From assembly GCA_015178975.1 (NCBI GenBank), contig WHVD01000023.1:806001-870000 (forward strand): a DNA stretch of 64,000 nt, written 5' to 3'. Shown one piece after another: positions 1-64,000 of the stretch (the stretch's first letter is position 1; each line of letters starts with the position of its first letter). Position numbers and translations under genes: made by a program. Source of the DNA: Hysterangium stoloniferum. Taxonomy: Eukaryota > Basidiomycota > Agaricomycetes > Hysterangiales > Hysterangiaceae. Under the pieces are notes generated by a model, which saw only the letters and a program-made list of their open reading frames with translations, did not search any database and was not told the DNA's origin.

Positions 1-133
1 CTGTCACACACTACGTCCTTTGGCGCAACCACATTTTACCCCCAAACCACAGGTATATCGACATCATGCGTAGTCGGTTTTTCCAACTAAATTTGAATAT
101 ATAGAATCAACCGTAGACGATTGGATTCATGAG

Positions 134-1729
134 ATGACGACCACTGACTTCAACATCGACTTGTTGTCCACAGAGCTTCATTCAGAGTCTTTGGAGTCGC
201 AATCTCTCAAAGTCCAATTGGAGCAACAGCGGGCTGAACTATCTTCAGTAGATGATCGAATAAACATACTTCTTGAAGAGTTGGAGATCTTGAGAAGTAG
301 GAAGGAGCGCTTGCGGAAGTCGATCAGCATAGGTGACTCGCTCTTTGCCCCCATTCGCAAAATACCGACAGAAATATTGAGGGATATAATGACCTTGACG
401 GTCCCCGGATTTTTCTCCCAAGATTTTGTTTACGACATGGTAGCCACGTTCCGTGACGTTTCCGTACACCTTGCAGAACCACACCATGCGCGCGGACGTC
501 TTACGGGGGTATGCCGCCTGTGGAGGGAGCAAGTCAAAAAAATACCTCGTATTTGGAGTACTATCAACATATCTCGTGATATGTATTTGAATGGTTCTAT
601 TATTGAGGAGCGTTTTAGGTTGGCTAAAGGATGCCCGATTGATTTATGTTTGTGGCCCAAGACATGGTTCAGGGATGCCGACTCGACAAGCAGAGCCGCA
701 CTTATTAAAACAGTGACGCTGATAGTCAAGTCCCATATCAATCAAATCCGTGTTTTGATAATCGATACTGAGGACCTCTCGTCCGCCGAGTGTGCCTCAT
801 TGCTCCAATTATTCCCTTCCCAAGCACTAGTCGATCTTCCCGCGCTGGAGGTCTTGTGCATTGCTGATGACGAAGGTCTCTTAAATCAAAATATCCCCAC
901 TATTCAAGCTCCTTCTCTCTCCTGGCTTTCTGTGGATAACTACGGCGTTAACATTTTCAACCAGTTAACGGACGACTCGATAGCCTCCCTCGAGCAAGTC
1001 ATGATATCGTCCCGCGAAGAAATTCCCTATGATTCCATTTCCCGACTATCACTTTGTCCCAATCTCATTGCCCTCCATTGGTCACATTACGAAAGTATTG
1101 GAGGCGAAGATTCAGAATCAGATTCCGACGAGGCTATCGCATCTCAAGAAAGGTTACACCTCCCTTCATTGCAAACACTTTGCCTATATATTGAATCACC
1201 AGACCGGATGGAGCAACAACGACTCGTGAGACGTCTACAGACGCCGACCTTGGTATCCCTGACTTTCTGTGGCGGCGGCATTTCCGATATTGCCACCCAC
1301 GCTCTTTCCATCATTTTGACTAGCGGTTTACCGTATCTCCAGCATCTCTCACTTAAAGAGTTTACAATTGACGACAACGGCCATAGCAAACTCTTCGATG
1401 GCCTCCCCCAACTTCGAACAATATCATGCACATTCTGTCACTTCGGCGCATCATTTTTCTCAGGCCTCGCGCCTGTTGCTGTGGGAAAGATACCCGCTTG
1501 TCCACTACTCGAAGCCCTATCCCTGGCACGCACTCATTTCCATGTTCCGGAAATAATTCGCCTGGTGAAGACGCGAGCCGTGCCTTGGAATGGCAGCGGA
1601 GGGAGTGCACTTCAGCGTGTTCATGTTGCCCGCTGTCGAACGACAGTTCCAAAAGCCCAAAAAGATGAACTGAGACGCCTTCAGGAGTCGTATGGACATG
1701 TCTTGATTATTGAACATTCTATACATTGA
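134..1729 (+). CDS. F-box-like protein with N-terminal coiled coil
   Basis: This is an uninterrupted 531-codon frame. Residues about 10-66 are rich in Glu, Gln, Leu and Arg with heptad spacing and should form a coiled coil. Residues about 70-95 follow the F-box pattern (LFAPIRKIPTEILRDI), preceded by a short linker. The rest is leucine-rich with repeated ALPALEVL/LPSLQTLCL-like strands, as in the leucine-rich half of mushroom F-box proteins. F-box proteins recruit substrates to SCF ubiquitin ligases through Skp1. The substrate here is unknown. Alternative starts lie only a few codons away; the first ATG at 134 was chosen because the coiled coil begins soon after. A TGA lies two codons upstream of it. 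Single-exon structure is common for this expanded family. The coding sequence keeps its CpG and has no premature stop, unlike the transposons to the right, so it looks like a functional host gene. Confidence 0.85.
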   Translation: MTTTDFNIDLLSTELHSESLESQSLKVQLEQQRAELSSVDDRINILLEELEILRSRKERLRKSISIGDSLFAPIRKIPTEILRDIMTLTVPGFFSQDFVYDMVATFRDVSVHLAEPHHARGRLTGVCRLWREQVKKIPRIWSTINISRDMYLNGSIIEERFRLAKGCPIDLCLWPKTWFRDADSTSRAALIKTVTLIVKSHINQIRVLIIDTEDLSSAECASLLQLFPSQALVDLPALEVLCIADDEGLLNQNIPTIQAPSLSWLSVDNYGVNIFNQLTDDSIASLEQVMISSREEIPYDSISRLSLCPNLIALHWSHYESIGGEDSESDSDEAIASQERLHLPSLQTLCLYIESPDRMEQQRLVRRLQTPTLVSLTFCGGGISDIATHALSIILTSGLPYLQHLSLKEFTIDDNGHSKLFDGLPQLRTISCTFCHFGASFFSGLAPVAVGKIPACPLLEALSLARTHFHVPEIIRLVKTRAVPWNGSGGSALQRVHVARCRTTVPKAQKDELRRLQESYGHVLIIEHSIH

Positions 1730-2118
1730 TGAGATGGTTATGGCATACTTTACGTGCAGTCTTGCTTTAATTGATCATTACTTACAGTCCACTGCTCAAC
1801 GTCCTTCCTTTTCTTTGTTCATCATACCTACATACTACATCATCAGTCATATTCACCTTCCTGGATTCGATTGGAATACTCCATCGTGAAACTTCATACT
1901 AGTATTTCGTTTTAATGATTGATGTCGGTTGGCCGGTGAATGGGATCAGTGGTAGAATAACCAAGATTAGTGTAAGACTATTATCTGCTACAGGCGCAGC
2001 AGACACTAGAATGAGTGATGGGGAATAAAACCACTACTGTATTCAAAATCCACATGTACATAATATACTAGTAGGGAACAATGAGAAGTGAGAACAATGT
2101 GAAGTGAACAACAATAGG
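1730..2118. other. Intergenic, no gene seen
   Basis: This is 3' flank of the F-box gene, moderately AT-rich. I see no open frame, RNA gene or transposon end in it. Confidence 0.6.
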
Positions 2119-2237
2119 GAGTGGACAACAATGGAGAGTGGACAACAATGGAGAGTGGACAACAATGGAGAGTGGACAACAATGGAGAGTGGACAACAAT
2201 GGAGAGTGGACAACAATGGAGAGTGGACAACAATGGA
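2119..2237. repeat. 17-bp minisatellite, seven perfect units
   Basis: The unit GAGTGGACAACAATGGA repeats seven times without a mismatch. A decayed partial unit (about 2095-2118) lies just upstream. Because 17 is not a multiple of three, the array reads open in several frames and yields spurious small ORFs on both strands. No transcript signal supports coding. Confidence 0.95.
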
Positions 2238-3448
2238 ACCAAATATTACTAAATCGCAGTGTAGGAGTTACATTCTCTTACATCAGGTCTAATTTTAAGC
2301 AAGTAGACATGCCTATAGATCTAACCAGCTCTTGACAATTATTGTAGGTTAAATTTATTTGTTTATTAGAAGCTAGTATACCTAAATTCTAGGGTGATTT
2401 CAAGTATATATATTATCAATACAAATAAATAAATCCAAGTCTTATTGGATGTAATACAAAGGTAGATTGTGACAACAGCAACGACGCGGGTCAGAAGAAG
2501 CGCCGACATGTGGGATGTGAGAGGGTACATCAGGTCAAGAGAGCAAAATTTTGTTACTTTTACAACGTAATTTCGAGGCCGTGGGAACTGCGACCTCGAT
2601 AGCGTCCGCTTACTGACCACATCACGGCGCTGCCTTCGGCAACATCCTGCTCCGCTTCACTGCTCAGCGCTCCTTGTCAACAACAGTGAGCTCGCATTTT
2701 AACCTTCCTGGTCACTCCAGAAGAATTCTGGTATTGACATACATCTTAATCGGTAAATACATTATGTGAAATAATATGTTAATTCATTATATTATTGTAA
2801 TCCAGCCAGACCAGGTTCGTATTTCAGGCAGGGTAGAAGTGGATTGGAATTGATAAACTGACACAGAAGCCGAAATCAACGTGAAGAGATGAAAATGAAA
2901 GAATACAGCGACCGATGGAAAAAACGGATTTTCATGCATCTATGGTGCGACTGTGACCGTGACGAGGGAATGCCCTGTGGTGATGAATGGCGTTTTATAC
3001 GTACTCATCACAAATAAAACCTACCATCGATACATGGCCATAAGATCAGATATGATTATCCAGTCGCCTTCAGCGGCTGCTGTTTGGATTTCGTACAGTG
3101 TTGCTTTCGAAGCCTGAGAGTGACCGTTGGTCGGGAGATGGCTTAGTAAACGTATTCAACGAAGCATTCGATTCATTGGTGACTCTGAGATGGCTGTTTT
3201 AAGTAGTCTGCCCGATTCCCAGCGCTTCTTAAAAGTGGTAGCGGCTCGGTTATGTCGAGTTAGGCTGTCAAGGTTCAGAGGGACCATCTCCTCTTCTTAA
3301 ATTCTCCCACTCTGCAAGTACAACCGCCAATACCCATGCAGAACCTCGGAGCGTGGTAATATAATGATCTTGAAATTCAAAGTATTTACTCATAGAGATA
3401 GTCTTGGTGCTAGTGAGGTCTCCCAAGGAACCCCCACGGTCACTGGAG
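2238..3448. other. Intergenic, no gene resolved
   Basis: This stretch is AT-rich on the left and of host-like composition on the right. Short open frames occur, but none has matching splice sites or a recognisable motif. An upstream exon or the promoter of the following spliced gene could lie in its last 300 bases. Confidence 0.45.
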
Positions 3449-4774
3449 ATGTTCCTCTTATCGCCCCCGACGCACCTGCCACTCCCATCAACTTGTAAGA
3501 TCCTTCTGCATCGCCTGTAATTATACTTATTGAACCGTGCATTTAATTCCCTGCACTGATTTGACAGTGGAGGATCGGATGGTCGTCACGGGACGAAATC
3601 AAGCTCGTCTCCTCTCGACAAGTCGCCCACGGTTCTTTTTCGCCGATGATTCTGACAGCGATGAGAGTACGACAGAACCTTCATGCAGGAGTCAGAAAGT
3701 AAGTGCTTATATGGATCAGGTACATCGAACCTCAGGCAATATTCTCTAGGTTTACTTTGGCACCAGACCTGTAACCAACATACCTCAGCTGGTTAAAAAT
3801 CGCGCGGGGTTGCCATGGGATCCCCTCGTAAAAACCATTTCACGTTATCGAGATCCATTGATGCTGTAAGTTCGAAACGCTGTGATCACGTATACTGCGT
3901 ATTGAACTTGAATAATGTTAGATACAAGCTTAGTGATTTCGATTTTCATTCTGAAATTGCAGATTGGCAAGAGGTCTGCGTCATGTTGGAACACATGCGA
4001 CAAATGTGTGGCGCCTCTGATTCTGACACAAATCTCACGAATTACGGGGAGACCGAAAAGTGAGCACAGTGATTATATCCATCCAATTGACTGACTCTTT
4101 GTTGATGGTGTGCTAGAACTCCCTGTCTTAAAAAGAAAAAGTTTCAAAATGAGCACCTGGAGGACAATACCGCTTCTAGGGTACACTCCAAAGCATTCCT
4201 TAGGACAACGGAGCTCAACGCACTCACAGACACAAGTACATGTTCTGCCACAAAAGTGTCCTTATTCCCGCTTACCCTGGCTCTTCCCCGATTACGTGCA
4301 AGATCCATGCGTTTCATCCAGGGGGATCTAGAACAAAACCAGTGTTCATTTGGTCGTCTGAACTCACCACTACATACCATGAATCACTGGTTGGCTGTCC
4401 ACCTTTTCAGAGGTCCGAAATATGGAAGTGTAGATTTGTCTATGGTACAATTGGCTCACATTTACGCCTCACTATTGAGGTGTCCAGAACAAAAGTGTTG
4501 CCAGGAAGGTGGTTTTTTCTGGACAGAAAATTTCCAACAACATCTGAGGCAGCATAAAATGGGACTGTCACCCGGTGAGTTATTGAACGCCATTGAACGC
4601 AGAGAAGCGGACGTCCTGCGTTCGGCGCGCTCGCTTTCAGAAGAGGATGCTCGCTCGTACCCCAACTGGACATTCTGGACCCCCTTGTTCTCAATCCATC
4701 TTTGCACATTTGACATCTGGTTTATTTTGTTATTGTATGTATACCTGTTATGTCTTTTTGTATGTCTGAATTAG
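3449..4774 (+). CDS. Unrecognised protein, five-exon model
   Basis: I built this model from splice sites: exons 3449-3494, 3568-3698, 3750-3865, 3922-4059 and 4117-4774. All four introns are GT...AG and 51-73 bases long, and the joined phases leave one open frame of 362 codons. The correct frame holds across every junction, which is hard to get by chance. The predicted protein has an acidic serine patch near residues 40-50 (ADDSDSDES), a basic KKKK stretch after the fourth junction, and a Cys/His-containing middle part. A strongly hydrophobic tail of about 20 residues may be a tail anchor, or it may be read-through of a true 3' UTR. I recognise no domain and assign no function. The start is the weakest part: an in-frame stop lies well upstream of the ATG, and earlier exons cannot be excluded. 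CpG content is host-like. Confidence 0.55.
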
Positions 4775-4794
4775 TAGTACAATAGTCTACATAG

Positions 4795-5030
4795 CTAAGT
4801 AGCTTTCTCTACATAAAATCCAATCAGAAAATCAGCTTAGCTTTGGCTCAGTATCTCTCTAGTATCTTGCCTCAGCATATTCTTGGAACCCACAGGTTTC
4901 CCATCCACTCCTGTCTGAAGTTGGACAATGTGATCTTGCAAGAGCACACCACATCATCTGAAGCCACATCCTTCCCCAGAATATCTACAGGTTTCTCAGA
5001 GACCCACCCATGAGCCCTGCACTTAACAAC
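4795..5030 (+). repeat. LTR remnant (gypsy family I-like)
   Basis: It contains the AATCCAATCAGAAAATCAGC block and a GTTTCTCAGAGACCCACCC end. Both match the region before and at the end of the solo LTR at 43504-44260, in the same orientation. It is strongly CpG-depleted and has no clear target duplication. Confidence 0.55.
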
Positions 5031-5237
5031 ATGTTTGTTTAACCTGTACCCGTTCATGTATATATGTAAGGGTCTCTCTTTGCCCACTATTGAACAAGCA
5101 ATTTTGTTATATCTTATTTACAAAGCCCATTCTTAAATCAGAAATTTAAGTCTTACACTCCATCTTACTCCTACAGCCAGTTAGAGATATTGCAGTATCT
5201 CTTACTGTTGAAGTTCTATGTTCTACAGCATTAGGCT
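5031..5237 (+). repeat. LTR remnant, family V
   Basis: It shares with 21800-22010 (inverted) and 24194-24464 (direct) a promoter-like block (CATGTATATATGTAAGGG...), the phrase CCCACTATTGAACAAG and a terminus GGCTTAYRTCA. This fits the R/U5 half of one LTR family present three times here. Confidence 0.6.
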
Positions 5238-5256
5238 TACATCAGATTTTTGTATA

Positions 5257-6040
5257 CAGTGAGGGACAAAACTGTTCTCATGTTTTGTCATTTCAGATTG
5301 TTTTGTTTATACATAGATCATAGACATAAGATTGAAAAAATATGAAAATATTCAACTGGATACTCTAACATCATGGCATCATATCTGTACAATAACAATT
5401 ATGTAGTATCTGTATATGGTAAGTATACAAATATTTCTTTTGAGGATCATCATGAGAAAGGCTTTGTCCCTGACATTCTGAAACATATAAACTCCTATGT
5501 ATCAATACTTGGGGTAACCTCCTTTGGTGTTTATCACAGCTGCCACTCTTCTAGGCTTTCAATCAAATTCTGACACACCTCTGGCTTCACCCTATCCCAT
5601 TCCCTTTGCACATACTCCCACAATTCCAGTATCCCATTTGGTGGCTATTGATATTCTCCAAGTGTCTTTTTGAGGTGATGCCTTAGGCATTCAATGGGAT
5701 TAAGGTCTGCAGACTGCTGGCCATGACATAACCTTATGCCCCTGTCAGCAAACAATGTTTTGGCTTTCTTGAAGATCATCTTCCAGAATATGAACATGCA
5801 GTTCAGCATCCATCCTTCCATCAATATTGCATGTATATCCAACACCATCCCATGCCATGTGTTAGAATCCCTGCTGTTTGGCCCCTGCAAGCTTGTTTTG
5901 CCATCATAACCCTCTGTTACTCCACTATTGCCACCCCAACCATGGCATTGCCACCGATGGTGCCCCAACACTTGGTTTACTGTAACTTTCCCCTTTCATC
6001 ATTCAGAAGATGTATATATATTGTATTAGGTTAAAATTTT
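5257..6040 (-). pseudogene. Truncated Tc1-like transposon, copy 1
   Basis: The outer end reads CAGTGAGGGACAAAACTG and directly follows a TA dinucleotide, as Tc1/mariner elements do. The minus-strand frame 5645-5971 covers the C-terminal half of a DDE_3 transposase, including the DLNPIE motif with the catalytic Glu followed by the basic RHHLKK segment. The Trp-Pro-x-Gln-Ser stretch before it is altered, and the frame is broken upstream. The N-terminal half and the second terminal repeat are missing: the element stops near 6040. Copy 2 at 21020-21788 stops at the same place, so the truncation predates the duplication. Confidence 0.75.
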
Positions 6041-6106
6041 GAGTTAAGCCTCTGCCCCACCCCATGTTTCAAAAAATTTAGGCCACTATCTCTTTTTCCT
6101 TACTGT

Positions 6107-6372
6107 AAGGTTCAGCTTTGGATATAGCGTAATCCTTCAGTTGAGCTCTTACAAAGAGGAATGCACAGAGTAGGAATAGGCTCCAATTCGAAAAAGACTA
6201 CTCTAACTAGTGGGGGGTTCACCTATTTATGCTAGCAATCATAAGCTACATCTAATAAGTCTGAAACCCTTTAATGATCGAAAACTTCCAGTGTCTTCTC
6301 GTTACTCCTTACCATCTAAAACTAGGGCGGTTACCCGCCCGATTCAAAGTCTGCCACCACATCTGCTCCGTT
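6107..6372. mobile_element. MITE-like insertion (266 bp)
   Basis: Comparison with the inverted duplicate at 20960-21000 shows uninterrupted CCTTACCCATC there. Here the site is split by 266 extra bases beginning CTGTAAGGTTCAGC and ending GTTACAC, with a TTA/TCA pair flanking. Ends are weakly inverted. Size and a three-base TWA-like duplication suggest a PIF/Harbinger-type MITE; no coding capacity is seen. Confidence 0.5.
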
Positions 6373-6402
6373 ACACTCACCCATCTTATTTGACTTATTC
6401 AA

Positions 6403-6823
6403 AGTGGGTAAGGAGCCAGTAAGGGTCTAAGACAACAGCCGATTTCAAGACGGCTACCTTATTTTGTTCCCTGTGTAATGACATTTATACTCACAATAAG
6501 GAATCCCTAATATTTACAAGACGAAAAAAGGTTAGTATTACATAATACATGATCACCAAACAACCATGGTACTAGAGCTAAAGGATGATATGAAACCGCT
6601 TTTCCTAATTTAATGAAGCCCAGTTTCAGCTCGCTAGAGTAAGGTAGCATTAAAGCCAGCAGCTGCCCGCTTGTCCACTCCTCTGACATGTATCAACAAG
6701 GTGACATGGAGGTGTGCCCGAAGCAACTCCATGCTACATGGGGGGGTGGTATTCAAACTTGACGGTAGAATATTTGCAGTAGGGTATTGTTCCAAAACCA
6801 TAGCACCTGATTTCTCGAAATGA
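6403..6823. mobile_element. Unclassified insertion in the duplicated unit
   Basis: The duplicate at about 20895-20930 runs straight from GACTTATTCAAA to CAATTTT; here about 420 bases intervene. I see no clear terminal repeats, no open frame of note and no target duplication. Confidence 0.35.
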
Positions 6824-6943
6824 ACAATTTTGTGTCTACCCTGATCAGACTGCTACGAAAATTAAAGAGCAGAACGTAGGGTAAAACCGACATACCCATA
6901 TGCTCCATTGATAGTCATCGAACAAACTGTGAATATCTGCGTG

Positions 6944-8090
6944 GAGAAGCATAGCATTGTGAGGACGATCTGCAGCCTGACGAGTAAGTACTTGTGCCCG
7001 AGCAGATGCTGACAGGATCGCTATTCATTCTCTCTGCATGTGAGAAGTGAGAAGAATAAACTCCGTGACGTAAGTCTGTACTCACGTCACCAACACTCAT
7101 TAATGGATATGTGTGCAACCTCAAGCCCGGTGAAAGTGCCACCACGAGCACGTTTAACAGAGGTCTAGCCTAGGCAGCACTTATCTCTCATGCGTACGGC
7201 AATGCGAGTTCCGGTATTCTGAGTTTGCTAAGTTGAAGTTGCATGATAACCGTAGCAATGGTAGACTTACACGAGATGGTGTGCCGCTTGGAGAAGGTGT
7301 ACAGGTCTGCGATGGGGAACGGCTCCGCCGCTTGAATTTGGTGGAAACGAGCTTTGGCCAAGCAGGGATAAATTTCTTACCCCCCCTGTCTGGAACAAAA
7401 CGTCCAACGTAGGCGTTCGGGGATGAATGGAACCACTATTACCAAATCGATATATCATATAATGCCCCTCTTTCACTGAACTTGGGAGGGTTCTCGCAAG
7501 AGCAGGAGACTCTTTAGGGTGTTCAATGGAGCCTATCGAAAACGACATCGTCCCTCGGATCCTTGGGGCAGCGGAACAAAGCCATGTTTCCGGTCTCTAC
7601 GATATCTCATTAGAGGGACGCGCAAAGAGAAGTATTATCAACCACATCTGACCACGCGTCTCGAGTTCCATGATTGTGTCGAGCCAGCTATAAAACATGG
7701 GAACCGGCAGCCCCCCATTGTGTACATAACAACCTAGAGCTTAGTGGGACCAAGTATGTACGAATGCAGATACCAAGTCCACCGGCAATTAGTCCAAGAG
7801 TGGGTTTTGTGTTCAGTTTTTTGCTATTGTCGGAGCACGGCCTCACAATGGAACACCATACATGTACATTTCGTTCAGATTCGTTGATGTAAGAACCATC
7901 CGAATCTGCTTCAGGTAGGTATTCCATGGACCTAATACTTGAACTCAGGAGTATCGAGGGCGACAACGAATGCAAGAAAAATTGTATGAAACATGAAGCA
8001 GAGATCAATCGAGGTGGCGTTGTAGATGTACTCATGTTTGACATTGTTTTGTCATATTTGTAACTTTGTATACGCACGAGTCACACCGCT
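6944..8090. other. Host-like DNA, no confident gene
   Basis: CpG content is host-like. Frames of 60-130 codons occur on both strands (for example minus 7267-7548 and minus 7688-8077), but none shows a recognisable motif or a splice chain I could close. The homology with the inverted copy ends sharply at 6943. Confidence 0.4.
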
Positions 8091-9418
8091 ATGTACGAAC
8101 CCGTTCACGTCTTGTCCAAAAAATCCACTCGACAACACCGCAATGTCTCATTTGGTGCACTAAATCGCACAGCCTGGTCTTAGGAGAGTTTTTTTGACGT
8201 TCAATCTCCAAAATCGTCCTCAAACTCATATTTAGGCTGGCGTGTTGATAACAACTCACCCATTACTGTTTCGACAGCATATCGCTGGATAACCGATGCT
8301 GTTTTGAGTCGAGCTCTGTATCATGCTTGGGAGGAAGCCGAGACGTATACTCTCTTCCCGGTCGAGGTTCGACCTAATGATGTGTTGACGTATTCTGTCC
8401 ACAAGAATGGCGCTGCCTTGTCCCGTGAATCTCAAGACATCATTTTTCCGGGAGACTATGGGTTATATGCTATAGGCAAGAATACCATTTCGTGTACCAC
8501 TACAGGCTACGTGACCTTGACACAGGAAACCCCGCACTTTACTTTTTCTTCCATCCAGTTCACCCATTTTCGAGTATGGAGGAAGTAGTGGAAGAAAATA
8601 GCCGGTTGCTCTCCGCCAAGGTACCTCATTGTGTCGTGGAATGTGGTTTACTCTCTCTGATGCTTAACAGGCGTCCTTGACTGCCCCTATCATTCAACAA
8701 GCTCTCGATAGAGATCGTCAATGCATTTTTTCTGGTGTCGTGCCAAGCTGTGGCTCTGATGCGCTGGTAACAACATGGGTATTTCCCCCATTCATGGGCT
8801 ATAAGGCAAGTGTGTAACATTTCGAACCATCGCATTTATGTTGATATTTTTGGCGATCCTTATTATCCCTAATAAGCTGTCAGATGACCCATGGCTAGAG
8901 AACAAGTACTATCAAAATCCCGATGCATGCGATCTAAGCGACTTGATGGTGGTCGAAAATGTCGTATCAGGTCGTAAGGACATTGTCACTCTCTTTTGGG
9001 AAAACAAACTCGGCGTTGACGTTGAAGTGCGTATTCTCCCTTTCAAATAGTTAGCTGTGGTATCCATGACATACAGGACGATTATCGCATCATCTTATTC
9101 GAGGGGTCGGAAAGCTTAAACAGTGGTGTACCGTTGAAAAGCCATATGATCCTTATCGATGGGCCCTATCGACCTAGCGACCGGTTTCTCCGTCTGCATT
9201 TCCAAGAATGCCTTGCTGTCAGTGTCGGCCGTGGCGACGTCACGGAAGATTACCGAGATCAGGAGATTGAGAATTTCATGGAAGAACTTGGCGTTTACGA
9301 TGACGAGATAGATACTGGTGATCCAAGATGGTCGACCCCGCTAGGTTCACATGTCCATGCTTACCTCATAAGGCAGAAAATGGCAGAACAGTCAGTCATC
9401 TTTTGTATTTCTTTGTGA
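8091..9418 (+). CDS. HNH_2-type nuclease-like protein (spliced)
   Basis: Exons inferred from consistent phases: 8091-8102 (weak), 8184-8493, 8559-8620, 8671-8809, 8884-9026 and 9077-9418; introns are 50-81 bases. The product of about 335 residues resembles basidiomycete HNH_2 proteins. It has an N-terminal AYRWI segment, a PGDYGLY segment and the RDRQCIFSG motif that opens the HNH fold. A DPWLENKYY segment and a Leu/Asp-rich stretch follow, with an acidic C-terminal tail. In HNH_2 enzymes the residues after the Cys motif read roughly Leu-x-Ala-Ala-His-Ile-x-Pro and supply the metal-binding His. Here that place reads LVTTWVFPP with Trp instead of His, so nuclease activity is doubtful. The stop at 9418 may be replaced by a last exon ending TAG at 9600, which also has an open frame. 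Confidence 0.6.
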
Positions 9419-9600
9419 GAAACACGCCCTGAAGGAGCACCGTCGGTAGCGATATGACCAACATCTGAACCAAAGTAACTACCTCACGACACCAGGATGC
9501 ACGCTATGATGACCAACGGAAGGTGATTGTGCAGGATGTGCCTTTTAATTACATTACTTTCTATCCTGTCCTTGGTGTTCCCATGAATCCAATAACGTAG

Positions 9601-11428
9601 ATACTCCTTTTATTGGGAACTTGCGCAGAGCACAGTAGATATTAGAATATAACTTGGCTTCTATCTATGAGTAAACTACTGGGGATTATATATATCTATG
9701 GGGAGAAGGTTCTAGAAGGGATGACAGAGATATCACTAAAGCTATGTTAAGTATGTTCCAAGATATTCTATAATATTCTAGGGATGTCAGGTTGATTACC
9801 AACACCTTTGCTGTGAACGGGCACATTGGTAGCAAAACAGGGACTTGCCTACCCGCCAACTGTAAGCCTGGTGAGGCTTACAAGCCCCACCACAACGCAC
9901 CTTTAATATTTAGTATCCGCTTCCTTAGATAATTACGATAAACGCGCATAGTAGTTTTTTCATTATCGTTTTACCTGCCGTCTCTGTTCATTGACGAATA
10001 TACTCGAGTCCTATCAACACTTGGGCTGAGACTTAGTGAAGCTGCAACTGACGGCAGCCTTACACCAACTATCCCTTTGTAGGCCATGTAGGTGTACAAA
10101 GGTATCAACCATTTTCTTGATGCGTTTTCAGTTTACTCAGTGCTTATCACTCATTATAAGTTCCCTGTCACCCCAAAATACTCCGAACCCATGTCAGTCA
10201 TTCAGCAGACAAACCTTATCCTCACTGAATGTTTGGCTGTCCTTCGGTTGTAGTCGTCCTTTGCTGCGTTGGATAATTTGGTTCGTAGTCTGCGTTGGCG
10301 TTCTCTGGATATCTGGCGTTTTATTCGTGAACTTTGCTCCTGGTTCTCTTTATAGATATGTGCCTTCCATGGACGGTATTCTCCGCGGTGACCATCGATC
10401 CCGACCACCATATTACTCGGATTTGTCGCCACCCCCAGTACGCCCCGTACAATTATTTCCTTGGACATCGCAGTGATCCTTTCGTCCCGCGCTAGATGCA
10501 TGGAAGAAAACACCTGTGAGGTTGATTCCTTGTTTAGGACGGTAGTGGTGCCCAACTTCATGGGATCCGCGGGAAGAGCAGATGGTGATGTTTTCAAGCG
10601 CAATTCATGAAGTGATGGTGGGGGGAGGGCATGGCATAAGCTTTGTTTGAGGTGCATGGAAGGTCTTGTTTTACTTGATTCTACGCGTATTACTGAGAAG
10701 GATGGGGGGGAGGGGAGGGGTTGTGTTGTAACTGCTACTCAAAGGTTCGGTGCTCGCATTTCCAACTTGTGTTTGCTAACGGCGTCTTCATCAAAGCTTC
10801 ACGGCCAGTGGGAAGTGGGTATGCGCTACTCTGACATGACTGAAATATGGCAAGTACCACATCTTTGTTCCTTACATGGCACTCATGTACATATACCGAT
10901 ACAGGTATACTACTCATTCTTCGGATTTCCTTGAATTTTTGCTCCATAGCCTGTGTCACTCCGATTGCCTGTTTCAACTACCATGGCATACCTTTGACTG
11001 AACTACTACTTATGTAGATACCAGCTTCAAATAATGACAATTTTTCGATGGATTGTTTTTGTTAATGCACCTGTCATTGATACATATGTTGGAATTTGTG
11101 GTTCAGAACCCTAAGTACCCACATGTATCCATAATAGTCCCTATCCATGTCTGTGACTCTGTCCAGCGTGCTGTTGTCTGAGTTCGGTTACTTCTGGTAA
11201 CCAGTATGTGTCCGTGTCCGAGTGGTGGTCTATTCGTCCACTAGGGTCGCTATTCAATCTACCTGTCCATGTTGACCGCACAAAACTCAATGTTGACATT
11301 GATGGCAGTGTACTGCGACGCAACTGGCGGTGGTCCCATACGTATAGCCTCCGCGGGGGAAGTACTAGTACCCAATGCGGATGGCTTTGTCTTCAAAAGT
11401 ATCTTGAAATGTATTGGTTTAGCGATGG
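9601..11428. other. Mostly unassigned; short hairpin at 9861-9882
   Basis: The left 400 bases contain a perfect 9-bp stem with a 4-base loop (TGTAAGCCT GGTG AGGCTTACA). Frames on both strands at 10036-10657 (151 codons on minus, 146 on plus) and short frames at 10735-11425 may be exons of a host gene. I could not link them by splice phases or recognise a domain. Composition is host-like with many CpG. Confidence 0.35.
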
Positions 11429-11763
11429 CTGTGAGGGCCATGGGAAAGTGCCGCGCAGGGTGTCGCGCTGCCGCGCAAGTGCCGCGACACCTCAAAATGC
11501 CCTCAAATACGCATTTAATTAGCATAAAATAAATATAGTTTTGTATATATTCTTCATAATATATCATATGTCTACTGGGGCTCTGCTAATTTACTTTAAG
11601 ACTGGGTTTAATGTTTAAAATTGTGAATTAGCCACTTTTTTAAGAGTATATATCATTTAAAATGGTATTTTGAGTATTAACATTCAAAATATAGCTATGT
11701 TTTAGTTTGAAGCCAAAATGTATATTCGCGGCAATTGTCCACTTTTCGCGGCACCCCTCACAG
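11429..11763. mobile_element. Short element with GC-rich palindromic ends
   Basis: It starts CTGTGAGGGCC and ends CCCCTCACAG, a 9-10 bp terminal inverted repeat enclosing about 335 bases. Inside each end lie repeats of TGCCGCGCA / TGCCGCGAC. The centre is AT-rich and has no gene. The left end reappears in CpG-decayed form near 15371. It may be a MITE or the subterminal part of the large transposon that follows; no target duplication was seen. Confidence 0.45.
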
Positions 11764-12315
11764 CAGTGCGCGGCACCTACACAGTGAGATTCAATGTCGG
11801 AGTTTGAAAAACTTCTGAGCCTCGACAATATTTGCAAGTCCTGACCCAAAGCACACTATATCATTCAGTGACACTCTGATCAGCTTTTCTACTATCCACT
11901 GTTATTGAGCATTGTTTCTTTACAGTTATTCTACACTTCTGTAAGAGTTTGGGAATCTCTTACTTTGGAAAGGTTTACTATCCTCCTCTTAGATAGTTGT
12001 CTCTTTTTCTTATTTTTTATAGCTTGCTCTTTGGTTAGGAGTACCTGGCTGATAGATTAAGACAGTGATAAGTTACATCTTTCACTTATACAGTGTGAGT
12101 GGCTTCCACTCTAGACTCTAAGGTGTAGGTTTAGTGTTTATCTGTTTTGGTCACTCCCACAGCAACAGATTATATTATACCAGTCAGGGAAATATATCCA
12201 ATACACTGCTTACTGGACTTCCTGAAATTTACAATATTCAGTTATTCCTCTTACATATTTCTCTAATGGTATATCATCATAACATTTTTTTGAACTGATT
12301 CTCATGTATTATTTA

Positions 12316-15275
12316 TATAGTTTCTGTTCCATCATTTTCACAAACAATTTGGATTTCATTCTAGGCCTGATATTGTCAATACCAAAGACAATAAACCAAA
12401 AGTATCTATTCCTGGAAAAGGTATGCCAAGTTTCCCTTAGTGATGTCTTTATTTTACAAATTATATACATACTGTATGTAGTTATTGGACTGTACCATCA
12501 TGGACCTTATCCACCTAGGATGTTACCTGGTTATGACCATAATGGCAATGCTATCTACGAGCATGATGGTTTACAACATTCAGGATTCTCAGTAAAAATA
12601 CAAAAAGGTACCATATCACAATACCTTGAAGAGAAGTTTCAGACAGTTTCAGGCATATCTTCATATACCAGTGCTGTTATATATGTGTTGCAAGGTGGAA
12701 TTAAAGCTCAGGAAGAGTTTCAGAAAATACAAAAAAAAGTCTTGGCTAATCACCATATTCTTTTAAACTACAATTCTTCAGCAACACTGCCTCAAGCCAC
12801 TCTAAATGCTACTATCTTTTCTCTATTTCCATCAGAGAAACACTTTTGGCTTACAAACCCCAGTAGGCTTGATATTCAAGATTATATTGTATATCACCAC
12901 AAGACATTCCTCATGTGACTCCAAAGCAAATTCAAATCATTCCAAATGCATCTAGTACACTCAAAAGACAAAATGGCAATCAATCTCATATATCAATCCA
13001 ATCTGATGAGGATGATGAGGTATCCTATCCCCAACAGAAGTATTCTCAAAGATACCTTCAAAGAGTAGAGTCTGATGGTGAAGGCCAGGTGGTAATTCAT
13101 GAAGCAAAGCCCAAAAGACTCCCAAAATCTATGTCTATGCCTGCCTTATCTCCCATACCTGAGATTCCTGGGATAGGTTCTAATGTTTCATTATTTCCAA
13201 TCTCATGTCGCTGTGGACATACTGGTGATGGAAATGAGGAAGCAGCTCAAGGGTTTGCCAATGACTACATTCACTGTGATGAATGTCATAATTGGTCTCA
13301 TATTGCTTGCCAACATGAAGGAAGAGCTAGTAACTGTAAGGGTACGCTGGTTACGTTTCCAAACCCTGCTTTCCTATGCTAGTACGAGCGCCTAGTTAGC
13401 ACGCATCCCCTAGATATGATCTCCATCTCCTGGTTAGTTATTTAGAGTTTGATAATGAAAGATATCCTCCGATTACCAGATGATCAATGGATCCTCATCC
13501 ATCGATCTATCTCCATAATACAGACTCTGGCACTATGATAGTTTGTGGCTATTTCCATGTTCCCTAGATGCCTTAGAGGTGTATATAGGAGTAGCTAGCT
13601 CATGTGTATTCACTAACTTGATATCGATTTGGCTTTCTGTCCTATACCTTAGTCCAAGGTTACTCGATCCCTCACAGTAACCTTGGAAATAAGCCATTCA
13701 TTTGTGATGAATGTGATATGGTTCAGATTCAACTGGCATTGCAATTTTGATCAGAATGGTATGTGAACTTGTTTGATATTTGGATAACCTCTTACAGTTG
13801 TTTTAAATAGCTCAACAGCTCAACAGCTAAATAACCATGCTACTCAACCTTTGCACAAGCACCTCTTGTAAGTTTCCAAATCCAAATCCACCTTCAATTG
13901 TCTTAGTGCATGTTAATCACATGTAGACCTGGTTTGGGTGCCCTTGCCCAAAATGGGAAGTATTACTATCCTGTGCGGCTAATTTGACTTGATCATGATT
14001 CTGATCCCAAAAGATGGCATGTAAAATGGTGGTGACACAATCACTATCATAATCTATCTTCAACAGAGTCATGGATTCTAGAACATGATGTTATTGACTC
14101 CTTGTGGAGGGACCAGAAGTACAGATGGAAAATTAGAGTAACCTATTTGAAGGTATTTGTAGTTATTAACATAACTGAAGTTTGACTTTATAGTTGGGAA
14201 AATGGGATTTGGTGTGCTCATTATCACAGGAGGATGACAAGATCTTGGATTACCTTCATTATCCCTCATCTCCAATATTTGATGCTCTTCTGAAACCTCA
14301 TCTTCCATTACTTAACAAGCTGGTGAAGACACCAAAACAAGTTAGAAGGGAATAATGTCCTGCCTTGGATTACCTGTACACTGGGAAGGCTATTTCAGAG
14401 TTGAGGGCTGAATCCACTTGCCTTAAAAACCATCTTATATTGTTTTCTGGAAATCTCTCCTCCATACAAATTGCCATGAGACATTATTGGTTGCATATGA
14501 ACCTAGACTCTGGTACAAGGAACAAGGATAAATGGATCCAAAGAGTACCTGCAGCCCATGCAATGACTCTTCTTATCCTCAAACAGTCCCACACCCAATT
14601 ATCCCCTGATGGCCCACCTTTTGAGGATCTTCCTAAACATACACAACTATTTCAAGACCTACTGAAGCACTCATGGCATATACAGCATAGCCAGGGACCA
14701 CCTTTCCCTGCTATAGATGTTGACAAAGAGGCCATTGGATTACTTGAACATGAAATGTTTGAGACTTCAAAAGCAGCAGGGCCTGCCAGCTTTCAACAAT
14801 GGAGATTGGATGCAGGTAATCATCAGAATAGATGGAGTCCATATCCTTTTGTTCCCTACTCTTGGAATGAATGTGATATTCCTGAACCAGAGGAGACTGA
14901 ATATCAGGTATTTTCCTATCAATTTCAAAATCTGATATAGATTACTACTCATACTTTGATATGTATAGCATGGGCCAGAATTTAGTGAAGGCAGTGAACC
15001 AGACACTCAAGAATCCCATATTTTCCCTCTAAATAGACCAAAATCTTGACCAGCTCTGAAGCGCAAAGCAGAGGAAGTGTGTGAGGAAGCTTTGTTTGAG
15101 AAGCAATCTGAAAGAATACTCAGAAAACAACCCAGGTTGAATTATAAAGAGACTTGAAGGTATAAAATATTTTAATGCAAATAAACAGAGTTTCTGTATA
15201 TATAATTTGCATTTTAAGAGGATTTCACACATAGTATTTGACATTTTTTGGAGCCTCTGTCATCCATAAGTAAAG
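12316..15275 (+). pseudogene. GCM/MULE-type transposon, copy A (core deleted)
   Basis: Frames at 12304-12918, 12915-13382 and 14365-14940, with stretches between, encode parts of one large protein. They are: a short N-terminal piece; a region reading IYEHDGLQHSG...AVIYVLQGG that resembles the end of a ubiquitin C-terminal-hydrolase-like fold; a PHD-like finger (CRCGHTG...CDECHNWSHIAC); and a PWWP/Tudor-like stretch near 13925-14140 (YYYPVRL, then Trp-Trp). A C-terminal region follows. Compared with copy B, about 3.5 kb holding the zinc finger and DDE core are missing, joined at a CC shared by both sides (about 12529). Several TGA stops interrupt the frame where Arg is expected. Copy A keeps about 1.15 kb of C-terminal sequence that copy B lost, so it shows the true end of the protein. 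Confidence 0.65.
13334..13677. mobile_element. PIF/Harbinger-like MITE in copy A
   Basis: This 344-bp insertion starts CTGTAAGGG and ends CCCTCACAG, flanked on both sides by TAA. Copy B at about 16305-16315 shows the empty site (GCTAGTACCCTTGG). A three-base TWA duplication and short inverted ends are diagnostic of PIF/Harbinger-derived MITEs. It has no gene of its own and splits the PHD-like finger region of the host element. Confidence 0.75.
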
Positions 15276-15370
15276 TTGTTATTCAATGTGCCAAAATAGA
15301 AAGGGAATGGTAGTTTTTCTGTAGAGAAGTAAGTTTAAACGCAATGTGATGTAACACCATATTCAGATTG

Positions 15371-15840
15371 GATTGCAGGGCTATAGGAAAGTGCTGTGCA
15401 GGGTGTCATGCTGCCGTGCAAGTGCCACAACATGTTTCTTTTTTCAAAATCAGTAGATACTTCGTCAATTTTGTATTGAAAATTACCAAAATAAAATTAT
15501 ATATGACATTATATCATTAAAACATGAGCATGTTACATCTAGTGTACATTTTCCTGCTGAAATATACCTTGTGCACCACTTTAAGTGGCACATACTTAGT
15601 TTTAGCCCTTCCTTGAGTGGTATTAATTCTCAAATAAACTTATTAAAGTCTTAAATAATAAAATATAACTTCTAAATGACATGGGTTCTAGGTTTACATG
15701 AAAAACTTGCATGTCACGGCAGTTACCTTCCTAATTAGGAAGTGCCATGCAAGTCATGGCAGTTGTCCTTCCTAATTAGGCCGACTGCCGCGACCTGTGC
15801 AGCACTTCCTCATTAGGAAGGTAACTGTCACGACACTGAA
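15371..15840. repeat. Palindrome-rich spacer between the two transposon copies
   Basis: It opens with a CpG-decayed version of the 11429 end (GTGCTGTGCAG against GTGCCGCGCAG). It closes with nested inverted motifs around 15710-15840, including CTTCCTAATTAGGAAG and repeats of CATGGCAGTT/CTGCCGCGAC. The 3' ends of copies A and B face each other across it. Confidence 0.5.
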
Positions 15841-15954
15841 ACAACTGTACTTGTGGATGAGAGGCTCTAAAAAATGTCAAATACTATATGTGAAATGCTT
15901 TATATTATGTTATATGCTCTTAAAAGTGAATATTATCTACAAAAAACTTTGTTA

Positions 15955-15985
15955 TTAGGGGTTAGGGGTTAGGGTTAGGGTTAGG
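15955..15985. repeat. Interstitial telomere-type repeat
   Basis: Two TTAGGGG units are followed by two TTAGGG units and a partial TTAGG. They lie in the 3' untranslated end of transposon copy B, at a position where copy A has unrelated AT-rich sequence. TTAGGG is the usual telomere repeat of basidiomycetes. Confidence 0.9.
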
Positions 15986-18187
15986 ATTTACCATACCTCT
16001 ATGTCTTTTCATAATTCGCCCTGGGTCATTTTCTGAGTATTCTTTTAGGCTGCCTCTGAAATATAGCTTCCTCACCCATTCACTAAGATAATTGAAGGTG
16101 AATTTGGATTTGGAAACTTACAAGAGGTGCTTGTGCAAAGGTTGAGTAGCATGGTTATTTAGCTGTTGAGCTGTTGAGCTATTTAAATCACAACTGTAAG
16201 AGGTTATCCAAATATCAAACAAGTTCACATACCATTCTGATTGAGGTTGCAATGCCAGTTGAATCTGAACCATATCATATTCATCACAAATGAATGGCTT
16301 ATTTCCAAGGGTACTAGCTCTTCCTTCACATTGGCAAGCAATATGAGACCAATTATGACATTCATCACAGTGAATGTAGTCATTGGTAAACCCTTGAGCT
16401 GCTTCCTCATTACCATCACCAGTATGTCCACAGTGACATGAGATTGAAAATAATGAAGCATTAGAACCTATCCCAGGAATCTCAGGTATGGGAGATAAGG
16501 CAGGCATAGACATAGATTTTGGGAGTCTTTTGGGCTTTGCTTTATGAATGACCACCTAGCCTTCACCATCAGACTCTACTCTTTGAAGGTATCTTTGGGA
16601 ATACTTCTGTTGGGGATAGGATACCTCATCATCCTCATCAGATTGGATTGATATATGAGATTGATTGCCATTTTGTCTTTTGAATGTACTAGATGCATTT
16701 GGAGTGATTTGAATTTGCTTTGGAGTCACATGAGGAATGTCTTGTGGTGATATAAAAATATAATCTTGAATATCAAGCCTACTGGGGTTTGTAAGCCAAA
16801 AGCATTTCTCTGATGGAAATAGAGAAAAGATAGTAGCATTTAGAGTGGCTTGAGGCAGTGTTGCTGAAGAATTGTAGTTTAAAAGAATATGGTGATTAGC
16901 CAAGACTTTTTTTTGTATTTTCTGAAACTCTTCCTGAGCTTTAATTCCACCTTGCAACACATATATAACAGCACTGGTATATGAAGATATGCCTGAAACT
17001 GTCTGAAACTTCTCTTCAAGGTATTGTGATATGGTACCTTTTTGTATTTTTACTGAGGATCCTGAATGTTGTAAACCATCATGCTCGTAGATAGCATTGC
17101 CATTATGGAACCTTGATGTAAAGTGTTGAACAGATGGTGAATAGATGGCTTTGCCTACAAGGTTGTATTGGAGACGTTCAAGATGGGTTGAATTCTGAAA
17201 TAATTTGAGCTTTTTAGGCAGACACCATGTCTCTGTGAAGCCCTCATAATCCAGGGACAAAACAAGCATGATAGGAATGTGTATCCAGATTTCCATTATA
17301 GAGGGTGTACTCTTGCATATCTGTTCACCTTGACATGATTTCCAACAAGCATCTATATGATCTGAGCTTGGAAGAACTTGTGAGTATAACAATGATTGCA
17401 AATTGCCATTGCCATCTGGTAGTGTTTGAGTTGAAGATAGTGAATTGTTCATGTCTTTGGCAGGCTGGTGAGTTGATAATGGGCCTCTTCCTGGGTTTTA
17501 CAAGAGCAGAATTGGATTATTTGGGCTTCAAGAAATGGAAGTGTTGCATTATCACAAGAATGGCTATGAAACTCTTGAATAGCCCTCTCAAACCAACCCA
17601 TGAGAACATCAGGCTCATTAATTGCTTTAATAAACTTCTTTTGAAGGAGTTGTTCACGTAACTGATCACATTTGGTAGAAATCAATATACTTTCTTGACC
17701 ATTGAATACCTCACCAACAGTAATCAAATGCTCTTCAAAAATATGGTATAAAAAAGAGAGTAATAACTGAGTATCCAGTTGTGAAAGATTTTGACATAAT
17801 GCTGGCCAATAGTGATAAACTGCCTGGTATATGAGTTCAAGAGAAGTATCCAACCAACAGGAGTTTTCCTTCTATTGGTATCCTGGAATCAAAACAGATT
17901 TCTTTTTCTTGCCTTTGGTACCAAGAATAAGTGCCTTAGCAGTATCTGGTGGAGGACCATCATTTTGAAATCTTTTAGAAGTTGGATTTCGGTGGACTTT
18001 AGTTTGTCCTAACCGATGAGCATTCTTAGTCCAAGGTTTCATAGTCCCATATGCCACTGGTATTCCTGATTGTTTGGCAATGCCCTGCATCTCTAGAAGA
18101 TTCACAAATAAAAATAATCCCTCTAGACCTTCCATAAGTCCTAAATTATGACCAAGCCCACTGTAAAGTCTAAAATGCATGGCTTCC

Positions 18188-18821
18188 TGTGAGAAGTATG
18201 GCGAAATATACTCAGGAAATATAGTCTGGATGAGCTCATACTATATTTCCTTTATTATTTCTACTTTCTCTCTATTTTATTATACACTTATAATTAGTTC
18301 GATGACCTATGTATGCGGTACATCGACTCTTGTGGGTGCATACATGCCAGACTTATGTATTCTAGCACCCGTAGTTAAAACTCAGACACTTTTTACCCCA
18401 CAACCATGACTTACCCAAGACACCAGTTAGTGTCCTGTAAGTTGTGATTGGGGTATTGTCTCCACCATCACAGATGGGCTTTAACTATCTACGCAATCAG
18501 AGTTTTGAACTGTACCAGTCGAAACTCCATCTTTATCTCAATCCACGTGGACTACATCCGCACTACTCCATTACTCGACTCTCATTACTCTATTTTACAC
18601 TCGAGCAGTCATCCAGAATCATACTTAACAGTCAATTCTCCTTATTCATCCTAACTCTCTACTCTACTTTAGATAGCTACTTCACTCAACCGTATTGAAC
18701 TAAGTAGTCAATATGTGTTCAGTCTGTATTAGACTTAGACAGTCAATACATCTTAGTGTCATACCTAAACGGTCGATATTCTTCAGATATAGAATGGTTA
18801 GAACTTCCACCACTCTTCACA
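18188..18821 (+). mobile_element. Solo LTR of gypsy III in copy B
   Basis: This 634-base LTR begins TGTGAGAAG and ends CTTCACA. It is flanked by perfect CTTCC duplications (18183-18187 and 18822-18826). It matches the complete LTR at 51961-52594 over its whole length. The internal part was lost by LTR-LTR recombination. Confidence 0.93.
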
Positions 18822-20802
18822 CTTCCTCAGCATTTGTAGTATCTGGTAGTCACTCCCAGAGATCTTCTTTCATGGTTCTAAATGGCTTAAAAAGCATCCA
18901 GGAAGGTCTGTCCTGCTGCTGCCAATCCATCCAGTTTTTAACACCTGGAAAGTCATGTATAAGTGCTGCAGTATGTGCTTTAAAGGCCTCTGCATTGATA
19001 GTCTCTAACAAACCTAGAGCATGTGATTCAAAAGTGTCCTGTAGCTGGGGTTGCACCACACCACTAATCCTTTTGAGATGAGTGATGCCAGTATGAAAAT
19101 GCTGATAGCATCCTTTCAAAAGTGAGTTGCTGCCTTAGTTAATTCCTCATTATTTCATGTATTGCCTTCCATAGTTGACCAAAACTGAATAAAAGCCTCC
19201 ATAAAGCCATTTGCCTGAGCTTGACTGAAATCAACAACACATGCAAACATTTCATCAGTTAATTGGTGTCCCTGCTTCTGACATTGAGAGGCAATACTTT
19301 GAAACAGCATTAGAAAGTGTATTCGATAATGATTGGAAGTGGTGCCATTAGCTGCTGAGAAGAGAACTGGAACCCAACAATAAAGATGTTGAGAATATAC
19401 AGATGATACTATAAGCACCCAATCACTCATTCTCCAATAGCCATGTGCAGCATCAGAGACAAATCCATGGACAGCATCATACTGAACAACATCTAGCATT
19501 ATTTGTAGCTCCATCCAAGAAGTTTGAAGTACAAGGATTGTAGTTGGTCCAACCTCACTATAACATAAGAAATCAGGATGATGAGATCCAAACTCAGCCA
19601 ACTGTTCCAATCCTGATTCTGCAGTCCCTCCAATAATCTTATTTCTCTTGTGAACAATTGTCTTCTCATACCAAATACAATCAACATTTAATCGAACTGG
19701 GGATATCTCTGTGACAGATGTACCTGGACCAGAAAATCCAGGAATGCCAACAGCTAATTGTAGTGAGCCCATTTTTGGATGTTCCTGAAATATTTTGTGG
19801 AGCTGAGATCGTTTATTGGGAAGAAGATGGAGTTTATGAGTGAATCATTGGTGAAGATGTGTCCCACCATTGTGATACATAATCCCATTTTTATAATGAA
19901 TAAGTGTGGACAGTACATTGCATGCCACATGATGTAAATTCCATCCACAGTCACAACTACATTTTAATTGCTTTTGAACACTAGCATCTCTGGTCTGAGG
20001 CTGAATGACAATATCACAGTCAGGATTTTTGCAATGTATGATACCCAAACATTTACACTTTGTATACTTTCCACCATCTAAAGTTAAAGAATTTATATCA
20101 TGGTGTTTATCCCCACCTAGCACTATAGTTGCCCAGTAAACAGATAATTTGTTGAGGGCTTCATATTCAGTATGTGTAAACTGATATGACCATTCACCAT
20201 TAGGCCATCCATCCCAGTCTTTAAATTTTCTATTTTCCATTTGTCCAATAGATGATTGTAGATCCTTGAGATGGTTCCCAGATATGAAGTTAGGAGATGG
20301 TGATAATTTCTCTAATTTTGGGAAAGGAGCTGAGGGAGCAGTAATGGTACTGTTGGGCTTTGGTGGTAATTTTGATAAAGGAATTGAGGGAGTAGTAATG
20401 GTAATGTTGGGCATTGGTGGCTTGGAAGCAATATCATCAGGAACAGTGTGAGATTGGGCTTGGGAATTGAATATAGATAGGTTGATATAATTTGGATTTA
20501 AAAAATAACCAAAAGGATTTCCTGTCAATAATGAATTCATTGTTCTGTATTAAATAATTGAGTATAGCTTGTACATACCGTCCAGGTCGTAACCAGGTAA
20601 CATCCTAGGTGGATAAGGTCCATGATGGTACAGTCCAACAACTACATACAGTATGTATATAATTTGTAAAATAAAGACATCACTAAGGGAAACTTGGCAT
20701 ACCTTTTCCAGGAATAGATACTTTTGGTTTATTGTCTTTGGTATTGACAATATCAGGCCTAGAATGAAATCCAAATTGTTTGTGAAAATGATGGAACAGA
20801 AA

Positions 20803-22012
20803 CTCCACGCAGATATTCACAGTTTATTTGATGACTATCAATGGGTATGTCAGTTTTACCCTATGTTCTGCTCTTTAATTTTCATAGCAGTCTAACCAGG
20901 GTATACATAAAATTGCCCTTTTTGAATAAGTCACATAAGATGGGTAAGGAAAAAGAGATAATGGCCGAAATTTGCTGAAACACGGGGTGGGGCAGATGCT
21001 TAACTCAAGATTTTAACGTAATATATATATATAGATCTTCTGAATGATAAAAGGGGAAAGTTACATTGAACAAAGTGTCAGGACACCATAGGTGGCAACA
21101 CCATGGTTGGGGGTGCCGATAGTGGAGTACCAGAGGGTTATGAGGGCAAAACAAGCTTGCAGGGGGCAAACAATAGGGATTCTAACACATGGCATGGGAT
21201 GGTGTTGGATTTACATGCAAGATTGATGGAAGGATGGATGCTGAAATGTATGTTCAGATTCTGGAAGATGATCTTCAAGAAAGCCAAAACATGGTTTGCT
21301 GACAATGGGGTTAAGGTTATGTCATGGCCCACAGTCTTAGACCTTAATCCCATTGAATGCCTAAGGCATCACCTCAAAAAGAGACTTGGAGAATATCAAT
21401 AGCCACCAAATGGGATACTGGAATTGTGGGAGCATGTGCAAAGGGAATGGGATAGGATGAAGCCAGAGGTGTGTCAGAATTTGATTGAAAGTATGCCTAG
21501 AAGAGTGGCAGATGTGATAAACACCAAAGGAGGTTACCCAAAGCATTGATACATCGGAGTTTATATGTTTCAGAATGTCAGGGATAAGACCTTTCTCATG
21601 ATGATCCTCAAAAGAAATATTTGTATACTTACCATATACAGGTACTACATAATTGTTATTGTACAGATAAGATGTCATGATGTCAGAGTATCCAGGTGAA
21701 TCCTTTCATATTTCATTTTATGTCCATGATCTATGTATAAACAAAACAATCTGAAATGACAAAACATGAGAACAGTTTTCCCTCACTGTATACAAAAGCT
21801 GAGGTAAGCCTAATGCTGTAGAACATAGAACTTCAACAGTAAGAGATACTGCAATATCTCTAACTGGCTGTAGGAGTAAGATGGAGTGTAAGACTTAAGC
21901 TTCTCATTTAAGAATGGGCTTTGTAGATAAGATATAACAAGATTGCTTATTCAATAGTGGGAAAAGAGAGGCCCTTATATACATGAAGAAGTACAGGTTA
22001 AAACAAACATGT
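20803..22012. repeat. Inverted copy of the 5.0-6.9 kb unit
   Basis: Read in reverse complement, it matches 6943-6824, 6403-6373, 6106-6036, then the truncated Tc1 and the LTR V block. It lacks both insertions found in the left copy. The homology begins exactly where transposon copy B ends (20802/20803). Confidence 0.8.
21020..21788 (+). pseudogene. Truncated Tc1-like transposon, copy 2
   Basis: It is the inverted partner of the 5257-6040 copy. The frame 21103-21402 carries the C-terminal half of a DDE_3 transposase with DLNPIE and a basic RHHLKKRLGEY segment. The following frame to about 21546 continues in decayed form. The outer end CCCTCACTG abuts TA. The N-terminal part and one terminal repeat are absent. 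It is CpG-poor. Confidence 0.75.
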
Positions 22013-22025
22013 GGTTAAGTGCAGG

Positions 22026-22620
22026 GCTCATGGGTGGGTCTCCAGAGACCCATTTTCACAAATGTGCAACTTACTGCATCAGTCCATGCTACTTACCTCA
22101 TTCATCCAGTTATGAATGGTATTGTCATTATAGACATTGAGAAACTATACCAAGATATTCTATCAGCAATTCCACTAAACCCTGTAACCAAGGCACACAT
22201 ATACAGCCCCACAGACCCTGGGAAACACTGGTGGTCTCAAGACTCACAAGGTTTCATCAGACTTGACAATTGCATCTATGTACCAGACTCTGATGGCCTC
22301 CACCTCTCAGAGTCACCCAGTATGAACATGACCATCCACTTCCAGGACATTTTGGGATCAACAAAACTCTATCAATGATTAGAAGAGAATATACTTGGCC
22401 CAGACTCTGGAGTTTTGTTAAGCACTATTGTAAATCATGTATTACTTGTTTACACTATAAATCACCACAACACAAGCCATACAGCCTTCTGAAACAACTC
22501 CCAGTATCAGAGCTCCCATGGAATTCCATTTCTATGGATTTCATTGAACACCTACTGGACTCTGATGGTTTTTCCACAATACTAGTTAGGGCAACACTAA
22601 CTAGGCTACCAAACACAAGA
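22026..22620 (+). pseudogene. Gypsy integrase fragment (family I-like)
   Basis: Frames 22019-22378 and 22375-22623 correspond to the stretch between RNase H and the first integrase Asp of the 33.6-42.9 kb element. They share IIDIEKLYQDILSAIPL, a His/Cys zinc-binding module (HYCKSCITC) and SMDFIEHLLDSDGFSTILV. The sequence ends abruptly near 22585 and has a frame break. A GGTGGGTCTCCAGAGACCC LTR-like piece precedes it at about 22033. Confidence 0.8.
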
Positions 22621-22623
22621 TAG

Positions 22624-24193
22624 AATATAGAAATATGAAGGAAAGAGGGGACAGCTCAATGACAAGGGAGATCACACTTGTTTTAGTGGGATTCCTAAGA
22701 GATTGAAACTAAAGACTAGCTATGTACATGCCCCCTATTTATACTATTTATTTATTTTTTATGAGAAATCAAAGGAAAGTGCATATACATATGCACTAAT
22801 GTTGGGCAAACTGGCGCTTGCATCAGCATTAACTTTGTTTGCATTGGCAGGGCACACATCTGTGCACAGGGACAGCTTTACCAGGCTGTAGGCAGTGATG
22901 GCAGCCTTGCAACAGTGATGGTGACAGTGGCAGTGGCCTTGCAATGGCTGTGTGATTACATAATCATGCTCACACCTGTTGTAGAGAGTTCAATCAGAAA
23001 GCAACTTATTATTAAAAATAGTATGAGTTGACTCTATTGCAATACACAATATACAAGGGTTTAATAAGCTTGTAATAAAAGTACTTTGTGTCTCAATATC
23101 TTGTGTCAGTTAGTGTAGCACCTCCTGACAATATAGGTTGGATGCTCTGGGAGGTGTATAGTGGTTCTGACACACATTAACCTCCAAATGCATGGTCCAC
23201 AATTAGCATCTTCATATGAAAAGTTGCAATAATTGGTGGACTCCCCCTATAAAAAAGGTGTGTTTCATCATCAAATTTAACACTTATATGGCTATAGTTT
23301 CAAGTCATGTCACAAGCACAAATTCTTATATATACTTTAGCACTCAAGATGACTTCTACACGGCCAGATCAGTTTCATCAATCAGAGGTGCAAAAACTCC
23401 GTCATGTTAAAAGCTGCATCATCCTCCAAAGTAACCCTGAGTTACTACTCAAAACCAACTCCTCACTCCCTAATAGAACTTGAGAAGTAACATTTCGATT
23501 CTCTTCATGCTCAGACATCATATGTGAGCCTGAACCAGCCTATTAATACTCCTCAAAAGAACACCTTCATTACCTCCGTCAAAAAGGTATTTGACCCCCA
23601 TATACTCCAGACAATCCTGTCTTTATTCGTCTATATGATAACTCCCATGAACTCTTCCACCATCAATTCGATTGAGTACTTCGGCAAGAGTGTTCCCCAC
23701 TATCACAGGGATTCTTTTACAAGGCAGTGTTCACTCCAGTAGGAGGTCATAGAGGTCCCTCATTGAGGATGTTCCCCATTCAAGAAGGGAGTCAAATAGA
23801 GCCTCCTCGAGGTCATCATCAATTCGTGTTCCTTGCATGGTTGTGGAGCCTACTCACCACCTGGTTTTAATGTGGTGATTGATTGTGTCTCCTCCTTATA
23901 CTGCAAAATTAGAAACAGAACACATCCAATCTCAGTTCATTGATTGGTAGTATTGTCAAGATTTTGAAATCAAGCATAGCATTTGAGGGTGACACATTAT
24001 CATCAATGTTTCATCAGCCATCACTTCTATTACTCCATCTCTCCTATTGTCTGACTCAGTTCCCCCCTATTGTTCTATTGTGTTTCCCCATTTATCCATA
24101 TCACATGTCTGATCTCATCTTTTGTTTGTCATTCTCTTATTGTCCAGTGCAGCCTCCCCCTTTTTTTATTCACAGCTTTACTAACATTCTTAT
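22624..24193. other. Decayed transposon-rich DNA
   Basis: An LTR-like block (about 22590-23130, starting TTAGGGCAACACTAACTAGG and ending CACCTCCTGACA) is followed by a broken reading frame from about 23350 to 23880 with TGA and TAA stops. I could not assign it; a retrotransposon gag is one possibility. No intact gene is present. Confidence 0.35.
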
Positions 24194-24464
24194 TGTGATG
24201 ACTCAGAGATGACTCACACCATATCACATCGTTATTGTGTTGTTGTTTGTAGATGTTTGTTTTGACCTGTGCTTCCTCATGTATATAAGGGCCTCTCTTT
24301 TGCCCACTATTGAACAAGAAATTTCGTTGTATCTCATTTTGAAGCTCATTCTTAAGGACATTCTCTTAAGTCTTACTCTCAGTCTCACTCCTATGGCCAG
24401 TAAAGGATACTGTAGTGTCTCTTATTGTTGAAGTTCTACAATCCTTGACATTGGGCTTATGTCA
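24194..24464 (+). repeat. LTR V, best-preserved copy
   Basis: It runs from TGTGATGACTC to GGCTTATGTCA (271 bases). A TATATAAG box at 24283-24290 is followed by CCCACTATTGAACAAG, as expected for a promoter and R region. Two further partial copies lie at 5031-5237 and 21800-22010. Confidence 0.65.
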
Positions 24465-24738
24465 CCCTTTTGTATTCATCTTCGATTATGTCATCCAAGG
24501 TCCAATCTCTAGCCTCTCACTCCGAGTGTGTTTGGTTATAGACTGGTTTCATGAATGACTGGGTTAGTGACTGTCATAAAGACTTGACCATTGCACACAG
24601 GTTATTAGGGATATTCCTAGTAACAAACTTACACCGTATCTGTGTGTAGGTGCATATATGCACTTTATAAAATATAGAAAAATATAATAAACTTAAATAA
24701 AATAAATGGCAACCATATATTATATATATTGCCCTGAC
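24465..24738 (-). repeat. 3' LTR of gypsy II, minus copy
   Basis: On the minus strand the integrase frame is followed by a polypurine tract (AAGGAGGGGGTGA, about 24739-24760) and then TGTCAGGGCAATATA. This matches the layout at 32290-32310 of the plus copy (AAGGAGGAGG then TGTCAGGGC). The outer edge is uncertain because it touches LTR V. Confidence 0.55.
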
Positions 24739-24891
24739 ATCACCCCCTCCTTAAGGCACATTGCCCTCAATGTGCTTGCCAGAGGTCCAAAGGGTTCCAG
24801 CCTGAGCCATAGTCTATGTGCAGTTGATATAAGTTTGGAAAGGGAGTCTACTGAAGGTTAAGGCAGAGATCCTCCTAGGTGCAAAGGGGTG

Positions 24892-26196
24892 TTAGCTATG
24901 GAATTTCTTCACTAGTTTTTTGGAGTTTCCAAGATTATCAGCAGGTTCCCATGTGTATTCTTCTTGAGGGTACCCTTTCCATTTCACTAGGTATTGTAGT
25001 TTTCCCCTTGCCAATCTGCTATCTTTGATATATTCAACTTCCCACTCAGCAGTTTCTCCCTTAACAACTGGAGGAGGCCTAACTGGAGGCCTCCCTTGAA
25101 TAATGTCCTCATGGAAAGGCCTGAGCTTGGCTACATTGAAAACTGGATGGATTTTCATGGAAGAAGGCAGTTTTAACTCATAAGCATTTGGACCAATAAC
25201 TTTGGTGATTTCAAATGGTCCATATCTCTTGTCTTCTAGTTTTTTAGATGGCCTGTCTGTCTGAATGTCTCTGCCTTCTAACCATACTTTATCTCCTGGT
25301 TTATAGATGTCTGCCTCTTTTCTAGGCTGGTCATAGTACCTAGCCATATCATCAGGAGCCCTATGGAGTGCAGCTTCTGCTTCTTTCCTTGCCTCCTGCA
25401 TGTCTTTAATAAACTGCTCCACAGATTTTACTTGGCTGCCTCTGAAAGGCTCAGTCCCCAACCTAGGATGCCTGCTATTATTCAGAATAACAGATGTCTG
25501 CCTCGTAGATGATTGAACTTTGTTGTTATGGCAGAATTCTGCTAAAGACAACCATTCTGCCAAGTCATCCTGTCTGTGATTCACAAAGAGTCTAAAGTAT
25601 TGTTCTACCTCTTGATTTACTCTTTCTGTCTGGCCATCTGTCTGAGGGTAATAGGCTGTAGAAGCTGCAACTTTGATCCCTAGGATTGAATTCAGCTCCC
25701 TTGTGAAATTTGAGACAAACTGGGGTCCTCTGTCACTGATGATCTGTAAGGGGAGACCATGGAGTTTCCATACATTGTCCCTATAGAGCCCGGCAATGCC
25801 TTCTGAAGTGATCTGGTCTGTAGTGGGTATGACATGAATCATTTTGCTAAATATATCCACTACTACCATGATGGCATTGTATCCTTGGCTTTCTGGAAGT
25901 CCAGTAATCAGATCCACAGTGATGATTACCCAAATGTCCTTAGGAATCTGGGTTGGTACAAGCTTTCCAACAGGACTGGCAGGATATGTCTTAGTTCTAT
26001 TGCACCCATCACATCCTTTGCTATAAGATGCAACAAATCTGGAGATTTCTGGCCACCAGTAATTCCTGGAAACCAATTCTAAGGTTTTCCATCTGCCTGG
26101 GTGGCCACTGGCATGAGCATCATGATGCAGTTCAACAATCTGCCTTCTAAGTTCCATATCCTTTGGCACATAGACTTTCCCTGTTCCTCTGCCCAC
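24892..26196 (-). CDS. Gypsy II integrase with chromodomain
   Basis: A 434-codon frame with a His-His-Cys-Cys module near the start (HHDAH...GCDGC). The DDE core has VDLITGLP with Asp, SDRGPQF with Asp, and Glu in QTERVNQEVEQY. After the core come a GPF/Y-type stretch (YGPFEITK) and a C-terminal chromodomain (WEVEYI...YLVKWKGY...TWEP). The chromodomain directs integration toward heterochromatin in chromoviruses. All catalytic residues are present, but the frame is cut off from the RNase H part by a shift near 26200, and the upstream gag is missing. The domain could only be made as a separate product. Confidence 0.88.
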   Translation of the reverse strand: MGRGTGKVYVPKDMELRRQIVELHHDAHASGHPGRWKTLELVSRNYWWPEISRFVASYSKGCDGCNRTKTYPASPVGKLVPTQIPKDIWVIITVDLITGLPESQGYNAIMVVVDIFSKMIHVIPTTDQITSEGIAGLYRDNVWKLHGLPLQIISDRGPQFVSNFTRELNSILGIKVAASTAYYPQTDGQTERVNQEVEQYFRLFVNHRQDDLAEWLSLAEFCHNNKVQSSTRQTSVILNNSRHPRLGTEPFRGSQVKSVEQFIKDMQEARKEAEAALHRAPDDMARYYDQPRKEADIYKPGDKVWLEGRDIQTDRPSKKLEDKRYGPFEITKVIGPNAYELKLPSSMKIHPVFNVAKLRPFHEDIIQGRPPVRPPPVVKGETAEWEVEYIKDSRLARGKLQYLVKWKGYPQEEYTWEPADNLGNSKKLVKKFHS

Positions 26197-28113
26197 TCTG
26201 TGCCCTCAATCCTTTTACTTCCTGACTTTTTCAGTTCTTCTACTGTCTTGACTACAACTTCTTCCATATCCTTGGCCTGTCTGATTTTCTTCAGCAGATC
26301 TGTCTCCTGACCTACTAATACAGCATGACCCTGCTTAAGAGCTTGGATCCTGAAATAAGAAGGCTTGAGAAGGGTAATATCTTCATTATCCCTCTCTCCT
26401 TTCCCATGATCAGGTCTTCTGGATAAATCATCTGGTTTTGGGAACTTTTACCAGGCCTATGGTGTAAGGTGAAATCAAATCTGGATAAAAACAGGGACCA
26501 TCTAGCCTGCCTCCTATTAAGCTTTTTGGCAGACATAAAGTACTCTAGATTTTTGTGGTCTGTCCAGATTTGAAAGGTATGACTGCTCCCTTCAAGATAG
26601 TGCCTCCATTAATCCAGAGCTCTAATGATAGCCAGCATTGCTTGTCATGAATTTCATAATTTCTTTCCACTTCATTAAGACTTTTAGATAAAAAGGCTAC
26701 AGGGTGCCATTTGCCATCTGGTCCTTCCTGAGACAAGACAGCACCTGTTGCAAAGTCAGAACTATCTGCCTCTAACTTGTAGGATTTGTTGTCATCAGGA
26801 AAGACAAGAATTGGAGATGAAGTGACCTTGTCCTTCAGGCCTTGAAAGGCTACCTTTTCTTCCATAGTCCACTTCCATGCTGTATCCTTCCTTGTCAGAT
26901 TATGAAGGGGTCTGGCTATTTTTGTAAAGTCCTGGATAAACCTTCTGTAGAAGTTGACAAAGCTTAGGAAAGATTGAATCTCCTTGACTGTGGTAGGTTC
27001 TGGCTATTTGGAGACACCCTCTATCTTCACTGGGTCCATAGAGATGCAGCCATGTGAAATGATAAGTCCAAGATATTCAATCTTTTCCTTTACAAATTCA
27101 CATTTTTCTGCTTTCAAATAAAGCTTGTTTTTCTCCAATATTTCAAAGAACCTCTTGACTACTTCTCTATGTTGTTCTAGAGTGTTTGTGAAGATAAGAA
27201 TATCATCCATGTAGACAATGACAACTTGACCATCAATCAACTCTATGAACAAGTCATTCATCATGGTCTGAAATGTAGCAGGACTATTGGTGAGACCAAA
27301 GAACATGACCAATGATTCAAACAGTCCTCTGTTGGTTCTGAAAGCTGCCTTCCATTCATCTCCTTCCTTTATTCTGACATTGTTGTAGCCCCATCTGACA
27401 TCCAACTTAGTGAAGTATTTGGCTCCTTTTAACTCGCTGATAATGTTAGAGATAAGTAGTAGAGGATAGGAGTTTTTGATTGTGATGTCATTTAGCTTTC
27501 TGTAATCCTGGACCAATTGTAAAGAGCCATCCTTCTTCTTTATAAACAACACTGCAGATGCCATAGGAGACTTGGAGGGTTGGATCCTTCCACTCTTAAG
27601 GTTCTCTCCTAAGAATTCATCCAGTTCCTTCTGCTCATGTGGTGCTAAAGGACAGAGCTTGCTTCTAAAAGGTTCTGATCCAGGCTTCAATTCAATGGCA
27701 TGATCCCAGGGTTTCTTATCTGGAAATCTATCAAAACTCTTTGGAGAATATTCCCTTGAAATGGTGATAACATTTTGGGACTAGTTCCTCAAAGGTTTTC
27801 TTCTGGTCTTGTTTGTGAGATTCCTCTGCCAACTTCTGTGATACAGTAGAATTAGCATTGATATTAGACTGAGGATAGATAGTTGTAGCCCAGATCCTGT
27901 CACTGTCTTCAACCCCCAACTGATCATCTTCCTGATCATCTTCATCTGCATCCTCAATGAGACTAGGAAGTTTCCTTCTAGACTCTGCTGCCTTCCTTTC
28001 TTAATTCTCCTACTCTGGAGAGAACATTCAGGTGGACACCTGGTCAAATCTACTTGTCCAGTTCTCCAATTGATTTCAGGGTTATGGTGAAAGAGTGTTA
28101 AGTTCCGAAACAA
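26197..28113 (-). pseudogene. Gypsy II protease/RT/RNase H, broken
   Basis: Frames 27004-27690 (RT with KKDGSLQLVQDYRKLN and YMDDILIF), 26545-26865 (RNase H with LEADSSDFATG) and 26315-26536 (RNase H end, [11 protein letters not shown]) are in different phases. The part 27731-28113 before RT is fragmentary. The second RT motif reads DVRWGYN where most copies have DLxxAYN. Gag and the 5' LTR are lost: the sequence passes into an unrelated LTR remnant near 28115. Confidence 0.85.
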
Positions 28114-28114
28114 A

Positions 28115-28870
28115 GATCTGGAAGTACCATGGAGTTTCTGGTAATTATTCTGAACACCTTCCAGGACTGTCCCATGGAGTCCCTGGATAATAGTCTGGGG
28201 AGTATCCAGGATATTAGTACAAGGAGTGTATCAGAATAATTACCAGAGTACTGAGATGGACTTGGCTTCAGCTTATGTGCTGCACCCTTGTACACTCATT
28301 CGGGTGTCCATATTTCAAGCTGACAGAATACCTACAAGGAAGATGTAGATTCTGGAGTTCCATTCTGGAGTTCCCATGGGAGTTCTGGGAATTGAGTGTG
28401 TAGACAGACAAGAGGAGTAGAGACTGGATCAGGACATATTTGGGGTGTAACTAGTTCAAGATTGAAACTAGAGAGTAAGTACATGAGTATGGAAGACTTA
28501 TATAGACTTTGAAATGTAATAATGCCAAATCTGGTATTAATGAGGGGCAGAACTATTAAACATAAAATGAAACAAGTAAATACTAAACTGGGAATTCAGG
28601 ATGGGATGGAACGGAAGTGGAGAATGAACTAGACAGGTCATTAGACCATAATGATAATGGGCACGAGGCTCTGTTAGAGGGGTTCTCGGGAGTCCAGCCA
28701 GGGGTCCGGTGACTGGTCTGTGAGATACAGAGTGTCAGGTGTATATAGGGTGGAGTCTGGAGTCCAGTGGGTTTTCTGGTTAACTGTAACTTGATGAGTA
28801 GGATATAGAGAGTCAGGTGCAGATAAGGTGGAGTCAAAGATTAAGAAGCCTGATGACAACAAACCTTACA
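28115..28870 (+). repeat. LTR remnant with the conserved GACTTGGCTTCAGC block
   Basis: It contains GGACTTGGCTTCAGCTTATG then TGCTGCACCCTTG at about 28257-28290, the same block as in the family I LTRs. The remaining sequence has diverged. It ends where a gypsy II copy on the plus strand begins. Confidence 0.5.
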
Positions 28871-28894
28871 GGCTAGAAGCATGTATTTCTGACT

Positions 28895-29841
28895 TTGAAA
28901 CTGTTTTGTCTCAGGGCCAAAAGTCTGATTGAAGTAGAAAGAAATTATGAAATCCATGATAAAGAAATGCTGGCTATTATTAGAGCTCTGGATGAATGGA
29001 GGCACTATCTTGAGGGAAGCAGTCACCTCTTTCAGATCTGGACAGACCACAAAAACTTAGAATATTTTATGTTTGCTAAAAAAAACTTAATAGGAGACAG
29101 GCTAGGTGGTCCTTGTTTTTATCCAGGTTTGACATTTCCCTACATCATAGACCAGGAACAAGATCCTTGAAACCAGAAGCCTGATCCAGGAGACCAGATC
29201 ATGGGAAGGGAGATGAGGATAATGAAAATATTGTCATTCTCAAACAATCCTATTTCAAAATCCAGGTTCTTAAGCAGGGTCATGCTGTCTTGATAGCCCA
29301 AGAGACAGATTTGCTTAAGAAGATCAGACAAGCAAAAGATATGGAAGAGGTTGCGGTTAAAGTACATAGTGGAGGAATTAAAGAAGTCAGGAAATAAGAG
29401 GATTGAAGGGAATGAATGGACAGAGGAACAGGATCTTATTCTCATTTAAAGGGAAGGTCTATGTGCCAAAGGATATGGAACTCAGAAAACAAATTTTTGA
29501 ACTCCATCATGATGCCCATACTAGTGGCCATCCAGGCAGGTGGAAAACCTTAGAGTTGGTATCTGGGAACTATTGGTTCCCAGGAATGTCTAGATATCTT
29601 GCATCCTATACCAAAGAGTGTGATAGATGTAATAGAACAAAGACAGATCCTGCCAGCCCTGTAGGAAAGCTTGTACCAACCCAGATCCCTAAAGATATTT
29701 GGGAAATCATCACTGTTGACCTAATTACTGGACTTCCATAAAGCCAAGGATACAATTCCATCATGGTAGTAGTGGACAGACTTAGCAAAATGATTCATGT
29801 GCTACCCACTACAGACCAAGTCACTTCAGAAGGCATGGCCA
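28895..29841 (+). pseudogene. Gypsy II, plus copy, left part
   Basis: Frame 28895-29170 is the RNase H end ([24 protein letters not shown]). Frame 29403-29741 is the integrase zinc module and first DDE Asp (HHDAHTSGHPGRW, CDRCNRTKTDPAS, VDLITGLP, then a TAA where Glu/Gln is expected). RT and gag are missing. The sequence is interrupted at 29841 by a gag-only element and resumes at 31283. Confidence 0.82.
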
Positions 29842-31277
29842 TGTTAGCGTATGTTGTATTGCAAGCCGTTGACGCATTTCAACACTCGGCTATTTCGTAC
29901 TTTACAGTAGCTTAGTCATTGTAAATAAACCTTGTCTGTTTTCCTTACACTGTCATTGAACAGGTTATGGGCCCCGCCCCGTTGCTTTAAAAGTCACACT
30001 AATACTATCTCATCATCTTATGTCTAATATTAACGCCTTACTTGCAAGTATCCCAAAACTCTCGGGTGATAACTACCATGAATGGAAGTTTTCACTGTCA
30101 ATGGTTTTGCGGTGTGCTGGATCATGGAGTGTTGTTAATGGTGGAACAAAGGCACCTAAGGATGAGAATAGCAAGGAGTATTTGGATTGGGCAAAGCATT
30201 CGGAGGATGGTTACACGGCAATTGGATTGACAATCATGTCAAGCCAACAATCGTATATTCGGGATTGCACCACTGGACCAGAGGCATGGCAAGCGCTTGC
30301 GAAAATCTATCAGGCAAATAATCGGGCCAATCAGATTTCGTTGAAACGCCAGCTCTATATGTACCAGCATGATGTCAAAAAGCCAGTGATGGAATATGTC
30401 CATGGCATTTTGACTCTGGCTTCGCAGCTTCGAGCAATTGGAGTCGAGTTACGTGATGAGGATGTGCCGGATGTCCTCATCTATTGTTTGGCTCCAGAAT
30501 TTGGTGCAGTAGCAACTGCTCTTATGCAGCGTGTGGGATCACTTACAGTCGAAGAAATTTCTGCGGCGCTGGTAGAAGAAGAAAGCCATCTAAAAGGGCA
30601 GAAAGAAAATGAGAGTCAAATTGCCATGAAAATGAAAGTCGACTCACCAAATATGCGACAGCCGAAGAATTGCTATAGATGCAATGGCAAAGGTCACATT
30701 GCGCGTTTTTGTCCCGCGCCGAGGCCGGTTGTTTCGTCTTCAAGTGGATTCCCTACCGAAAACCAGGAGATCCCCACTGATAGTGCAGGGATGAGTGCTT
30801 ATATTTTGCGCACTTGAAATTATCGCGTGGACTAGGAGTTGCGAGTAGGGCTCCAAGGTCTGGCATTTGTTTGTCAACTGGGAGGTTGGGGGAACGCGTT
30901 CTAAGAGCAAGGATGCTCTGAGGTTCAGTTCGACACCAAATGTACCAGACGAATGAGTATTGTGTCTAGTGGGCGCAGTGAGTTTCTCAAAATTTTCGAG
31001 TGGTTCTGCATCTAGTGGGCACAGCGGGTTTTTGTGTCAACTTTGGGATGGATTTTGCATTGTGGGCACAATATTTTTGTGTATTAAAAATGGTTTATTT
31101 CTCATGTTTTGTGTGTATGGACTTACTACACATCTCAACGACTTGCAAAGTGGGCGTGTTAGCGTATGTTGTATTGCAAGCCGTTGACGCATTTCAACAC
31201 TCGGCTATTTCGTACTTTACAGTAGCTTAGTCATTGTAAATAAACCTTGTCTGTTTTCCTTACGCTGTCATCGAACA
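29842..31277 (+). mobile_element. Gag-only copia-type LTR element (TR-GAG)
   Basis: LTRs of 121 bases (29842-29962 and 31157-31277) differ at only two sites (A/G and T/C). Both start TGTTAGCG and end GAACA. The whole unit is flanked by perfect GGCCA duplications (29837-29841 and 31278-31282). A GC-rich leader with GGTTATGGGCCCC follows the first LTR, and a purine-rich GCAAAGTGGGCG precedes the second. Internal DNA has one gene (gag) and no protease, integrase, RT or RNase H. It keeps its CpG and looks young. Confidence 0.93.
30020..30817 (+). CDS. Copia-type Gag with zinc knuckle
   Basis: A 265-residue intact frame. The N-terminus (IPKLSGDNYHEWKF) and the following helical region match the UBN2/gag family of Ty1/copia elements, which forms the capsid. 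Near residues 216-229 a single CCHC knuckle (CYRCNGKGHIARFC) should bind the element RNA. The C-terminus ends after a Ser/Thr-rich stretch with no protease behind it. Expression would come from the short upstream LTR. A full-length relative elsewhere must supply RT and integrase if this unit moves. Confidence 0.92.
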   Translation: MSNINALLASIPKLSGDNYHEWKFSLSMVLRCAGSWSVVNGGTKAPKDENSKEYLDWAKHSEDGYTAIGLTIMSSQQSYIRDCTTGPEAWQALAKIYQANNRANQISLKRQLYMYQHDVKKPVMEYVHGILTLASQLRAIGVELRDEDVPDVLIYCLAPEFGAVATALMQRVGSLTVEEISAALVEEESHLKGQKENESQIAMKMKVDSPNMRQPKNCYRCNGKGHIARFCPAPRPVVSSSSGFPTENQEIPTDSAGMSAYILRT

Positions 31278-31282
31278 GGCCA

Positions 31283-32306
31283 GGCTTTATAGAGATAATG
31301 TGAAGCTCCATGGTCTCCCTTTACAGATCATTAGTGATAGAGGACCCCAATTTGTCTCAAAATTCACACAAGAGCTGAATTCAATCTTAGGGATCAAAGT
31401 GGCAGCCTCCACAACAAACAGATGGTCAGACTGAAAGAGTAGATCAAGAGGTAGAACAATATCTCAGCCTCTTTGTCAACCATAGGCAGGATAATTGGGC
31501 AGAATGGTTGTCTCTGGGAGAATTCTGTCATAATAACAGGACTCAAGCATCCACCAGGCAGACACCATTTATCCTGAATAGTGGCAAACATCCTAGATTA
31601 GGAACTGAGCCTTTCAGAAGCATAAATATAAAGTCTGTAGAACAGTTTGTCGGGAAGCAAGGAAGGAAGCAGAAGCAGCACTCTACAGAGCTGCTGCTGA
31701 TTTGGCCAGGTACTATGTATGACCAATCTAGAAGAGAGGAAGACACTTATAGGGTAGGAGAAAAAGTATGGCTTGAAGGCAGGGATATTCAAACAGATAG
31801 GCCAATGCAGAAAGTTGGAGGACAAAAGATGTGGACCCTTTGAAATCACTACAGTTGTTGGTCCTAATGCCTATGAATTGAAATTACCTCCCTCTATGAA
31901 AATCCACCCAGTCTTCAATGTAGCCAAACTTAGACCCTTCCTTGAAGACACCATTGAGGGGAGACAGGCACCAGTTAGGCCCCAGCCATTAAAGGAGAAA
32001 ACCCTGAATGGGAGGTTGAATATATCAAGGACAGTAGGCTGATAAGGGGATACTTGGTGAAATGGAAGGGATACCCTCAAGAAGAAAGTACATGGGAATC
32101 TATTAATAAGCTCAAAGGTTCTAAACAAATTGTAGATAACTTCCATAACCAACATGCCTTTTCACCCAGAAATACTTTTGCCTTAACATTCACCAGGCTT
32201 CCCTTCAGACCCTATATAAACCTTGCAGAGACTGTTGATTGATCTGGAACCACCTAGACCTCTGGCAAGCACACTGAGGGTAATGTGCCTTAAGGAGGAG
32301 GTAATG
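31283..32306 (+). pseudogene. Gypsy II, plus copy, right part
   Basis: It continues the integrase directly after the duplicated GGCCA (YRDN, LHGLPLQIISDRGPQF with the second catalytic Asp). The third catalytic region, the GPF stretch and a chromodomain (YLVKWKGY...TWES) follow in frames 31508-31843, 31773-32042 and 32054-32242, shifted against each other. A purine tract AAGGAGGAGG follows at about 32294. Confidence 0.82.
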
Positions 32307-32690
32307 TCAGGGCTCTGAATATTTTTCTTGTTTTTTCTGTGTTTAAATTTGTGTTTATTTTATTTTAGTTTAGTTTAGTTTATTTTGTCACACATTGAAC
32401 CACACATGATACACACTTGTCAAAATATTAAGTTTAAACCTTATTTAGTTTTCTCTTTAAAGTATACTCTTTTAAAGTTTTTTAATTTAAACTTTATTTA
32501 GTTTTTTCTCTAGTATAAATACTTCAGGATGTACATAACTAGACCACAGTTTCAGTCTCTTAGGACTCCATTAAACACAAGTGTGATATTCTTAAGTCAT
32601 TAGAACCTCTCCTCCTTTACTCCTTATCCTTGTCTTATCTCAAGTTTCCTCTTTGTGTTTTGGTAGCCTTGTGTTAGGATCCTGTCATTT
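32307..32690 (+). repeat. LTR of gypsy II
   Basis: It starts TGTCAGGGCTCTGAATATTTTTC just after the purine tract. A minus-strand relative lies at 47691-47941 and shares CTCTGAATATTTTTCTTG and the AT-rich centre with TTTAAACTTTATTTAG-like runs. The end is near TTAGGATCCTGTCA. Confidence 0.6.
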
Positions 32691-33612
32691 TGGACCCCCA
32701 CAGCCTGTTTTTGACTCAAAAACCCCACCATCTCATTATTAGTACCCCCACCCCAGTATCACTACTTATGGTGCCCCCAATACTTGTTTACATTGTGTTC
32801 TAGCCCTTTAGCCTCCCACCCCATTTGCTCTCCCATCTCCATCTTCACATATACACCTGATTTGCCACCTCAGCTCTTTTAGTATCATCTTTTAGTACTT
32901 TACATTAGTTTCCATTGTCCCCTGCCTTGTCATCTATGTACTTCCCCTTGATCCATTTAAATGCTTCACTTCTTTGATCAGCCTTCTGATCATCTGTCTC
33001 ACTGTAGCATAAAGTTCTTTTTATGTATGCTACAGTTTCTTCAGTTCAAAAACCAACTTAGGTTATCCCCTCCTAGTTCTCAGCCCTTCCCTCTTGTCAT
33101 TATACCCTCAGAAGGTGTCTTGGCAAGCTGTGCCCCTTTACTCAACTCTTAGTAATTCAGCCCTCCAGTCAACTGAGCTAAGTGTTGATCCTTGCTTATA
33201 TCGGACTATCCACTCTGTTTAAAATACTGGAGCATCTGAACAGTTTGTGCAAGGGCAAAACACATAAGTTGAAGCCAAGCTCCTCTACATTTATAGAGTT
33301 GGACCTCTGGACTCATATGATCTCTATTGTTGGCCCCCCAATTTACTCCTTTCTAATCATCAGCCTACCTGGCCAAGAGTCTTCCCCATCCTCCATTTAA
33401 GATCTTAACACTCTGTTATTATTGCCCTAACACTCCACTTGCCCAACTCCTTGATGGAACACATCACTAAGTGTCATATCTTCATAGTGGATTCTTCTGT
33501 CAGATGGTCCACCAAATTGATGCACTTTCTATAAGACAGATATTAAGTGGTTGCTCCAAAGTTGAAGTAGGATGCACATACATTGTATGTTGTCCAAAGG
33601 AAGGCTGTAATT
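32691..33612. other. Gene-free decayed DNA with an LTR scrap
   Basis: It is AT-rich and CpG-poor. At about 33247-33280 the block GTGCAAGGGCAAAACACATAAG then GAAGCCAAGC is an inverted, decayed form of the LTR motif described for family I. I see no coding region. TAATT at 33608-33612 is the target duplication of the next element. Confidence 0.45.
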
Positions 33613-34425
33613 TGTTAGGATACATACAGGGTGGGTCTCTGGAGAAACCGCGGAATATCCGGTAGGACTTGGCTTCAGCTTATAGGCTGCGCCCTCGCTA
33701 GATCATGTCATCCAATTTCAGACAGGCAGACAGGAATCCTGGGGAGTCCGGGTGGGGGCCATGGGTCGGGGGGTTGTAGGTTGGAGGTTGTGGGTCATGA
33801 GTTGAATCAGTGAGAGAGATAGATGCACCGGAGCCCGTGGGCTCCGGCTAGTGTGAGCAGTATAATTCAAGTAGCGTTTTAGAGTGGAAAATGTATTAGA
33901 TTACTGGGGGGAATCTAAGCCGATTTTCTGACTGGATTGTATGTACAACATCTGCCAGTTTAAATAGACCGTGGAGTGAATGTCATACCGAATCCAGTAG
34001 TAATGAAATGAAACGAGCAAAACATAAAATGGGAATAGTAAACACCGAATTGGTGTTAGGAATGGGACAGAATGGAGCGGAGTCCGAATAGTGACAAATT
34101 ATAAACCATAATGGGAAATGGAGTGGGAGCGGAGTCTGAATCGTGACAGGTCATTTGACTAAAATGGGAATGGGGCTCGGTTAGAGGGATGACAGGTATT
34201 CTGAGTGGGGTCCAGTGACTGATGCGTGGGACAAGGTCGGATATAGACAGAGACAGAGTCCGGTGAGTATTGCAGTGACTGAAACACAATGTAATGAAGA
34301 CGAACGTAGATGAGTCTGATGTACGGAGTCCGGTGGGAATTCTGGTGAACTGATAATGGGTGCGTATAGGGTGCGGGTGTGTATAAGTTAGTGCCCAGAG
34401 TCTGGCGGGATTTCCGGTCATAACA
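33613..34425 (-). repeat. 3' LTR of gypsy I
   Basis: 813 bases, TGTTAGGATAC...GTCATAACA in plus-strand reading. Compared with the LTR at 42043-42856, most differences are transitions at CpG. Contains GACTTGGCTTCAGCTTATAGG followed by CTGCGCCCTCGC near 33667-33698. Confidence 0.93.
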
Positions 34426-34634
34426 GTACCTCCCTTTATGCAGAAGTCCCAAAGAGGCTCTAGACCTCAATAAGGTTTCTTGTCGGCTATGTGCATGTGT
34501 CAAAAGTCATGTCGGTTACACGTATGTGTCAAGGAGTCATGTGATCTGGAAGATAAGGTTCAAACACGACGAGCCTATATATCAATTTGAAAAAATAGAA
34601 ATTCTTCTTCTTTATTACCCCCATCTTCAACGAA

Positions 34635-35230
34635 ATGGTACCGAAACCAACGCTGCGCAAGCCAATGCCAACCGCCGGGCCCTCCACAGGCAACCTGTAT
34701 CAGACGCCACTTACCACTGCCCAAATTTTGGTGCAGCGGGAGGAACAATGCCGACAGTGAGAGGAGGTGGAAAAAGAAGCCAGGGAGGTCGAGGAGGCCC
34801 TGGATAGGGAATACCAGGCGGCTCTGGCCATGGAAAAGGCGGCAGAGGAGAAGCGGAAGAAGGATGAGGAGGAGGCTGCATGGGGTCCAGTGCATGGGAC
34901 AATGGCAGGTCAGATGGGTATTCCAGTCTGGAGGAGGCCTTAGGACGGATCACTGAGGGCATAGAGGCCCAGAATGAGTTGCTCCGGAAGAGCAACAAGG
35001 TCAGCGTAATCATGGTGAATGATCTCCACGCACTCCGCTCGGACCATTATAGGTTCCTGGTGGAGTATGCCGGCTTTGTATATGAGACGCTGGAGGCCGG
35101 GAGTTCCGAGGATGCCGGTTCAGATGAGGACGAGGTGCCCATGGAGGTAGCGGAGCTACCTGAGGAGATGTCTGAGGCGGGGAAACAGGAGGTGGGGAAA
35201 AAGGATAGCCCCATCAATGTAGATGAATAG
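34635..35230 (+). pseudogene. Antisense reading frame of gypsy I
   Basis: It lies on the strand opposite to pol, between the pol stop (35418) and the 3' LTR. It starts at ATG 34635, has a TGA at 34758 (Arg codon CGA expected), and needs one frame change between 34880 and 34941 to join the long frame 34880-35230. The encoded protein has a Pro/Thr start, a charged coiled-coil (Glu/Lys/Arg-rich, with EEKRKKDEEEA), a LRSDHYRFLVEYAGF segment and a very acidic tail. I know no function. Strand, place and protein-like composition suggest an accessory gene of the retrotransposon driven from within or near its 3' LTR. Confidence 0.6.
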
Positions 35231-35417
35231 AATAATAAGAGTTCAATAATTTTTGAATATAAAGGTAAAGGGTGAAAAACATAAAAGTCAAAGTCTGCGG
35301 GAAAACCGCTTAAGGACTTGAAGAACATGTCAGAACCTGTAAAAGCAAAGAGAGACATAGGGCAACAGGGAATAATGAAAATGAGTCCAAACGTAATACG
35401 GGGTCTGCGGAGTGTGG

Positions 35418-37528
35418 TCAGAGAGAAGATAGTGGTCCAGGTTTGAGTGGGTAAGCTGTATGAAAGTCAGTAATGATTTCCGTGGCATTACCGAGTTCTG
35501 TGGCCAAAATCCATGAAGTTTCTTCATTGGTGCCCTTGTAACCCATCCACTTGACCAAGTAAAGCAGTTTACAAGTGTGTTGACACTTATCAATTTTTGA
35601 ATCTAAAATCTGTGAGATTTCAAACTCAGGTTCTTCATCAATAATGACCGGAGGAGGCGGAGATTGCACACAATCTGGGATAGTGTTAGCAGTACAAGGT
35701 TCTAGCATAGAAACATGAAATACCGGGTGTACTGTGCCCATGCTATCCGGAAGCCGTAGAGTCCAAGAGACTGAACCTACTTGTGCAATAATTTCAAATG
35801 GACCTAAATATTTTTCAGCAAGCTTTTTTGATGGACGGGTAGTCCAGAAGAATTGAGCTTTGACAAAAACACGATCACCAATCTTGAAGTTTGGTGGCGG
35901 GATCCAGTGTTTGTCCACTGAATGTTGGTATTGCTCTTGGGTGGACATTATTGCAGTCCGGAGTTCCTCATGGAGCTTGTGGAGGTCCATGGTGAACTCT
36001 TGAGTGCGAGCAGAGGTGAGATTTCATTCTGGATGTACTGTAATATTTGGATTATATCCTTTATTTGCAAAGAATGGGGAAACACCAGTAGTGGCCGAGG
36101 TGCATTGTTGTAAGCAAATTCTGCAAGTGGTAACAAGGATTTCCAATTGTCCTGTTGGTAATTGCAATATACACGGAGATATTGTTTCAATGTCTGGTTG
36201 ACGTGTTCAGTTTGTCCGTCGCCTTCCAGGTGATGTCTGGATGTGAAATGTAATGTCATGTCCAAGGATTTCCCAAGGGATCTAAAGAAGTGAGAGACAA
36301 ACCCTGATCCTTGATCGGAAGTCATGTGGGATGGAACTCTGTGCTTGGAAAATATGTGGATAATGAAAAGTTCCGCTAACTGCACGGACATAATTGTATC
36401 ATATGTAGGGATGAATATACCTTGTTTTGAGAATCTGTCAACAACAACTAGAATGGTGGAAAAGCCTTCGGAATCCAGTAGGTGTTCAATGAAATCCATA
36501 GAGATAGAATTCCATGGATGTTCTGGTACTGGGAGTTGTTTCAAAAGGCTGTATGGCTTGTGTCGCTGATATTTTGAGTGGGGACAAGTAGTGCAAGATT
36601 TACAATAGTGCTTAATAAATCCACAGAGTCCGGGCCAAGTATATTCTCTTCTTATTAATGATAGAGTTTTTTTGTACCCAGTATGTCCTGAGAGTGGATG
36701 ATCATGTTTGTATTGAAGGATCCTGAGGCAGAGGCCATTGGAGTCTGGTACATAGATTTGATCATCAAGTCTAATGAAACTGTGCTGATCAAGAGACCAC
36801 CAGGGTTGATCGGGGTCCATGGGATTGTCTAGGTGAGCTTTAGTTATTGGGTCTAGTGGAATTGCCGATAGAATATCTTGATGTAACTTCTCAATATCCA
36901 TAATGATAATTCCACGGACAATGGGATTGATGAGGAAAGTTGCGTGGACTGATGCAGTAAGTTGCTGATTCGTGAAAATAGGTTTCAGGTTGTGCGGATT
37001 TACCATGGCATAGTCATTGCTCCCCTCTTTAGGATAGATGTCCCATCGTCTAGTTAAAGCATTGGGTTTGCCGCCGAGACAGCTGGGTCGAAAGCGGATA
37101 ATCATGTTGAAGGCAGATAGATATTCAGACCAGCGGGCCTGCCGGCAGGTCAAAAGTTTTGTGGTAGAAAGGTATTCCAGGTTTTTGTGATCTGTTACAA
37201 CGTCAATAGGAGTTCCTGAGCCTTCCAAATAGTGTCGCCACACTTTGAAAGCTGAAAAGATTGCCAGGAGTTCCTTATCATTATCGTCATAGTTGAGCTC
37301 TTCTCCAGTGAAAGTCCGGGACAGAAAAGCCATGGGGTGAACTTCTCCGTTGGAGTCCTGGATAGACAGAATGGCTGCGAGTGCATAGTCTGAGGCATCC
37401 GTTTTGACAATGAGCAGGAAGTCCAGTTTCCAATGCGACAGAATAGGAACTGAGGAAAAAGAATTTTTTAAAAGATTGAAAGCTTTTTGACACTTATCGT
37501 TAAAATTCCATGGAGTATCTTTACACAT
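35418..37528 (-). pseudogene. Gypsy I RNase H, integrase and chromodomain
   Basis: Frame 35948-37528 starts in RNase H ([21 protein letters not shown]). It then shows a His-His-Cys-Cys module (HTGYKK...CKSCTTC) and the integrase core with Asp in SMDFIEHL, Asp in TSDQGSGF and Glu in GQTEHVNQTL. Frame 35418-35990, in another phase, adds the GPF-like stretch (YLGPFEII) and a chromodomain (EFEISQILDSKI...YLVKWMGY). The shift falls near 35950-35990. A second break near 37530-37580 separates the part from RT. Confidence 0.9.
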
Positions 37529-37578
37529 AAGATGGGTAAGGGGTACCGTGATGTCAGAATATCCACGGATAAACCGTC

Positions 37579-39006
37579 TTAAAAATTGGCAAAGCCGAGG
37601 AAGGATTGTATATCTTTAACTTTTCGGTGTTCAGGCCAATCTTTGATGACTTGCACTTTAGTTTCATCCATGCAGAGTCCATCGGGTCCCATCATGAAAC
37701 CCAGGTATTCCACAGAGTCCATGTCAAAAGTACATTTTTTACCATTCATGAATAAACCATGTTGTCTGAGTCTCCGGAGAACTTCACGGACTTGTTTGTC
37801 GTGTTCTGTGGGATTCTCAGAGTAGATAAGAATGTCGTCCAAGTAAACAATGACACATACATCGAGCATGTCAGAGAAAATGTCATTAATAAAATGCTGA
37901 AAAACAGATGGAGCATTGGTGAGTCCAAAGGGCATCACCAACCACTCGAAGGCCCCATAGCAGGTTCTAAAAGTGGTTTTCCATTCATCGCCCATGGCAA
38001 TCTGGACCAAATGATAGGCGTGCTTGAGATCTATTTTGGTGTAAATCTGGGCATTCTGCGGAGCATCGAGCAGATCAGATATAAGTGGGAGTGGATATTT
38101 ATCCTTTTTGGTGACAGCATTGAGTCCTCTAAAATCAACACATAGTCGAAGGGATCCATCCTTTTTTCTGACAAACAGAACAGGTGCTCCAAAAGGAGAC
38201 TTTGAGGGTCTGATAAAACCTATGGACAAATGTTCATCCAGGAAATCGCGGATTGCAGAAGGTTCCGTGGACGAGAGCAGGTAAATATGTCCTAGGGGTG
38301 GCTGGGCGCCATCTTCGAGATCACTTTTTAAGTCGTATTCTCTGTGAGGCAGAAGCCAGTCAGCTTTTCGCTTGCTAAAAACATCCGTGAAGTCATGATA
38401 TTTCTCTGGGATGCCTTCTAGGTCAGCGGCTTGCTCAGATTCAGATACCGGGGTTGAAAAACGTCCAGTTGCTTCATCAATTTTTAAGTTGATAGTGAAC
38501 GCCTGGGACCCATCCATTTTTGAAGCCCTAATAAAAGCTGCAGTATTAATCAGAGAAATAGACGGAGGTGCCGTGGGTTCCGGGGAAGCCATGGGTGCCA
38601 TAGGGATCACAGGAGTCCTCGAGACTGCAGGTGCCGTGGAGGCCGAGACAGGGGCAGTTTCCTCAGCTGCCGCGGGAGTCCGGAATGTTATACTGTTAGC
38701 TATCCAGTCAATCAACGGATTGTAGCGGGTAAGCCAGTTGTGTCCTAGGACCACCGAGCAACATGAGTCTAACTGGGTCACATAGAAAGTGACCAATTGA
38801 GATGTTCCACATGGGAAACAGATGGGTAAATCACAAGCTTGGGTAACAACCAAATTACTTGTGCCATCGAAGAGGCGGAGACCGACCGGATTTATCAAAT
38901 AAGTTGACAAAGAATTTCTTTGCGTGAATTTTGTATCTAAAAAACAATGAGTCAAGCCTGAATCTATAAGAGCTGAAAAAACGGATTTCGGGATCATATT
39001 AGACAT
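37579..39006 (-). pseudogene. Gypsy I protease and reverse transcriptase
   Basis: A 475-codon frame. Residues about 10-20 are the aspartic protease motif ALIDSGLTH (Ala/Leu in place of the usual third residue) with LGHNWL near 95. After a Pro/Ala-rich linker the RT begins (RPSKSPFGAPVLFVRKKDGSLRLCVDFRGLN is its fingers motif, broken here only by reading length). Catalytic YLDD lies in VCVIVYLDDILIYSEN. It should run on into RNase H but the frame breaks near 37560. Confidence 0.9.
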
Positions 39007-39233
39007 AGGTTTAACAAAAGATGAATCAGAATGTGAAAGAGCAGATGCATTGAGATGGGTAAACTCTTGAATGCACGGAGAGGCAATGCAAACCCCAACC
39101 CGCGTGGAGTCTGTGGGGTTGCTTACTCTTTTTTCGAGTCAGAAGCTGGTTTGTCCTTCAACGGGGTGTCTGTGGAGGCCTTGGCTGTTCGACCCTTAGA
39201 AGAGTTTGCTTTTGCCAGCGGACATTCTGGGAC

Positions 39234-40120
39234 TCAATGACTGGGTTTCCCACACAAGAGACAGAGGTTGTTGTCCATGCAACGTTGTCTTTCCTGTGGG
39301 GTCAATTTGCCATCGGGTCCGAGTTTGCCTGAGAGGTCAGGTTTTCCAGCTTGCTTGCTGGACTGTTGACCCTTGTTATTGTCCTTGTTGTTATTGTTGT
39401 TGATGTTGTTAGAAGACTTTTTATTGTTCTTCTTGTCAGATTGCGTGGAGTTTTGGTTACTGGTTGACGAGTTGTTGTTGTTGTTTTTATTGGCCGTGGA
39501 CTTGTTTACTTTGTCCGTGGAGGTCTCACGGGTAACTTCCGTGTGACGTTCCCAATAGCATGCATCTGCATTTTGAGCTTTGAGGCGCATACAGGACAGG
39601 GTTTTTGGCTTGCCATCTTCTCCTTTTGAGACTTTGTCTTTAAGGTGGGACGGCAGACCGGCATAGAATTGGTGGCAGAGAGCGGATTGCCCCACTGACA
39701 ATGAGCTGCAAGGTTATTGAATTGGATGATGTAGTCCATGATGCGCTGCGTGTCCTTCATACGAAGATTTGTGAGACTGTTCTCGGCTTCTCCTGTCAGT
39801 TCATACGGGCCAAAGTTGGTTTCAAGCTCCTCAACAAAAGCATCCCAATCTTCAAGCCAAAGCGGCTCTTCCTCAGAAATCCCACTAAAAGCCAGTTCGA
39901 ACCATTTCAACGTGGATCCCAACAAGTATGAAAGTGCGTAGTTGACTTTTTGGGAGTCCGTGGAGAATGCAGCAGATCGATTGCGGAAATTGAAGCGACA
40001 TTGCATGAGGAAAGTAGAGAGTTTGTTTGGGTTGGAACCCATGAAGGGTTCCAGAGCATTGACTTTTGACTGTGGAGGTTCTTGTTCCTTTTTCTTTCGT
40101 TCTTCAAGCAGGTGTGTCAT
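39234..40120 (-). pseudogene. Gypsy I Gag, right part
   Basis: Frame 39506-40120 is the retrotransposon-gag core (FMGSNPNKLSTFLMQCRF, LEDWDAFVEELETNFG, IMDYIIQFNNLA). A shift leads to frame 39234-39701 with an Asn-rich low-complexity linker. It ends in a CCHC knuckle (CLLCGKPSH then, after a TGA, VPEC). The TGA sits where Arg (CGA) is expected. The 5' end is separated from its start by the transposon at 40122-41723; the two sides join in frame if the insert and one TA are removed. Confidence 0.88.
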
Positions 40121-40121
40121 A

Positions 40122-41723
40122 CAGTAGGCAACAAAACCCTTACAATGTTTTGCACTTTTTGAAAGACATGGCTATTCCTCCAGAAATAAATTCTGTAAAT
40201 TGCTGAAAATATTATATAATATACTTCAACATCATACCTTCCAGAAATGCACAGCCACAAGGCACCATGTCCTTATTTGTTCAGTCCACATCACACACAA
40301 ACCAATAGCTCATTGTAAGGGTTTTGTTGCACACTATTTTGAGACTATTATTACAAGAAATTAGTATTTAGTATGGCCCCCCTTTGCTCTAATCACTGCT
40401 GCAAGTCTTCTAGGCATACTCTCAATAATCTTCTGACACTCCTCCTTTGGAATCTCTTCCCACACCTTCTGCACCCTCTCCCACAGTTCATGAACACTAT
40501 TTGCAGGCTGTTCATACTCCCCCAGCTTCTTTTTGACATGATTCCACAGATGTTCAATAGGATTCATGTCAGGAGATTGTTCAGGCCACTTGAGGACTGT
40601 AACATCATGGTCAGTGAACCATTTCTGGGCCTTTTTTCTGGTGTGTTTGGGGTCATTGTCTTGTTGAAACACAATGTCAGCCACTGTTTTGTTGTAATAT
40701 TTGAAGGTTTGCTGGAGTTCATCATCCAGGATCTCCACATAAAGCTCAGCATCTATCCTCCCATCAATTTTGGTTGCAAACCCAACCCCATCCAAGCCCA
40801 TACATCCCCACATCATCAGGTTTCCTCTTCCAAACTTGACTGTTCCCTCTACTAACCTATTATTTAACCCCTCACCCACATTTTTCCACACATATTTCCT
40901 TCCATCTGATCCCAGCCTATTAATATTAGTCTCATCAGACCATATGACCCTGTTCTGGTCCTCCAGGGTCCATTCCAAATGCCTTTCTGCAAACTCCAAT
41001 CGAGATTTCCGATAATGAGGTTTGAGAAGTGGCCTTTTTCTCTTTACCACAGCCCTCATGCCTATGGTTTTGAGGTGGCAACACACTGTTTGTGAAGTAA
41101 TAGGAGTGTTGATGATTTTTATAAGTTTCTTGGTTGCCTGTGTGGCATTATCAACCTTCCCCATGCAAATTATTCTTCTAGCATAGGCAATATTGGCTGT
41201 GGTAAGCTTTGTAGGATGGCCACCAGAGCATCTGGGGAGGTCAGGGTGATGCTCAGAGCAAATACAACTGATGGTTGCACTGCTGAGATGAGTTTGGTAA
41301 CATATTTGAGCTCCAGAAATGCCAGAGTCAAGTAGAGTAAGAACATGTTGGATTTGGCTGGAGGAGAGCTTTTTCATTGTGAGTAGGGTGATTATGGGAT
41401 TCCAACTGGTTGCTTTCATCTTATATACATTGAGGAAGAGTGGTCACGTGACTTTGTTGAACTTTATAAACAAAGTCATGTGACTAGGACCCATTTTGAA
41501 CTTTAAAAATGTGTGCAACAAAACCCTTACAATGAGCTATTGGTTTGTGTGTGATGTGGACTTATCAAATAAGGATGTGGTGCCTTGTGGCTGTCCATTT
41601 CTGGAAGGTATGATGTTGAAGTATATTACATAATATCCTCGGCATTTTACAGAATTTATTTCTGGAAGAATAGCCATGTCTTTCAAAAAGTACAAAACAT
41701 TGTAAGGGTTTTGTTGCCTACTG
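40122..41723 (-). mobile_element. Intact Tc1-type transposon inside gag
   Basis: 1602 bases between TA duplications (40120-40121 and 41724-41725). Terminal repeats are long, about 210 bases each. Each begins with CAGTAGGCAACAAAACCC and ends on its inner side with a second, inverted copy of the motif (CATTGTAAGGGTTTTGTTGC, at about 40312-40333 and 41513-41534). This gives four copies of one core motif. Confidence 0.94.
40361..41419 (-). CDS. Tc1-type DD34E transposase
   Basis: A complete 352-residue frame. Residues about 18-125 hold two helix-turn-helix units (paired-like) that bind the terminal repeats. The DDE_3 core has Asp162 (WSDETNIN), Asp254 (FQQDNDPKH) and Glu289 (DMNPIEHLW), with 34 residues between the last two as in Tc1-like DD34E enzymes. 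A basic KRKRP patch near residue 127 may be a nuclear-localisation signal. The C-terminus (RLAAVIRAKGGHTKY) is intact. No stop or frame break is seen, so the enzyme may be active. The ATG chosen is the first after the inner repeat. Confidence 0.94.
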   Translation of the reverse strand: MKATSWNPIITLLTMKKLSSSQIQHVLTLLDSGISGAQICYQTHLSSATISCICSEHHPDLPRCSGGHPTKLTTANIAYARRIICMGKVDNATQATKKLIKIINTPITSQTVCCHLKTIGMRAVVKRKRPLLKPHYRKSRLEFAERHLEWTLEDQNRVIWSDETNINRLGSDGRKYVWKNVGEGLNNRLVEGTVKFGRGNLMMWGCMGLDGVGFATKIDGRIDAELYVEILDDELQQTFKYYNKTVADIVFQQDNDPKHTRKKAQKWFTDHDVTVLKWPEQSPDMNPIEHLWNHVKKKLGEYEQPANSVHELWERVQKVWEEIPKEECQKIIESMPRRLAAVIRAKGGHTKY

Positions 41724-41778
41724 TAAATTTATCTATAGTGCCTGCTAAAAATTCAGAAGTAGGATCCCCCAAGTGCGG

Positions 41779-42006
41779 TCATTGACTAGGCGGAGGATTT
41801 TCAACACCTTTGCCCTTGTCAGGGGCCACGGATTCATCCTCGTGCTCGGATTTGTCCTGGTTTTCCGGGACTTCTTCGATATGGGCTTCTTCCATGGGTT
41901 CTGACTGGTTCGCAAGCGTCTGACTGGTATAAAACGTTAACGGGGAATGAAGAGTCGACGGTCCAGGTAATGATGCCTGTGCATTCACTTTCTTTCTTGG
42001 TGGCAT
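41779..42006 (-). pseudogene. Gypsy I Gag, N-terminal part
   Basis: It starts MPPRKK just inside the 5' LTR and continues with an acidic Glu/Asp-rich stretch to a TGA at 41779. The same frame runs on through the TGA to the transposon and into the gag core beyond it. The stop is therefore a point change (CGA to TGA would restore Arg), older or younger than the insertion. Confidence 0.82.
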
Positions 42007-42042
42007 ATTGAAAACAATCTGTGAGTTTTAGTCAGAAAATAC

Positions 42043-42856
42043 TGTTAGGATACGTACAGGGCAGGTCTCCGGAGAAACCCACGGAATATCCAGTAGGACT
42101 TGGCTTCAGTTTATAGGCTGTGCCCTCGCTAATCGTGTCGTCCAATTTCAGACAGGCAGATGGGAATCCCGGGGAGTCCAGGCAGGGGTTGTGGGTCGGG
42201 GGGTTGTAGGTTGGAGGTTGTGGGTCGTGAGTTGAGATCAGTGAGAGAGATAGATGCGCCAGAGCCCATGGGCTCCGACTAGTGTGAGCGGTATAATTCA
42301 AGTAGGGTTTTAGAGCGGAAAATGTATTAGATTACTAAGGGGAATCTAAGTTGATTTTCTGACTGGATTGTATGTACAACATCTGCCAGTTTAAATAGAC
42401 TGTGGAGTGAATGTTATACCGAATCCAGTAATAATGAAATGAAATGAGCAAAACATAAAACAGGAATAGTAAACACCAAATTGGTGTTAGGAATGGGATG
42501 GAATGGAGCGGAGTCCAAATAGTGACAAATCATAAACCATAATGGGAAATGGAGCGGGAGTGGAGTCCAAATCGTGACAGGTCATTTGACTAAAATGGGA
42601 ATGAGGCTCGGTTAGAGGGATGACAGGTATTCTGAGTGGGGTCCGGTGACTGACGTGCAGGACAAGGTCAGATATAGACAGAGACAGAGTCCGGTGAGTA
42701 TTCCGGTGACTGAAACACAATGTAATGAAGACAAACGTAGATGAGTCTGATGTACAGAGTCCAGTGGGAATTCCGGTGAACTGATAATGGGTGCGTATAG
42801 GGCACGGGTGCATATAGCTTAGTGCCTGGAGTCCGGCAGGATTTCCGGTTGTAACA
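42043..42856 (-). repeat. 5' LTR of gypsy I
   Basis: 814 bases, TGTTAGGATACG...GTTGTAACA in plus-strand reading, direct repeat of 33613-34425. It has the same GACTTGGCTTCAG block near 42095 with CpG lost (CTGTGCCCTCGC). Confidence 0.93.
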
Positions 42857-42861
42857 TAATT

Positions 42862-43503
42862 GCAGATAACAAGAAGCCAAGCTGTGAGAGGTTCCTCTCT
42901 CAGGGGAATGTAACTATCTTATCATATTATATTCCCAATATTTTTTGCTTATTTTTCTACTGTTTTTAAACCACCTAATTTTTTGATTACAAATGTTTGT
43001 ATTAGTTCAAAGATCTATGCACACCTGTGGGTACATAGACTCTTATAAGCACTTACATATTGTCACCCTTACATACTGTATGTACACTAGTGGGTGTAAC
43101 TACAAACTCAGACACTTTTTACCCTGTAACCACGACTTGCCCATAACACCATTTGAAGTGTTCTCCAAGTCATTCTTTCATTATTGTACTACAAACTAAG
43201 ATCACAATAAGATGGATTAGGGAAGTATTCTGAAATGGGAATACAATACAATAAGCAAAGGAATGAATCCTTGTCAATGGACAAGTCACCAAATGTGGAA
43301 CAAGGATCAGGTTTGGAAGGACAGGAACTGTGAATGTTCCATTGTCGAAGTCAGGTCAGAAGTTATGCATAATTACAGAAGATTGAGGTATCCAAGAACA
43401 TGTCGTAACACACTTCTAGATGACAGTGGAACCCAAGGATGTGATGTCAATCCTCCAATGGCTGATCCAGTAGTGAAATCAAGGTAAAACAATTCACACC
43501 TAA
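42862..43503. other. Gene-free DNA with gypsy III LTR scrap
   Basis: At about 42990-43160 it resembles the centre of the gypsy III LTR (CTTGTGGGTGCATACATGCC-like, CTCAGACACTTTTTACCC). Small frames are broken. CCTAA at 43499-43503 is the duplication of the next solo LTR. Confidence 0.5.
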
Positions 43504-44260
43504 TGTTACGACCGGACAATCTCGCCAGACTCCGGGCACTAACCTGTACGCCACCACGACACGCACCAAATGTCTGTTTATAGGAATTCCTGCCCGGACT
43601 CCATACGTCAAGACTTGTTACGTTCGACCTCATTACGACACATATCAGTCACCGGACTTCCCCCGGACTCCGTCTCTGTCTATGTCTGTCTTCGTCCCAC
43701 GCATCAGTCACCGGACCCCACTCAGAATCCCGTCACCACTCTAATTGAGCCCCATTCCCGTTTTAGTCAAATGACCTGTCACGATTTGAACTCCGCTCCC
43801 ACTCCGTTTCCCGTTATGGGTTATGCTTTGTCACGATTCGGACTCCGCTCCATTCCGTCCTGTTCCTAACACCAAACTTGGTGTTTATTATTCCCGTTTT
43901 ATGTTTTGTTAGTTTCGTTTCATCATTACTGGATTTGGTATGTCATTCACTCCACAGTCTATATAAACTGGCAGATGTTGTACATACAATCCAGTCAGAA
44001 AATTAGCTTAGATTCCCCCCAGTAATCTAATCCATTTTCCGCTCTGAACCCTTGCTTGATTCACATCACTCTCACTATCTCGACTCATGACCTACAACCT
44101 ACAACCCATGAACCCCACCCGGGCTCCCCGGGATTCCCGTCTACCTGTTTGAAATTGGACAACACGATCTAGCGAGGGCGCAGCCTATAAGCAGAAGCCA
44201 AGTCCTACCAGATATCCCCCGGGTTTCTCCGGAGACCCACCCTGTGTGTGTATCCTAACA
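43504..44260 (+). mobile_element. Solo LTR of gypsy I family
   Basis: 757 bases, TGTTACGACCGG...TATCCTAACA, flanked by perfect CCTAA duplications (43499-43503, 44261-44265). It is inverted relative to the LTRs of the 33.6-42.9 kb element and keeps more CpG than they do. Contains the GAAGCCAAGTCC block near 44187. Confidence 0.94.
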
Positions 44261-45427
44261 CCTAATCTCTGAACAAAATGACACACACCCAATGAAAATA
44301 GATCTGTAGCCACATAGGAATGATGGCCTGGGGATTAATGGATGCAAATGAAAATTAGGCATTGAGAATTTGTGCAGCTATCCTGACCTCCCAGCCAACT
44401 GACTCCAAGTGAGGGGTGTCATTACTACTGGATGCAAATGGAAATTAGGCATTGAGGATTTGCCCCATTATCCTGACCTGTCAGCCAAGTGAGTGAGGTG
44501 TAACTGTATTATCTAGGACCAAATATAGAATTGTGATCTCATGAAAAGGATTATGTTATTGTTCTTATGATACATTATCTTAGGAGGATATCTGAAAACT
44601 ATTAAGTATATCAAATTTTAATATACTCTAAAGGTCATTGAAACATCTGGGATGTGATTCAAACATAATTTGGGTTTTCAAACTTTGGGAATGTTTAAAA
44701 CTTATTTGTATATTATGAAACAAAGCATCTTTCATGACCTGAATAGATTATGAAAAAGTTTAGTAGATTAAAACATTAAGACTTTTAAAAAGCATATCCT
44801 TTTAAATGGTCCATTTCATGCCTGTGTATGTCATTGACATCTCTGAATACATATGTATTACATTGGAATGGGTCTGTCAATCTGAGCAGATTTATACTCA
44901 ATTCAACATATCAAGAATATATAGGTGGTTTCACTTAATGAAGAAAGTCATAGGATGAAAAATCTCCAATGACATTTCACATATTTTACTGAGAAATAAC
45001 TACAGTTTAGCTTCTAAAAAACAAATTACCAATAAAAGTATTAGCAAGTATTTACACAACTTGGAAAACCATATACAATATGTTCTATTAATTGACTCTG
45101 CATTGTTTGGATGTAACATGAAGAATTATTTCTCAAGGTTGGTGGTTGACAATATAATAGTCTCAGAATATATACCACTATTTAAAGATGAATCTAGCAA
45201 TATTGCTTTTAGTAGTAAACATTTGATATTATAATGATTACATAAAACCTCCTTAGTATGCTGAGGCAGATTTGTGGGGATAAAAGAAGATTGATTTCAA
45301 CTCCTGAAAATTATTATGTACTTAAAAACATTAAACTCTCTAAATTAATCAGAATGTGCACATATGACAATGTGAACTAAAAAACTGCAATGACAGTGCA
45401 ATCTGGGATGCTGAGTTTGTTTGCAGA
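44261..45427. other. AT-rich decayed DNA; short tandem duplication
   Basis: Two copies of a 65-base block (GATGCAAATGRAAATTAGGC...) lie at 44341-44405 and 44431-44492, 90 bases apart. Otherwise I see no gene. CpG is almost absent. Confidence 0.5.
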
Positions 45428-46610
45428 TCAGAAATGTGATGCCACCTCACCAATAATTAAAGTGGAGTTGGCTGGAATATTTGGCACCACTGTTTGCCCA
45501 TATCCCAAGTTCAGTGAGACTACTATAATGTGTCTGCCACCAGCATGCATACCTTGCAAACGGTATTGCAAACCTGAGGTATTCTCAAGCTGATTGCACA
45601 TTTGTATGAAAATGGCATGACACACCTTTGATGATCCCCAAATCAGGGGTACCAACCTTCCAGAGCATCTAGAGGAAGATGTCATAAATACATTTTACAA
45701 AATGTAGACCACTCACAGTATTTGTAGGTTGACCCCATATTGTGTGACCTGGCAGTGTTCCAATGTACTTTATGTAGCTCCACCTCGGATGAGGGCTCAA
45801 CTTCAGGTCCTGAACCCTTGATAATGTCCAAGTATGTAATTCCTGGGGGTGTCTCATCATGATGCATCTCAATCATCAACTGGTAACCAAGAGCATCATA
45901 TAAATTGACAGTCAAAATGGATTCTTGAGGGAGCTTTTCAAGAGTTTGTTTGGAGATTCCATTGCTGGTGGTAGGATCAGTAGATGAAGACAAGCAGCTA
46001 TTTCTTCCACCCCCATCTGTCTTCTGAATAACAGGATTTTGCCTAGAATGCAATATGAATAGGCAGTGCTGAAAGATGATGGCTAACTGGGTTTCAAGAA
46101 TGCTGGATGATAGAGTGGGCCCGAGATGCTGCATTGCAGCGTACCTAGAAGGCAAATCTCACTGGATGTATAATAAGATAGAGTAGTACGATGAGATAGC
46201 AAGATAAAATAACTTGGTTCCAGTTATTATAAACTGGTATGAGCTCCCCTCAGGTAGTTCCAAATGTACATAAGGTGGACTGTGAAACCTAGCACATAGT
46301 AGCACAAATGATGTGACAACGCAAGTGAAAGGGACAGGGTACACACCTTTCCTTCAATTAGCTCACACACTGTTATTGGACTCAATGCTTCAAGTTCCTC
46401 ATATTCTTCATGCTTTTGAGAATCTCCTACAATGGGGAGCTGGGTAGATTTTCATGACAATTTTGTTCCCTCAGTCTGAACCCCATCTGTGAAAGACACA
46501 TTTGTGATAATTGTGTGCATCTTTGCATAATACACCACCTTGTGATGAGGCTTCACCACCAGCTGTATCATTGATGCCAGTGTTCTCTGATGGAGAGTGT
46601 AAATAGAAGA
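45428..46610 (-). pseudogene. Nuclear FKBP-type prolyl isomerase, broken
   Basis: Reading right to left: about 46610-46345 codes an acidic strand (EEYEELEALSPITVCELIEGK) followed by a GTGTGT donor. About 46290-46210 continues with LPEGSSYQFIITGTKLFYL, typical of the nucleoplasmin-like N-domain of fungal nuclear FKBPs. Frame 46155-45682 holds PPGITYLDIIKGSGPEVE, the start of an FKBP domain. Frame 45685-45428 has its end (LQGMHAGGRHIIVV, IPANSTLIIGEV). FKBPs catalyse cis-trans isomerisation of X-Pro bonds; nuclear members act at chromatin. A TGA lies in the first exon (near 46457), the middle of the FKBP fold is missing or decayed, and CpG has been lost, so I call it a pseudogene. Confidence 0.68.
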
Positions 46611-47690
46611 AACCTTTACATTATTTATAGAGTAACTACATGCTTATATTCAAACCTCATGGTGTATGGTGTGGCAAAGGCCACTCCTTTTTCCTAGTAC
46701 CCATGTGCTTAGATTCAGATCCAAAAGTGCAGTAAAAGATTTCCCTTTTCCTTTGTTGTTATTTATTTGAGTAAATGGACTGAACAGAACAGCATGGGAA
46801 TTGGAACTTATCAATAAGACCCTACAGTGACAAGTGATACAGTAACAGACATTACTTCTTCCTTTGGTCTTACTATTTATTTGGAAACTTCTACAGGAAT
46901 CATTGCCACAGGTCATTAAAAGTTGCTAAGAGGATCTAGGGGTGATTCCCTTCAGTATGGCATGAGTAAATTTATGTCTGAGGAGTGTGGGAATTAACAT
47001 TTATCAACAAGAGTCTACAGTGACAAACACCAGGCCATTAAGTTAATCATGATTTGACCTGAAGTTTGTGTTCCAATGGCACAGGAGGCCAGAATTTCAA
47101 AACAACCAATTCTTTGCCATCTGTTGCAACTCTGAGATTTTCTCATATTTTATGCAACTCCTTGCAATTCATTTGCAATGTTGCTTCATAATCACTAGAT
47201 GTGTTTTGACATGTTGTTGTGATTGTCAACCGGAAAATTATAGGAGTAGGGTTAGCAGTCAAATTTCAATCTTTTTGCCATCTTTTGTGACTCTTTGCGA
47301 TTCATTTGCAATTTCGAGCCACTGTCCATTGTTCTCTTTGACAATTGGTAATTACATTTAATAGAACCTTCTCACACTGTAAATATCAAATGTTGAGATC
47401 TTATTATTCCAAAACATGAAAATTTATCAGTAATGTACCAGAAACATGGACCTTGGCGGCTAGGGGTTCTCTCCTACACATTAACATGGTGGAGCCCCAG
47501 GACATACTAGAAGCACCATTTCACAGAAAAAAGGGGAGACAAGGGATTGAATGTTCCCCACAACATGTCTTGTCATGGGTGACAGCTGATTTTTGGGCCC
47601 CTGAGGATCAATGAAAATGATGCCTAGAAGGATAGAGCATATGCCCACTACTATTTGCATTCCAACTTCCCAAGGGAGGTGTTAGGGTTC
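46611..47690. other. No gene resolved
   Basis: It is AT-rich and CpG-poor. A near-repeat (TTTGCCATCTGTTGCAACTC / TTTGCCATCTTTTGTGACTC, then GATTCATTTGCAAT-like) occurs at about 47113-47180 and 47273-47320. A frame of 88 codons on minus (46650-46916) is not recognisable. Confidence 0.4.
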
Positions 47691-48741
47691 AGGAAACACT
47701 AACAAGGTACCAAAATACAAAGAAGAAACAAGAGATAAGATAAGGATAAGGAGTAAAGAAAGGGAGGTTCTAATGACTTAAAGACTAAATTTAAAGGGAA
47801 AACTAAATAAGGTTTAAACTTAATATTTTGACATGTGTGTGTTGTTCAATGTGTGACAAAATAAACCAAAATAAACCAAAATAAACACAAATTTAAACAG
47901 AGATAAAAAAAAAACAAGAAAAATATTCAGAGACCTGACACATCAACTCCAAAAGCTTTAACATTCATAGTCAACACTGAGCTAAGATGAGGCAAGATTT
48001 CCATTGGTATGTCAAGTCCTAAATTCACTGGTTTATGAAGGTTTTCTGAGCAAAACTTTTCATTAATAGTGACCTCAAGCCTATAGGCTCACCCCTTCTT
48101 ATAGTCATGGGGTTTAAAGATAGGTTGGCAAGTGGTAGCACAGCCTTCTCTCTTGATATGGCCATGGTGGGGGCCATGAGTACAGAACAATTGTTATTCT
48201 GTAGGATGATCCCCTCAACAATCCACTCATCACCTTTCTTGACATTAATGGGTATTAGTCTTGCTGACTCTGGTTCAATTGTGCAGTCTTCCAATGGTCA
48301 TGTGAGTCTTTCAGTATGCACTCCTTTGTCAGGTTTGGAGGTCAGCTTGGGTTGGTCCTCAGACTGTTCCTCCCAGGGGGCTTTTCTAATTGAAAAGGTT
48401 AAAGGTTGCAATTCCTTTGAAGAACTAGCTGGGTCAGAACCCACTCTCTCTGGGAGAATCATGTCTTCCTTCATCAACTGACTTGACCAAGGATATTGTA
48501 TTTTAGGCCTCTTGTTTTCCTTCTCCAGCATCAACTTGATGTCTCATCTGACATGTCTGCTACTGAGGTCAGTAGGAGATTTTCCTTGGTAAGGTCATCA
48601 TCTTCCTCTTCCAAGTCTGAATCCCCACAAGGTATCAATGTAGGAAATGGGCCCAGGTCAAAGGGAAAAGGTTCATCTTCTGACTCATTTGATCAAGATG
48701 GATCTTCTATGAGATGTCCCATACCCACACATTTTAACTGA
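47691..48741 (-). pseudogene. LTR and pol fragment of a gypsy III relative
   Basis: An LTR-like block (47691-47941, TGTCAGGTCTCTGAATATT on minus) adjoins broken frames 48025-48294 and 48298-48534. The latter repeat the linker between protease and RT seen at 60820-61230: KPDKGVHTER, CTIEPESARL, a Gly-Asp-Glu-Trp-Ile strand and TIRRGEPIGL. No catalytic domain is left. Confidence 0.65.
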
Positions 48742-49074
48742 TTAACTAATTCTTCTTCATCTATGATTTCTTCCATGGATAGCAATTTGAGCTATTGGGA
48801 ATTCTCCCCTTCTCTCAGTCTCTTAAAATTCTGGCAATGGTTGCTCAACCAATCCCCCTTCTTGAGGAGGTCATACAAACACAATATTCAACTTGCATGA
48901 ACCAAAACATGTGGAATTTGCTGAGGGATGCAGGTGAGGTGAGGGCTGACAAACACCAAATCACCTGCCAATATTCATAGTATCAGGATCTTTGCTGCTA
49001 CCACAGACAAACTTCCAGACCCATGCAATTATTGCCTTCCTCACCCCTATACCAAGGCAATGAACTGTCCAGAT

Positions 49075-49556
49075 ATCTGGGCTGACCCACTAGCTAAAGA
49101 ATTAGTGGTCATGGTGAAATGAGATGTGTGGGAAGTCATTGAACCTCCAGGTGATGTTAGATATATGAAAACTCAATGGACATTTGCCAATAGGTATATA
49201 TAATGCAGATGGCAATCATGTAGCATACAGGGCATGCTTGTTGACAAAAGACTTAGCATTAATTCTTTTGAGACAAATGTGTTGACACAAGAGGGGGTAC
49301 AATATGTTGGTACACCATGGACACAAACAAAAAGCATTAGGATTACTAAGCTGCTGTACAGAACTGCATCACCTAGCATGAAATATATTGGTGACCCACA
49401 AGTGTCATCATGGTGAGATTACTACTGAAAAGCCAAAATGTTTACAAAATACTTCAGTCATGTATTATGAATCCCTTCACAAGAACCTTGTGATTGCTGC
49501 TGCTCCAAACATGGAAGCATGGCAGGTAGATTATGTTGCTATGTATCTCAACTCAC
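49075..49556 (+). pseudogene. Copia reverse-transcriptase remnant
   Basis: Decayed frames read VWEVIEPPGDVRYMKTQWTF, then YRAC-LVDKR-like, QEGVQYVGTPWTQTKSIRI and finally AAAPNMEAWQVDYVAMYLNS. This is the order of motifs in the RVT_2 domain of Ty1/copia Pol. Stops (TGA, TAA) and shifts are present. It stops at an LTR start at 49557. Confidence 0.6.
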
Positions 49557-49882
49557 TGTTAAGCTCAGGGCTTATGGGTGGGTTTCTGGGAAACTGTTAA
49601 GAACAGAAAACTGACTGATGTTGGTAGACTGACAGGGACAGAACGGAAGGACTTGGCTTCAGCTTATATGCTGCACCCTCGCAAGTTACTGTACCTTCAG
49701 GTGGCCTTAAATTTAAGGCAGGCAGAAACAAGTCCTATTGAGTAAACCTCACAGTGGGTTACTGATTGGAAACTGAAGGATAGGTTGAGTGTCGGGTCAA
49801 AGGGTTGGAGACTGGGGGTGAGCGAGTGCAAGCAGAGGTGGAGAGCAGGATACTTAGAGCGAGACTATGAGAGATGTACATA

Positions 49883-51489
49883 CAGTGGGGGACAAAACCG
49901 TTCCAATGATTTTTTATATGTCAAAGAATGTTGAATAACTCAATGAGTATGTGACCAATTAACCTGAAATTTTTAATTTAGGTAGTCGTATATGTTGGCT
50001 ATATACCCTAAGAATTCTATGACATAAGCATTATTTGTCATTAAACTATAAATCAAATACTAAACTAATGCAATCTCATTGGAACAGTTTTGTCCCTGGT
50101 ATATAATCCAATACAAATCATATAATCTAGTACTTGGTGTAACCCCCCTTGGCATCTAAAACAGCTGCAATCCTTCTAGACATACTCTCTATCAAATTCT
50201 GAAAAATAGAAGCAGGAATCCTGTCCCATTCTGTCTGGACCCTTTCCCATAACTCCTGAATACTCCTAAGCTCCACTTCATACTCTAGTAGCCTCTTCTT
50301 GAGGTAATGCCAAAGGTGTTCAAATGGATTAAGATCAGCAGATTGAGGGGGCCATATCATGACATCAAAATCACTGCCATTAAGCCAATTGGTGGCCTTC
50401 TTGCTCTTGTGTTTGGGATCATTGTCTTGCTGAAAGACAATATCTCCAGTCTTCTTCTTGTAATGCTTGAGAGATTATTGAAGTTCATGCTCCAAAATGC
50501 TAACATAAAGTTCAGCATCCATCCTCCCATCAATCTTGGTGGCATATCCTGGTCCTTCCCAGAACATACAACCCCACAACATCAGATTCCCCCCTCCAAA
50601 CTTGACTGTGCCTTCAACCAGCCTATCACTGAGCCCCTCTCCTGCTTTTTTCACCCACTTCCTCCCATCTGACCCCAAAGGATTGATTTTAGTCTCATAT
50701 GACCAGACAACCCTCTTCCAGTCCTCCAGAGACCAGTTCTTGTGTGCCAATGCAAAGTCCAGCCTCTCCCTTCTATGCCTTTGTGTGAGTTTAGGCCTTT
50801 TCCTCTTCACCACAGCCTTCATTCCAGCTTTCTTGAGTTCCCTACTAATTGTTCTTGCAGAGATAGACTCTCCATTCATATCTTGTAGGACTTTAGATGC
50901 CTGAGTGGCATGGTCAATCTTCTGGGAAGTGATTTGTTGGATGTTGTAATGGGTATTAGAGGGGGAAAGTTTGCATGGACGACCTCCAGCTACTTTGGAG
51001 AGGGAGGAAGAATGTTTAGCATGAATTCTGGATATAGGAGAGACAGAACGACCAGTGGTGGCAGCTACTTCATATGCAGACTTGCCCTTGTCAAGTAGAG
51101 TAAGAACACAATCAAGTTGAGCAGGAGTGAGAGCTCTCATGATGTAAACTGATGGGTTGTTGGGATGCTATCACTTGAAGAAGTGAACAGTTGTATATAT
51201 ACACAATTTGAACAGGTCACATGATTTTATTTGCATTTATTTGTGGATAATCAATAAGGTTATGTGCTAATCATGTGACAGGGACAAAACTGTTCCAATG
51301 AGCTTGCATTAGTATTTGATTTATAGTTTGATGACAAAGGATGCTTATGTCATAGAATTCTTAGGGTATATAGCCGATATATATGACTACCTAAATTAAA
51401 AATTTCAGGTCAATTGGTCAAGTACTCATTGATTTATTCAACATTCCTTGACATATAAAAAATCATTGGAACAGTTTTGTCCCCCACTG
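49883..51489 (-). mobile_element. Tc1-type transposon, second family
   Basis: 1607 bases with terminal repeats of about 215 bases starting CAGTGGGGGACAAAAC. As in the 40122 element, each long repeat is bounded on its inner side by an inverted copy (TTGGAACAGTTTTGTCCC at about 50078-50097; GGGACAAAACTGTTCCAA at 51282-51299). TA flanks on the left; the right flank reads TT. Confidence 0.9.
50127..51140 (-). pseudogene. Tc1-type transposase, inactivated
   Basis: The frame 50475-51140 (221 codons) ends in a TAA after LEHELQ, and the same frame then continues to 50127 with DNDPKHKSKK and DLNPFEHLW. Apart from that stop the 338-residue protein is complete. The first catalytic Asp is replaced: the motif reads WSYETKIN where the 40361 enzyme has WSDETNIN. 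Asp and Glu of the other two motifs are kept with 34 residues between them. The loss of catalysis is therefore double. It belongs to the same DD34E group as the intact enzyme but is clearly divergent in sequence. Confidence 0.92.
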
Positions 51490-51960
51490 TTCTGAGTCGA
51501 TATTCTGATTGCCTAGTAACTACATTCCAGCAGGTTTATATACAGGTTATCAGCATCTAGAAACTACTAACTAAGGGAAGAGTGGAAATACTATAGACTT
51601 GACTAGAAACTGGAAGGTTACGATAAGATTGGAAGCCATGATTAACCAAGAGTGGGATTATGAGAAAAGGGAATAGTCCATGGGCTACAAGTATATATGG
51701 GCATATGTGAAACATAGAGTAGAATGGATCATCATAATAAAAGGGACCTATCAAAGCATAACCAGATAGTACAAGTATAACTTGACAGGGGTGTAAATGG
51801 GGTTTGATTGCTGTGAAGGTATACATCAGTGTCGGGTTACCAATGGTTGCCAATACAATAACTTGGCTAGTAACTTGAAATGCAGGCAAATGATAGTATC
51901 ATCAGGGACTGTCGGGTTGTGACACAGTTGTGACAGAAACCCACAGTGGCAGGTACATAG

Positions 51961-52594
51961 TGTGAGAGGTACGGTGAAATATACTCAGGAAATATAGTCT
52001 GAATGAGCTCATACTATATTTCCATTATTATTTCTACCTTCTCTCTATTTTATTATACACTTATAATTAGTTCGACGACCTATGTATGTGGTACATCGAC
52101 TCTTGTGGGTATATACGTGCCAGACTTATGTATTCTAGCACCTGTAGTTAGAACTCAGACACTTTTTACCCCACAACCATGACTTACCCAGACACCAGTT
52201 AGTGTCCTGTAAGTTGTGATTGGGGTATCATCTCGACCGTCACAGACAGGCTTTGACTATCTATGCAATCAGAGTTTCAAACTTTACTAGTTGAAACTCC
52301 ACCTTTATCTCAATCCACGTGGAGAAAATCCACACTACTCTGTTATTTGACTCTCTCATTATTCTCCTCTACACTTGAGCAGTCATTCAGAATTGCACTT
52401 CACAGTCGATTCCCCTTATTTGTTTTAGCTCTCTATTCTACTTAGATAGCTACTTCACTCAACCATATTGAACTAAACAGTCAATACATGTTCGGTCTGT
52501 ATTAGACTTAGATAGTCAATACATCTTCATGTCATACCTAAACGGTCGATATTCTTCGTATATAGAACAGTTAGAACTTCCACCACTCTTCACA
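51961..52594 (+). repeat. 5' LTR of gypsy III
   Basis: 634 bases, TGTGAGAGG...CTCTTCACA. Nearly the same as the solo LTR at 18188-18821. It is followed by GTGGTGATCCAGGCC, the likely primer-binding region. Confidence 0.92.
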
Positions 52595-52664
52595 GTGGTG
52601 ATCCAGGCCAGACTGCTCTTTCCCTACAAAGAAAAACATTTTATTTAACTATGAATTTCTAAAT

Positions 52665-54988
52665 GTGCAAATGACCACTGACAAGAACCAAACACCAAGA
52701 TCTTCAATAACCCCAAGTAGTTCAACACCTCATCGAAGACCTGCTAGCCTGGAACCACCCCGTAATGTTACCATGAGGAAATCATTGCTGACTTTTCAAA
52801 TATCAGTCCTTCCTGAGAATTCCCCTGGAGCAGTGGCTGGACCGTCAATGGATACTCTCCCTGATCCACCCGAGGAATGACCACCAACCAGGCAGTTGAG
52901 CACCCCTGGAGCTAATGTCGAGCCTACCCGTGCACCCGAGCCTGTTCTCTTGTTCCCACCAAGGCAGGTCATCCTTAAGCAGTTCCTTGGGGGTCATATG
53001 GTTTACGCTGAGCCTATCGATGTGAGGTGGGATGTGTACTATGACAATTGAATCTCCATGGATCAGCTCACTCCTTTTGTGGAAGAGTACAACACAGATT
53101 ACCCCTCTTTACCAGTGACTGTAGCAGTCTGGTTAGGCCATTATCAGGCCATCTTATCGGCATGGGACTTATTCGTGTGACCAGGAACCCTTGAGGATCT
53201 GACCCGCTCGATTCCCGAATGGTCAAGTGATGTTACATCCATTATGGAAGGGGGAAGGACAATTTTTAGATGGGAAGTTTTCTCCTTATTCCTCAAAGCA
53301 CTTCGTACACATGATGATGCACTGCAAATCCTTCACATCCTACTTGGTGGGGATCACATCATGCCCAAGGTTGATTACCAGTATATGTACATCCGAATGT
53401 TGGAGGAATCTCTTAACAGAGTCACACCAAATCTATTGTTCGCGTACTTTACTCTAAGGGGCCGGTTGAAGCAAAATCAGAGGAGGCTCGATAAAATGGT
53501 TTTGGAGGTGCTTTACCCCTATAATAATTTGATTCAAGTTCCCGATTCACCTATCTCCACAACTAATTTGTTTGCTCACAACCTAAATGGGTCTCCCAAT
53601 ACTCGTTTCCTCCATTTGCTCAATTTTCTTGTTGTCTTACAAGACTTCCCATTGGATATGAGGATGCAAGTTCTAGATTGCTTTCAGGAAAAGGGGATTG
53701 AAGTCTGTGCTCCCTTCCATCAACCTCAGCCACATCAGCCTGTGAATGTGATCGAAATTGAGAGAGGAATTACGACGGAAGCCAGCCCTACACCCCATCA
53801 GGGGATTCATTGCTCTTGCGTCATGTTTGAAAGAATTCCGGATAATCCCAACTTCGGTGATGAACAATCTGTGACTAGGAATTGACCGGTTGCCAATAGG
53901 GGTCGACCGTCCTTCTCTACCACATTCACTGAGGGTATAGCTGGTCAGGTTGCTGGTCGAGGATCACTGAATCCAGTCGATCCCCACCATTCCCTGCTGA
54001 TCTCCTCGAATCCCTTTCTGCCACCAGGAGGACCCCCTAGCAGTTCATCTGGGAGTTCAAATGATTCAAACTATGGAGGGAATTTGGGATGTGGGGGGTG
54101 TCACAGTGGAGTACCTAACTCTCCCTTTTGAACTCCAATGCAGCCTCAAGCCAGCACACTTATCGATGACTTACCTAAGGATAAAAAGATTGCTCTTAAC
54201 ACCAATGACATCAAGATAAAATGGTCTGACCTTCCCAAATATGATGGAACTCAATCCAAGGCTTTGGACTACATCATGGATATTATGAGTCTCTCAGAGA
54301 TCTCAGACTCCATGAGCACATTGTTAGGAGTTGCTCTGCCAAGATGACTCACCAGTGATGCCAAGATCTGGTGGAGCACCCTGGACCGTGAACATCACAC
54401 TGAATTCAGTCAATCTCACGGATCGTTCCTTTGGGACATCATAGAGGGATTACTTGGAACTCGTTGGCACAAATCCTTAGCCTTAGAATGGGAAGCCATG
54501 AAATTTTGACAAGCCGACCACAATCGTGAGACACCCGTTCACTACATTCAATGGAGAATTAAGCTTTATTGATTCTTGTATGGGTTCCACCAAAATCGAA
54601 AGGACGAAACGTGCAGACTCATCCTGACACTGCCCATGGAATGGCTTTACCTTCTACAAGGACAACCCATCGATGACATCATGAGCCTGCAGACTTATGC
54701 TAACAATCTACAAGAGGCTCTGATTAATGCTTGGGTTCAAACTCATTGAGAGTGTTATTGGTTTCAGAAACCCAGAGTCATGATCACCGAACAGGAAGAG
54801 TCGGATCCCTGGCATGAGGAAGAACACTCTAGAGGAATTGACCCAACTAATCGAGGCCACATCCTTCTCAGCGAAGCCGAAGATAAAACCGTCCCTAGGA
54901 GATCTAACATGAAACAGGGTAAGAAACACAGCAAGTTCTTTTTTGAACAAAGTGACAAGAAAAGTGTCACTAAACCCCCAAAGGAGTG
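52665..54988 (+). pseudogene. Gypsy III Gag, broken
   Basis: Frames 52665-52880, 53244-53885, 54138-54347 and 54780-54992 form one Gag if about eight TGA codons are read as Arg. The middle has retrotransposon-gag character (LPKYDGTQSKALDYIMDI, Trp-rich helices to 54720). The frame stops at KPPKEC, the first Cys of the zinc knuckle, where an Ngaro-type element is inserted. Confidence 0.75.
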
Positions 54989-55077
54989 CTGACCTTCGTC
55001 ACAATGGTGACTGTCGTCACAACAAGTGACTGTCGTCACAACGGTGACTGTCGTCACAACAAGTGACCGTCGTCACA
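54989..55077. repeat. 18-19 bp tandem repeats at Ngaro edge
   Basis: Five units of TGACTGTCGTCACAACRRG (18-19 bases) with an internal inverted TGAC/GTCA pair. They start exactly at the break in the host gag codon and probably form part of the element's terminal repeat system. Confidence 0.75.
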
Positions 55078-55255
55078 AAATGCGACGACTTGTCACAAAC
55101 GCGACACGCGCGGGAGAATTATGTAATCAGCGCGCGCACGAAACCAGCATCTCTGGCGTTCGTTCGTGAGTTTGGGCGAGCAAATAGAGTCTATTGCGTC
55201 GCCACCGCTCTTTTGCGCAACCAGAAATAAATCAGGCCGTGCTCAAGCCAAATGG

Positions 55256-56245
55256 TTAAGTGAGACGAAGGTCCAGCGGACCGGGAGGTTGAGCGGTGGG
55301 AACGGCCCAATGAAGCCTAGCAGAGAGGTGAAGAATGCGTGTGCAGGAGGATTCAATGTAAAGTTTGTAGGCGTCACTGCGCCAGTGCCCCATCAGTTGA
55401 ATTTCGTAATCAGTAAACCCTGCTTCAGCAGCGGAAGAAGCTGCGCCCCTCCGAAACGAGTGACCCGCGAAGTCGGTAGGATCGAAACCAGCGGTGTGGA
55501 GGAGGGACCAGAGAGAAGACACGAAGAGAGAATACTGGAGGGGGGATCCATCGTCATTGCAAAATAGGGGTGAATTAGGAGGGCGTGGGTCTGCGATAAA
55601 AAGGTATCTGAGGGCATGCACGGCACAAGTGGCGGCAACATAAGTGGTAATGCCCTTCCGAAAGGGGTCAGTTTTGGAGGCAGGGAAAGTGATAGTAATG
55701 TGGGAGGGGTTCTCGAAAGTAGGTAAGAAAGAAATGGCGCTTCTGGTCAAGTGAGCAGAAGGATCGAAGGTCTTAAATTTACTCCCCTTCACGGTGAATT
55801 CGCCACAGCGTAAGAAACCTGCGAAAGCCAGTTTAATGGCTGCGTCGATCGTTGCAGCTTGGATTGATGAGTGCGGGAAGGAGAACCTAATGAGGTGTTG
55901 GAGAATAGGAAGGGTTATAGGCGCAACGGGATGACGGGCACACTCGCCAAAATAGCGCTTGATGCCCCTGATGACATGCTGGACGAGGGGAGCTTCGACA
56001 GCTGTGAAGGAGAGATCCGCGTCGATGTGGAGAGACTTGAGGTGACCGAGGTATGACTTGATCGTCGATGCTTTGAGTCGCCTGGTGAGCCTGAGATGGG
56101 CAACCCATTCAACGACGGCATTCTTGTTGGATGGGAGGAAGGATCGATCGTGGTTGAGGAGATGAGGGCGGAGGGTGATGAAGTCAATGAATGAACGTTG
56201 CCCCGTGGTGTATGTTCGTCTAGTGCTGCTGGCGAGGCCATACAA
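55256..56245 (-). CDS. Tyrosine recombinase of the Ngaro-type element
   Basis: A 329-codon frame. The N-terminal half (STRRTYTTGQRSF, STIKSYLGHL) is the core-binding helix bundle. The catalytic half has Arg146 (FLRCGEF), His262 and Arg265 (GHSFRRGAAS), His287 and Tyr296 (GHWRSDAYKLY). Thus the Arg-His-x-x-Arg-His-Tyr set is complete, with Tyr as the nucleophile that would integrate circular cDNA. The frame overlaps the RT frame by about 330 bases in a different phase, implying translational frameshifting or a separate start. No stop interrupts it. Confidence 0.93.
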   Translation of the reverse strand: MYGLASSTRRTYTTGQRSFIDFITLRPHLLNHDRSFLPSNKNAVVEWVAHLRLTRRLKASTIKSYLGHLKSLHIDADLSFTAVEAPLVQHVIRGIKRYFGECARHPVAPITLPILQHLIRFSFPHSSIQAATIDAAIKLAFAGFLRCGEFTVKGSKFKTFDPSAHLTRSAISFLPTFENPSHITITFPASKTDPFRKGITTYVAATCAVHALRYLFIADPRPPNSPLFCNDDGSPLQYSLFVSSLWSLLHTAGFDPTDFAGHSFRRGAASSAAEAGFTDYEIQLMGHWRSDAYKLYIESSCTRILHLSARLHWAVPTAQPPGPLDLRLT

Positions 56246-58038
56246 AAGGAAAAAGGCGACCGGTGGGGAGAGGTGAGCGTTCGTCTGATACCAACGAGCC
56301 GGGGGTTGTTCGAGCAGTTCTGTTTACACAAAGAAGGGTTAAGAGTAAATAAGCGTGCATATTGAAAACGAGAGGCAGAGTCAGCAAGGGCATTCGTCTC
56401 AGAAGAAAGCCAAGAGGAAGAGAAGGAGAATCTCAGAAACGATGCTAGCATGGCAATATCGCGGACAATGGACATTGCAAAGCGTGCTCTGGTGGTCCCC
56501 TGTGTGAGTGCAGCGACAATGGCAGAGTTATCAACATGGAACACAATATGATGGCCGGACCAAAGAGAACCCCAGCGTGTAATGGCCTGGAGAACTGCGT
56601 ATATCTCCTTGAATTGGATATCGCGCTCACGAAAACGACGAGGTATGCGTGCAGAATACCATTGGTTGCCAAATATACCACCAATGCCTTTTCGACCACT
56701 GGCATCAGTATACACATGCAGTGTGGGAAGGGATGGCTGGATGATGGCAATGCCATTCCAGGCATGAGAGAAGGTGTGCCACCATCGAATATCACCCCGA
56801 GCGTAAGCCGGTATGTGGCGGCGCGAGAATGGAGAATTGAATGACATAGAGAAGTCGATAAGGCGTCGGATGAATTCTCGAGCATGAGGGATAACCTGCG
56901 CGGAGAACTGGAGGAACCCAATGAGTTCCTGAACTTGCTTCAATGTAAAGGTGGGGGCGATAAGAGCAGCACTGAGAATCTCACGGGGATAGGTCAGTTT
57001 GTTAGCTGGCAAGCGTGCTTCCATGGCAATAGTATCAATTTCCAACCCTAGATACTCTAGTGTTGTACATGGCCGGATAGTTTTTTCATGTTGAAATGAG
57101 AGGCCGAGTTGGTGGCCAAGCGCTTGGCACCAATCGATGGCGGCATTAGCAATGGGTAGGGATGTGCCAGGACGAAATATGGGCAGGAAATCGTCGAGAT
57201 AGTGGCGAAGAGCAGCTGGAATGTGGCGCACAATGATCCAGTGTAAGGCTTCGGCAAACAGGTTGAATATATAAGGGGCCGAATGCAGGCCGAAAATAAG
57301 AACTATCGCGTGATAGAAATTATCTTCCCAGTGGAAACCGAGGAGATGCCATTGTGATGGAGCGACTGGAATATGATGGAATGCTTCTTTAAGGTCGAGT
57401 TTAGCTAAAAGGGTCCCAGGACCGAATTGGCGAATGACTTGAAGTGCTGCTTCAAAGGATTCGTAAGTGATAGAGGCTTCGGAATCGGGAATCCCATGGT
57501 TGACCGATGACGATGTAGGCCATGAAAGGTGGTTGATAAGCCGGAGTTTGGAGCTGCGTTTACGCGTAGCGATTCCTAGAGGAGAGCAGCGGAAGTGGGG
57601 TAGGGGATGAGTAGGGAACGGGCCCACAGCATGCGAATTCAATAAAAGCTTGTTAATAAAGGAAGAAACTTCCTGCAGATGCTCAAAGGCTGATGCTAAG
57701 TTTTTGCAATATTGCTCATGATCGTCACCATTGAAACCAATAAGAGCAGCATGTTGTATTATGTGAAGTAATGAAGTGACACATGTGCGGTCAGGGTAGT
57801 CCCGAAGATGGAAGTCCCATGCGTGCAAATTTATTGGGGAGGAAATGGTGGGGAGCATATGGGGTGATGAGGGTACACGATTGCAACGGGGGTCAGAGTT
57901 GGGGCGGAGAGGTGGAAGGGAGTGCGGAGTAAACAGATCAGGAAAAGGGAGGGGATGCAGGGACGAGTGAGCCGGTGACTGGGTAATTGACATGCCAAGA
58001 AGGCTATGGTGAGGAGACGGCAAGGTTAATTTCCCCAC
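55915..58038 (-). CDS. RT-RNase H of the Ngaro-type element
   Basis: A 707-codon frame. RT fingers and palm appear from about residue 150 (SKLRLINHLSWP, LLAKLDLKEAFHHIPV), with the catalytic YLDD at 280-283. RNase H starts near residue 440 (VYTDASGRKG, then FKEIYAV, HVDNSAIVAAL, ETNALADSASR). This gives the Asp-Glu-Asp-Asp set that removes the RNA strand. The last 110 residues overlap the recombinase gene and are Ser/Pro-rich, perhaps not translated in this phase. The start lies 12 bases after the gag-like stop. Confidence 0.92.
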   Translation of the reverse strand: MGKLTLPSPHHSLLGMSITQSPAHSSLHPLPFPDLFTPHSLPPLRPNSDPRCNRVPSSPHMLPTISSPINLHAWDFHLRDYPDRTCVTSLLHIIQHAALIGFNGDDHEQYCKNLASAFEHLQEVSSFINKLLLNSHAVGPFPTHPLPHFRCSPLGIATRKRSSKLRLINHLSWPTSSSVNHGIPDSEASITYESFEAALQVIRQFGPGTLLAKLDLKEAFHHIPVAPSQWHLLGFHWEDNFYHAIVLIFGLHSAPYIFNLFAEALHWIIVRHIPAALRHYLDDFLPIFRPGTSLPIANAAIDWCQALGHQLGLSFQHEKTIRPCTTLEYLGLEIDTIAMEARLPANKLTYPREILSAALIAPTFTLKQVQELIGFLQFSAQVIPHAREFIRRLIDFSMSFNSPFSRRHIPAYARGDIRWWHTFSHAWNGIAIIQPSLPTLHVYTDASGRKGIGGIFGNQWYSARIPRRFRERDIQFKEIYAVLQAITRWGSLWSGHHIVFHVDNSAIVAALTQGTTRARFAMSIVRDIAMLASFLRFSFSSSWLSSETNALADSASRFQYARLFTLNPSLCKQNCSNNPRLVGIRRTLTSPHRSPFSFCMASPAALDEHTPRGNVHSLTSSPSALISSTTIDPSSHPTRMPSLNGLPISGSPGDSKHRRSSHTSVTSSLSTSTRISPSQLSKLPSSSMSSGASSAILASVPVIPLRL

Positions 58039-58050
58039 CGTGCCATGCCC

Positions 58051-59283
58051 CTAAGTGGACTTCTTAGAGGGGCAAGAGGAAGCCCCATGGTCACTACTGT
58101 TACAAAGTTTGCATTTGTGGACCCAATAGCATTTCTCCCTAAGGCACTTTCGGTAATTGAAGTCTCCGCAAGGTGAAGACTTCGAAGTATCATTAGCAGC
58201 GCGAGGGGTGGAAGACTTTCCTGGCCGAATGCGGGGGTGGCCGAGAAGATACTGACCCTGAAGGTAGGCATCCAGTTCTCCCCAATGGGAGAAATCACCC
58301 CTAGCCATCTCGGCCAAGCGCTTAGAGTGAAAAGCGAAATGGTAGTTTAATAATGCCATCCAGTCATACTCCAAGTACCAGGAGCAGAGCAAAGAGAGGT
58401 AGCTTGAAGTGCCAAGGATAAAGGAAGTTATCGAAGGGGAGGGGGGACCCGAAAGCACATGAGCGTGGAGGACGCCGAAGTAGCGTGAGAGAGGGTAGTA
58501 GAGGGACTCAAAATTGGGAAAATCCTTTGTTGATGCGCGTTCTGCTTGCACATATACACCATCCTGAAACTCATAAGTAGGTTTTTTCGGCTTGGTATGA
58601 ATGCGTGTGTCCAGCTTAGCAAGTTGATTAGGCTGGAAGGAATGCCGGATGATAGCCAGCAGCATCGTCTCTTCGATATCGGGGAAAAGGGAGATCAAAG
58701 AAGATGACGCACCAGAGCTCGAATGCCCTGGTGGAGGCAAGAAACTGCCCATCGCTGAAGGCGGAGAGGTGGATTGAAAAGCATAGGGGACTTGCGGGGG
58801 GATGGCATGGGTGGGAGGGGGTAGTGGTGGACCAGAGCCAGGCTGGGAAAGGGGGAGCGGTTGGAGTGGCGTGGTGGAAGGCTGAGGTTGCTGCTGGAGA
58901 GATGCAATTTGCAAAGCCATGTCCTGGAGGATGGCAAAAAGCTCTGAGTTTGTCAGTGGGGGCTGCACAGCAGATGTGATGGGGGGAGGGGCACGAATCT
59001 CGTCAGGATTGGGTGCTGTGTCGGAGCACTGGTGGGGGCCAGAGCCCAAGGGAATGGGATTAGACATTGTGGATTGCGACCTAGGGGTGTAAAGGAAATC
59101 AGAAAAATCAGACTCGGCGAATGGGTCAGGCTCGATATCGGCGGAAGTGCTAGGCAAAGGTCGACTGCGAAGCGCACGAGTAGAGGGAGGTATGGTGGCT
59201 TTCTGTTTGTCCTTAGTTTTAGGTTGCGATGGAAGAAGCGTGGTAGGTGGTTTGGGAGTAGCCAGCTGTTTCCGTCCAAACAT
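58051..59283 (-). CDS. Gag-like protein of the Ngaro-type element
   Basis: 410 codons. A Ser/Pro-rich disordered N-terminus is followed from residue about 205 by a helical domain (IEETMLLAIIRHSFQP, PLSRYFGVLHAHVLSG, WYLEYDWMALLNYHF). The C-terminus carries a Cys-rich module (CGDFNYRKC) and a canonical zinc knuckle CX2CX4HX4C (CKLCNSSDHGASSC). This is the usual plan of YR-retroelement Gag: RNA packaging and particle formation. The frame is intact and ends 12 bases before the RT frame. Confidence 0.85.
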   Translation of the reverse strand: MFGRKQLATPKPPTTLLPSQPKTKDKQKATIPPSTRALRSRPLPSTSADIEPDPFAESDFSDFLYTPRSQSTMSNPIPLGSGPHQCSDTAPNPDEIRAPPPITSAVQPPLTNSELFAILQDMALQIASLQQQPQPSTTPLQPLPLSQPGSGPPLPPPTHAIPPQVPYAFQSTSPPSAMGSFLPPPGHSSSGASSSLISLFPDIEETMLLAIIRHSFQPNQLAKLDTRIHTKPKKPTYEFQDGVYVQAERASTKDFPNFESLYYPLSRYFGVLHAHVLSGPPSPSITSFILGTSSYLSLLCSWYLEYDWMALLNYHFAFHSKRLAEMARGDFSHWGELDAYLQGQYLLGHPRIRPGKSSTPRAANDTSKSSPCGDFNYRKCLREKCYWVHKCKLCNSSDHGASSCPSKKST

Positions 59284-59530
59284 GCACTACCGAGGAATCT
59301 GCGAAAATATAAGCAGAACTCGAAGTCTTTGAAGACTATCGAGTGCGGAATTGAGACGAGACGAGATGAGAGAAAGGGAAAACAAGTACCTATCGAGTGC
59401 GGAATTGAGACGAGACGAGATGGGGAGTGTGGAACTAGGAATGCGGGATATATAGGATAAAGAACAATGAGAGAGAACAAAGAGAAAAGGGAACAAAAGA
59501 ACGATGAGTGGCATAAAAAGTGATCGGGCA

Positions 59531-59808
59531 TTGTTGTCCATATCACGTGCCTCCTTCAGAGAACGTGGACAAATTATTTTTGTCCAAATCAACTTCGCGA
59601 CGCGCGAGAATATTACATCAGCATATATGCTACAATGGAAAGTAGTAGAAACTCCTGGAATATTCCACCAGATTCCAGGTAAAATAGCTAAAAATAGGTA
59701 AAACAAGTAGCTAGAACATTCTCCCATGTCTCAGATTTTACTGTATATAAGGAGCTCTGCTCCACCACTGAAATATAACTCATTTTAACCCATTTACTAC
59801 ACCACATC
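59531..59808 (+). repeat. Possible LTR with TATA box
   Basis: It could run from TGTTGTCCATATC to CTACACCACA. It includes an inverted GGACAAA/TTTGTCC pair and a TGTATATAAGGAGCTCTGCTCC promoter-like stretch at about 59741. No second copy is in the window, so the call is weak. Confidence 0.3.
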
Positions 59809-59836
59809 AGTGTGCCACTGCATCAGCAGTTATATT

Positions 59837-60076
59837 CCACCCCTAGTTGGGCTGTTGGATAAATATATACAAACACTTAGTCACCTCTAGTTGAGCTGCT
59901 GACGTAAGCTATCTCAGGATCCCTTTGCCACCTCTAGTTGAGCTTCTGGTAATAATCCTACCCCCTTGTCACCTCTAGTTGAGCTTCTGACAAACAACTT
60001 GTTCCCTTTTTGCCACCTCTTAGTTGAGTAGCTGGCTATCCTTTATTACTAATCCACCTCTAGTTGAGTTGTTGGT
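59837..60076 (+). repeat. Six spaced 22-bp repeats
   Basis: Core YCACCTCTAGTTGAGCTKCTGR occurs at 59837, 59881, 59928, 59969, 60013 and 60054, spaced 41-47 bases. Intervening 18-25 bases are unrelated. The first and last copies are the most decayed. Confidence 0.85.
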
Positions 60077-60639
60077 TATCAGTTAAAGTAATAAATATTT
60101 TAGGTTATATTGAGATTAGAAATACATATATTCTAATTTCTACCCGGTTTTTGGCATCAATAAATACTGAGAATATTCTTGCAGAATCCTTAAGACTACA
60201 TTAAGATCCTGATAAGTTAGTATCACAGTAGACCCTGTAGGTTAGTGTAAATAAAGCATATATTAGCCAAATAGTGTTTTATTCTATATCTAATCTTTTG
60301 ACCTGTTTATAAATATTTTTACTGTTTGATAAATAGTATAAAATATATATAAACTAGCTAGAATCAAAGTCGAATCTAGTTTCGGAATCAGTGAATTGTT
60401 ATTCATATTTTAGTAGTGTTTTTACAGAAAAAGAACAAGCTTGCACAAGCAGCTCTCAAAACCTTCTTTGCGAAGTAGGGTGCATATATTCAAGTAAACT
60501 CTTGACTTCAGGGGTTCTAAGTCTATTTAGGCTGCCACTGATTAATATCAAATACTTAAATTATTTTACCTTGCAGTGAATTGAGTATTTGCACATTTTG
60601 ATAGAGCATTGGACTCCTTTTTCGGAAAATAGTATTAAA
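60077..60639. other. AT-rich, no gene
   Basis: Part of the foreign DNA within gypsy III. No protein motif or clear end. It may belong with the repeat array as the leader and remains of a retroelement. Confidence 0.4.
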
Positions 60640-61330
60640 ATAAGGCTAATACATCACAGATACGTCAATGTCCCCATTTATCTCGAAGATGACACCGGTA
60701 TGCTCCTTAAATTTACCGCCAAAATGTACGTTGTCTGAGGCATGACCATTCCGATTCTTCTCGGAGAGGACTTTCACATGAACTATGAGATCGGGACACT
60801 ATGAGACCAGCCATTGGGCTCTAGATTGATTCTACCAGGGATGGTGGGGTCTATCCCAGCCAGTTCCTCCAAGGAGCCACAGCCTTTAGCCTTCTCGATT
60901 AGCAAGATCCCCCTTGAGGAACTAGCCAATGACTCACCTGACTTCCAAACCAGACAAAGGGGTGCATACTGAAAGAGTTGCACAGGCCTTGCAGGATTGT
61001 ACTATAGAACTGGAATCAGCTCGATTAGTACTAATCTTTGTCGGAGATCTTATCGGTGACCAATGGATAGTCAAGGGAGTTGTCTTGCAGAATGACGATG
61101 GAAGTATACTAGCCACTCCCACCACTGCTATCTCTAGGGGATGTGCCGCGATACCTCTCGCTAACCCCTCTCTGACACCAAGAATCATTAGACGAGGGGA
61201 AACTGTTGGATTAATTCACGACGCGAACAAATAGGCCCAGACACCTAGATCTTCCACTGAGAAGGCATCAATGCAGTCAATGGCTACTAAGATCGCTCAC
61301 CTCATAGAGAGCCTATCAAGAATAGAAGAG
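60640..61330 (+). pseudogene. Gypsy III protease end and linker
   Basis: Decayed frame with PILLGEDF at about 60750 (end of the aspartic protease fold) and then KPDKGVHTER at 60950. The linker frame 60929-61234 follows (CTIELESARL, GDQWIVKGVVLQ, IIRRGETVGL). Stops are mostly TGA. Confidence 0.65.
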
Positions 61331-61462
61331 GAGCGTGTCCTTAATCCTTGATCTTCCGGACAGCTCCCAGAATGGGAACTCACAGATGATTTTGACCCAG
61401 TAGGCCCTAAAACATCAGAGGTTGCCACCACGGAAAAATTTCATGCAGAGGACCTACATAAG

Positions 61463-62930
61463 TTGGTTAACTTAGGACCTGACATTCCTACTGACGTCTC
61501 CTCCCACTTGGAGTCGGTATTGACTAAGAACATCCAAGCCTTTGGAGTAGACGGGTGTTTAGGACAAGTAGATGTCAAGGTCAATGTCCCATTGAAAGAA
61601 GGCGTGCAACCTATTTCAATGTCAATGTTTCCAACTTCCCCAGCTAATAGGAAGGTCATTGAGGAACAAATGGATACTTGGTTTCAACAGGGAGTAATTG
61701 AACCGTCCAAAAGTCCTTGGGGGGTGCCAGCCTTTGTTGTCTATCACAATGGGAAACCATGAGTGGTAATTGACTATAGAAAGTTGAACAGCCTAACAGT
61801 TCCCGACGAATTCCCATTGCCATGCCAGTCTGAAATCATGCAAGCGCTTTCAGGATCCAACATTATCTTCCTTTGACACACTAGCTGGCTTTACCCAACT
61901 TGAAATGTTAGAAGAAGACAAACCGAAGACCACCTTCAGATCCCATCGAGGACTATGGCAATTCAGGAGAATGCCCTTTGGACATTGTAATGGACCTTCT
62001 ATATTCCAGAGAGTTATGCAAACTGTACTTGCATTTTACTTATGTATATTCTGCCTAGTTTATATTGACGACATCGTGATCTTTTCTAAGACATGGGACA
62101 ATCATCCAGAGCATTTAGACCAGGTTCTACAAGCCATAATTGGAGTAGGAATCACTCTCTTGCCTAAAAAGTGCTATGTTGGGTATAACTCGATTCTATT
62201 ACTAGGACATAAGGTGTCTAGACTCAGTTTTGCGACCCATCAAGAAAAGGTCACTGCCATACTAGAACTAGCTATGCCTTCTAAGATAGCAGATCTTCAA
62301 CATTTCCTTGGGATGGTTCTGTACTTCTCCGCTTACATACCATTTTATTCCTGGACAGTTGCTCCGCTCTTCAACGTTTTAAAGAAAGGAGTCTGTTGGA
62401 CTTGGGATTCTGAACATGCCCGAGCTTTTGAAGACATCAAGGTTGCGTTGAGCTCTGCTCCAGTACTCGGACACCCCGCGAGTGGCATGCCTTATCAGTT
62501 GTACACGGACACTTCGGACTTTGCACTGGAATGTTGTCTTCAACAAATACAGAAAATGTCACTCAAGGACCTATCATGAGATGTGCCCATTTTCATTACT
62601 CATTATAAAACCAAGGAGCCGGAATTCACCTGGACGGATTCCTGGGCCTCAGATTCTGATGACACCAGTGTCACTGTCAAGCGTGTCATCACCTATTGGA
62701 GCCGGACGCTCAAGAAAGCAGAATGTAATTACTCAGCCATGGAGCGAGAAGCGTTAGCTGCTAAAGAGGGACTAGTCCATTTCCAGCCCTTTATCAAGGG
62801 AGAACATATCCTTCTGATCACTGACCATGTGGCGTTACAATGGGCCAGATCTTATGAGAATACCAATCGTCGACTGGCCACATGGAATGGTCAATATTCT
62901 TCTTATGTATATAGAATGGTTAGAACTTCC
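61463..62930 (+). pseudogene. Gypsy III RT and RNase H
   Basis: Frame 61463-61762 contains VIEEQMDTWFQQGVIEPSKS and ends in TGA at KP (Arg expected before VVIDYRKLN). Frame 61905-62579 contains FRRMPFGHCNGPSIFQ and the YIDD active site (LVYIDDIVIF). RNase H starts YTDTSDFALE and goes on in frame 62583-62948 (HVALQWARS, NRRLATWNGQ). The last 14 residues of that frame are translated LTR, showing the deletion joint. Confidence 0.88.
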
Positions 62931-62948
62931 ACCACTCTTCACACATAG

Positions 62949-63525
62949 GACATGGCTTCAGATTATGTATGTGCTGTGCCCTTGCACAATTCTCATGTCC
63001 AACTTTAGAAAGGGAAGATGGGAAACCTGGGAGTCCAGGAATATGCAATATTGGGGGAAGGAGACCTGGGGGTTCCAATAATATGCCATGTCAAGTTGGA
63101 ACACCCATGGCCCCCAGGAATATGCTGGTACTGAGTTCTTAGAGTGGGAGGTATCAAGGCAGGTAGAATACTAAGTGGGTGTTAAGTTGATTTTCTGATC
63201 AGATTTTAAGTACATGCATAGCTAGACTATATAGAACTAGGGATTGTTCTACTACAAATATGGTGAGACAAAAGACAAATTGGGTGAACAAGAAACAAGG
63301 TAGGGGTGACCATACTTAGGACAAAGGCTAGGATGAAAACTGGAACATATATGGGGACATAAACCAGATGTCAATTAGGTTTGGGGGTAGATCAGGACAA
63401 AGATCTTCAATCATCTAGGGCTCCAGGATATCTGGGCAGAGCTTGGTTGGTGAGTCATAGCGTAAAAGAGAGCGAAGTGCTTATAGAGTGTGATCTGGGA
63501 CCTGGTAGGTTTTTTGGTCCTAACA
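62949..63525 (+). repeat. Right part of the LTR holding gypsy III
   Basis: It continues GACATGGCTTCAGATTATG (the family motif) and ends GGTCCTAACA at 63525, followed by CTCAC. Its first 32 bases probably lie left of gypsy III (51929-51960, TGTGACAGAAACCC). Confidence 0.5.
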
Positions 63526-63648
63526 CTCACACCACACCCACAGGCAACCATGTACATCCTTATCTCAACTCTGAACATTTTGGCTTAAGTTAGAATCGGC
63601 TAGCATGGAGTCTGTAAATGAGCAAGCGAGCCATTATTCATACAAACA

Positions 63649-63960
63649 TCATTCAACAGCTACAACACCCTTGGACAATGTCATCAATGTGTTTCTGTCA
63701 CCATTCATGAAGTCAGGAATGGGAATGCACCAATTGACAGTAGAATGAACACTATACGATGAAGCAGTGGTAATGTTTCTGTACCCACTTCCACTCCATG
63801 ATGATTTCGAGCCCTGCAGATAGACAAATTCTACCCTGGCACCGACAAATAAAGTTGGATCAGGAACAATGTTTTCCCCACCTGATGCTTGATGAATGAA
63901 CATAAGGTTTTCTCCCCCGAATTCCCCGCCCCTCCAGATGCTCCAGCAGACGAGTCGCAT
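63649..63960 (-). CDS. Unrecognised protein, C-terminal part
   Basis: A frame of 103 codons ending at 63649, probably the last exon of a gene that starts beyond the window. It reads GARVEFVYLQGSKSSWSGSGY, then SSYSVHSTVNWCIPIPDFMNG. No known motif. CpG is moderately kept, so it may be host DNA at the right edge of the nest. Confidence 0.3.
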   Translation of the reverse strand: MRLVCWSIWRGGEFGGENLMFIHQASGGENIVPDPTLFVGARVEFVYLQGSKSSWSGSGYRNITTASSYSVHSTVNWCIPIPDFMNGDRNTLMTLSKGVVAVE

Positions 63961-64000
63961 GTTCCTGCATCAATAAACGAGGTTCCTTCGTTGCAATCAA

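Follow-up and report, generated by a model that had tools for sequence, protein, structure and literature searches.

The 64-kb window, that is the whole stretch of DNA analyzed here, holds two decayed copies of one Mutator-like DNA transposon in opposite orientation. Almost certainly, its single spliced gene encodes one protein that runs from a GCM-like zinc finger and a D-D-E core through a USP-type domain and a PHD finger to a Tudor-like barrel, followed by a conserved tail. Support comes from the termini with their target duplications, from the collinearity of the modules in a single gene, from a predicted USP fold bearing Cys, His, and Asp, and from the constraint on each module.

The motifs quoted in the initial annotation are present in the sequence and spread over the two oppositely oriented copies. 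The extent given there for the element (12316..20802) was too short—the element is indeed present, and its copies run from 11435 to 20804 (Table 1). The boundary at 11435 is common to the copies C57, C262, and C97, whose flanks are unrelated, and the identical deletion junction of the plus-strand copy recurs in C57, C262, and C1:2537306. Allowing three mismatches, the terminus pattern matches twice in the window against 0.05 matches expected. In the USP-type domain of the minus-strand copy, the Cys box lies near 17857–17859 with an in-frame TAG just upstream and one frameshift in addition; the insert at 18188–18822 is 89% like positions 51961–52594 of the window. With stops, frameshifts, two inserts, and the large internal deletion of the plus-strand copy, both window copies are dead.

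Table 1. Features of the two element copies (window positions)
Feature	Position	Strand	Basis or remark
Plus-strand copy, internally deleted, nonautonomous	11435..15377	+	From 5' terminus to start of minus copy
5' terminus, inverted-repeat end GGGCCATGGGAAAGTGCC...	11435..11484	+	Pattern match, 0 mismatches
Internal-deletion junction	12537..12538	+	12538 corresponds to 20585, 12537 to 17108 of minus copy
USP-type domain, end only (His/Asp part onwards)	12538..12741	+	tblastn
PHD finger, first part; match continues into insert	13191..13379	+	tblastn
341-bp insert within PHD coding part	13335..13675	+	Gap versus full copies
PHD finger, last part	13676..13720	+	tblastn
Tudor-like barrel, two stops in plus copy	13937..14137	+	Predicted fold comparison; tblastn
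Conserved C-terminal part, one stop in plus copy	14194..14913	+	tblastn
Minus-strand copy, inside plus copy	15378..20804	-	Truncated 5' end (at 20804); internal deletion in 3' part
3' terminus of minus copy	15378..15395	-	3-mismatch terminus match
PHD finger	16271..16444	-	tblastn
USP-type (C19) domain	16904..17898	-	tblastn; predicted fold
Region of third catalytic Glu, disrupted by insert	18127..18192	-	TTNAEEAMH in other copies
Insert of about 635 bp	18188..18822	.	Absent from other copies
Predicted transposase core: both catalytic Asp and CxxH; one frameshift	18856..19814	-	tblastn; alignment
GCM-like zinc finger	19824..20219	-	tblastn; Pfam in relatives

The arrangement goes beyond chance, since many genome places match the element—at least 142 for the core piece and at least 137 for the middle piece—and several genome copies show the same module order. 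Exact termini occur 227 times in the genome and not once in the control. Eight elements with paired inverted ends, fetched out of at least 16 visible end pairs, were scored for target duplications: five bear an exact 9-bp duplication, one a duplication with one mismatch, and two none. Duplications of this length fit those of MULEs (8–11 bp, mostly 9), and the terminal inverted repeats that mark this group are likewise present.

That the modules belong to one protein can be appreciated from the natural open frames of other copies, which overlap and together cover the element. A 548-residue frame in C112 spans the finger and the core; a 210-residue frame in C63 bears the end of the core, the third catalytic Glu, and the Cys box; and a 592-residue frame in C232 leads from the Cys box to the PHD finger, whose coding part is joined to that of the barrel via two short GT-AG introns. 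All 41 relatives found match both the core and the USP profile, and 24 of these 41 combine all five modules in a single predicted protein. The module order is the same in single predicted proteins of many genera, with the modules kept together in 17 named genera of Agaricomycetes. The family alignment leaves out the fragments P0001 and P0002. The dN/dS ratio stays below 1 in every domain: 0.29–0.41 for the USP-type domain, 0.33–0.40 for the core, and 0.53–0.75 for the linker. Single-sequence searches of the element's own frames against Pfam and the PDB returned only sub-threshold PHD and chance matches. The residue and Pfam counts below refer to 29 relatives; the residue counts omit the element's own sequence as well as three Puccinia proteins.

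The finger is probably of the GCM type named in the initial annotation: at E ≤ 1, Pfam GCM matches 12 of the 29 relatives, with 2.9e-5 as the best value, and the Cys and His residues of the finger are largely conserved in the family alignment. Two relatives run singly scored 19.6 and 19.0 bits, below the cut-off of 25, and Pfam GCM had no match in the whole genome or in the control genomes. The core residues are conserved—the first D in 28 relatives, the second D and the CxxH in all 29, the E in 28, and a W in 23—at spacings of 74 (D-D), 136 (D-E), 44 (D to H), and 11 (W to E). This pattern of D-D-E, CH motif, and Trp between the second D and the E is that of MULEs, and most likely the core is a D-D-E transposase of the Mutator-like kind, as predicted from sequence. 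The earlier assignment to the MULEs is carried by these residues, the inverted termini, and the 9-bp duplications. In profile searches, Pfam MULE matches none of the 29 relatives at E ≤ 1, its three places in the genome all belong to another family, and hhalign of the core against those other-family MULEs (three near-identical targets) gave nothing above column-shuffled controls.

For the middle part, the prediction—a model built with 14 relatives—adopts the USP fold across the whole catalytic domain, and the fold matches among those listed are exclusively USP-type enzymes directed at ubiquitin or ISG15. What had been the least certain portion of the earlier reading, a ubiquitin-hydrolase-like segment, appears as a predicted cysteine peptidase of the USP class, and no unrelated fold was obtained. 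The upstream Cys box of C19 type and the conserved Cys, His, and Asp that had been proposed as a check are both found in the alignment of the relatives. They follow the order Cys box, His, and Asp or Asn, with 15–29 residues between His and Asp; the Cys is kept in 25 of 29 relatives (three gaps, one Gly), the His in 26 (three gaps), and the third residue is Asp in 25 and Asn in three (one gap). We regard the domain as a putative deubiquitinase. Pfam UCH, which is a narrow model rather than a structural definition, matches none of the 29 relatives at E ≤ 1, and its 150 genome places coincide, by eye, with none of the listed element places. Our USP profile, run against 11 frames of five host USP loci, exceeded its 10 shuffles only in the Cys-box stretch of one locus (L069), and no peptidase came up when PDB sequences were searched with the USP alignment by hmmsearch. 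Other cysteine peptidases, OTU included, do not occur among the fold matches listed, though they may stand further down. Ulp1 belongs to a different peptidase clan with another order of residues than USP; this order argues against an Ulp1 identity.

The PHD finger of the initial annotation stands: Pfam PHD matches 15 of the 29 relatives at E ≤ 1 (best 2e-5), the C4HC3 pattern is present, and a PDB profile search with this part yields mostly PHD proteins. In the C-terminal model, built with 11 relatives, the barrel matches Tudor, chromo-barrel, and PWWP chains within the same lists and stays below Foldseek significance. It may well be a barrel of the royal-family kind, as in the earlier "PWWP/Tudor-like" label; Tudor-like or chromo-barrel-like is the name we prefer, and this designation is moderately supported and expresses a preference.

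During transposition, the GCM-like finger would bind the inverted termini, and the core would cut the element out and re-insert it with a 9-bp duplication. The PHD finger and the barrel might hold the complex at marked nucleosomes, and the USP part might free proteins of the donor or target site—histones or repair factors, for instance—from ubiquitin or from a tag like it. Chromatin reading and ubiquitin removal at the target are inferred. Taken together, architecture and mechanism are our best explanation and are probably right. For protease action on the chromatin or repair side taken by itself, the chances seem slightly short of even. More tentative still is the picture of a transposase that edits chromatin by its own means and has been kept across Basidiomycota: it would dock on marked nucleosomes near active genes via PHD finger and barrel and deubiquitinate histones or repair factors there with its own USP. 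A single polypeptide would then find and open its target and help to repair it, in a lineage defined by the USP deubiquitinase.

Deubiquitinases are known to protect their own complexes, and the USP part might instead strip ubiquitin from its own transposase complex, so that this large protein escapes the proteasome and the PHD finger and barrel only position it. Protease and transposase share one protein in each of the 41 matching relatives; the two reader-type domains of 24 of them are left unexplained by such self-protection, though they do not conflict with it, and we hold it to be a rather unlikely but serious option. Somewhat less likely, the domain acts like USPL1 (C98) on SUMO or a different ubiquitin-like tag and thereby works against silencing of the transposon that depends on this tag. 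C98 is the sole peptidase family matched by Pfam, and the CWLD sequence of the Cys box resembles that of USPL1. Ulp1 proteases borne by Mutators target SUMO-type tags (PMC2836005). Against this, the C98 match is weak (two of 29 relatives, best E 0.066), and the listed fold matches are ubiquitin- or ISG15-directed USPs, the fold itself leaving the tag undecided.

Given the missing profile matches to Pfam MULE and to one other MULE family of the genome, the core might derive from another DDE group, such as one akin to Rehavkus, which also combines a PHD finger with 9-bp duplications. The D-D and D-E spacings, the CxxH, and the Trp are as described for MULEs, and together with the GCM-like finger they make such an origin improbable. 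A catalytically dead USP-type domain, serving as ubiquitin-binding part or scaffold, could be read from the Asn in three relatives and the Gly aligned at the Cys in one, but is very improbable in view of the otherwise conserved Cys, His, and Asp and the low dN/dS. Finally, both window copies are rearranged and differ in their module sets, yet modules lying in genes of their own, or gene fragments brought together by chance, are hardly credible: the overlapping natural frames, the introns, the constraint on every module, and the constant order in single proteins of many genera rule out the separate segments that would have spoken against the initial annotation.

Transposons carrying proteases for ubiquitin-type tags are already known from several unrelated groups. 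Among the closest are Mutator-like elements that bear Ulp1 (C48) domains, namely the Kaonashi elements of plants and Mutators of hydra, lancelet, and melon (PMC6117577, PMC2836005). They share the pairing of a MULE with a protease for ubiquitin-like tags, whereas the present element bears a USP fold placed between core and PHD finger. MuDR-6_HM, a hydra MULE listed with 'Ovarian Tumour Gene' (PMC6446971), likewise joins a MULE to a deubiquitinase-type domain, but of OTU instead of USP type, and the table listing it notes no finger type, PHD finger, or barrel. Ginger1 transposons place OTU or Ulp1 behind the transposase, in one family also a PHD finger (PMC2836005), but their core is Gypsy-integrase-like and the proteases described are not USPs. 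A Trichomonas vaginalis protein joins transposase_11 to a Peptidase C19 domain (PMC2836005); it is a single protein with an IS5-like core, mentioned without finger, PHD finger, or barrel. Helitrons carry VTD or OTU deubiquitinases, of which VTD was shown to be active (PMC9741609); they are rolling-circle transposons, and the Asp-x-His motif of VTD, against Cys...His...Asp here, rules out a VTD identity for the USP-type domain. The active Aedes aegypti MULE Muta1, with 504 residues, a FLYWCH finger, and 8–9-bp duplications (PMC5225508), resembles the element in finger, D-D-E core, D-E spacing of 136, CH motif, and Trp, but differs in the D-D (69 versus 74), D-H (24 versus 44), and W-E (18 versus 11) spacings and is described without protease or reader domains. 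Fourteen members of MULE-Phytophthora_1 carry a SET domain, and Rehavkus, which the same table lists as an outgroup, has a PHD finger along with a 9-bp duplication (PMC6446971). In both cases a MULE or a close relative bears a single domain of chromatin type, in contrast to the several accessory domains, USP included, found here. Our literature search, to which subscription papers were mostly inaccessible, found no MULE with a USP domain.

For transposon-borne proteases, a role in DNA repair was suggested with the Ginger elements (PMC2836005), and for transposon-borne deubiquitinases one in germline defence with VTD (PMC9741609). Here, a protease, two probable chromatin readers, and a transposase core are combined in one protein. 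As the modules are kept in one protein in 17 genera, each can be mutated separately and the effects on integration, repair, silencing, and transposase stability measured. The design is common to many mushrooms, and its role in jumping is now open to testing. By implication, mushroom proteins labelled just 'GCM domain-containing' or 'PHD-type domain-containing' may belong to one transposase and not be regulators of the host.

The two window copies represent one repeat in opposite orientation, and an intact gene of the element is found in neither of them. The deletion junction of the plus copy recurs in three further genomic copies (C57, C262, and C1:2537306), and the plus copy hence looks like an amplified nonautonomous derivative. 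For the insert of the minus copy, full copies show a 6-bp overlap at the edges, which suggests that its insertion may have made a 6-bp duplication. A 6-bp overlap is also present at the insert of the plus copy.

Features of the two window copies and clusters of UCH matches elsewhere in the genome
Feature	Position	Strand	Remark
Plus copy, 5' terminus	11435	+	Boundary common to copies C57, C262, and C97 with unrelated flanks
Plus copy, internal deletion	junction 12537-12538	+	5' part retained to ~12538, then end of middle domain
Plus copy, insert in PHD coding part	13335-13675	+ copy	341 bp
Plus copy, far limit	15377	+	
Minus copy, 3' terminus	15378	-	Terminus recurs, oriented as expected for minus-copy 3' end
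Minus copy, breaking insert	18188-18822		~635 bp, inside transposase gene; relative at 51961-52594, 89% alike
Minus copy, other limit	20804	-	Matches to full copies end there
UCH clusters	C1:1.80-2.81 Mb; C113:0.82-0.99 Mb; C140; C145; C198; C244		

Across the genome (111 Mb, 554 contigs), the core piece matches at least 142 places and the middle piece at least 137. For the terminus pattern GGGCYATRGGAAAGTGCY, the genome contains 115 forward and 112 reverse occurrences—and 0 and 0 of its backwards control. Eight elements were paired by hand and their ends retrieved for comparison: seven carry CCATGG at one end and CTATAG at the other, with C124 as the exception. Flanking 9-bp duplications are exact in five of the eight and bear one mismatch in another, and none was found at C54 and C124. 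The shortest end pairs containing the full module order span ~7.07 kb (C112, 7065 bp; C97, 7085 bp). A fixed difference distinguishes the ends of the same seven elements, with GGGCCATGGG at the 5' end versus GGGCTATAGG at the 3' end.

None of the six copies compared holds an unbroken gene. Natural open frames overlap between copies: 548 aa in C112 (finger and core), 210 aa in C63 (core end, TTNAEEAMH, and Cys box), and 592 aa in C232 (Cys box through PHD). In C63, a single frame with two stops spans finger to PHD. PHD and barrel are linked across two short introns of 39-40 bp (GTATGT...ACAG) and 58-63 bp (GTAAGT...TAG), both recognized by script in 14 of 47 stretches. Reading across them gives no stop in one copy (C232), 1-5 stops in 11, and 16-17 in two frameshifted copies; the spliced junction PLHKCLLPGLGALAQHGKYYYPVRL aligns with PLEKRLLAGKGALARHGKYYYPVRL of P0004, the Hygrophoropsis relative.

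A protein search with the C63 reading returned 32 proteins, and among the named relatives those nearest to the element are Agaricomycetes. When the USP part of P0004 served as query, 13 proteins were returned, nine of them new; this search covered proteins near P0004's length, and stand-alone USP relatives may exist since proteins far from that length could not appear. The 41 relatives comprise 37 named proteins from 17 Agaricomycete genera, three from Puccinia, and P0011. Module profiles were built from the first set minus Puccinia. Core and USP profiles match all 41 at a cut-off of E<=1e-3, the USP matches being short or weak in P0030, P0031, and the Puccinia proteins, and 24 of the 41 carry all five modules in identical order. 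Among the nine proteins outside profile building, the core was matched in 9/9 and the GCM-like finger, PHD, and barrel in 8/9 each, whereby only these non-USP modules are independent because the USP part was the search query. In the distant Puccinia relatives (P0032, P0033, and P0034), the core profile matched, the USP profile weakly, and the GCM-like profile in two of three, hinting that the joining of core and USP part might predate the split of basidiomycete classes. A separate search gave two metagenome fragments 81-90% identical.

Among 29 relatives, with Puccinia left out, the catalytic residues are largely kept: first Asp 28/29, second Asp 29/29, CxxH 29/29, Glu 28/29, and Trp 23/29. 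The spacing of the element core (D-D 74, D-E 136) is close to that of Muta1, the active MULE of Aedes aegypti, by the residue numbers in PMC5225508 (69 and 136). However, the match is incomplete because D-to-His (44 versus 24 in Muta1) and Trp-to-Glu (11 versus 18) differ. Also counting against membership, Pfam MULE matches none of the 29 relatives, and the core profile shows no similarity to one other MULE family of the genome—a weak test. We file the element under MULEs on its termini, duplications, and catalytic anatomy.

Majority sequences of three subgroups gave dN/dS values of 0.28-0.32 (finger), 0.33-0.40 (core), 0.29-0.41 (USP part), 0.53-0.75 (linker), 0-0.14 (PHD), 0.23-0.27 (barrel), and 0.14-0.21 (tail), with manual assignment of subgroups, 5-16 copies behind each group and domain, a stop still contained in several majority sequences, and counts influenced by CpG decay. 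These values are informative in relative terms: the USP part and the core are under similar constraint, and the linker is less constrained.

Within the USP part, the stretch that separates Cys box from His box contains four residues invariant in the alignment of relatives (A4), three Cys and one His (C160, H169, C218, and C228 in the P0004 segment), which could form a metal site. Pfam UCH matches 150 places in the genome, many of them clustered short exon-like matches, and one such stretch (L092) reads NSCYM...QQDTQEFF; the clusters hence look as if a USP-type gene family had expanded locally. Pfam hydrophobin matches 18 places, which, taken with the Agaricomycete relatives of the element, points to a mushroom-type fungus.

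Proteases of the Ulp1, OTU, and VTD kinds are already published for Mutators, Ginger, and Helitrons, as is one C19–transposase fusion in Trichomonas (PMC2836005, PMC6117577, PMC9741609, PMC6446971). Within the literature searched, a MULE-type lineage that combines a USP-type domain with GCM-like, PHD, and Tudor-like modules and is conserved through Agaricomycetes appears to be new.

The observed/expected CpG ratio is 0.85 (1-5000) and 0.71 (5001-11434) left of the element, 0.19 within it (11435-20804), and 0.10 to its right (20805-30000)—a strong decay in repeat-rich parts, in a pattern as after methylation. A second inverted repeat pair lies at 20944-22042 and 4999-6103 (92% alike); the final stretch of frame 21070-21402 within the former resembles Tc1/mariner transposases.
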